DNA of 33,709 nucleotides. Origin: a virus. Every line of letters begins with the position of its first letter. Within the stretch, counting starts at the first letter, position 1. Shown here piece by piece: positions 1 through 33,709 of the stretch. The stretch covers positions 1 through 33,709 of IMG/VR virus record IMGVR_UViG_3300018080_000401. One strand, given 5' to 3'. Position numbers and translations under genes: made by a program. The notes below the pieces were generated by a model. It searched no databases. It was not told the DNA's origin and was given only the letters and a program-made list of their open reading frames with translations.

Positions 1-2852
1 AGGGCGTCTTCTTCTTTTGTCGGGTCGAGTTTTCCTGTGGGTGTAAGGTCAACTGCTTCCCGCTCGTGTACCTCTGCACCTGGCTCAGACTCAGTACGGG
101 CTTGTTCTTTGGCTTCACTTGGGGTCTCCTTTCCCTTCTCCGCCTTGGTCGCGGCTACCGTCGGCTCTTTGGCCTCCCCCTTCTTCTCCCCCGGCTTTGC
201 CTCGGTGGGAGCCTCAGTGGTTTCGGCTTCTTCGGCCTGCGCTTTCGCGATCCATGCTTTTATAGCTTTTTGCTTGGTGTCAAATCCTATCCACCCTCCC
301 CCCGAATGTTCTTTGCCGAACGCTCCGCCTTTATCATAGCCAACAATCCAACCGGATTTCGTTTGATATACCGTAATATCAGGATAGTCCCTAAGCGAAA
401 CTTCATTGCCGGACCATTCACGAACCAGTGGATCGCCAAAATATCTTTTCTTAACTGTAATTTTCTTGCCTATCTTGTATGGTTTTTCCCCCTTCTTCTC
501 CCCCGGCTTTGCCTCGGCGAGTTTCGCTAAAGCATCGTCGGCCCACTTCTCGCCTTTGTATTCTTCGAGAACGGGGCGGGGGACGGGGAGATTTTCTTCG
601 GTGGCAGTTTTAACGGCGGCGCGGTGGTCATTAGCAAGTTTCTGTTTGCGGAGGGCGCGAGCAAGCCCTTTTGCGGCACCCTCGCTATCAGGCAGTGCAT
701 CTACTTTTCTTTGCCATTCGTTTACCTGCCGCTTGAGAGCAATGTCTGTGGTACTAAGACGGTAGTAGTACCCTTCCCCAATAAAGTCCTCCCTCATCAT
801 CTCCCACGGCTGCTTCTCGGCGAGAGCCTTGCCCTTCTCGCTCGCTTTTGCCGGTTTCTTCTCGGCAGCAGGCTTTGTTGCGGCCTCCCCCTTCTCCCCT
901 ACAGGGGCGGCGGGATTTGTCTCTGCGGGCTTAGCTAAGACCCATTCATTGGCCTCTTTTTCTAATGTTATTCTCGGCCCTGTATATCCACGTCGCCGTA
1001 AATCTTTATCTATGTCTGCCAGCCTGCGCTTGTATCTTTGTAATTCGCCTTCGGGGTAAAATTCAATGCCCTCGTCGCGCATTTCCTTTTCTAATCGCTG
1101 GCGTTCACTTAGGAGTAATTCAGTGAAATACTTCCGTTCGTCTGGTGTTTCTTTTGTTCGCTCTAATTCCTTCTCCCCTACGGCCTCAGCAACCCCCGTC
1201 TCAGACGGCTCAGATACCGCGCCAGTCGTTTTATCTTCTACTACCCGGCCTGTGGCCGCCTCTTCCGTCGTTTGGGCCTCAGAGCCGATAATCTCCTCTT
1301 TTGTGGCTTCGATGCCGTATTTGCCGAGCATCTTTCGGGCCGAATCGTATTTTGCGTCGTCGTCGAGTTCCTTGAACTGATCCTTAGAAAGTATGTCTTT
1401 GACTCGATTTATGGCCTCGGCGCGTTTCTCCGGCGTAACCTCGGCCTTCGGCGTTTGCAGCTTTTCCATGACGCCCGGCGCTATCTGGTCCGTCTCTATT
1501 CCAAACGCCTTCGACAGCCCCTTTGTCAGAGACTCTCTGGTGACTTCCGTGGGGGCTGACGGGGATGTTGTGATTGCGCCCAATTCCCGGCGGAACATTC
1601 TGACGGCCTGTTGGTGGGCCTTTATTCCTTCTTTGTCCCTCATTACATGCTTGGCAACCGGGAACGCTGTTAGAACGCCAATCTCTATAAGTTGGTTCTG
1701 TACTTGTAGGTCGTTCGCCATTCCGGCGAGTATTCTTTCCTGTGGCGTTGAATCCTTGCCCGCGCCGTAGTCATTAACATTGACTAATCCCCGAAGGAAC
1801 GTGCCGACCCTTTCTTCTCCCCATTCCTCAAGCAGCCCGTGATAACCCACACGATTACTTACTTCCTTCCAGAATCTATCATCCGACCATCCGTATTTTC
1901 CCTTTGCAAATTTACGCAGAGCGCCTGTGAGTTTTCCCGCAAAAGGCATCCTCGCCGCCACTGCCTTTATGGCCCCGCCACTGGTTTCTGAAAGGTTCTC
2001 GATGTATGTATCGCCTATGCCTTTAGCGATGGCCATATAGCCCTTTTCGCCGCTATCAACCTGCTCGGTAATTGCATCCTGTACCCTACCCCACTGGATG
2101 GGAAGTATCTTGCCGGCAAACGTCAGTGCGGCGGGAACCGACTTGACTTTATCAATTCCACCAAAACTCATCTCGGCCATATAGCCGGGGAGGTCCGCAA
2201 TGCCACCGACAATGGCCGCTGGAATAGTCTCGCCCCTTTCGACGCTTTTCTCGTAATCCTGTACGGTTGTTTCGAGTTCCTTTTTCGTCGCCGGGGCACT
2301 TACGGTCATGTAGCCGCCCATCGGTGTCATGCCGTATCGTCTCGTAGGGCCGTAATCGCCCTTCTCAAGCCTCTCCTTGGCGATTTCATACATCTTTTTC
2401 CTGATATTATTCAATCCCACCAAAGAAGCACCGGGCATGTGAGAGATAACATCGAGAATGTCCGTATCAGCCGCCTTTTCCGATACCGTTTTGGGCTTCG
2501 GCGGCACTATCGCCAATCCGCCCGGCGTGTACTGACCTGCCTTAGTCGCTCCCATCCGAACATCGCGCCCGGGTTCGGGCGCCTGCGGCTCCGCAAGCGC
2601 CGAGCTTACTCTCGACAGCATTTGAGGATCTACCGTAGGTGAAGCCACTATCGGCGCGTCCGTATCCGGGGACTCTATCACGCCGGGCGACAGGACGTTT
2701 ACCCCGCCTGCGAGTTGGAGTGGTTTGGGGGCCGGGGCAAGCAAGCCTTCGAGGCGGTTAGTCGGCTTTGCCTCTTTAGCCGGAGCAAGCAAACCTTCAA
2801 GACGGTTGGTAATCTCCGGCTCTTTATCTATTAGACCGGCCAATCGGTTCAT
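1..2852 (-). CDS. Large polyvalent-type phage protein, 3' end outside window
   Basis: The minus frame is open from ATG 2852 to the window edge, giving at least 950 residues with no stop. The ATG overlaps the upstream stop as ATGA, so translation is probably coupled. The N-terminus holds three copies of NRLxGL (residues 2, 16 and 32). A helical central part of about 400 residues follows, then Lys/Glu/Pro-rich linkers such as KPGEKKGE. Around residues 683-760 there is a PWEMMREDF motif followed by an H-x-AVK...PVPxxVLEEY pattern. As I recall, these motifs are typical of the large polyvalent proteins of phages and conjugative elements. A compact basic domain with W, G and Y residues lies near residues 790-870. 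Such proteins are thought to enter the host with the DNA and carry several effector domains. Here it ends the tail/ejection module, where podoviruses place internal ejection proteins. The specific activity is unknown. Confidence 0.7.
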   Translation of the reverse strand, partial: MNRLAGLIDKEPEITNRLEGLLAPAKEAKPTNRLEGLLAPAPKPLQLAGGVNVLSPGVIESPDTDAPIVASPTVDPQMLSRVSSALAEPQAPEPGRDVRMGATKAGQYTPGGLAIVPPKPKTVSEKAADTDILDVISHMPGASLVGLNNIRKKMYEIAKERLEKGDYGPTRRYGMTPMGGYMTVSAPATKKELETTVQDYEKSVERGETIPAAIVGGIADLPGYMAEMSFGGIDKVKSVPAALTFAGKILPIQWGRVQDAITEQVDSGEKGYMAIAKGIGDTYIENLSETSGGAIKAVAARMPFAGKLTGALRKFAKGKYGWSDDRFWKEVSNRVGYHGLLEEWGEERVGTFLRGLVNVNDYGAGKDSTPQERILAGMANDLQVQNQLIEIGVLTAFPVAKHVMRDKEGIKAHQQAVRMFRRELGAITTSPSAPTEVTRESLTKGLSKAFGIETDQIAPGVMEKLQTPKAEVTPEKRAEAINRVKDILSKDQFKELDDDAKYDSARKMLGKYGIEATKEEIIGSEAQTTEEAATGRVVEDKTTGAVSEPSETGVAEAVGEKELERTKETPDERKYFTELLLSERQRLEKEMRDEGIEFYPEGELQRYKRRLADIDKDLRRRGYTGPRITLEKEANEWVLAKPAETNPAAPVGEKGEAATKPAAEKKPAKASEKGKALAEKQPWEMMREDFIGEGYYYRLSTTDIALKRQVNEWQRKVDALPDSEGAAKGLARALRKQKLANDHRAAVKTATEENLPVPRPVLEEYKGEKWADDALAKLAEAKPGEKKGEKPYKIGKKITVKKRYFGDPLVREWSGNEVSLRDYPDITVYQTKSGWIVGYDKGGAFGKEHSGGGWIGFDTKQKAIKAWIAKAQAEEAETTEAPTEAKPGEKKGEAKEPTVAATKAEKGKETPSEAKEQARTESEPGAEVHEREAVDLTPTGKLDPTKEEDA
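176..517. repeat. Pair of 30-nt direct repeats in linker-coding DNA
   Basis: Two identical 30-nt copies (176-205 and 488-517) code for the EAKPGEKKG linker of the large protein on the minus strand. They flank a domain of about 95 residues. Related, less perfect GEKGE-coding stretches occur near 830-900. Copies like these allow recombination that duplicates or deletes the domain between them. Confidence 0.75.
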
Positions 2853-3574
2853 TTTTTGTGCTCGTTAAAATAAGCTATTATTTCCTTTTCGGTCTTCCCT
2901 AATTTCAGGGCTTCGCGCGCCGTTTGTCTTTCCGCTGCATTCATCTCTTCCCAAACCGCCTGCCACCCATCCCTCAGTTTTTTTGCAGCATCTTTCGCAA
3001 TGCCAGTATCCACTGTCGGCTTGGCCGGCTGTGCGGACGACAAGCCGCCCAGTGCGCCCATCGCTGCATTCTTTGAGCCAACGCCCTTATTCGCCGCCGG
3101 AGGCATCCATTTGGTCCAGCTCTTTACCGCCTGCGTATTAAAGTCGTCCGGTTTTGGGCTGGCCGGCGTCGGCACGCCCATGAATCCAGGTAATGTGCGC
3201 GACGAACTCGGTTGCGGCGTAAGGCCGAGATTCGTATTGAGCCATTTGTCTATCCTTCCTATAGCCTCATCAACGCCAGCAGTGTCTTGGGATTGCTCGG
3301 CCATTAACTCTCTCTGCGCAGCCAACTGGTCGCGAAATTTCTGTACTGAGTCAATCATATACTGAGGAGTTCCTGACGATTCCGATTGCCCGCCCTGTTG
3401 TTCCCAATACGCCTTCCGGGCCTCTTCTGAGGCTAAACGGGCGTCAATCAACGCACGGTTGGACCTGTCCTGTTCTTCTTCGCGGCCACGCTTACTGCCC
3501 GCCCATCCGGCTTTCATCGCATCGCCAAAGGTGTCATGTTTGCCTTTAAGTATTGAACCAAATATATCAGCCAT
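2849..3574 (-). CDS. Unknown virion-module protein, 241 aa
   Basis: Start chosen at ATG 3574 (MADIFGSILKGK). A strong GGAGG lies 9 bases upstream and overlaps the stop of the preceding gene, whereas an earlier in-frame start would lie deep inside that gene. The protein has a charged N-terminal helix (SKRGREEEQ...), a Gln/Ala-rich helical stretch around residues 75-115, a Pro/Ser-rich linker and a charged C-terminal helix ending KEIIAYFNEHKK. There is no signal peptide or membrane segment. Its place between tail genes and the giant polyvalent-type gene, with a 4-base overlap to the latter, suggests a minor virion or internal protein. I do not recognise the family. Confidence 0.65.
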   Translation of the reverse strand: MADIFGSILKGKHDTFGDAMKAGWAGSKRGREEEQDRSNRALIDARLASEEARKAYWEQQGGQSESSGTPQYMIDSVQKFRDQLAAQRELMAEQSQDTAGVDEAIGRIDKWLNTNLGLTPQPSSSRTLPGFMGVPTPASPKPDDFNTQAVKSWTKWMPPAANKGVGSKNAAMGALGGLSSAQPAKPTVDTGIAKDAAKKLRDGWQAVWEEMNAAERQTAREALKLGKTEKEIIAYFNEHKK

Positions 3575-3578
3575 TTTT

Positions 3579-4433
3579 TTAACCTCCGAGAAAAGCTCCA
3601 ATCCCTTCACCAACGCCGCCTGTCGCGGTTTTCATGGCGGGTTGCCCGAAAGCGTCTCGCCAATTGAGTATCTGTTGGAATTGCGACGGCGACGATGTGC
3701 TTCTCGTCGTCGAACCACCCGCCGGGCTTGTCCCCAATATCGTAGTCAGAACATTCAACACCTGCGGATCGGTAATGGTATTCAAAAGCCTCTGCGTTTC
3801 ATTGCCAAATCGAGCAAGGCCCGTAGTCCATCCCAAAAGACTCGACGGCGCGGCCCCCAGCGCAGACAACGCCCTGCCTGCCCTTGCCTCGTCAATGGCC
3901 TTATTGGACTGCTCGACGTCCCACATCCACTTTTCGCGTCCCGCGCTCAATCCCTTGCCAAGTTCTGTCGCCGCGTCCTTTTCCGCCCCGGCCCTTGCGC
4001 TGCCCCAATAACCCGGCCCCGCATACGATTCCTTGATGTCCGGCTGTAAGGTCCGTTTCCATAGATTCAGCGCCGGTTCGGCTACTGTCTTGTCGAAAGC
4101 GCGGCCCGCCGTTTCCGGTGTGGTTTTCTCGGCCCCCATAGTGCCGGTCAGAAGGCCCTTGCCCGTACTGACTAATGGGTCCCACACATTGGCCGACTGG
4201 AGCATACCAAGGGATTTTTCCTCCAGATCGGAAAGACCGCCCAAAACCCCTTCCCCTATGTAAGGTGAATATGTGTCTTTCAGGTCTTTCAGTATCGGGG
4301 CCTGAAACGGAGTGTAACTTGTAGTGGTCTGCTGCTTGCCTTTTTCTGTTTGGTCCCACCGCTTACACATACCTGGCGCGTATCGAATCACAAAACCTTT
4401 TAAGTCTATCGGTTCAAATTCATCATGCCACAT
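3579..4433 (-). CDS. Unknown virion-module protein, 284 aa
   Basis: Start chosen at ATG 4433 (MWHDEFEPIDLKGF), which has GGAG about 11 bases upstream. A longer in-frame start at 4469 has no ribosome site. The gene overlaps the end of the GNAT-like gene by 11 bases. It begins with a short segment resembling phage tail proteins (GFVIRYAPGMCKRW). An Ala/Gly-rich middle with amphipathic helices and a Ser/Thr-rich C-terminal part ending in a Gly-rich tail (GEGIGAFLGG) follow. The composition resembles minor structural or ejection proteins of podovirus-like phages, but no motif fixes a function. The module position is the main support. Confidence 0.6.
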   Translation of the reverse strand: MWHDEFEPIDLKGFVIRYAPGMCKRWDQTEKGKQQTTTSYTPFQAPILKDLKDTYSPYIGEGVLGGLSDLEEKSLGMLQSANVWDPLVSTGKGLLTGTMGAEKTTPETAGRAFDKTVAEPALNLWKRTLQPDIKESYAGPGYWGSARAGAEKDAATELGKGLSAGREKWMWDVEQSNKAIDEARAGRALSALGAAPSSLLGWTTGLARFGNETQRLLNTITDPQVLNVLTTILGTSPAGGSTTRSTSSPSQFQQILNWRDAFGQPAMKTATGGVGEGIGAFLGG

Positions 4434-4836
4434 TGCAATACATCTCCGTTCCGCGACGCTTAAACCCATATCTGCGTTCGAGTACGCGCTGCCATCTTTT
4501 GTTACTGGTAATACTCGTTCGCACCTGCTTGCAACCCTTACCTTCCACCCATTGCTTCAACGCATCAAACATTCTATGACGGTACGGGAATCGCTCTTCG
4601 GCTTTGATTTGCCACACCCACACCCTCTTCCTGTTCTTATCGCTTACGTGTGCTATCAAAACAGCCCGCGTCACCCCTTTGTCCACAGCTACCAAAACAA
4701 AGGTGTCGTCCGGTTTTTTCTCCATCCGGTATCTTAGTTGGCACGCTATGTCCATCCTGCTTTCCGTTTCGGTGGGAATCAGCCACGGGTATAATTTTGC
4801 CACATCGTTAGGATTTGTTACGTTCAAAAACATCAT
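4423..4836 (-). CDS. GNAT-like acetyltransferase-fold protein in the tail module
   Basis: This 137-residue protein starts at ATG 4836, overlapping the upstream stop as ATGA; Met2 at 4833 is also possible. The order fits a small GNAT fold. An early helix is followed by a beta strand FVLVAVDKG and a second strand TRAVLIAHVSD, then a helix HRMFDALKQWVEGKGC, and the end RVLERRYGFKRRGTEMYCNV resembles the last GNAT strand. No clear acetyl-CoA pyrophosphate loop (Q/RxxGxG/A) is visible, so activity is doubtful. GNAT-like proteins do occur among phage tail and internal proteins. Its position between two fibre-type genes and two unknown virion genes suggests a virion-associated role or modification of a virion protein. 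Confidence 0.5.
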   Translation of the reverse strand: MMFLNVTNPNDVAKLYPWLIPTETESRMDIACQLRYRMEKKPDDTFVLVAVDKGVTRAVLIAHVSDKNRKRVWVWQIKAEERFPYRHRMFDALKQWVEGKGCKQVRTSITSNKRWQRVLERRYGFKRRGTEMYCNVA

Positions 4837-5243
4837 GCCCCGCTATCGCTCCTGCCAATTTCGTACCACTTGCCGTCCGCCTTGCAAATCAACGTCAACG
4901 TATCGGTGGCGGTCATATCCCAATTTGCCGACCCGCTCAAAAAGATGTTCGTACCGTCGGTGATAGTAAGTGAATGCTCAGCGATAACAATTATGATCTG
5001 GCCCTCGACGCCGTCGTCAAAGTCGGTTATGGTTGTTGTTCCGCCGGTTAACCAAACCGTGTAGCCCTTTACGCTCGGAGTTGCGTCGTCGTCCAGCGTT
5101 TGTATGTTATATTTGACCATCTTTGCCGAAAGCACGTCAAACGGCTCTCCTATGCCGGTATCCATGCGCAACAAGTCCTGCCGTATCACGTTAAGATACG
5201 TTTCGGCGTCCGGCGCCGGTGTTATCGGAGGTGTTAATATCAT
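4833..5243 (-). CDS. Small tail-fibre-type beta protein, 136 aa
   Basis: The gene starts directly after the stop of the beta-propeller gene, with GGGG 9 bases upstream. After an N-terminal helix, residues 55-136 form alternating beta strands. Their pattern is TITDFDDG..GQIIIVIAEHSLTITDG..IFLSGSANWDMTATDTLTLICKADGKWYEIGRS. This pattern (strands that end in a DGxW/Y turn and a Ser/Gly-rich tail) is frequent in phage fibre, spike and baseplate-associated beta domains. It probably sits on or near the tail tip. No catalytic residues are apparent. Confidence 0.7.
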   Translation of the reverse strand: MILTPPITPAPDAETYLNVIRQDLLRMDTGIGEPFDVLSAKMVKYNIQTLDDDATPSVKGYTVWLTGGTTTITDFDDGVEGQIIIVIAEHSLTITDGTNIFLSGSANWDMTATDTLTLICKADGKWYEIGRSDSGA

Positions 5244-7331
5244 TTATTTCGTCCCCAACACATTCGGCTGGCCTATGACAAAATCCGAAACCCTAAAGCT
5301 TTTGCTGGAAAAATCCTGCATACGGTATTGAATCTTCTTGGAACTCACATTTGGCCAGAACTCGAACAGTCTGTTCTCTGTAGACAAATCAATCGTAAAA
5401 TCCGTCCATCCCGTGTCCGACGTCTCGAAGTAATCCGTGCGATAACCGAGCTGCATGGCGCCGTTTTCGCTGCCGTCGGCGGAGAGGAATATCCCGCCCC
5501 ATCGTTTGAAATTATGAGGTATCCCGGCGTCAATGACGGGCGTTAAATGGCGGCAGGACAGGTTGCTACCGTCGTCTTTCGTATAGGTCTCGTCCATTTC
5601 GTACACATAGCCGTCACTGTCACCCATGACAAGCCGGTCTTTTTTGTTTATTTCCCGAACCGTATCGCGGTATGTCTCGCCGGGGCTGTCTTCGGAACAT
5701 ACGGAATAGAACCCTATCGTATCGGCCCCCGAAACCGACAGGTCGGCGGGCACGTTAGTGGAATTGTCCGCAATGCCATGTTCCCCGTCGTCGGAAGTGT
5801 CCTGCGTGCCGTAAATGGAAAACCCGTTTGTTGATACGTCGTAGGCCGTATAATAATGCGTTCCCCACCGGACGTTCGTAGCGCCCGAGCCGTCAAAAAC
5901 GACCACCAGGTCGTTGTCGGTAAAATCGGCATGAAAATTATCGCCGTTATTGGAATAATCGAATCCGCCCGCCGACCACGTTCCTTCGGTGTAATCCGCC
6001 GATATGGTCCTGCTGGTGTCCATCAGTAAATCGCCGTACCGCTCCGTTGCATCTCCGGCGTCGGATATGTCGTTGGCCGAAAGGGTGTCCAGCGCCTCCT
6101 GATAGGTCTCTCCGATGCTGTAGGTCTCGGCGACCGCAAGGGCAACCGCCGTTATGCCTCCGGAAGTGTACTTACTGGAAAAGTCTCTGACCTGCCACGC
6201 CCCCGTCAGTTGATTTCTTACATACGCCTTGGTAATGTACTCGCCGCCGGACGGTACGATAAACAGCCACAGAAACTTCGCTTCCGGACCCATTATCATC
6301 CAGCATTTATAGTCATACGCGGCCTCCAAGTCGTCTTGGAGAAATTTGTGAATGCTGTCGCCTATCGGTTTTATTGCCTGGCCGCCGTTGTAAGCGTAAA
6401 CGTTGTAGTCAGTGCCTACAAAATAGTGCGTGTTGCGAACAGATGCCAGAAGATGATAGCTCAGCAATCCGAGATCGGGAATCATAGGCAGGGGATAGAA
6501 TACCGTCGTGCCTCCGACGTAGTTAATCGACCATATCCCCCGCGTCTGATAAATAATATGATCCATCCCCAGCTTAGCGCTCCATACGTTAGTCCCGCCC
6601 GTGTCCATCAAGTCCACGAAGCCCGAACCCGTACCGGTCCACGTCTGCAATTTACCTATGGTCGGGAAGCGAACCCTTTGGTTGTTCTCCACCCATGAAG
6701 TGCCGTTGTACTCCCTCGGACTCAGTTGTATCATGCGGTTCCGGCCGGTAATAGCGACCTGCAACGCCCGGTGGGTGGTTCCCGAATGGTAATCCCCCCC
6801 ACCGGTTACGTTGGCAAAATCGCTCTCGAACCTTCCGGCCCATCTTTGAATATTACTCAGCCCGCCATCGCATACCACCAGATGATAATAAGCATTACTT
6901 TGGCCTGCGTCGTCGTTTAGGTAAATATCCGTGTCGTCATGCCCCACCTCTGCATAACTTATGGGATTGGCCGCGTTAGACGACATTGTGACGCCGGATT
7001 GAGTCTTATCGTCCCATTCATCGTTTATTCTATCGTGGTCGTAAATTTTCTGGGTTGTCACCGCCGCTACATGACTGTAACCATCGACCTCTTTCCACGG
7101 GAACAGCGCGAGAACGGCGTCCCCACTGTTCAATCCAGAAGAGGTGTCGAGTGAGGCTATGCCAAAAGGCGACCTTATCAGACCGTATTCGTAGAACACA
7201 TTCTCCGAGCCTCGCGCGGCATTACGCAAGTCCAGCGCTGTCGCGGGAACCTGCGAATTCAAGCCAAGATTCGGTAATCTGATTAACGTATCTATAACAC
7301 AAGCCTCGCTTCCATCTTGTTTACCGCCCAA
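5244..7331 (-). CDS. Large beta-rich virion protein, probable beta-propeller tail component
   Basis: About 695 residues, almost all beta strand, with repeated blades such as AVLALFPWKEVDGYSHVAAV, HYFVGTDYNVYAYNGG and RLVMGDSDGYVYEMDE. It ends in a sandwich-like tail (FEFWPNVSSKKIQYRMQDFSSKSFRVSDF). This layout resembles podovirus propeller proteins of the tail, such as the P22 gp10-type packaged-DNA stabilisation protein; that likeness is inferred from pattern only. The frame opens with TTG 7331, and no in-frame ATG occurs for over 100 residues. The ribosome site is weak and the preceding fibre gene overlaps by 11 bases, so the exact start is uncertain. Its position among fibre-type genes supports a tail role. 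Confidence 0.7.
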   Translation of the reverse strand: MGGKQDGSEACVIDTLIRLPNLGLNSQVPATALDLRNAARGSENVFYEYGLIRSPFGIASLDTSSGLNSGDAVLALFPWKEVDGYSHVAAVTTQKIYDHDRINDEWDDKTQSGVTMSSNAANPISYAEVGHDDTDIYLNDDAGQSNAYYHLVVCDGGLSNIQRWAGRFESDFANVTGGGDYHSGTTHRALQVAITGRNRMIQLSPREYNGTSWVENNQRVRFPTIGKLQTWTGTGSGFVDLMDTGGTNVWSAKLGMDHIIYQTRGIWSINYVGGTTVFYPLPMIPDLGLLSYHLLASVRNTHYFVGTDYNVYAYNGGQAIKPIGDSIHKFLQDDLEAAYDYKCWMIMGPEAKFLWLFIVPSGGEYITKAYVRNQLTGAWQVRDFSSKYTSGGITAVALAVAETYSIGETYQEALDTLSANDISDAGDATERYGDLLMDTSRTISADYTEGTWSAGGFDYSNNGDNFHADFTDNDLVVVFDGSGATNVRWGTHYYTAYDVSTNGFSIYGTQDTSDDGEHGIADNSTNVPADLSVSGADTIGFYSVCSEDSPGETYRDTVREINKKDRLVMGDSDGYVYEMDETYTKDDGSNLSCRHLTPVIDAGIPHNFKRWGGIFLSADGSENGAMQLGYRTDYFETSDTGWTDFTIDLSTENRLFEFWPNVSSKKIQYRMQDFSSKSFRVSDFVIGQPNVLGTK

Positions 7332-8130
7332 TCGCTACCCAATGAACCTTTGTCGGTTGGGCCGCCGCCCCTATGCCGGTGAAGCCGGTTTTCCCCGATG
7401 CCGTTAAATAATATTGCGGATTCGTACTGTGTTCGGGAGCAACCGCCAATCCTTCCAATGAATTCGGGAAAGCAACCGCAAAAGAAACATCGTCGGGATT
7501 AGAGGCCACCGTCAACGTCCCATGCTTGATAATCATGCCATCCGGGCGAGTACTGCTCTCTCCACCGGCATACACTGTCGGATCGAAAAACAGGCTGATT
7601 CCGGCAGTGCCGCCGAGATCCACTTCCGTCCCGTCCACTACAAGGCTGTCAGTCTGTAATGTTCCGTCTATGTTTACATGACTTGTAAAATCAACGGTCC
7701 CGTCAAACTCGTGCGCCCCGGCCCACGTTACGTCTCCGCCGTTCCATATCCTGTCGGGGTGCAAGGTTATCAGATAAGGGTCGTCAGACACCGTTCCATC
7801 CCCGGTGGCGCACCAGAGCGCGTTGTTCGTTTGATCGTAAACGAGGCCCCGCCCCATGAACTTGCCGGTGGTAATGTCGTAAGAGGCATCCCCATAGCCC
7901 TTCGACAGATCGGTGGTGTTTTCGACGATGCCGAGGATTCTGGCCCCGCCGGGCAGGTGCTTGCCGCCCACCGTGCTGTCGGCAAAAGTAACGTGTTCGA
8001 AGCCTATGCGCTTGCGAACGGCTATGGAGAGGTGGTTTAACTGTCTATATGACAGGCCAATCGGCTCGTCAACATCTAAACTTTCGATACCTGTCCACGT
8101 TGAACCGTTGCCATCGAGATGGACGCCCAT
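7321..8130 (-). CDS. Tail fibre or fibre-like virion protein, 269 aa
   Basis: The first gene behind the consensus promoter; ATG 8130 has AAGG about 12 bases upstream. Residues 1-75 include GGKHLPGGARILGIVE, a receptor or virion-attachment style beta region. Residues 135-165 carry fibre-like repeats (AHEFDGTVDFTSHVNIDGTLQTDSLVVDG). The C-terminus (GKTGFTGIGAAAQPTKVHWVAIG) resembles the tip domains of many phage fibres that end in W-IAIG. It could contact the host surface. Adjacent beta-rich genes on the same transcript support a tail assignment. There is no evidence of an enzymatic depolymerase domain. Confidence 0.75.
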   Translation of the reverse strand: MGVHLDGNGSTWTGIESLDVDEPIGLSYRQLNHLSIAVRKRIGFEHVTFADSTVGGKHLPGGARILGIVENTTDLSKGYGDASYDITTGKFMGRGLVYDQTNNALWCATGDGTVSDDPYLITLHPDRIWNGGDVTWAGAHEFDGTVDFTSHVNIDGTLQTDSLVVDGTEVDLGGTAGISLFFDPTVYAGGESSTRPDGMIIKHGTLTVASNPDDVSFAVAFPNSLEGLAVAPEHSTNPQYYLTASGKTGFTGIGAAAQPTKVHWVAIGR

Positions 8131-8186
8131 TTAGCATCTGCCTTCCCCTTCTCGACAGGTTAATTGTCTCGCTTCTCGACGGTCGG

Positions 8187-8214
8187 ATTATACACAACCC
8201 AAATAGGTTGTCAA
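8187..8214 (-). promoter_or_regulatory. Consensus sigma70 promoter for the tail module
   Basis: On the minus strand, TTGACA (8214-8209) is separated by 16 bases from TATAAT (8192-8187). Both hexamers match the bacterial consensus perfectly. Transcription would begin near 8180 and run into the fibre gene at 8130. The roughly 50-base leader contains two GTCGAGAAG copies (near 8150 and 8175). The promoter lies between the cytidylyltransferase gene and the tail genes, so the tail operon can be expressed independently of the sugar cassette. Confidence 0.85.
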
Positions 8215-8240
8215 TAGAAAAATGGAAAAATTACGGATTA

Positions 8241-8891
8241 TTATCCTTCGCTGGTTGTATTAAAATACGAACACACCCACTTGTAGTCCTCAAGGGTATT
8301 AATGCTTTTAATGCCTAATACCGGGCTTGGCGTCATTTTGTATGTAATCAGGTACTTTCTCATCCACGTAGTTACGTGCTCTCTCATGTCTCTTATGGCG
8401 AACACATTTGCCAGATGCAGAGCAAAGGATGAAAAACATTCGACGTCGGAACCCTCGCCATTCAACTGGCCCGTGCTTTCGTCGGTGTTGCAAACAATAT
8501 CGTAATTGCCCGCCTTGTATTCCCGCACAACCCTGTCTATTTCCTGCGGTTGCAACAACGGGCAGTCGGCCGTCAAACGAACAATGGCATCTGCCTTTTC
8601 CGCTCTCGCCGCTTCGTAGAATTCCCGCACAACGTCTCTTTCGTTCCATGAAGGCATGTAAGCCCTGATATTCCACCGTCCGCACATAGTGGCTATCTGC
8701 TTGTCGGGCGTGACTACCACGACGTCGTCAACCGTAGTAGCCAAACATGCCTTCCTTACGACCATTTCCAGCATACTTACGCCGGATTCGGGGGGTATCT
8801 GGGCCAAAACCTTGTTGGGAAACCTTTTACTGCCCAACCTTGCCTGTATTATCGCTAAGACTTTCATTTGGACATTATTTTTGGGCCTCAT
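8241..8891 (-). CDS. SpsF/NeuA-type sugar cytidylyltransferase
   Basis: A nucleotidyltransferase of the SpsF/CMP-nonulosonate synthetase type. The canonical N-terminus KVLAIIQARLGSKRFPNKVL binds CTP. VVVVTPD, IVRLTADCPLLQPQEID and GEGSDVECFSSFAL follow, then REHVTTWM. Known relatives activate nonulosonic acids as CMP-sugars. I chose ATG 8891 (MRPKNNVQMKV) because GAGG lies 9 bases upstream; Met at 8867, directly before KVLAI, matches the family start but lacks a ribosome site. The length of about 216 residues is close to a single-domain enzyme. It is the last gene of the sugar cassette and acts after the NeuB-like synthase at 21125-21961. Confidence 0.8.
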   Translation of the reverse strand: MRPKNNVQMKVLAIIQARLGSKRFPNKVLAQIPPESGVSMLEMVVRKACLATTVDDVVVVTPDKQIATMCGRWNIRAYMPSWNERDVVREFYEAARAEKADAIVRLTADCPLLQPQEIDRVVREYKAGNYDIVCNTDESTGQLNGEGSDVECFSSFALHLANVFAIRDMREHVTTWMRKYLITYKMTPSPVLGIKSINTLEDYKWVCSYFNTTSEG

Positions 8892-8892
8892 C

Positions 8893-9138
8893 AAGTAACA
8901 CCTCAAGTAACACCCCAAGTAACACTTCAGGGATTGCGTTCACGTGACCGTTCACGTGAACGCCTTTAGGGGGCAATGTTTTGCTTAGCACAATTGAAGG
9001 GAATTTGGCCATCTCCAACTTGCATCTCAACTTGCAACCTAAGCAACACTTCTATTTGTAGATTACCCCTTTATCTTGCATTATCTATCCTTAGTCGGCC
9101 ATATGCAAGTTGAGTGTCAACTTGCACCTCAACTTGCA
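8893..9138. repeat. Cluster of 12-bp repeats and dyads
   Basis: The gap between two sugar genes holds three repeat families. Three tandem 12-mers AAGTAACACYYC lie at 8893-8928. Two GTTCACGTGAMC 12-mers (8938-8949, 8950-8961) form a near-palindrome of 28 bases with 26 matching. Five CAACTTGCA units follow: 9016-9024, 9028-9036, 9117-9126 and 9129-9138 in one orientation, and 9104-9113 inverted. The 9104 and 9117 units make a perfect 10-base dyad with a 3-base spacer. The region could hold operators, origin iterons or degenerate small coding repeats. Two tiny minus ORFs (9091-9168, 25 aa; 8875-9012, 45 aa) cross it without convincing ribosome sites. Confidence 0.7.
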
Positions 9139-9170
9139 CGTAAGCTGTGTAAGTACTTCGACTAACATAT

Positions 9171-10541
9171 TCATTCATCTTTCTGAACCCACCTTGCTCC
9201 GCACCACGGGCAATTAGGCTGGCGTGTTACGGTCCACATCTTCTGCATGACTTCGTCGGGGATAGTACCCTTAACATGCGAACTGATTGTCTGCAAAACG
9301 TGCTGGGCCAGACGTTCCAGGTAGCTTTCGTTGATAATTGCAAAACTTTCACCGCAGATATTGCACACAACCGACGTGTGCGCTATCTTGATGTTACGCA
9401 GGATAGTCAGTTGGGAGTAATCGTAGATACTGCCCTTGGGCCATTTGAACTTGAATTTGCCCTGCACCTTATCTATGATCTCCGCCGCCCTCTCGGTTGC
9501 GTGGCCGTCCATTATCCCGAACCGGCCCTGCTCAAGGTTTTTCAGCGACTCTGCATTCGCATTGGTTCCCGGCTGATATTGTTCGATCTCCCGGCACAGG
9601 TCTTCGGCTTTTGCAAAAAACGGCGATATCTTGGAAATCGGCGATTCGGGGTCCATCCACCAATTGTTCGCATCCTTGCAGTAAATATCCCCGAATTGAT
9701 AGGCGGGAATACCGAGAAAATGCGCCCCTATGGCCATTGTCGAACCCGCGTGGACAATCGCATCGACGTTGACTTTGAGATAAAAACTTGTCGATTCGGT
9801 ATCCAACGGCAATCCTAATTGCTTGCACAGGTCCTTGTAGGGCTGCTGAACCACGCCCGGATGCGTAGACACAATAATATTCCACTGATCCTTGAATTTG
9901 GCCGAAACGGTCTTAATCATGTGGAAATGCCGGTCCCTGCCGGCCATATCCTTGTTTGCGAAATCAAGATCGTCTACGTGAAGATCCGGCGCGGCGTCGG
10001 CAAAGCCCCAAGGCGAGCATATTAACAGCGTCTTTTTCTCCGGATCAAGTCCGTATTTTTTACAGAATTCGTCTTTGTTTCGGTACCTGTCTATAACGTC
10101 GGCCCTCAAGTGGGCATCGACAGTAAATGCCCCAACCGCCGTTACATCGAAAGATACTTTTCTCCTGCCGAGAATCTCCGCTTCCTGCTCGGACCATACC
10201 AACTCGGCGTCGATATTATACGGGTATTTCCCGAATATATCCATCCTCTGCCAAGGCTCCATCTTCTCGAAATCGGCCTTATCGCATGAAGGTTCGGTGT
10301 GGCGGCTCACTACCCCCAGCCCCCAATGTTTCAGGGTATCTGTAAAATCCCGTGAATACGGATTTCTTATGGGCGGAACAACTACAACGTCCGGCATGAC
10401 TTCGATAACCGCCGCGCGGCCTTCCCTCAGGCAGGGACGGATAGAGACTTCGTGGCCACGTTTTGCCAACTCTTCGGACAACAATTCGTCCACGATAGCG
10501 TCGCGAATCGGGGACGCTGTGAGAATAAGTATCTTTGACAT
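9171..10541 (-). CDS. GT-B-type surface-carbohydrate protein with C-terminal zinc finger
   Basis: 456 residues from ATG 10541, with AAAGGAG 5 bases upstream. The N-terminus (KILILTASPIRDAIVDELLSEELAKRGHEV) is a Rossmann-like start. The second half carries NIIVSTHPGV and the GT-B signature VDAIVHAGSTMAIGAHFLGIPAYQFGD, where a nucleotide sugar usually binds. Relatives include glycosyltransferases of surface carbohydrate loci and, more distantly, NeuC or PseG sugar-nucleotide hydrolases. It could therefore transfer the activated sugar or release an intermediate. The last 70 residues add CNICGESF and CPWCGARW, a probable four-Cys zinc site unusual for this fold. It neighbours the cytidylyltransferase in the cassette. 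Confidence 0.65.
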   Translation of the reverse strand: MSKILILTASPIRDAIVDELLSEELAKRGHEVSIRPCLREGRAAVIEVMPDVVVVPPIRNPYSRDFTDTLKHWGLGVVSRHTEPSCDKADFEKMEPWQRMDIFGKYPYNIDAELVWSEQEAEILGRRKVSFDVTAVGAFTVDAHLRADVIDRYRNKDEFCKKYGLDPEKKTLLICSPWGFADAAPDLHVDDLDFANKDMAGRDRHFHMIKTVSAKFKDQWNIIVSTHPGVVQQPYKDLCKQLGLPLDTESTSFYLKVNVDAIVHAGSTMAIGAHFLGIPAYQFGDIYCKDANNWWMDPESPISKISPFFAKAEDLCREIEQYQPGTNANAESLKNLEQGRFGIMDGHATERAAEIIDKVQGKFKFKWPKGSIYDYSQLTILRNIKIAHTSVVCNICGESFAIINESYLERLAQHVLQTISSHVKGTIPDEVMQKMWTVTRQPNCPWCGARWVQKDE

Positions 10542-10554
10542 CTGCACTCCTTTG

Positions 10555-10803
10555 CTATTGATCGTTCGGGTCCGTGGGTTCCAGATTCTTGACCCTTGCT
10601 TCCAGGGCTACCAGCCTGTTATTGAGCACCTTAATTTCCTGTTCGTGCTTCCACGCGCTGTAGGCCAGCACGGCGTCGGGGTTGTAGCCGTAGGCATTTA
10701 GCCATTGCTGACTGCATTTAGGCACTACGTCCTGCCAGTAACGCTGCGGAACCGCTCCAAGGCAGAGCGCCAAACATATTCCAATTAAAATTCCTTTTTT
10801 CAT
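10555..10803 (-). CDS. Small exported coiled-coil protein, 82 aa
   Basis: The N-terminus KKGILIGICLALCLG is a signal peptide or single membrane anchor with basic residues first. The body is soluble, with a predicted coiled coil near the end (EQEIKVLNNRLVALEARVKNLEP). It starts directly after the kinase gene and precedes the GT-B gene. A short exported coiled-coil protein of a phage could be a spanin-like or envelope-spacing protein, but there is no lipobox or partner gene to support this. Function unassigned. Confidence 0.6.
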   Translation of the reverse strand: MKKGILIGICLALCLGAVPQRYWQDVVPKCSQQWLNAYGYNPDAVLAYSAWKHEQEIKVLNNRLVALEARVKNLEPTDPNDQ

Positions 10804-10804
10804 T

Positions 10805-11269
10805 TCAAAACTCCTTTACATGAATAATTGTGTCAAATTCGCCGTCGGCGGGCGCTTCATACGCTGCCTTTTCCGCCTTGGCTATGCCATGCCAGTCAAC
10901 ATTGTCCCAATGCGGCTTCTTCAGTCTGTTGTTGACGTGCCACTCTACGTCTTTTTGCGGCATGATTACGGCAATAAATTTATTGGCCGGCAGTTTTTTC
11001 CATTTGCTTCTGCGGTCCGACGCCCGCGTGAGATTGCCGCAATCAATAATCACGTCGTATCCGGCGTCAAGCAAGTGCCGTGCGGTATCGAAACAGCTTT
11101 CGGTGATAATATCGTCCTGCTCGACGTGGTATTCATATTCGCCGTTAAGCATCTTGCGAAACGCATCAGGCGATACTATCTTTGTCTTGGGCTTATCTTT
11201 AACGAAGTTACGCGCCCATGTTGACTTGCCGCTGCCGATACAACCTATTGTCATGTAGACTATTCTCAT
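10805..11269 (-). CDS. P-loop polynucleotide kinase-like protein
   Basis: 154 residues with a Walker A motif GCIGSGKST (residues 9-17, Lys15). SPDAFRKML and DVIIDCGNLTRASDRRSKW follow, which fit the 5'-kinase half of T4 Pnkp-type (AAA_33) enzymes. They would transfer ATP gamma-phosphate to a 5'-OH end. The phosphatase domain found in T4 Pnkp is absent. An RNA ligase gene (15496-16149) lies in the same cassette, so the pair may repair RNA broken by host anticodon nucleases. The start overlaps the FemAB-like gene's stop. Adenylylsulphate- or zeta-toxin-type kinases are less likely alternatives. Confidence 0.7.
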   Translation of the reverse strand: MRIVYMTIGCIGSGKSTWARNFVKDKPKTKIVSPDAFRKMLNGEYEYHVEQDDIITESCFDTARHLLDAGYDVIIDCGNLTRASDRRSKWKKLPANKFIAVIMPQKDVEWHVNNRLKKPHWDNVDWHGIAKAEKAAYEAPADGEFDTIIHVKEF

Positions 11270-12096
11270 GTTTGCATCTCCAATATTAATCGCGTTACCG
11301 TCTTGCCGCCGAAACCCCTTTTGAAGGCGCTGATATTGACGTACTTGCTATCCGCTCTGGCCCCGTCGGACATTGTGTGCCCGGAATGAAAAGCTATCTC
11401 GCCGACCTCGAACGTCTTTGCCCCGCGTATTTGTGATCTTACAATTCCCTGCCAGAGAAGGGCGTGGGTATTTTGCTTTCCCGACCTTCCACCGGCATAA
11501 TACGCGGCATCCTTGCAGTATATTAACACCGCCGCATCGGGACCGTCCGTCAGACAAAAAGCTTCACTCCGGTCTATCATGCCCTGTTGAATCTTCCATG
11601 TTGGGTCGGGTCGTTCACGCCCGCCGTGCATTGAATGCGGCAGGACATAGTCTTCTATCTGCCCGTAGTCGATGTTTCCAGTCTTAGTGACCAATGACTT
11701 GTAACTCTTGCGAATGCCCGCGTGGAGTTCCCCCATAGACCTCTCTAAATCTATCACTTGGAAATAGACCGGCCTTGCCCTATAGCCGCGACGAAGAAGA
11801 AACTCGCTTACCACGGATACCTTGCCGTTGGCGAGAAAGTCCATATAATAAATGTCGCGGGAAATATCGTATAGGCGTTCGATGTGCAGCTTGAGGCTTT
11901 TGTCGTCGCCGACAGCCACCATAGGCCGCCAGAAGCCTGTTATCCGGCCGTCTTTAAGTCCGGCAACAACTTCGCAATCGTCGCCGCGATAAGACACGTC
12001 TTCATAAGGGCCGCTCATGGCTTGTGAATAGGCTATATCCAAGTCGTTGTATAGTGGTGTCAGTTGATTCAGCCTCAGTGTTAATTTATTCGCCAT
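11266..12096 (-). CDS. FemAB/GNAT-fold acyltransferase-like protein
   Basis: 276 residues starting at ATG 12096, with AGGAG upstream. The C-terminal half shows the FemAB/BioF2-type pattern: HALLWQGIVRSQIRGAKTFEVGE followed by KYVNISAFKRGFGG. RKSYKSLVTKT in the middle resembles the family's R-x-x-x-R/K-x-x motif. Known relatives add aminoacyl groups to peptidoglycan precursors, or acylate sugars and other surface molecules. Here it lies with sugar-nucleotide genes, so an acyl decoration of a sugar or cell-wall precursor is plausible. It overlaps its neighbours on both sides, consistent with one operon. Confidence 0.6.
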   Translation of the reverse strand: MANKLTLRLNQLTPLYNDLDIAYSQAMSGPYEDVSYRGDDCEVVAGLKDGRITGFWRPMVAVGDDKSLKLHIERLYDISRDIYYMDFLANGKVSVVSEFLLRRGYRARPVYFQVIDLERSMGELHAGIRKSYKSLVTKTGNIDYGQIEDYVLPHSMHGGRERPDPTWKIQQGMIDRSEAFCLTDGPDAAVLIYCKDAAYYAGGRSGKQNTHALLWQGIVRSQIRGAKTFEVGEIAFHSGHTMSDGARADSKYVNISAFKRGFGGKTVTRLILEMQT

Positions 12097-12280
12097 TTTC
12101 TTCTCCTGGCTTGTACCCCGCCCACTCTAAAAACTTGACAACTACATCTCTCCATTCCCCTTGTAGGGCGCGCAATCCCTCCCATTCGGCCTTTTCTCTT
12201 GTTTCGTAATCATTGGACGGCACACCAAAACGGTCGAGTATCTCATTTAATTCCTCGTAATATTCATTGGAATATCGCAT
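12086..12280 (-). CDS. Small acidic protein, 64 aa
   Basis: Starts at ATG 12280 and overlaps the next gene by 11 bases. It is acidic and helical (YYEELNEILDRFG, WEGLRALQGEWRDVVVKFLEWAG) with no Cys cluster or membrane segment. The stretch coding for DVVVKFLE shares 23 bases, apart from one indel, with the end of the gene at 12822-13022. Unknown phage accessory protein. Confidence 0.5.
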   Translation of the reverse strand: MRYSNEYYEELNEILDRFGVPSNDYETREKAEWEGLRALQGEWRDVVVKFLEWAGYKPGEENGE

Positions 12281-12301
12281 ATTCGTAAAAATTACTACGG
12301 C

Positions 12302-12565
12302 TTATATGGTTTCACCTGGTTTAATGTGCAATAGACAAGCAACATGAGCCGCCGTTTCGGATTTAAGCGGGGAATTCTCCCGCACAGCACGACCTGCTTG
12401 CAGAAGGGGCCTAAAATCGTCTCTGTCGAATGAGAAATATGCACTGTTATGATATATGCCTCCCCATAATTTTCTGTTTGGAAGAATCACCCAGCACCCA
12501 CGCTCGTTCTCCGATACGTTTGCTATCTTTTTCCAAAAACCAAAGGCTTCATTGCAGCTATACAC
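12302..12565 (-). CDS. Small unknown protein, 87 aa, GTG start
   Basis: The frame begins with GTG 12565, preceded by GGAAGG, and overlaps the zinc-ribbon-like gene by 8 bases. It contains an aromatic-rich middle (CWVILPNRKLWGGIYHNSAYFSFDRDDF) and a helical end (ETAAHVACLLHIKPGE). There are three isolated cysteines and no obvious metal site. Function unknown; overlap with neighbours is the main evidence that it is real. Confidence 0.5.
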   Translation of the reverse strand: MYSCNEAFGFWKKIANVSENERGCWVILPNRKLWGGIYHNSAYFSFDRDDFRPLLQAGRAVRENSPLKSETAAHVACLLHIKPGETI

Positions 12566-12779
12566 TTCGCCTTCCGCCCTTCTGGAATGGTATCCACCCG
12601 CTTGTGCAGTTACCGTCTAAATCCGTACAAGTTGGCTTCCCATTATGTGAATACGACATACAAACTGGAACCGTAAGCCGCCGGGGCGTATCGGCAGATT
12701 CATAGCCTTCGGTTACATCCAAACCCCATGCGTTTGGGGGCCAATAACCGCAATTCGTGCATGTGTGTATCGTATTCAT
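12558..12779 (-). CDS. Small Cys-rich protein, 73 aa
   Basis: ATG 12779 has GGGGCGG upstream. CTNC near the N-terminus, CMS in the middle and CTDLDGNC near the end give five or more cysteines, a possible zinc ribbon. It ends with a basic tail (GGRRSV). It is one of several short Cys-rich proteins in this cassette. Function unknown. Confidence 0.55.
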   Translation of the reverse strand: MNTIHTCTNCGYWPPNAWGLDVTEGYESADTPRRLTVPVCMSYSHNGKPTCTDLDGNCTSGWIPFQKGGRRSV

Positions 12780-12821
12780 ATTCCGCCCCTTATTCTTTCG
12801 CTAAAGGAAAGGAAGTCATTT

Positions 12822-13022
12822 CTAAAAACTTGACAACGTACATCGCCGAAACGCCGACCGCTTAACTTTATGAATACCACGTCCATATTGTATATACATC
12901 CTATTTTTTGACAACACCTCTTTGCCGACTTTGTCTCCCGCATTTGCGTACACAGTCACAGACTTACCCGCAGGTATTACGGTCGAACAACATAAACATT
13001 TTAATGGTTCTAAGACTTTCAT
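12822..13022 (-). CDS. Small Cys-containing basic protein, 66 aa
   Basis: Start chosen at ATG 13022, because AAGGA lies 7 bases upstream. The CLCCS motif near residue 10 and a nearly all-beta body (SVTVYANAGDKV, RMYIQYGRGIHKVKRSAF) suggest a small zinc-bound beta domain with a basic surface. The last codons lie in a 24-base segment shared with the gene at 12086. There a one-base insertion puts the repeat in another frame and brings in the stop codon. Unknown function. Confidence 0.5.
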   Translation of the reverse strand: MKVLEPLKCLCCSTVIPAGKSVTVYANAGDKVGKEVLSKNRMYIQYGRGIHKVKRSAFRRCTLSSF

Positions 13023-13180
13023 AGACATTTCCTTAGTATCTTCAAGGCTTCCTTGTGTGTGATGACTTGCTTGCGCTCATATACCTCAATGCCGCCATTC
13101 ACTACGCGCAAAATCAGCTTGCCTTTATAGCTTCCAAGTTCTATTTGTCCATCAGGCCGTGCTTGGCGTTTTGTTAACAT
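13019..13180 (-). CDS. Small basic beta protein, 53 aa
   Basis: Start chosen at ATG 13180 (MLTKRQARPDGQ), with AAAGG upstream. A longer in-frame start would lie within the acetyltransferase gene. The protein has three short strands (QIELGSYKGKLILRVVNGGIEVYER) and a C-terminal helix (HKEALKILRK). It is basic and could bind nucleic acid, but no family is recognised. Confidence 0.45.
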   Translation of the reverse strand: MLTKRQARPDGQIELGSYKGKLILRVVNGGIEVYERKQVITHKEALKILRKCL

Positions 13181-13190
13181 AACCCTACCT

Positions 13191-13715
13191 TTATGCGCTC
13201 CGCACTTCATACGCCTGGAATTCTTCTTTTTCGATATCAAAATACATAGTCATGGAAGTCTTGCCATTCCAATATTTGCCTTTGCGCAAATCCGATGACT
13301 TGCCGTGATAGTCACCAACAATCGTCTTCCAAAAGTGCTGGCCAGTTGTGTTTGCGTAATAACACTCTCCATATACCAGATCCAAGTTCAGGTAATTGAA
13401 CGCACGATCCAGAAGAAGGTAGACGGCTTGCTTGCCGCGACATTCGCCTCTTTTTGCCGGATCGAGTATTAAGGATATTTCCGCCTGGCGGCTTTCCCAC
13501 GCGATGTTCGTAAGGCCGCCCATGCCGATAAACACACCGTCCTCGTGTATCCCCCAATACCTGTGAGGACTATTGCGGTTACATATCACATCGTGATAGA
13601 ATTGCTCCTGCTGCTCTTTCGTCAGTGGATACGGCGTCCGGAGACTCACAAGGCACTCATTGCGCCAGATACGAGCCTGCTCGCAATCGTCTTTTGTCAG
13701 GACTTCAAGCTTCAT
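13191..13715 (-). CDS. GNAT acetyltransferase, PseH-like candidate
   Basis: 174 residues; the ATG overlaps the aminotransferase stop as ATGA, so the two are probably co-translated. The N-terminus (DCEQARIWRNECLVSLRTPYPLTKEQQEQFY) and the core (YWGIHEDGVFIGMGGLTNIAWESRQAEISLILDPAKRGE) match RimJ/PseH-type GNAT enzymes. RGECRGKQAVYLLLDRAF provides the acetyl-CoA loop region. GNATs next to aminotransferases in sugar loci acetylate the new amino group of the nucleotide sugar. That role fits the nonulosonate pathway proposed here. The substrate is inferred from the neighbourhood. Confidence 0.75.
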   Translation of the reverse strand: MKLEVLTKDDCEQARIWRNECLVSLRTPYPLTKEQQEQFYHDVICNRNSPHRYWGIHEDGVFIGMGGLTNIAWESRQAEISLILDPAKRGECRGKQAVYLLLDRAFNYLNLDLVYGECYYANTTGQHFWKTIVGDYHGKSSDLRKGKYWNGKTSMTMYFDIEKEEFQAYEVRSA

Positions 13716-15079
13716 TTCTTATTCTTACTTCCTTTTGGTCTACCTCTTTTGCGTTTGGGTGAGTCGGGGCGAATCTCCTGCGCGTTATCGAACGCGGCCT
13801 TCTGCTCGGCACCGCGCGGTTGTTCCGGCTCTTTGGCTGCTTTTGGTTTCTTTTCCGGAAGAACGATTGTTCTCAGTGTTTCCTGCGGCGCCGGGCCTTT
13901 GAGCATTTCCTGCGGCCTGTCCCAATACTTGTTCAGTGCGTACATGGCTTCCCGCACCGTCGCCGTCGTCCTCTCAACCGACGTCTGGTCGTGGGAGAAC
14001 GTTACGAATTGTGCGAAGCCGAAGAATATCCCGCGCTCTACACAATATTGCCAGAACGCGCCTTTGTGTTCGGCGGTCGGGAACTTGAAGAACGTCCTCT
14101 GTGGCTGGCCGATGCACTCGGTAGTATCGTGCCGGCTGAATGACGTCGCCGAGTTATTGAACGCCACCCTGAGCTTCTGGCCCATCATTTCAAGATGATG
14201 ATACACCGGCTCTTCCTTCAACACCTTGAGAGTGGCAAGGGCGGCGGAAATGCCGAGCAACTCGCCGCCGTAAGTCGATGACACGAAACAGTCCGCCTTC
14301 AACACGTCCATGATCTCTTTTTTGCCGCCGACGCAGGCCATTGGAACTCCGTTGGCCATCGCTTTGCCGAGACATGTAAGATCGGGCCGGACCTTAACGG
14401 TCTCCTGTGCGGTAATCTTCCTACTCCTGAATCCCGTGACGTTCTCGTCGAAAATCAAAACAACATCGTTGGCCGAACACAGCTTTCTCACTTGTTGGAG
14501 ATACTTCTTGCAGGTATCTTCGTCCCGATAGATGTAGGGTTCGAGCATGTACGCCGCCGGTTTTTTCTCGTCAACCAACCGCTTGAGACCGGCGAAATCA
14601 CCCCACTTAACAGAAGTAACGTCTTGGGTAACGGACCCCGCGTTCTTGGGAGTTGTGCAGTTGTACCATTCGTGCCAGCCGTGATAGCCGCACACTATCA
14701 CGGGCCAGCGTCCGGTGTAGTCGCGGGCTATGCGCACCGCCGCGCTACAAGCCTCGCTGCCGGTCTTGAGAAATCTCATGGCTTCCATCGAGGGTATGGT
14801 ATCGTGAATCAATTCGGCCAACTCGCCGACTTTAGGATGTTCGAGGGAAAACAACGTACCTTCTTCTGCCTGGCTCTTAATAGCCTCCACGACAGACGGG
14901 TAGGCATGGCCGAGAAGGTTCGCGCCGAGAGAACACGGCCAGTCTATGTATTCCTTTCCGTCGGCGTCCCACGCCTTACAGCCCTTGCCTTTGACGAAAA
15001 GGCGGGGATGGCTTATCGTATGAACGCACGCCCGCTTTGACAGGGTATTAACTTGTTCCGGTAATCTATTCATTGACAT
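13712..15079 (-). CDS. Class III PLP aminotransferase with C-terminal AT-hook
   Basis: Residues 1-390 form a glutamate-1-semialdehyde-aminomutase-like class III aminotransferase. They carry LKTGSEACSAAVRIARDYTG (104-123), IVCGYHGWHEW (128-138), FDENVTGF (210-217, Asp211 to the PLP nitrogen) and LGKAMANG with the PLP Lys239. Enzymes of this type occur in some surface-sugar loci, where they aminate keto-sugars. A Pro/Lys/Glu-rich linker then leads to KRKRGRPKGSKNKK (442-455), an AT-hook-like minor-groove DNA-binding motif that is not part of the family. Start at ATG 15079 behind AAGGAG. The stop overlaps the GNAT gene, so this enzyme may feed it an amino sugar. Confidence 0.75.
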   Translation of the reverse strand: MSMNRLPEQVNTLSKRACVHTISHPRLFVKGKGCKAWDADGKEYIDWPCSLGANLLGHAYPSVVEAIKSQAEEGTLFSLEHPKVGELAELIHDTIPSMEAMRFLKTGSEACSAAVRIARDYTGRWPVIVCGYHGWHEWYNCTTPKNAGSVTQDVTSVKWGDFAGLKRLVDEKKPAAYMLEPYIYRDEDTCKKYLQQVRKLCSANDVVLIFDENVTGFRSRKITAQETVKVRPDLTCLGKAMANGVPMACVGGKKEIMDVLKADCFVSSTYGGELLGISAALATLKVLKEEPVYHHLEMMGQKLRVAFNNSATSFSRHDTTECIGQPQRTFFKFPTAEHKGAFWQYCVERGIFFGFAQFVTFSHDQTSVERTTATVREAMYALNKYWDRPQEMLKGPAPQETLRTIVLPEKKPKAAKEPEQPRGAEQKAAFDNAQEIRPDSPKRKRGRPKGSKNKK

Positions 15080-15453
15080 TGGTTCTCCTTGTCGGATTTA
15101 GGTCTTAATTCGTCTAACCATTCATTCGCTAAATCTACCACTTTATTAGGCAACTCTTGAACATTCTCGTTTTTAGACACAGCAGGAATTAGCTTAATAG
15201 CCGCCATTTCCTTTGCAGTTGGGACGAAACACTGCCCGGTACACCCTATCAAGATAAGCAACAACCCCAAACACAGTAACTCAAGTGCCCGTTTTGTATT
15301 GCGTTCGTACCACTCCTGGTCGCCACCAAGGAACATTACAAGGTATAATGTCATGAGTCCCACGATAACGCCAATTATGGCAACTGCCCCAAAGATGTTA
15401 TTAAGGGCGTCCAGCCTTGTAAGCCAATACATTTCGGATTCTGTAATAATCAT
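15070..15453 (-). CDS. Two-helix membrane protein, 127 aa
   Basis: Start at ATG 15453 behind AAAGGAG. Two hydrophobic segments (GAVAIIGVIVGLMTLYLVMFL and ALELLCLGLLLILIGCT) flank a short charged loop. A soluble acidic C-terminal tail follows. The N-terminus (ITESEMYWLTRLD) recalls small phage membrane proteins often found in accessory regions. A holin role is possible by size and topology, but no endolysin gene is visible in the window. Confidence 0.6.
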   Translation of the reverse strand: MIITESEMYWLTRLDALNNIFGAVAIIGVIVGLMTLYLVMFLGGDQEWYERNTKRALELLCLGLLLILIGCTGQCFVPTAKEMAAIKLIPAVSKNENVQELPNKVVDLANEWLDELRPKSDKENQCQ

Positions 15454-15476
15454 TGGTTCTCCTTTGTTCTTTCCAT
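15450..15476 (-). promoter_or_regulatory. Eight-codon leader ORF with duplicated ribosome site
   Basis: Two copies of AAGGAGAACCA stand in tandem. The first leads to an 8-codon ORF (MERTKENQ) whose TGA overlaps the ATG of the membrane protein. This could couple translation, or it could simply be a duplicated ribosome-binding site. Confidence 0.4.
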
Positions 15477-15495
15477 TTTGGTTCTCCTTAATTGT

Positions 15496-16149
15496 TTAAT
15501 GTTTCTTCGTGCCAAAATCCTTATGCTTGATTTTGGTGATAATACGGTTGCCATTGCGCCCTTTTAACTCAACGGAAGGACGTATGACCAATCCCTCGGC
15601 AAGAAAGCTTGTGTGTCTTGACCACCGAGAGACAACACCTACATCCCTAACTATTGATATGCCCTCAAGCAATGTCCCGTGGCCACAAATGGGAACCGCG
15701 CCTATGCCCAATGCCATCGCAATTGCCTCAACATCGTCACGTCGCAGCCACCAACCATCGACAAGGACGTCAAACAGAACAAAATTAACACCATCGGGGT
15801 TGTAATTCCCCCCGCCCTTTTGAATTTTCGCCCCGTACCCTTCCCCGTAAAGACACAAAGAATCAGCCTTGGTGATTCCCTTATCCATTTTCTCAAGTGG
15901 AAAAAGCTCCTCAAGTTTAGCGAACAGGAAGGCCGGTATCTGTGCGTTATCAGTCCTGCCGGCAAACGACCGTTGTTTGCCTCGAACCCAATTAACACGG
16001 ATATTCATACCGTCAACCTTCTCTGTGAACAGCCAATCATTGTCCTTGAGATAGTTAAATTCGGGACAAGAAAAGTCCCCGTCGATGATTTTGCCATTGT
16101 TGGCCATATCTCGCTTGTATACCGTTTGAATTTTTGGGTATGCGTCCAT
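15496..16149 (-). CDS. RNA ligase (Rnl2-like)
   Basis: 217 residues with the nucleotidyltransferase motifs in order: EKVDGMNIRV (motif I, Lys44 takes AMP), FAGRTDNAQI, LYGEGYGAKIQKGG (III), VNFVLFDVLVDGWWL (IIIa), AEGLVIRPS (IV) and ITKIKHKDF (V). The size equals a bare catalytic domain, shorter than T4 Rnl2. ATP-dependent RNA ligases seal 3'-OH/5'-phosphate ends. Phages use them with polynucleotide kinase to repair tRNA cut by host defence nucleases, and a kinase gene lies at 10805-11269. Start at ATG 16149, preceded by AAAGGAG. Confidence 0.85.
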   Translation of the reverse strand: MDAYPKIQTVYKRDMANNGKIIDGDFSCPEFNYLKDNDWLFTEKVDGMNIRVNWVRGKQRSFAGRTDNAQIPAFLFAKLEELFPLEKMDKGITKADSLCLYGEGYGAKIQKGGGNYNPDGVNFVLFDVLVDGWWLRRDDVEAIAMALGIGAVPICGHGTLLEGISIVRDVGVVSRWSRHTSFLAEGLVIRPSVELKGRNGNRIITKIKHKDFGTKKH

Positions 16150-16150
16150 T

Positions 16151-16483
16151 TTAGTTCTCCTTTTTACTTGCCTGGGATTTCACGAAATTAAGCTCCGCCC
16201 ATGTGCCCCTATGGCATGTATCCGTCATGTGCCAAACACAGGTACACTCATCATATCTGCCCTCATCGTTACATGGATGCAGATGCTCTGCCTGAAATGG
16301 CTTATCCCCGCAAAGACATTTATGCCAGATTGCGCCCCCTCCGGTATTGGAATATATAAATGCAGGACATACCCGAATAAGAACATCGCGTATGTCGGCT
16401 TCAATATTCTCTCGCGCCGAAGTAGGTTTACGCAAAAACCTGTTACGCCTTTTCCATGTTCTATAACGTTTTAACAAGCCCAT
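16151..16483 (-). CDS. Cys/His-rich small protein, 110 aa
   Basis: The ATG follows directly after the stop of the upstream membrane protein. The basic N-terminus (KRYRTWKRRNRFLRK) is followed by a dense metal-ligand region (KCLCGDKPFQAEHLHPC and CTCVWHMTDTCHRG). Probably zinc-binding. Its neighbours are a membrane protein and the RNA ligase. Function unknown. Confidence 0.55.
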   Translation of the reverse strand: MGLLKRYRTWKRRNRFLRKPTSARENIEADIRDVLIRVCPAFIYSNTGGGAIWHKCLCGDKPFQAEHLHPCNDEGRYDECTCVWHMTDTCHRGTWAELNFVKSQASKKEN

Positions 16484-16696
16484 CTATTCGTACTCTTTCG
16501 TAATAATACAGAAAATCAAAAAACACGTTCCTATGGGCGGCAAGAATATTGCCGCCAGCAACAAACAGGACCAAAATGCGTCGAACGTACCCGACGAGAC
16601 ATAACCGTCTCTCTTCATGTGGCCCTTAGCCCTGAGATACCAAACCACAAGCAAGATCGCATTAACTGCCCAGAAAGCATAAATCACTTTTACCAT
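16484..16696 (-). CDS. Small two-helix membrane protein, 70 aa
   Basis: Hydrophobic segments at residues 3-20 (VIYAFWAVNAILLVVWYL) and 40-64 (AFWSCLLLAAIFLPPIGTCFLIFCII) are separated by a basic loop. The ATG overlaps the stop of the aldo/keto reductase gene. Unknown role. Confidence 0.6.
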   Translation of the reverse strand: MVKVIYAFWAVNAILLVVWYLRAKGHMKRDGYVSSGTFDAFWSCLLLAAIFLPPIGTCFLIFCIITKEYE

Positions 16697-17331
16697 TTTC
16701 TCGGATCCAATAATTGTTCGTCATGTTTTTCAAGTGGGTTCCATAGATGAATGAAATTGAGGCTTCTTTGGAGCTGATCGACGCTATCGACGCCGATGAT
16801 AATCTTGTCGATGTGCGGATTTGCGAGGCAAAATTTTACACATTCTTCCGGCGGTATGCCGTCGGCGATGATTTTGCCGCGAAGGAAGATGGAACGAACA
16901 TGGATTTCGCCCTTAAACCGCTCTATCACTTCGTCAAACCTTCTATCATACAACGAATAAGGTACTTGTATTACGTCGGGGTCGGCGTTCACGTTCAAGT
17001 CGCGTGGCTGATAACATGATATTCCCCAACGCCCCTCGTATGTTGGACCAAAAAACTCGCCGTCTTCGACATGATGCCTCATGATACAATATGGATGCGT
17101 CGCCTCTACCTTTTCCCTATCATCGTGCCACCGAATCTTCACTACAACATTGAAAAACGAATTGGCCCGCGTCCAATCCCATCCGTAAGCCGTCGCGCAA
17201 TCTAAGGTGTCGATGCCGTTGCACTGCGCATACCCAAGTATCTTGCCGATTTCCTTTTCGGAGACTTTGACGCCGTTGTATTCCCGGCCCCAATTCGCCG
17301 TTCCTATTGCTATACGGGAAAATAGGTTCAT
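16690..17331 (-). CDS. Short aldo/keto reductase
   Basis: The N-terminus IAIGTANWGREYNGVKVSEKEIGKILGYAQCNGIDTLDCATAYG is a clear aldo/keto reductase start. All four expected catalytic residues are visible: Asp44, Tyr49, Lys65 (VVVKIRW) and His86 (IMRHHVE). The C-terminal part retains FCLANPHIDKIIIGVDSVDQL, near the NADPH site. At 213 residues it is much shorter than the usual 280-330, with loops and strands removed from the middle. Such reductases occur in surface-sugar loci with NeuB and SpsF homologues, so reduction of a sugar intermediate is a reasonable guess. ATG 17331 has AAAGGA upstream. Confidence 0.75.
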   Translation of the reverse strand: MNLFSRIAIGTANWGREYNGVKVSEKEIGKILGYAQCNGIDTLDCATAYGWDWTRANSFFNVVVKIRWHDDREKVEATHPYCIMRHHVEDGEFFGPTYEGRWGISCYQPRDLNVNADPDVIQVPYSLYDRRFDEVIERFKGEIHVRSIFLRGKIIADGIPPEECVKFCLANPHIDKIIIGVDSVDQLQRSLNFIHLWNPLEKHDEQLLDPRKW

Positions 17332-17344
17332 TTCATCGTTCCTT

Positions 17345-17749
17345 TCATTGCCCTAATCGCAATCTCCGCGCCATAGCGACGTACTTAGCAACTATATAGT
17401 CTGGACCTGCCCACCAAGTCCGTGGAGTTCCATCGCAATTTTCACACTCGCCACATGGCAACCAATGGCGAAAAATGCAATCAGCACAGGAGTTAATTCC
17501 TTTGGCTCGACGAACAATAAACATGCGATAGGACGGATACAGAGATGCCCATTCAATCGTGTCACGGACTCTAATATCCCATTCGGTCGGAAACAACCAA
17601 CGAATTAACCGCCACGCACTCCACGCTATCCGAGGTAGCGTGCGCGTGGCGACTCCCCATTCATACAACACAGAAAGGCTTCCATGTCTTCCCACTGCTG
17701 GCTTGCGCCGCTTCCTGCGATTAGAACAAGCTCTTCGTCGCATTTTCAT
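17345..17749 (-). CDS. Basic Cys-rich protein, 134 aa
   Basis: The ATG is preceded by AAGGGATG in a segment that is duplicated upstream of 18631. The N-terminus is very basic (KMRRRACSNRRKRRKPAVGRHG). The middle is Trp-rich (IAWSAWRLIRWLFPTEWDI). A cysteine cluster CADCIFRHWLPCGECENC lies near residues 88-105, a likely zinc or Fe-S site. No known family is recognised. The arrangement could suit a nucleic-acid-binding protein. Confidence 0.55.
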   Translation of the reverse strand: MKMRRRACSNRRKRRKPAVGRHGSLSVLYEWGVATRTLPRIAWSAWRLIRWLFPTEWDIRVRDTIEWASLYPSYRMFIVRRAKGINSCADCIFRHWLPCGECENCDGTPRTWWAGPDYIVAKYVAMARRLRLGQ

Positions 17750-18727
17750 GTTCCATCATCCCTTCGCAAATTCACTGCTCATATAATTTTCTTCTATCGT
17801 CTCTTCAAATTTGCACAAAAGATCAGCGCGATCGTCAGTTAACCCGACAATTAAGGGATCTACCGGCAAAATTTCTACCTCGGCCTCAGACCAGACGGCC
17901 TCGGCAATCAACACAACATCACGGTATTTGCGTTTAGCCCTATGCACCAACTGCTGAACCTCAACCGGTAAAATGCCCGTATACATTGACCTAATCTGTA
18001 TTGTGTTTACATGGCAACCCGCTGCACGGAAAAAGCCCTTTAAGCTTATATATTGATTATCCCTATCCATAGCCCGCAGTAAATGCTTCTCGATAAGCGG
18101 GTGCGTATCCACACACACCTCTCTATACACCGCCTGTTCCTCTATCAAAGAAACATCCATCCCATCAAGATCAATCTCTGTTGCTTGCTGATAATCGGGA
18201 ACGCAAAAAAGGCCGTCTTTTGGATAATAGTTATTATCCCCGGACACCTCAACAAGTAATATTTTCTTGTTGCACATATCCGCATCAATACGATATTTCC
18301 GCTGTATAATATACAGGGGCCTCTGAGCCTTTTTAGTGGCCATCCTAATGATAAACGGCTCCAAAGCATGTGCGCCCTTAAATGAATATACGCCAAACTC
18401 CGGCACAATGTATTGCTCTCCCTTACGACTCGTGGTTGTGTGTGTTTTTAGAAAGGACAAGTCTATTTTAGGAGGCCCATTTTTTCCTTTCCGTTGTTGC
18501 GAAAACACTTCATCGCAAGCCTCATCGGCTAACTGGCTTATCGTCCGGCCCTCTTCAAGCCGCCATAACAGCCCATCTGCATCTTGGTGTGTATACCTGT
18601 CGGATACTTGGTGATTTTCGGTTGATTTCATGTTCCATCATCCCTTCGTAAATTCGCTGCTCATATAATGTTCTTCTATCGTCTCTTCAAATTTGCACAA
18701 AAGATCAGCGCGATCGTCAGTTAACCC
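17744..18727. repeat. 102-base near-identical direct repeat at the ends of paralogues
   Basis: Positions 17744-17845 and 18626-18727 match at 99 of 102 bases. The unit covers the last roughly 30 codons of each paralogue, its stop, the intergenic ribosome site and the next ATG. Outside it the two genes are far more diverged, pointing to gene conversion or recent crossover. Confidence 0.85.
17756..18631 (-). CDS. Unknown tandem paralogue 2, 291 aa
   Basis: Paralogue of the 18638-19519 product. Shared landmarks, in order, are GLxWRxExG, GPPxIDLSFLK, VYxFxxAHxLxPF, HPLIxxHLLxAM, GILPVEVQQLVHxAKRxYxDVVLxxEAxW and DPLIxGLTDDRADLLCKFEETIE. The last 30 residues differ at only a few positions although the bodies have diverged widely. 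It is a soluble two-domain protein, with strands and a hydrophobic core in the N-terminal part. The C-terminal DPLIxGL motif resembles domains in other phage proteins of unknown role. The ATG lies behind AAGGGATG. Confidence 0.7.
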   Translation of the reverse strand: MKSTENHQVSDRYTHQDADGLLWRLEEGRTISQLADEACDEVFSQQRKGKNGPPKIDLSFLKTHTTTSRKGEQYIVPEFGVYSFKGAHALEPFIIRMATKKAQRPLYIIQRKYRIDADMCNKKILLVEVSGDNNYYPKDGLFCVPDYQQATEIDLDGMDVSLIEEQAVYREVCVDTHPLIEKHLLRAMDRDNQYISLKGFFRAAGCHVNTIQIRSMYTGILPVEVQQLVHRAKRKYRDVVLIAEAVWSEAEVEILPVDPLIVGLTDDRADLLCKFEETIEENYMSSEFAKG

Positions 18728-19519
18728 AATAATCAACGGGTCTACCGGACTGATGTCGGATACTTCAGGTTTTTCCCATGCAGCCTCACTAACCAAAACA
18801 ACATCCGTGTATTCGCGCTTGGCCTTGTGAACTAACTGCTGAACCTCGACAGGCAAGATTCCATTGTACACAGATTTAATTACTACGTTGGCGGTGCTAT
18901 AATGTCCGGGAAAACCAAACTCTAATAGCAATTTATATTGATTGCCATAATTCATAGCATTTAACAAGTGAGCATCAATCAATGGATGCACTCCCACATT
19001 AGTTGTTTTTACTTGCCCGTTGGCGGGCACAAAGGCCGCATTGTTTTGTTTTGCCAGATCGAATACATGTGAACTTTTATAATTCAGAACAGCTAACATT
19101 TCTTTGCCCGAACTGTTTGTTGAGTAATACGCATCTTCATGTGGTAGCGTGATAAGTAACATTTTATTTCCACACTCATCGGCCGGTACGCAATATTTTC
19201 TATTTACAATATAACATGGGCAAGCTAATCGAGACATCTTCATCTTGACTGTGCATGGGTTAAGATGATGAGCGCTTCTAAACGCATACACGGCAAAAAA
19301 GGGCACAAAATACTTTTCGCTCTTGTATGTTATGGAAGTGCGTTTTTTGAGAAATGACAGGTCTATTGCTGGTGGCCCCCCCCTTTTGCCCCGATCTTTT
19401 TGTTTTTCCGCAAGGAAAACTTCCCTTACCACCTCGTCGGCCAACGTACTTACCGGCTTGCCATCTTCAAATCGCCATGATAAACCATTGGTATGTCTGA
19501 GTGTGCATTTGCGAGCCAT
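18638..19519 (-). CDS. Unknown tandem paralogue 1, 293 aa
   Basis: First gene behind the promoter at 19651-19678 and its structured leader. ATG 19519 has AAAGGAG 10 bases upstream, one of the strongest ribosome sites here. The protein shares its full layout with the following gene (17756-18631), so this is a tandem duplication. It contains several unpaired cysteines in the middle (CPCYIVNRKYCVPADECG) that are not conserved in the copy. No catalytic motif is recognised. Its own promoter suggests a separate timing or dosage from the sugar genes around it. Confidence 0.7.
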   Translation of the reverse strand: MARKCTLRHTNGLSWRFEDGKPVSTLADEVVREVFLAEKQKDRGKRGGPPAIDLSFLKKRTSITYKSEKYFVPFFAVYAFRSAHHLNPCTVKMKMSRLACPCYIVNRKYCVPADECGNKMLLITLPHEDAYYSTNSSGKEMLAVLNYKSSHVFDLAKQNNAAFVPANGQVKTTNVGVHPLIDAHLLNAMNYGNQYKLLLEFGFPGHYSTANVVIKSVYNGILPVEVQQLVHKAKREYTDVVLVSEAAWEKPEVSDISPVDPLIIGLTDDRADLLCKFEETIEEHYMSSEFTKG

Positions 19520-19540
19520 TTTGCGTTAACTCCTTTCTCG

Positions 19541-19644
19541 CAAATAAAAGGCCGACGGCCTGAGCGCATACCTCGATAGCGGAGCTATGGACCGCCGGCC
19601 TCTTGTGGATTGATTCATGCTATCGGTTAACGCGCTCATGCTAC
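19541..19644 (-). ncRNA. Structured leader RNA, possible attenuator or about 100-nt small RNA
   Basis: Downstream of the promoter at 19651-19678, the minus transcript forms a 13-pair stem with two G-U pairs. Its arms are 19604-19592 and 19558-19546. It encloses a small hairpin ATAGC-TCC-GCTAT (19588-19576) and is followed by TTTTATTTG (19549-19541), like an intrinsic terminator. An upstream CGATAGC (19625-19619) can instead pair with GCTATCG (19580-19574), which would compete with the inner hairpin. RNA ending here would be about 100 nt; read-through reaches the paralogue gene at 19519. A protein-, metabolite- or timing-controlled attenuator is an inference. Confidence 0.6.
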
Positions 19645-19650
19645 TGTGCA

Positions 19651-19678
19651 ATATTACAACATTATTGATGTATGTCAA
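19651..19678 (-). promoter_or_regulatory. Sigma70-type promoter inside the end of the dehydratase gene
   Basis: TTGACA (19678-19673), a 16-base AT-rich spacer and TAATAT (19656-19651) lie on the minus strand. The -35 box overlaps the last codons of the PseB-like gene. The predicted start is near 19644, leaving a leader of about 125 bases before the first paralogue. Confidence 0.65.
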
Positions 19679-20552
19679 TAGGAATTTCGGAAATTTTGAG
19701 TATTTTTTTTACTTCTTTTGCGGTCATCCACCAGTCATTCTTATCTGATGTGTAGCCGTCGCACAGACCTTCGGCAATCTTCTCGCCCTCCGTCACGCCG
19801 ATTATTTTGAAGGTGCAATCCGACTCTATCGCCTTGGCAAGATCGGTAATCTTCATTGACGGCAGCTTCGGTATGTAAATCGGCGGCGTGCCGGCTTCTG
19901 CGGTCAGAATCGTAAGGACGGACTGGGCCGCCTGTTGTATCGTTATCCAGAACCGGCTCATCTCCGGATGCGTTATCGGGAACTCCTTCACACCCTCGGA
20001 TTTTAATTTGAGAAATAATTCCGCCACCGATCCTCTGGAATTCAACACGTTGCCATATCGTATCATTCTGAATTCCGTGCGATTGTACGAATTGGCCGCG
20101 AGAAACATCTTCTCTGCGGTGAGCTTGGTCGCTCCGTAGCAGTTTTTGGGATTCCACGCCTTGTCGGTGCTTACAAGAACGGCCCTTTTAACATCGTTAT
20201 CAAGGCACGCCCGAACGACGTTCGCACTGCCGTTTACGTTGGTCTTGACAGCCTCCATCGGCGAGTACTCGCAGGTCTCTATCCTTTTCATGGCGGCGGC
20301 GTGAACTACATAATCGACGCCCCGCAACGACCATTTCAGTCTGTCGTAATCGCGAATATCGCCTATGTGAAATCTCAGCCACGGAAGGTCTTTGTGCCCG
20401 GCCGCCATTTGAGACTGCTTGTACTCGCACCTCGAATAGACAATGACTTTTTTGGGCGAGAAGGAATAACTTATGTGCTTTACCAACTCCCTGCCGAGCG
20501 TTCCGGTCCCCCCCGTTATCAACACCGTAGCTTTATCGAGCGTGCTGTTCAT
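19662..20552 (-). CDS. PseB-like NAD(P)-dependent sugar 4,6-dehydratase
   Basis: 296-residue extended SDR of the PseB/FlaA1 type. Motifs are ITGGTGTLGR (12-21, dinucleotide binding), RFHIGDIRD (60-68), HAAAMKRIETCEYSP (84-98), the active-site STDKA (128-132), YGATK (139-143) and RYGNVLNSRGSV (165-176). Known PseB enzymes convert UDP-GlcNAc to a 4-keto-6-deoxy sugar with C5 inversion, the first step to pseudaminic acid. FlaA1/CapD relatives make related sugars. The ATG overlaps the preceding stop as TAATG, and GGAG lies 9 bases upstream. It probably supplies the keto-sugar for the class III aminotransferase. Confidence 0.85.
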   Translation of the reverse strand: MNSTLDKATVLITGGTGTLGRELVKHISYSFSPKKVIVYSRCEYKQSQMAAGHKDLPWLRFHIGDIRDYDRLKWSLRGVDYVVHAAAMKRIETCEYSPMEAVKTNVNGSANVVRACLDNDVKRAVLVSTDKAWNPKNCYGATKLTAEKMFLAANSYNRTEFRMIRYGNVLNSRGSVAELFLKLKSEGVKEFPITHPEMSRFWITIQQAAQSVLTILTAEAGTPPIYIPKLPSMKITDLAKAIESDCTFKIIGVTEGEKIAEGLCDGYTSDKNDWWMTAKEVKKILKISEIPIDIHQ

Positions 20553-20746
20553 TATCTTTTGCTCCCAATCTGTGTTCTTAATGAATGGTTGTCGGCTAAG
20601 AGTTTTTTTATCTCGGCGGCGTCTAATTCGCGCCGTCGGTTAAATTCGGCTTGCGCCGCCTCTGCCTGCTGGCAGTCTATGAGATGTTGCCTGTTTGCGG
20701 TATCTTTCAATATGGCGCTAAACGTTTTGTTTCTCATGAGTTTCAT
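20552..20746 (-). CDS. Small coiled-coil protein, 64 aa
   Basis: ATG 20746 has GGAG 7 bases upstream, and the gene overlaps both neighbours. The protein is helical and charged (CQQAEAAQAEFNRRRELDAAEIKKLLADNHSL), a probable coiled coil. It has no Cys pair, signal or membrane segment. Unknown function. Confidence 0.5.
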   Translation of the reverse strand: MKLMRNKTFSAILKDTANRQHLIDCQQAEAAQAEFNRRRELDAAEIKKLLADNHSLRTQIGSKR

Positions 20747-21131
20747 CGGCTTTCTCCATTAGCCGTCGGCGGATTTCCGCAACGAGCTTTTCTATATTGT
20801 CCTCGCCGACCCACCCAACCATCATCTTTTGGAATATCGGGGACTGCACCCATTTCTCGCCATCGAACGTCAAGTCGGCGTACTGTATCGTAGAAACGTA
20901 AAATTTCCGGTGCTTGCAATCGTATGCCTTGCATTCGGGCGGCATTTGGCCCCTGGGTAACCTGCACCCATTATCGCCGAGAAAACCCTTTTCGTCCGTC
21001 CACAGGTGTTGGTTCTCCTTATTCAGGTATCCCCTGCGAGCAGTCCGGCAGTTTGCACAACATATACCCGTGAACTTGCCGACGCCCGGCACTTCCGGGC
21101 AATTCATATCACATGTGCAATCTTCTACCAT
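20718..21131 (-). CDS. YkgJ-like cysteine-cluster protein
   Basis: 137 residues from ATG 21131, overlapping the NeuB-like gene's stop, with GAGG upstream. Cysteines occur as DCTCDMNC, GICCANC, NGC, ECKAYDC. The order CC..C...GFLGDNGCRLPRGQMPPECKAYDCK matches the YkgJ-type zinc/iron-chelating domain common in bacteria and phages. The C-terminal half is helical (NIEKLVAEIRRRLMEKADE). A metal-binding accessory role, perhaps for a neighbouring enzyme, is possible; its biochemical function is not established. Confidence 0.6.
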   Translation of the reverse strand: MVEDCTCDMNCPEVPGVGKFTGICCANCRTARRGYLNKENQHLWTDEKGFLGDNGCRLPRGQMPPECKAYDCKHRKFYVSTIQYADLTFDGEKWVQSPIFQKMMVGWVGEDNIEKLVAEIRRRLMEKADETHEKQNV

Positions 21132-21961
21132 ACTTTCCTCAGCATTTGGCCTTCAATCATATCCCTGTGATAGCTTTTTTTTGACGTATAACATGGTGTT
21201 CCTATCATTGCCACGGCCTGCCTGCAAGCAGCGACCATCGCTGCAAAAATATCGGGAAATACTGCAAACGCCGCGTCCAGACCTTCGTCGTCGAGCTTGA
21301 TATGCTTTTCAATGACTGTAGCCGCCATAGCTACTGCCGACACCGGCGCGGTCAATCCGGTACTGTGATCGGAGAGACCTACCGGCAGGCCGAACCTTTC
21401 TCTCATTGCGGCAATCATACATAAATTCATATCGGCGTCATCGGATGGATACGCACTTACGCAGTGAAGCAAGGTCAACTTCTTGCGTGAGAATATTTTC
21501 ACGGCGCGTTCTACGTCTTCCTCACAGGCGCCGCCGGTGCTCAATATGACCTCAGTAGCGCGCGAATCGGCCACGGCTTCAAGGAGTTCGGTATAAGCGC
21601 TTTCAAACGATGCTATTTTAACGGTTCGTATCCCCCAATCGTTCAAAAGCGCGGCGGTATCGGGATGGTAGACCGAAAGAATAAACTCCATACCGCAAGA
21701 TTCCGTTGCCCTTTTTAAATCGGGTATCCAGTCGTAGCACAAAGCGCTCTGCTGATAAAGGCTATACAACGTCAAGCCTTCCCACGGCCCGGACTCTATG
21801 ACGAACGGGGATTCGTCTTTATCAAGGGTCATCTCGTAGGGCCGGAACGCGCTGAATTTCACGGCATCGGCCCCGGCCTTGTAGGATGCGTGTATTAAGG
21901 CCATAGACCTTGCGTAAGACTGCCTGTGACTTGCCCCGGTTTCGGCAATCAGCTTAACCAT
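21125..21961 (-). CDS. NeuB/PseI-like nonulosonate synthase lacking the SAF domain
   Basis: A TIM-barrel NeuB family protein: IAETGASH (5-12), AGADAVKFSAF (29-39), MEFILSVYHP (91-100), VKIASFE (114-120), VILSTGG (138-144), LLHCVSAYPS (164-173), VGLSDHSTG (194-202) and VIEKHIKLD (216-224). Relatives condense phosphoenolpyruvate with an amino sugar to form a sialic-, legionaminic- or pseudaminic-like acid. The protein stops at residue 278, where families of about 340 residues continue into an antifreeze-like SAF domain that helps bind substrate in the dimer. ATG 21961 lies inside the connector gene's last codons (8-base overlap), so it may be made with virion proteins. Confidence 0.8.
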   Translation of the reverse strand: MVKLIAETGASHRQSYARSMALIHASYKAGADAVKFSAFRPYEMTLDKDESPFVIESGPWEGLTLYSLYQQSALCYDWIPDLKRATESCGMEFILSVYHPDTAALLNDWGIRTVKIASFESAYTELLEAVADSRATEVILSTGGACEEDVERAVKIFSRKKLTLLHCVSAYPSDDADMNLCMIAAMRERFGLPVGLSDHSTGLTAPVSAVAMAATVIEKHIKLDDEGLDAAFAVFPDIFAAMVAACRQAVAMIGTPCYTSKKSYHRDMIEGQMLRKVW

Positions 21962-23033
21962 ACAAGTTGGAATCCCATCCAATCATTATTTCGTGACGCC
22001 GCCCAAACTTCTCAAGCCAGCCAACGTCTTCACCCGCCCTTGGGTCGGGATTGGACCACGCCCGCTTTGCCGATCTCACCTCTCCGGCCAAAGCGGGATT
22101 GCCACTGGCAATGACTTGCCACGCTTTCCATACCCCATACAAAATCAAGCCCTCGTCAGACATGCTGATATCGCTGGCCCCGGTAACGTCGGTCGTGAAT
22201 TCTTTCGGGTAAAAATCGCCGTCGAACCTCATGTCTTTGTCCCAATACCCGCTCGAACAATAAGGCCACGTATCAATTGTAGTGTTGTTGCGCATAGTCC
22301 ACTGGCTTGGCCTGCCGAAGCTTTCGCTCGAATGGGTAGGATCCGGATGTTCGCTGTCGAATTCGTCTCGCGGTTTGAAAGTAAGCTGCCGCGACTGATT
22401 GCCGTCGAGATACCAAACATCAGTGACTCTGCAAACGCCACGGTCGGTTGTGCTATCGCCGTAAGTCAAGTCAGTGATCGTATATTGGTACGTTCCCGTG
22501 GTATCGAAAGTAGACCTGTTGGAAAAGTGAAGGCATGACAGACCCGGAACCGTCTGGACGATAACCCTCTGCGCTTCGTTCAGAACCCTCGTACACCACG
22601 TCATATCGACTATCTCATTGCCGTGAGTGTCGGCGTCGGGACGGCCTATGCGAAGCTGTATCTCGTCTATCATATCCTTGCACGTAAGCGCCGTGCCCGG
22701 TGAACCCGGAGACGGAGCCGCCGTTAGAGATGAGCCGTTCCACGTATATGAAGTCGGCCCGCCGAAAGGAACATCGTCGGTCGATGGCGCAGCGCCTACG
22801 CGCTCATATACCTGAATGTCATACGTATCATTGGCTATGGCCGATGGAAAATCGCCGAGATAATAACCCATTCCGGAATCGGTAAGGGCTATATCGTAAT
22901 CGGTAATACTGGCCGCCGCGCAAGCCTCGAAAGCCTGCGAGCTCGTATTCCAGATATAACCCGTAGTCGGCTGCCTGATAGTAGCGTACAGGTTGTATCC
23001 AGCGGCGAATCCAGTTCTGATTTTGTTAGACAT
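21954..23033 (-). CDS. Head-tail connector (adaptor) with N-terminal beta domain
   Basis: 359 residues. Residues 1-110 form a beta domain (IRTGFAAGYNLYATIRQPTTGYIW ... YYLGDFPSAIANDTYDIQVYERVG) seen in other phage structural proteins. After a Pro/Gly/Ser linker comes an adaptor part: CKDMIDEIQLRIGRP, RVLNEAQRVIVQTVPGLSCL and FGRPSQWTMRN. This resembles P22 gp4/gp6-type connectors that bridge portal and tail. ATG 23033 has GGGG close upstream. A strong hairpin lies just before the gene. The downstream gene is the NeuB-like synthase, not a tail gene. Confidence 0.7.
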   Translation of the reverse strand: MSNKIRTGFAAGYNLYATIRQPTTGYIWNTSSQAFEACAAASITDYDIALTDSGMGYYLGDFPSAIANDTYDIQVYERVGAAPSTDDVPFGGPTSYTWNGSSLTAAPSPGSPGTALTCKDMIDEIQLRIGRPDADTHGNEIVDMTWCTRVLNEAQRVIVQTVPGLSCLHFSNRSTFDTTGTYQYTITDLTYGDSTTDRGVCRVTDVWYLDGNQSRQLTFKPRDEFDSEHPDPTHSSESFGRPSQWTMRNNTTIDTWPYCSSGYWDKDMRFDGDFYPKEFTTDVTGASDISMSDEGLILYGVWKAWQVIASGNPALAGEVRSAKRAWSNPDPRAGEDVGWLEKFGRRHEIMIGWDSNLYG

Positions 23034-23057
23034 ATATATCCCCGATAATAAACCTCC

Positions 23058-23091
23058 GCCCGCCCGCGCCGAAAAAAGACAACGGGCGGGC
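23058..23091 (-). other. GC-rich hairpin between virion genes
   Basis: Perfect 9-base arms GCCCGCCCG and CGGGCGGGC (23091-23083 and 23066-23058) with a 16-base loop containing TTTTTT. No U-run follows, so it is not a typical intrinsic terminator. It could be an mRNA processing or stability element that sets connector levels relative to capsid. Confidence 0.65.
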
Positions 23092-23114
23092 CGGAAGTGT
23101 CGAGAAGCTAACCT

Positions 23115-23429
23115 TTACCATCCAACCGCGTGGTACGTCATCTTGGCCTCAGCGGTAAGCGTGCCCTCGGTAATATCAGACACACTGATCTCCAAATATC
23201 CGTTACAAACGGACATATTGGTAATCGGTTTACCGAAACCCGATGACACACAAGCCGCGTCGGCACAAACTGAAACGTGCCCGCCGAAAGTGACCAGCCG
23301 GCTTAGCGTCGTCGGGAAAGTGTTGCCCGTTGACACATCGTTAGAGAAATCTATATACCCGTCTTCACGGGTCGTTCCCTGGCCGTGCGTAATAGCTACT
23401 CTGCCGAGAGTACCGTCAATCCATAACAT
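23115..23429 (-). CDS. Small putative virion protein, 104 aa
   Basis: ATG 23429 has the strong site AAAGGAGG 7 bases upstream. The sequence is beta-rich (LGRVAITHGQG, YIDFSNDVSTGN, LVTFGGHVSVCADAACVSSGFGK, YLEISVSD). Three Cys lie in the middle. Strong translation and location between the cysteine-rich capsid-module gene and the connector suggest an abundant structural or decoration protein. No named family. Confidence 0.6.
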   Translation of the reverse strand: MLWIDGTLGRVAITHGQGTTREDGYIDFSNDVSTGNTFPTTLSRLVTFGGHVSVCADAACVSSGFGKPITNMSVCNGYLEISVSDITEGTLTAEAKMTYHAVGW

Positions 23430-23449
23430 AGTAGACCTCCTTTCTGGGC

Positions 23450-24238
23450 TTAGACCGAGCTACCGCAGCACCAACCCTGGATCATACCTGCCATGTCCTT
23501 GCCGGTTCCCGCCACGTCGGTTGCGTCGGCGAGGTCGGACATATCCGTTGCCATTATCAGCGCCGTGCCGCCGGTAACTTCGGCCATCCACGAGCCACGT
23601 TCACAGGCACAGGTGATTTCCGCACCCTTGCCCGCTCCGTCTGCGCCGTTATCCAGAATGGTTATGTCGTTTATCGGCATAACGCCGCCGACAAGGAACC
23701 ATCCACAACCATCGCCGTAACCGTTTGTGGCTGCGGTTGTGCCGTCGCTACGAATATTCGTCGAACACGGAATGCACATCGGAGAACCTTTGGTTACATC
23801 CGTACCGGTATAACACGGCCCCACGACGTAGTACGGCCCCTTGGACGTATCTGCGTACTCGGAGGCGGAAATACACCCCACGCCTGCCGGAGCACACCAG
23901 AAGTTGCCGTCCGAGAAATCTTTCGATATGTCGCAATACGTAGAGGCGGCGCTGTGACAATGGAAAGCGAGGTACATCATCGTGTACGATCCCGGATTCT
24001 CCGTGCTGTCATAGTAGATTCGCCGTTTCTGGCCGAGAGGAATGCGAGAACCCGTCGCCGGGGCCGCATTCAACGCGCGCTGCGTGTCGTCGCCGCTGCA
24101 AAAATTGTCATTAGTGTTGTCCCACCCCTTGCCGTTACTGCCGCACGCATTGGTCCGGGTCGGATACATCAAACCGGGTTCCGGATCGCCGGGCCAACGG
24201 TCGTATAAGGTGAGTTTTGTAAGTGCCATATTAGCCAT
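23450..24238 (-). CDS. Cysteine-rich capsid-module protein, 262 aa
   Basis: ATG 24238 has AAAGGAG upstream. The protein is beta/loop-rich, Gly-rich and contains 14 cysteines spread along its length, including GWCCG at the end and CAC near residue 208. It lies directly after the major capsid gene, where decoration or head-completion proteins are common. Such a cysteine content is unusual for a phage capsid-module protein, since the cytoplasm is reducing. Disulphides after release, or metal sites, are possible. It has no signal peptide, so it is not secreted. I do not recognise the fold. Confidence 0.6.
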   Translation of the reverse strand: MANMALTKLTLYDRWPGDPEPGLMYPTRTNACGSNGKGWDNTNDNFCSGDDTQRALNAAPATGSRIPLGQKRRIYYDSTENPGSYTMMYLAFHCHSAASTYCDISKDFSDGNFWCAPAGVGCISASEYADTSKGPYYVVGPCYTGTDVTKGSPMCIPCSTNIRSDGTTAATNGYGDGCGWFLVGGVMPINDITILDNGADGAGKGAEITCACERGSWMAEVTGGTALIMATDMSDLADATDVAGTGKDMAGMIQGWCCGSSV

Positions 24239-24264
24239 AAGTTATAAACTCCTTTCTGAGTTCT

Positions 24265-25299
24265 TTAAGAGACGTTCGACAGCCACAGAGACGATTTCGG
24301 TTTCCAGCAGAGAAAATTCCCCGCCCACATTATTCGAGCAAGCCAGTAATCATGGCCGCCCGAACGGTCGCCCTGCCACACCCACGGCGTAAGCTTTTCC
24401 TTGCGCTGTTCGTGAATGCGGAACTCCCAGTACTTCAGATTGAGAATGAACACCCAAGTACGGGTAGTGGAGCTGCGGTGCAGATACGGAACGCTTACGA
24501 CTTCGTGATTGTTGAAGTACATACTGGTAATACCCTGGCTCTGCTTCTTGCCCTCTTTGTACATGGAGTGCGCCTCCATTTCCGTGGCGAGCTTGTCCCA
24601 GAGCTGAGGTCCCATTACAATCATCAGGTCTTCGGGCGATTCCATACAATCGGCAACCGAAGTCTCGTTGATCCACTTCTGCAAACGGCCCTTACTCAAC
24701 GTAGTGGCGGTTCCCTGAGTGCTTGAGCTGACAGACTCATTAAGACCGCTGGGATCGGCGCCCTGCCATTCGTCGTTGGTATTGCCCGACCATGACCGGG
24801 TAAGACCTCCGTAAGTGACGTCGTGGTCCAGAGCCGAAACAAGACTCTGCCACTTCTTCGTGTTGCCGTCGGCCACACCCGTAGTGCTGCCGTCGTTGAA
24901 CATCGCCTTTTCCCACCACTTCTTGAGGTCTCTCATGCCCTTACCGAGCAGGTGCTTGGCGAGATTAACCAACTGGACCGTGCTGTCGCCGTGAATGTTT
25001 TGGAGTTCGGCATCCACGTTGTAACGCAGCGGCAGTTGGCCTTTTCGCCACAAGAACTGCGGTTTCTCAAGGGTTTCCTGTGCCTCATCGGTCAGCGCAT
25101 CGTTCGTGTCGTAGACCTGGACCTGATCCTCGATGGTGTCCATGTCAATAAGCCGTTCGATGTACTTGCCGCCCGTATAATTTATTTGGTTCCTGCGCTT
25201 GATTTCCTCAATGATCGGCGTGCGCATATACGCCTGATCGAGGGGTTCGCCTTTCACGAACAACTCTCTCGTTGCCTTATCTAAATCCGTATTCGGCAT
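24265..25299 (-). CDS. Major capsid protein, HK97-like
   Basis: 344 residues. Architecture fits an HK97-fold major capsid protein. The N-terminal arm helix (LDKATRELFVKG) is followed by an E-loop-like strand region (QINYTGGKYIERLID ... LRYNVDAELQNIHG). The helical spine is VQLVNLAKHLLGKGMRDLKKWWEKAMFNDG. The A-domain includes SPEDLMIVMGPQLWDKLATEMEA and ends DYWLARIMWAGNFLCWKPKSSLW. It directly follows the scaffold gene, as in many phages. The sequence is not close enough for me to name a specific phage group. Confidence 0.8.
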   Translation of the reverse strand: MPNTDLDKATRELFVKGEPLDQAYMRTPIIEEIKRRNQINYTGGKYIERLIDMDTIEDQVQVYDTNDALTDEAQETLEKPQFLWRKGQLPLRYNVDAELQNIHGDSTVQLVNLAKHLLGKGMRDLKKWWEKAMFNDGSTTGVADGNTKKWQSLVSALDHDVTYGGLTRSWSGNTNDEWQGADPSGLNESVSSSTQGTATTLSKGRLQKWINETSVADCMESPEDLMIVMGPQLWDKLATEMEAHSMYKEGKKQSQGITSMYFNNHEVVSVPYLHRSSTTRTWVFILNLKYWEFRIHEQRKEKLTPWVWQGDRSGGHDYWLARIMWAGNFLCWKPKSSLWLSNVS

Positions 25300-25322
25300 T
25301 TAAGTTTCCCTTCCCGCCATGA

Positions 25323-26105
25323 TCATTCGAGCCATGACGTGTCTTCGAGCATCTGCGCAGCCACATCGTCGAGGGAACCTTTTTTGATACCTGTTTTCTT
25401 GGCCCCCGCCTGAACGGCTCCGCCTTTGCCCGTGTCAACGGGAACTGTTTTGGTCTTTTTCTCTTTCTTGTTTTTGACTTGGATATAGCACCTGGTCATC
25501 AGCTTTACGGCGGCCGTAAGACTTGTGGGCCGCTTAACCTCGCCGCTGTCAACTAATTCGTCGGCAAGCTTAATGGCCTCGCTTCGATACTTGGCCGCCC
25601 CGCTTATACCGTGCTCCTCGAAGGAATATTCAACGGTCGAAAGGACTTCTTCTCTGGCTTCTTCGCTCTTGCGCTTAGCCTCCGCTTCCGCCTGCTGCTG
25701 CTCGTACCGGGAAATCTTGTCGCCGATTTCAGCCAACTGATTTTCCTTGTCCCGGATCCGCTGTTCGAGGCGCTTGATGTTGTTAGCCACCTTCTCGTCA
25801 ACGAACTCGGGGTCCATCTCGTCGAGCCTGTGTTGCTCGTCGGTCTTTTTGTCGGTAAGAGCTTTGACCTGCTCTTCGAGTTCCGCGAGTTTTACATTCG
25901 CTCGCTCGTTGGCTTCGGTCATGGTAGCAAGCTCGGCTTCGGCGCGGCGATATCGCGAATTAGCACGGTCGAAATCTTCTTTCTGCCGCTCCTTGTCCCA
26001 ATCGTCCGGTTTTGTTTCATCGGTCTTGGATGTATCTTCCGTTTCCTGGGTTTCCAAATCTTCTGCTACGTCTTCTGTCGTTTTAGTTTCCAAATCAGTT
26101 TCCAT
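25323..26105 (-). CDS. Phage scaffolding protein
   Basis: 260 residues, with an acidic N-terminus (TDLETKTTEDVAEDLETQETED) and a long coiled coil over roughly residues 40-160 (AEAELATMTEANERANVKLAELEEQVKAL ...). A basic C-terminal stretch (KNKKEKKTKTVPVDTGKGG) precedes the final DDVAAQMLEDTSWLE. This charge layout and position immediately before the major capsid gene fit a head-assembly scaffold. ATG 26105 has AAAGGA 10 bases upstream. It probably acts in the cytoplasm and leaves the prohead. First gene after the terminator at 26233-26273. Confidence 0.8.
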   Translation of the reverse strand: METDLETKTTEDVAEDLETQETEDTSKTDETKPDDWDKERQKEDFDRANSRYRRAEAELATMTEANERANVKLAELEEQVKALTDKKTDEQHRLDEMDPEFVDEKVANNIKRLEQRIRDKENQLAEIGDKISRYEQQQAEAEAKRKSEEAREEVLSTVEYSFEEHGISGAAKYRSEAIKLADELVDSGEVKRPTSLTAAVKLMTRCYIQVKNKKEKKTKTVPVDTGKGGAVQAGAKKTGIKKGSLDDVAAQMLEDTSWLE

Positions 26106-26128
26106 TATTCACATTTCCTTTCGGTGCT

Positions 26129-26142
26129 TGCGTTTGAACGCA
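26129..26142 (-). promoter_or_regulatory. Dyad upstream of the scaffold gene
   Basis: TGCGTT-TG-AACGCA lies 24 bases upstream of the scaffold ATG. Possible operator or small RNA hairpin controlling head gene translation. No clear promoter was found between the terminator and this site. Confidence 0.35.
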
Positions 26143-26232
26143 TGGTTCTTTCCACACTCTACATTGATCCGCTTTGCTCGAAGTTTGTCGCCTGGACCTT
26201 ATTCTGCGTTGGCGGTTTATACGCTTAATGCC

Positions 26233-26273
26233 AAAAGAAAAAGGGGCCTCAATGATTTCTCACTGAAGCCCCT
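26233..26273 (-). terminator. Rho-independent terminator after the portal operon
   Basis: A 10-pair stem with one G-U pair (arms 26273-26264 and 26251-26242), a 12-base loop and a U-run TTTTTCTTTT. It lies downstream of the small gene at 26354-26557 and ahead of the scaffold gene. Nearby, CTGTAAC (26272-26278) and GTTACAG (26294-26300) form another inverted pair that overlaps the stem. An antitermination switch is possible. Confidence 0.85.
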
Positions 26274-26353
26274 GTAACGAGCTTTGTTTCGTGGTTACAG
26301 CACTAACGGGTAGCTACTCCCGCTGATGCCCGCGTTTCTTTTGGCGTTTTATT

Positions 26354-26557
26354 TCAGTTTGTCAGCTCCCCAGCCCATCCGAGGGCTTTTTTCGCCGCCT
26401 GCTGGCGGTCCCTTATGACCTTGAGCGCCGCCTTCAACAGCTTGTCGTCCTTCTTGATCTCAAAGCTGCGAGTAAGCGCGTCAGCCGCGTTCTCGGCGTC
26501 CCATTGGTCCACGCCCATTACTTTAGGCGGACTCTTTTCTGCTATCGCTGTTGCCAT
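26354..26557 (-). CDS. Small protein between portal and scaffold, 67 aa
   Basis: ATG 26557 has GGAG 9 bases upstream and overlaps the portal gene end. Helical and Lys/Ala-rich (AENAADALTRSFEIKKDDKLLKAALKVIRDRQQAAKKALGWAG). This position commonly holds small head-assembly or unknown conserved proteins. Function unassigned. Confidence 0.6.
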   Translation of the reverse strand: MATAIAEKSPPKVMGVDQWDAENAADALTRSFEIKKDDKLLKAALKVIRDRQQAAKKALGWAGELTN

Positions 26558-28577
26558 TACTTGCATCTCCAACGGCCTGCATCGACATAATTCTTTGCCG
26601 GGCCTTCTCTATGAGCATTTGTAATGCCTGCTCGGGCGCGAGTTGCCCCGCCTCGACGGCCTCGATTAACTGCTCGAAGCCTATCCAATCCTGCCATTTT
26701 TCGTGTTTTTCGAGTATCTTCTGCCACGCCGTTATCTGCAAAACCCTCAAGTACTCCGGCAGCAGGGGATTCGGTCGCGGGTCCTGTAGTATCGTATAAG
26801 CCTTCTCGTATCGAAGAATGCGCTTTTCCTCGTCCCACGGCATACCCTCGGTCGGCTCAATATTGACGTCAAACTTCGCTTCTTTGGAACGGTCGGTGAT
26901 TTGTACGGCGCCAATCATCATATCGTCGCCGACAACCCTCACTACACGGCCCGCTTCGTAATAATACTGATCCATTTCGGCAACCAACCGTATCAGGTCC
27001 CTTGCCCATTCCTCCTGGAAAAGGTTTTGCAGCTTAATCCTGTCATTGGCCGACATTGCAAGGTGCTGGGCCTCGGTGGCCGTCGTATCCCCGGTAGTCT
27101 TCTTGCCTAAGGCAATATCCTGCATACCCTGAATATTCTTGAACTCCTGCACCATCATTTGATAGATCATCATGTGCGCGGCGGAGGGAGCCTTCGGTTC
27201 GATTACCTTAAACCGGCTCAGCCCGCCCCGAACAAGCTTAATGATCGCCCCGGCGCCTTTGAGTATCTCGTACTTCTTTTTCGCATTTCTGGGGTCTACG
27301 AGCAATGCGTTCTCTTCGACGGCTATTTTCGGATCGCCGAACTCTTTGGCATTGTTAAAGAGATGGCTTACCGCTACGTTGATTTTGTCCTGCGTGTCCC
27401 GGTACAGGCTTATGGCGTCGCTGCCCTGCCACATAAAGGGCAAGAGGTAATGAGGGCATACGACAAACGGCCATCGGCTGTGCGGGTATATTTGCGTATC
27501 GGGGTCGGGGTTGAGAATTTCGTCCTCGTTGCGAATAATATACTGGCCGTTAGGATAATCGGGTTCCCGCCATTCCGTGACGTTGACGGGCCAGTTTTCG
27601 CTTGTTACCGGCAAGCCGTTGCGATCCATATAGCCGCCGGTTACGGCGTCCTGGATAAGCTGGCCGGATTCCATCAATACGGCGGGGTCGGCCGGCGACT
27701 CCTCTTGCTTGTTGCTCTCTTTGTAATTCTTCAAATACTGCTCGCTGATCCGGCAATAACGCCTGACGTCCGTACTATTGCCCTGCTGCGTACTCTCGGA
27801 AACTACAAGAGACAACAGCGTACTGCTGAGCTTGTCGGCGGAATGGCTGTCAACGTCGCCCGTGCCTTTCGATGGGTAAGTGCCCTGATGCGAGGTCTGG
27901 CCGTGGATGGTATCGCCGTGGCTTATGTGCCTAATCATATCGGCGTAACCTACCGATTGCTCTTTCAATACCTTCTTTTTCTTCGGCCACAACGATTGGG
28001 CATACTCTAACTCCAAATATCTGACCGTGCCGCAATCGCCTTCATTGATGTATTCCTTGTCCGATGCCCAAAAAAACGCGGGATGCCAAAGCCTGTGCTT
28101 GACGTCGCCCAGCCATTGCCTTTGCTCGGAACTCCACGTTATCTTCCGATCCCAATAAATCTTGGAAATCCAGTAGCCGTACAGTTTGCCGCACAACAGG
28201 CATTTGATGTTCTCCCTCCTCATGCCCCCCTGCTTTAACCCCGTATCCCATTGCCATTGCAAAAACCCCTGCAATGCCTCGGCAATATCCGTATCGCCGG
28301 GTTCGATGGGCGATGCGACGAATTTGAACCTACGGCTCAATTTGGCCAGTTCGGCTTGAATCGACGGCCATAAATAATTAAGCACGACCCATTCCCAATT
28401 CTTGTGGCGCTTGTAACCTTTAAGCTGCTGGCTGAGGAAATATGATATCGCCTCGGACCACAACGCGGCCCACGAATTGGTTACGGCCATGCCCGCCTGC
28501 TCAACGGCCTTGCAACGGTCGAGCAGGCTCATTTCCGCCAAATCACTACTAACTGGTTGTCCGGCTATTTCAGCCAA
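26523..28577 (-). CDS. Portal protein
   Basis: About 684 residues. The N-terminal region (KNWEWVVLNYLWPSIQAELAKLSRRFKFVASPIEPGDTDIAEALQGFLQWQWDTGL) is typical of podovirus-size portals. The stem-like helices EAQHLAMSANDRIKLQNLFQEEWARDLIRLVAEMDQYYYEAGRVVRVVG follow. The C-terminus carries a helical barrel-like region. It forms the ring through which DNA passes at the head vertex. The start is uncertain: the frame opens with TTG 28604, but TTG 28577 sits 6 bases after a run of seven G. An internal ATG follows 15 codons later. Length is near that of the P22 type. Confidence 0.8.
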   Translation of the reverse strand: MAEIAGQPVSSDLAEMSLLDRCKAVEQAGMAVTNSWAALWSEAISYFLSQQLKGYKRHKNWEWVVLNYLWPSIQAELAKLSRRFKFVASPIEPGDTDIAEALQGFLQWQWDTGLKQGGMRRENIKCLLCGKLYGYWISKIYWDRKITWSSEQRQWLGDVKHRLWHPAFFWASDKEYINEGDCGTVRYLELEYAQSLWPKKKKVLKEQSVGYADMIRHISHGDTIHGQTSHQGTYPSKGTGDVDSHSADKLSSTLLSLVVSESTQQGNSTDVRRYCRISEQYLKNYKESNKQEESPADPAVLMESGQLIQDAVTGGYMDRNGLPVTSENWPVNVTEWREPDYPNGQYIIRNEDEILNPDPDTQIYPHSRWPFVVCPHYLLPFMWQGSDAISLYRDTQDKINVAVSHLFNNAKEFGDPKIAVEENALLVDPRNAKKKYEILKGAGAIIKLVRGGLSRFKVIEPKAPSAAHMMIYQMMVQEFKNIQGMQDIALGKKTTGDTTATEAQHLAMSANDRIKLQNLFQEEWARDLIRLVAEMDQYYYEAGRVVRVVGDDMMIGAVQITDRSKEAKFDVNIEPTEGMPWDEEKRILRYEKAYTILQDPRPNPLLPEYLRVLQITAWQKILEKHEKWQDWIGFEQLIEAVEAGQLAPEQALQMLIEKARQRIMSMQAVGDASNGNSDSRKESA

Positions 28578-28659
28578 TTGCTTCCCCCCCAGGAAACAAA
28601 ACAAGTGACTTATTTATTTATACACATCAGACCCTAATTAAGAAAATCGCGTCGTTTCA

Positions 28660-29178
28660 TTAAAATGGCCTCATCCAAAGGTTAATACGTTCGGCCTCAC
28701 CGGCCCCGCCCACGTTGTAAAATCGCGCACACAAACCCGACAAGCCGTTGAAATCCACCGTGAGCTTGCAAATACGATTATCGTTGTTGTCGTGAGCGCT
28801 AATGTCAGTGAGATGGTATTGTTCGCTAATGGTCATATCGTCGGCAAACAGCCTTGATGTATTGTCCGGATTGCTAACGTCGGCAATGGCCGTACCCAAT
28901 GTACCCGTAATATCGGCCATTAAAGTCCCTATCCTGCGGGTATACGGCCCCTTGGCCAACCCCCATATCTCAACGCCGAATGTGTCGTTGTCCACGCCTT
29001 CGGCCCAACATATAATCTCGCCGTTGTTCCACGCCTCATCCAGATCTAAACAATCCCGGTTGGTGAAATCCGACAGCATATTCGCCCCCAACGTCTCCGG
29101 AACCAATGCGTCGTCATCCGCCGTAACATCGGAACTGCGCAACGGCACATAACCATTGATTTGCGTGTGAGTCATCAT
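28660..29178 (-). CDS. Putative virion protein, 172 aa
   Basis: ATG 29178 has GGGG about 10 bases upstream. The sequence is mostly beta (GVEIWGLAKGPYTRRIGTLMADITG ... ICKLTVDFNGLSGLCARFYNVGGAGEAERINLWMR). It lies between a small membrane protein gene and the portal. Strand pattern and Gly content resemble phage decoration or head proteins rather than enzymes. Unassigned. Confidence 0.6.
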   Translation of the reverse strand: MMTHTQINGYVPLRSSDVTADDDALVPETLGANMLSDFTNRDCLDLDEAWNNGEIICWAEGVDNDTFGVEIWGLAKGPYTRRIGTLMADITGTLGTAIADVSNPDNTSRLFADDMTISEQYHLTDISAHDNNDNRICKLTVDFNGLSGLCARFYNVGGAGEAERINLWMRPF

Positions 29179-29183
29179 GATAA

Positions 29184-29405
29184 TTACCCCTTATTAAATA
29201 ACGGCTCGAAATTGCCGCCCGTAGTTGTTTGCCCTAAATTTTGTTCGTATTCCACGTCATACGGTATTTCGCCGTGTTTTACCCGGTCCATCAACCTTAC
29301 GCCGTCCCTGTGCGCGGCCCGGTGCATCAAATATCCGGTCAATAAACCAAACCAAAACGACAACACAACAACCAATGCCGCAATCGCTATGATGTAATCG
29401 CTCAT
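29184..29405 (-). CDS. Single-pass membrane protein, 73 aa
   Basis: Start chosen at ATG 29405, overlapping the terminase stop as ATGA, with GGAGG 10 bases upstream. One hydrophobic helix (YIIAIAALVVVLSFWFGLLTGYLM) and a soluble C-terminal tail of about 45 residues. Could be a holin-like or anchor protein; there is no further support. Confidence 0.6.
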   Translation of the reverse strand: MSDYIIAIAALVVVLSFWFGLLTGYLMHRAAHRDGVRLMDRVKHGEIPYDVEYEQNLGQTTTGGNFEPLFNKG

Positions 29406-31126
29406 ACCGTCGTCTCCTCCCCCCAATCGTCGTCATCGCCCGGTTCCCACGGGTCTACGGCCCCGGAATAAGAAAGCTCAATATCGGGATCGCGATACCT
29501 GTCAAGATACGACGGATCGTCCGCATTGCCGGTTGTCGCCGGCAAAATGACCGGCCTCGGCGACCGTGGGCAATATATATCACCTATCATCGCCAAAAAC
29601 AGACCGAATAACAAATCGTCGTGCTTGCTCGGCCTGTGTATAGGTTTACCCATTTTATCATAAATGAACGTCCGCATCTCATTGACTATCACCTCAAATT
29701 GGATCAATATCGACTGCGTCCGCAAATAGGGTATGGTCTCGTGGACAAGCATGTGCCTTGTGGCCGTGGTTGTCCGGAAGCCTAAATTGTCGGTATCCTC
29801 CGGGTCGAAGGTTTCATCCTTGCCCCGCCGGTTGAAAATGCGATAGTATCCGGCATCGCGCAAAACCTGTAATACCATCATGCCCTGCGGGACCTCCGGG
29901 ACTACCCACGGACTCCCATAATGCTTAGCCGCACCAAGTACCTGTAAGCCCAAGTCCTTTTGTTCCATCCGCCCATGGAATATCGCCTTAATCCTCCTCA
30001 ACGACGGATGGCGGCTCAATACTACGACTCCGTCGTAATCCCGCTCGCTTTTGAGGTCCTTATCATCGCTTAACCTGTGCTCCCGCGTGTCCGCACCAAT
30101 AACGTGCTCCTCACCGCGTGGATCGTCCAGAACGGCCCATCCGTACCGTGAACCGCCCTGATTCTCCTCGAACGTGCCCGTGTGCGGATCGAATAAACCA
30201 TATCGAATATCGCTACGTATGTGCTTGGCCTGGAACTCGATGGTCTGTGCGTCAAATACCGGCGCTCCTGACGTTTGGAACGCCTCCAAATCCGTCGCCG
30301 GATACTCCTGCCGGAATACGTCGATGCGACCGTTTAACTCCTGAATTTTGAGCCGACGCCAATAAAGCTGGGCATCGGTAAGCGAGTGCAATTGGGCCTC
30401 TTGCCTCTCCTCCGGCGTGGCTTCGAAGCCGTCGGGCGGATCAACGGAATATTCGTTGAATTCGTACCACGGGAAAAAAACCGGCCTGAATCCGCGAAAA
30501 TCGCCTGAGCCAACCCGCTCCTTAGCCTCCATGTACGTATCGTAAAACGCGCCACCCATACCATTGGCCGTAGACTCCAAAATGATATACGTACCGGGAT
30601 CCTCCGGAACCATCTGATATAAGCCCGCCAATTGAGTGGCCGCATCGGACCAAAAAGCAACCTCGCTGCAATGCAAAAACCGGGCCTGGAACGACCGCCC
30701 AACTCCGACCTTGCCGGCGGTCTGGGCGTGAAAGGCCGATCTGTGCGGGTCGGAAAATATGATGGCCTTGCGATTGGTATTGTCGGTCGGTAATGGCTCG
30801 GGATGAGACGTGTGGTAGCGCTTGGCCATACCGAATATGACGTCGGTAGAATCGGCATCGACCGAAACCGCCATTGCATTAGTATTGGGCTGATGGTAAA
30901 CGTCGTGGAACGCCTCGGCCTCCGTCCACGTGGACCAACCAACCTGCCTCGGCTTCAGCAGGACAATCCGAACCGGCAAATTACGAGCTCGCTGCTGCTG
31001 CATCTCCGCATGGAGCAATAGCTGGCCGTTGTTCGGCGCCAATAAGCGAAAATGACCGCGCTTGTCGATGATATGCAGCTTAGCGGATATCCACGCGAGT
31101 CGGTTGTAGTCGGGTTCGATTATCAT
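29402..31126 (-). CDS. terL: Terminase large subunit
   Basis: 574 residues. ATPase: Walker A KPRQVGWST (58-66), Walker B with catalytic Glu155 (RFLHCSEVAFW) and coupling motif ESTANG (184-189). Nuclease: acidic residues Asp346 (IGADT), Asp365 and Asp503/504 (HDDLLFGLFLAMIGD), as in RNase H-like terminase nucleases. The enzyme packages DNA through the portal and cuts it. Start ATG 31126 overlaps the previous stop as ATGA. Identification is firm. The ATPase and nuclease parts are of normal order, with no intein or split. Confidence 0.93.
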   Translation of the reverse strand: MIIEPDYNRLAWISAKLHIIDKRGHFRLLAPNNGQLLLHAEMQQQRARNLPVRIVLLKPRQVGWSTWTEAEAFHDVYHQPNTNAMAVSVDADSTDVIFGMAKRYHTSHPEPLPTDNTNRKAIIFSDPHRSAFHAQTAGKVGVGRSFQARFLHCSEVAFWSDAATQLAGLYQMVPEDPGTYIILESTANGMGGAFYDTYMEAKERVGSGDFRGFRPVFFPWYEFNEYSVDPPDGFEATPEERQEAQLHSLTDAQLYWRRLKIQELNGRIDVFRQEYPATDLEAFQTSGAPVFDAQTIEFQAKHIRSDIRYGLFDPHTGTFEENQGGSRYGWAVLDDPRGEEHVIGADTREHRLSDDKDLKSERDYDGVVVLSRHPSLRRIKAIFHGRMEQKDLGLQVLGAAKHYGSPWVVPEVPQGMMVLQVLRDAGYYRIFNRRGKDETFDPEDTDNLGFRTTTATRHMLVHETIPYLRTQSILIQFEVIVNEMRTFIYDKMGKPIHRPSKHDDLLFGLFLAMIGDIYCPRSPRPVILPATTGNADDPSYLDRYRDPDIELSYSGAVDPWEPGDDDDWGEETTV

Positions 31127-31488
31127 TGTTTTTTATTATCCGCCCATCTACGCAATTCGCTTATGAATCCGGGGAGCGCTATGAGATAGCCTTCACCAAC
31201 AAAACTGTCAAGCGGCCTGTTGCGCATGCCAACCAGAACATTTTCGTCGATGTGGTATAGCGCATTTCTACACTCGTTATTGTCGCCGTAGGAACGAGAA
31301 CACCTATATAGCAGGTCGATATTATCATGTTCAACCAACAACATTAAAGATTCACGAGCAGCCTCTTTGACTTCCTTACTCAATCTGGTTGCAATCCAGC
31401 TTCCTGGATTTTTCTTGTCCTCTGGTATAGATTTACGCCAGATAAACAGCTTGTCGGCTATTTCGCGTAGTTTGTCGGCTTCGTTCAT
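31123..31488 (-). CDS. Unknown protein before terL, 121 aa
   Basis: Start chosen at ATG 31488 (MNEADKLREIADKLFIW), with AAAGG 9 bases upstream. A longer reading would overlap the zinc-finger gene. Mostly helical, with isolated Cys (RCSRSYGDNNECRNALYHIDENV). It overlaps terL by 4 bases. Function unknown. Confidence 0.6.
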   Translation of the reverse strand: MNEADKLREIADKLFIWRKSIPEDKKNPGSWIATRLSKEVKEAARESLMLLVEHDNIDLLYRCSRSYGDNNECRNALYHIDENVLVGMRNRPLDSFVGEGYLIALPGFISELRRWADNKKQ

Positions 31489-31490
31489 CT

Positions 31491-31625
31491 TCACTTGCCT
31501 TTGTCCGATTTCTTTTTCGGCAATATCTGGCCGATAAATTCTTGCGCAAACGCCTGATAGTCCTTGAGACAGCACCGCGAACTGCAATACCTGACCTCCC
31601 TACCACATTGCTTGCATTTAGCCAT
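31491..31625 (-). CDS. Tiny zinc-finger protein, 44 aa
   Basis: MAKCKQCGREVRYCSSRCCLKDY followed by a helical basic tail. CxxC..C...CC fits a treble-clef zinc finger. The ATG overlaps the previous stop (TAATG), with GGGAG upstream. It resembles the N-terminus of the gene before it (both begin MAxCKQCGR), so the two probably arose by duplication. Confidence 0.6.
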   Translation of the reverse strand: MAKCKQCGREVRYCSSRCCLKDYQAFAQEFIGQILPKKKSDKGK

Positions 31626-31951
31626 TAAGCCGCCACTCCCTCATATGCCGGATCGCCGGGAACCGTTACGCCTATGATCGTGCTGCCGTGCGGACCTGGT
31701 CGCGTACTGCGATGACCTTCCCACACATGACCGCGACTCTGAAGAAATGCCCATCGGTGCTCGGAGTATACATCAAGCGGACCGACTTCGTCAGGCACTT
31801 GCCGGCCGACTGTTACGGGTTGCCATGTTACGGGTTGCCTGTTACGGGTTGCCCGGTGAAATGCCTGTTTGCACGCCGCGCTACAATACTGCTTGGCAAC
31901 CTTACCCTCGACCTGTTCAATATCCCTACCGCATTGCTTGCATGTTGCCAT
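31625..31951 (-). CDS. Zinc-finger protein, 108 aa
   Basis: The N-terminus MATCKQCGRDIEQVEGKVAKQYCSAACKQAFHRATRN has CxxC and C...C, a treble-clef or MYND-like zinc finger. The rest is a basic/Pro-rich region and a Gly-rich end. It lies between the terminase subunits, with TAATG overlap to the terS-like gene. Three copies of a 14-base unit (31811-31853) encode NRQPVTWQPVT. Could bind DNA during packaging, but this is not shown. Confidence 0.6.
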   Translation of the reverse strand: MATCKQCGRDIEQVEGKVAKQYCSAACKQAFHRATRNRQPVTWQPVTVGRQVPDEVGPLDVYSEHRWAFLQSRGHVWEGHRSTRPGPHGSTIIGVTVPGDPAYEGVAA

Positions 31952-32424
31952 TAACCTACCCTCTTGTTGACCTCGAATTGTATCGTCCTTGCCTTAGATT
32001 CGAGCTTATCCAATGCTTTAAGGGCCTCTTCCAGCTCCTCTCGCGTCGCCGGCTCACGGTCCGCAGGATTGCCCGCAGGCAAGATATCAAGGCCCAACAG
32101 CGCGTTTTGACCGGCAATAGCACCATTTGCAGCGGAAATCTGGCCCAACTGCAACGCCTTGGCATAATTGGCCTGATATTTTGCGACCTGCGTTTCTCGC
32201 GTGATTTCAAGCTTTTCCGCTGTTTTCGCCTCGCTTTTCGCCTTTTCCTGCCGCACCAACGCATTAATATTACATTCACTTACCCATTTATGGACGTATC
32301 CTGGACTTAAATGCGCCTTTTTTGCGGCTTCTGTTGGCTTAATACCTTGCATTAGACAGTCAAACACTATCCTTCGCGCCTCCGTTGTGAGCATTGCATC
32401 TTTGTCTAACTTCGGTTCAGTCAT
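31951..32424 (-). CDS. Terminase small subunit-like HTH protein
   Basis: Start chosen at ATG 32424 (MTEPKLDK). N-terminal helix-turn-helix (GIKPTEAAKKAHLSPGYVHKWVSE), then a long helical region and a sequence (AKYQANYAKALQLGQISAANGAIAGQNALLGL) common in small terminases that form rings and recognise pac/cos DNA. Helical C-terminus. The gene order terS, small genes, terL supports the call. Other HTH regulators remain possible. Confidence 0.7.
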   Translation of the reverse strand: MTEPKLDKDAMLTTEARRIVFDCLMQGIKPTEAAKKAHLSPGYVHKWVSECNINALVRQEKAKSEAKTAEKLEITRETQVAKYQANYAKALQLGQISAANGAIAGQNALLGLDILPAGNPADREPATREELEEALKALDKLESKARTIQFEVNKRVG

Positions 32425-32611
32425 TATTACCATCAGCCTCGACTCTTGACATGGCCCGCAGAATGTAGCGGAATATAATAACCAATGGCACATAGGCAGC
32501 GGTAACCACAATCGCCAATATCACACGCTCATCAACACCTTTGCGCGCCAATAACATCGCCGCTGCCGACACAATTATGCTGCTCACTACTAATGCAATT
32601 ATTGATTTCAT
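32417..32611 (-). CDS. Small two-helix membrane protein, 64 aa
   Basis: Residues 3-23 (SIIALVVSSIIVSAAAMLLA) and 32-52 (ILAIVVTAAYVPLVIIFRYIL) are hydrophobic. The ATG is preceded by GGACAGAACCA, similar to other starts in this genome. It overlaps the HTH gene. Holin-like in form but unproven. Confidence 0.55.
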   Translation of the reverse strand: MKSIIALVVSSIIVSAAAMLLARKGVDERVILAIVVTAAYVPLVIIFRYILRAMSRVEADGNND

Positions 32612-32633
32612 TGGTTCTGTCCTTTTTCAGTTA

Positions 32634-32876
32634 TTATTTTACACGCCAAAACGGCGCCCCTTCCTCTTTGAATATAGGCCTTCCTGATTTTTCAAAGCCC
32701 ACAATAGGTCTATGGCCCGGCGGCTCTATTCCGCCGTATAGTTTCCACCGGAGCCATTTCACGCAGTTATCTTTTTCGCGCAGCTCCTTCTTGTGCGCCT
32801 TTCTTAACCTATCTATCACGGCGCGCAGCGTGAGTTTCCGCATGGCATACTTTTGCTTTTCCGTTCTTTTAGTCAT
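32634..32876 (-). CDS. Small basic protein, 80 aa
   Basis: Start chosen at ATG 32876 (MTKRTEKQKYAMRK), with GGAAG 7 bases upstream. Very basic helical N-terminus, then NCVKWLRWKLYGGIEPPGHRP. Could bind nucleic acid. Unknown family. Confidence 0.5.
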   Translation of the reverse strand: MTKRTEKQKYAMRKLTLRAVIDRLRKAHKKELREKDNCVKWLRWKLYGGIEPPGHRPIVGFEKSGRPIFKEEGAPFWRVK

Positions 32877-32974
32877 TATTTGACTTCCAAATCGGTCTTT
32901 ACGCATTTTTCGCCCAAAAACACACTTTTTTAGCTCTGCTTATCATTTTATTACTTTTGCTTATAGGTTATGGC

Positions 32975-33012
32975 AAAAAAAAACGCTCCAGTTTCGATTC
33001 TAAGCCGTTTTT
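32975..33012 (-). terminator. Weak terminator-like element
   Basis: AAAAACG-g-CT can pair with AG-CGTTTTT across a loop of about 15 bases, with a 9-base U-run. The stem is short and bulged, so efficiency is doubtful. Confidence 0.3.
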
Positions 33013-33158
33013 ATTGATACTCGTGAATTATAGTCCGCTCCGATCATTTGCATATGAGCTTTCTCCGGACTTCCAGGCTCCAGCTCCAAATCGTCCGGCC
33101 AAAATCTATCGCGTTTGGGCTGCTCAAATAAATTACCCGTTTTGGCTCTGGGCGACAT
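33000..33158 (-). CDS. Possible small ORF, 52 aa
   Basis: MSPRAKTGNLFEQPKRDRFWPDD... opens from ATG 33158. Charged, without a membrane segment or Cys cluster. The ribosome site is weak (AAGG about 18 bases upstream). It follows the 48-residue ORF by 19 bases. Included because the gap otherwise has no gene. Confidence 0.35.
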   Translation of the reverse strand: MSPRAKTGNLFEQPKRDRFWPDDLELEPGSPEKAHMQMIGADYNSRVSIKTA

Positions 33159-33177
33159 CGTGTATATTTACCGTGCC

Positions 33178-33324
33178 TTAACATGCCCGCCTTTTGCCCT
33201 TAAGAATATCAGAAGCCAATCCTTCAAGGTACTTCTCCCTGTGCCTACCTTTAACCTCGTCCCAAGTTAACGGCTTCGACTTACTATTCGCTGCCGTTTT
33301 CCTGAATCCATTTTTCCGGCTCAT
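33178..33324 (-). CDS. Small basic protein, 48 aa
   Basis: MSRKNGFRKTAANSKSKPLTWDEVKGRHREKYLEGLASDILKGKRRAC, quoted in part: the N-terminus is basic, followed by WDEVKGRHREKY and LASDILKGKRR. Helical, possibly nucleic-acid-binding. GGGG lies 8 bases upstream. No family recognised. Confidence 0.45.
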   Translation of the reverse strand: MSRKNGFRKTAANSKSKPLTWDEVKGRHREKYLEGLASDILKGKRRAC

Positions 33325-33423
33325 TCTTACAACCCCACTTAATCCTAACTAACTAATTAGGTTTGATATTATTACTTAACTCTAAGGATCAATCAGACTC
33401 TTAAGGTACTATCATTAGTTAGT
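33325..33423 (-). promoter_or_regulatory. AT-rich regulatory region with dyads
   Basis: ACTAACTAA (33348-33356) and TTAGTTAGT (33415-33423) are inverted copies. CCTAACT...ATTAGG forms another dyad at 33344-33361. A TTGATC...TAATAT pair with a 15-base spacer is promoter-like but weak. It may be an operator region for the packaging genes. Confidence 0.35.
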
Positions 33424-33615
33424 GTCTGATGTGCCAGCATTTGCCCTAACTTGCTGCCGTACAATGCTTGGGGACGAACAACAAACGTTTTCGGTATTTT
33501 GCAACCTATTTTGTTTGTGTCCGGGCACTTTTGTCATCCTTAAAGGCAACCGTATTCGAGCGTCAATATCATAGCTCATTGCACGGTCACAATGCTCCAT
33601 GCTCTTATTTGCCAT
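33415..33615 (-). CDS. Possible small protein, 66 aa
   Basis: ATG 33615 has GGCGG just upstream at short spacing. MANKSMEHCDRAMSYDIDARIRLPLR is followed by a Ser/Thr/Asn-rich end with a CC pair. No recognised motif. It lies beyond a region with two strong hairpins (33650-33689). Confidence 0.4.
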   Translation of the reverse strand: MANKSMEHCDRAMSYDIDARIRLPLRMTKVPGHKQNRLQNTENVCCSSPSIVRQQVRANAGTSDTN

Positions 33616-33649
33616 TTTCCGCCTGTTAGGCTACATCAGGGCAAGAATG

Positions 33650-33689
33650 ATATCTCTTGCAAGATATTTCCCTCCCGGTTCTAACCGGG
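33650..33689. other. Two adjacent hairpins upstream of the first ORF
   Basis: ATATCT/AGATAT (33650-33667, 6-base loop) and CCCGGTT/AACCGGG (33674-33689, 2-base centre) lie 35 bases before the first ORF. Candidate leader structure or operator. No promoter is visible up to the window edge. Confidence 0.5.
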
Positions 33690-33709
33690 AAATGCGTGTT
33701 TGCCTTTTA

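Follow-up and report, generated by a model that had tools for sequence, protein, structure and literature searches.

The window analysed here is an entire 33.7-kb contig (33,709 nt; G000:C32) from an assembly that is 92% complete. Its minus strand encodes tailed-phage proteins, with genes for the large terminase (29402–31126), the portal (26523–28604) and the major capsid protein (24265–25299; phrog_9953, major head protein, E = 1e-18). A search for a direct terminal repeat found none. When the capsid protein was searched against 298 genomes of the same class, the matches were limited to two, the genome of the contig itself and another with 31% identity; the contig could therefore be a binning stray, and the host assignment is uncertain. 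Contig C9 of the same assembly (L060) carries a separate NulO-type cluster with a full-length NeuB and, judged by eye, dehydratase, DegT-like aminotransferase, cytidylyltransferase and formyltransferase-like genes.

Between the head and tail genes, also on the minus strand, lies a cassette of sugar genes. It is bordered upstream by a head-tail connector-like gene (21954–23033), so named in the initial annotation, which has neither a Pfam nor a PHROG match and has a homologue at the same place in related phages. The next gene (21125–21961) has an ATG start and a TAG stop and encodes a PseI-type synthase of the NeuB family, 278 amino acids long, that lacks the C-terminal SAF (antifreeze-like) domain; an in-frame TTG lies 21 nt upstream of the ATG and would extend the product to 285 residues if used. 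As originally noted, the ATG falls inside the last codons of the connector gene, with an overlap of 8 nt (ATGGTTAA). At the other end, an open reading frame for a small Cys-rich protein (20718–21131, minus strand) begins 7 nt before the end of the synthase gene.

Pfam assigned the synthase a NeuB domain (PF03102, E = 1e-59, 202 bits against a cut-off of 22.1) that covers profile positions 1–238 of 241, and found no SAF domain in it, in agreement with the initial annotation that the protein, with intact barrel motifs, stops where SAF would begin. The same annotation had seen no frameshifted remnant, and a six-frame search of the window with a SAF profile built from the tails of 149 homologues was likewise negative (best E = 1.9). 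A separate SAF gene that could supply the missing part was found neither in the window nor in the records of eight SAF-less phage loci, which may be fragments; in the assembly as a whole, SAF domains occur just twice, in the host NeuB (C9) and in a FlgA-like protein (C68). Sequencing error or a frameshift can be ruled out as the cause of the short gene, because the same form recurs in about seven other phages and no frame encodes SAF. The synthase had no match in PHROGs.

The product had been described as a NeuB-like synthase. The family assignment stands, and profile, tree and fold now place the protein with the PseI type instead of generic NeuB. Its top NCBIfam model is TIGR03586 (PseI), with a score of 227.5 bits that is under the cut-off of 340.25 and a match that ends at position 268 of 327 because SAF is missing. 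In the tree the synthase falls in a clade with the Campylobacter jejuni PseI of known structure (PDB 8h2c; 98% SH-aLRT), within a viral sub-clade supported at 92/96. The AlphaFold2 (AF2) model has a confident barrel (mean pLDDT 95.4), for which the same PseI is the top PDB fold match (E = 6e-22, TM 0.87). Thus, the C. jejuni enzyme is the closest characterized protein by sequence, tree and fold and shares the barrel and the metal and PEP residues, whereas it has a C-terminal SAF domain with a substrate-binding arginine where the phage protein has a short conserved tail, and a glutamine (Q55) where the phage protein has serine. KDO8P and DAHP synthases are likewise PEP-condensing TIM barrels and operate without a SAF domain, but their likeness to the phage synthase is a distant one of fold only (E ∼ 1e-7 to 1e-8) and their acceptors are phosphorylated.

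In the alignment the synthase retains E7, K35, K115, S118, E120, S141, Y171, S197, H199, E218, H220 and D229, and has equivalents of all the PEP- and metal-binding residues of Neisseria meningitidis NeuB (E25, K53, K129, S213, H215, E234, H236 and D247). The barrel motifs are thus intact, as had been claimed, with a single exception among the residues checked: Gln55 (N. meningitidis numbering), near-invariant (kept in 139 of 142 NeuB proteins), is replaced by Ser37 (codon at 21851–21853), and the same change is found in the nearest relative, L233. The column of Arg314, the RP-motif arginine contributed by SAF, is a gap in the phage protein. In known NeuB enzymes SAF acts on the partner subunit, and in Caulobacter crescentus NeuB, which is a pseudaminic acid synthase, replacement of the equivalent arginine (R322A) abolishes activity in vivo (PMC7591256). 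This supports, for the PseI type, the earlier suggestion that the missing arginine matters: loss of SAF could therefore abolish the activity of the phage synthase, and a working SAF-less PseI needs a substitute.

Beyond the Cys-rich gene, the minus-strand cassette encodes a PseB-like UDP-GlcNAc 4,6-dehydratase (19662–20552; PF02719, E = 7e-79; TIGR03589, 332.7 bits, cut-off 407.75), a weakly matched aldo/keto-reductase-like protein kept in most relatives (16690–17331; PF00248, E = 9e-5, below cut-off), a class III (GSA-type) aminotransferase that is a candidate PseC substitute (13712–15079; PF00202, E = 6e-45; PRK06209, 239 bits) and a PseH-like GNAT acetyltransferase (13191–13715; PF13302; top NCBIfam model TIGR03585, PseH, at 33.6 bits, below cut-off). 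These are followed by a FemAB/GNAT-like putative acyl or aminoacyl transferase that is conserved in the cassette (11266–12096; TIGR04421, weak at E = 3e-4), a BFO_1060-type surface-carbohydrate glycosyltransferase-like protein that is a candidate NulO transferase (9171–10547; NF046086, E = 2e-16, and TIGR04396, E = 2e-13, both below cut-off) and a CTP_transf_3 cytidylyltransferase of PseF/KdsB-like type (8241–8882; PF02348, E = 6e-24, with NCBIfam KdsB/PseF-type matches). A tail-fibre-like gene (7321–8130, minus strand; PF21882, gp53-like C-terminal domain, E = 1e-7) forms the downstream border. By profile matches, most of the NCBIfam ones (PseI, PseB, PseH, glycosyltransferase) being under the curated cut-offs, the cassette corresponds to PseB, PseH, PseI and PseF plus a glycosyltransferase. 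The canonical CMP-pseudaminic acid pathway is incomplete, in that a DegT-type PseC is absent, its place being taken by the unrelated class III aminotransferase, and no PseG hydrolase was recognized among the window ORFs scanned. The gene pseI has already been listed, by gene name, as a marine phage gene (PMC6359870), so that phage-encoded pseI/NulO genes are known at that level; the literature searched yielded no account of SAF loss in them or of a cassette that sits between the connector and the fibre genes.

Two tandem paralogues within the cassette (17756–18631 and 18638–19519, minus strand) are 48% identical to each other, have no Pfam match and gave no tblastn match in the syntenic relatives examined. 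An RNA ligase (15496–16149; PF09414) and a P-loop kinase-like protein (10805–11269; PF13671), both on the minus strand of the same phage, are a possible RNA-repair pair. PADLOC gave no match for eight other proteins of the window.

Sibling phages were located through the capsid protein, which is about 55% identical in L064. The truncated synthase, whose occurrence in other phages the initial annotation had proposed as a check, is present in about seven syntenic ones (L225/L064, L226/L235, L233, L234, L264, L238 and L241), which encode SAF-less PseI-type proteins 41–56% identical to that of the window (56% in L233); the SAF-less form has thus been kept over long divergence. As far as the contigs reach, these loci share the order head genes, connector, SAF-less PseI, PseB, aminotransferase, PseH-like protein, glycosyltransferase, cytidylyltransferase and tail fibre. 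Every syntenic relative with a complete synthase gene is SAF-less and tail-bearing; the L223/L240 contig stops inside the gene. Some cassettes carry additional genes: those for a formyltransferase-like protein and a PIG-L deacetylase in L264 (11866–12378 and 15762–16328) and, judged by eye and with no Pfam match, an amidotransferase-like gene in L234 (13554–14609). Such extras suggest variation of the N-acyl groups of the sugar.

From the overlap with the connector gene it had been proposed that a sugar enzyme is tied to virion translation, a claim that did not hold up. Overlaps occur in 20 of the 42 neighbouring gene pairs of the window, and roughly half of the relatives have a Cys-rich gene that separates connector and synthase. 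Connector and synthase share 8 nt in the window and in L233 and L234, and 14 nt in L226/L235; a Cys-rich ORF intervenes in L264, L225, L238 and L240, where it overlaps the start of the synthase gene, and in L241 such an ORF lies directly 5' of the synthase, again overlapping its start. The small Cys-rich gene is found upstream of the synthase in some relatives instead of downstream as in the window. Special translational coupling to the connector is rejected as a feature of this locus; the overlap is ordinary gene packing, and conservation concerns the sugar cassette as a whole, which sits between the head and the tail genes. To judge from its location in the structural operon, it is probably expressed late.

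Truncation as such is not unusual, since SAF-less NeuB proteins are widespread among both bacteria and viruses. NeuB genes with short open frames were picked in a survey that covered 294 genomes of the phylum; the 13 short bacterial proteins that were checked end at 265–306 residues and have no tail of SAF length. Pfam, run on nine of them, found NeuB present and SAF absent in all nine. The Leptospira borgpetersenii structure 6ncs is a SAF-less NeuB-like protein of 290 residues, NeuB domains without SAF are known from Fusobacterium in FN1686-type fusions (PMC4045943), and about half of the sampled IMG/VR NeuB proteins lack SAF. All these are likewise barrels without SAF and of similar length, but they lie on other branches of the tree, and most SAF-less NeuB proteins fall into a single clade whose members end in KLR, often with a full-length NeuB encoded beside them. 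Membership of the window protein in this large clade was rejected: it falls in a separate clade, is of PseI type and, unlike the KLR group, has another tail, ending in MLRKVW with a GxMLR motif. The pairing of a full-length NeuB with a SAF-less paralogue on one contig is found in many phages, among them 11 IMG/VR loci (L081, L093, L099, L101, L113, L118, L119, L120, L121, L127 and L131) in which the paralogue mostly ends in KLR, and also in the bacterial loci L049, L051 and L055.

Within the PseI-type tree, SAF is absent in 16 of 39 viral rows, the window included, versus none of 74 cellular rows (Fisher P = 3e-9, a value that ignores the relatedness of the rows). The best 80 cellular loci yielded 81 proteins with SAF-length tails, and the lone complete protein that is short has a full-length paralogue next to it. 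In the sample examined, SAF loss in PseI-type enzymes is thus seen only in viruses. There appear to have been about three losses on the tree, three changes being the minimum: a single clade for all PseI-type SAF-less forms was rejected (p-AU 0.0146), whereas one common origin for the 12 tail-bearing forms was not (p-AU 0.07). SAF-less NeuB is thus known, but virus-only SAF loss in the PseI type together with a shared tail and cassette was not found in the literature searched, which held nothing specific on phage NulO or SAF-less synthases.

Where SAF would be, the window synthase carries a conserved C-terminal tail (residues ∼258–278, YTSKKSYHRDMIEGQMLRKVW; 21125–21190, minus strand) recognized by motif, alignment and AF2 model. 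The motif R-x-x-[IVM]-x-G-x-[WM]-[LVMI]-R is common to all ten SAF-less phage proteins aligned, that of the window included. As a regular expression, with the window itself excluded, it matches 11 of 72 SAF-less versus none of 153 SAF-bearing homologues. (The L226 synthase was aligned from 9541, 3 nt past its ATG at 9538, which does not affect the conclusions.) R275 is invariant in the alignment with these ten proteins, and its column has an arginine of the linker or of the first strand when SAF-bearing relatives are compared. The AF2 model of the window protein forms a β-hairpin at 264–277 (strands 264–269 and 272–277, pLDDT ∼75–81); in that of a second tail-bearing lineage, L068, the tail has no hairpin and no strands (pLDDT 52–66). 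Since related phages share the short form, complete with a conserved tail of its own, it represents a stable variant among phages rather than a broken gene, and the tail may take over the role of SAF or replace its arginine.

We consider it probable that the gene encodes a functional PseI-like synthase of a phage NulO cassette that has lost SAF, with the tail as its likely substitute. The enzyme would condense PEP with a 6-deoxy-diamino-hexose at the usual Mn/PEP site of the barrel; the phage lineage has lost the SAF domain, and the tail with its invariant R275 probably closes the active site and holds the substrate in its stead. The opposite conclusion, that the protein is a degenerate, non-catalytic remnant or a regulatory pseudo-enzyme, could draw on the essential role of the lost arginine in a characterized relative (PMC7591256), but is made very unlikely by the intact catalytic residues and by conservation of the form in about seven diverged phages with a complete cassette. 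It is just as improbable that the phage synthase forms a mixed dimer with a NeuB-family subunit of the host and borrows its SAF. SAF does work on the partner subunit in known NeuB (PMC7591256), and a host NeuB with SAF is encoded on C9 of the same assembly; however, that NeuB is of another type and only 32% identical, the host assignment is itself uncertain given the capsid matches, and the conservation of the tail in phages of many metagenomes fits a self-contained enzyme.

An alternative with somewhat better standing, though still unlikely in our judgement, is that the barrel was kept while the reaction or acceptor changed, to another PEP condensation or sugar for which the SAF arginine is unneeded. 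The SAF-independent KDO8P and DAHP synthases of related fold are among the PDB matches, Q55 is replaced by serine in both the window and L233, and a non-standard route is suggested by genes for a class III aminotransferase and an aldo/keto reductase instead of PseC and PseG. Against this, all the remaining family-invariant PseI/NeuB barrel residues for PEP, metal and substrate are retained, and PseB- and PseH-like genes stand in the same cassette. If the synthase is indeed a working PseI-like enzyme, the cytidylyltransferase of the cassette would activate its product and the BFO_1060-like glycosyltransferase would move the sugar to an acceptor on the virion or host surface, most likely late in infection. 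The cassette most likely serves to make a pseudaminic-acid-like sugar with which the virion or the host surface is glycosylated. A wider generalization can be put forward only tentatively: that more than one phage lineage has evolved a self-sufficient PseI in which the RxxΨxGx[WM]ΨR tail stands in for SAF and supplies the substrate-binding arginine, and that the conserved cassette in the virion operon adds a pseudaminic-acid-like sugar to the virion or host surface.

The SAF domain has been regarded as required for NeuB/PseI activity, and the series of SAF-less phage proteins with a conserved tail makes both its role and its replacement directly testable. These synthases would represent small single-domain enzymes for NulO synthesis, and the conserved cassette, placed as it is between the head and the tail genes, leads to a further testable idea, namely that these phages decorate their virions, or the surface of the host while infecting it, with a sialic-acid-like sugar.
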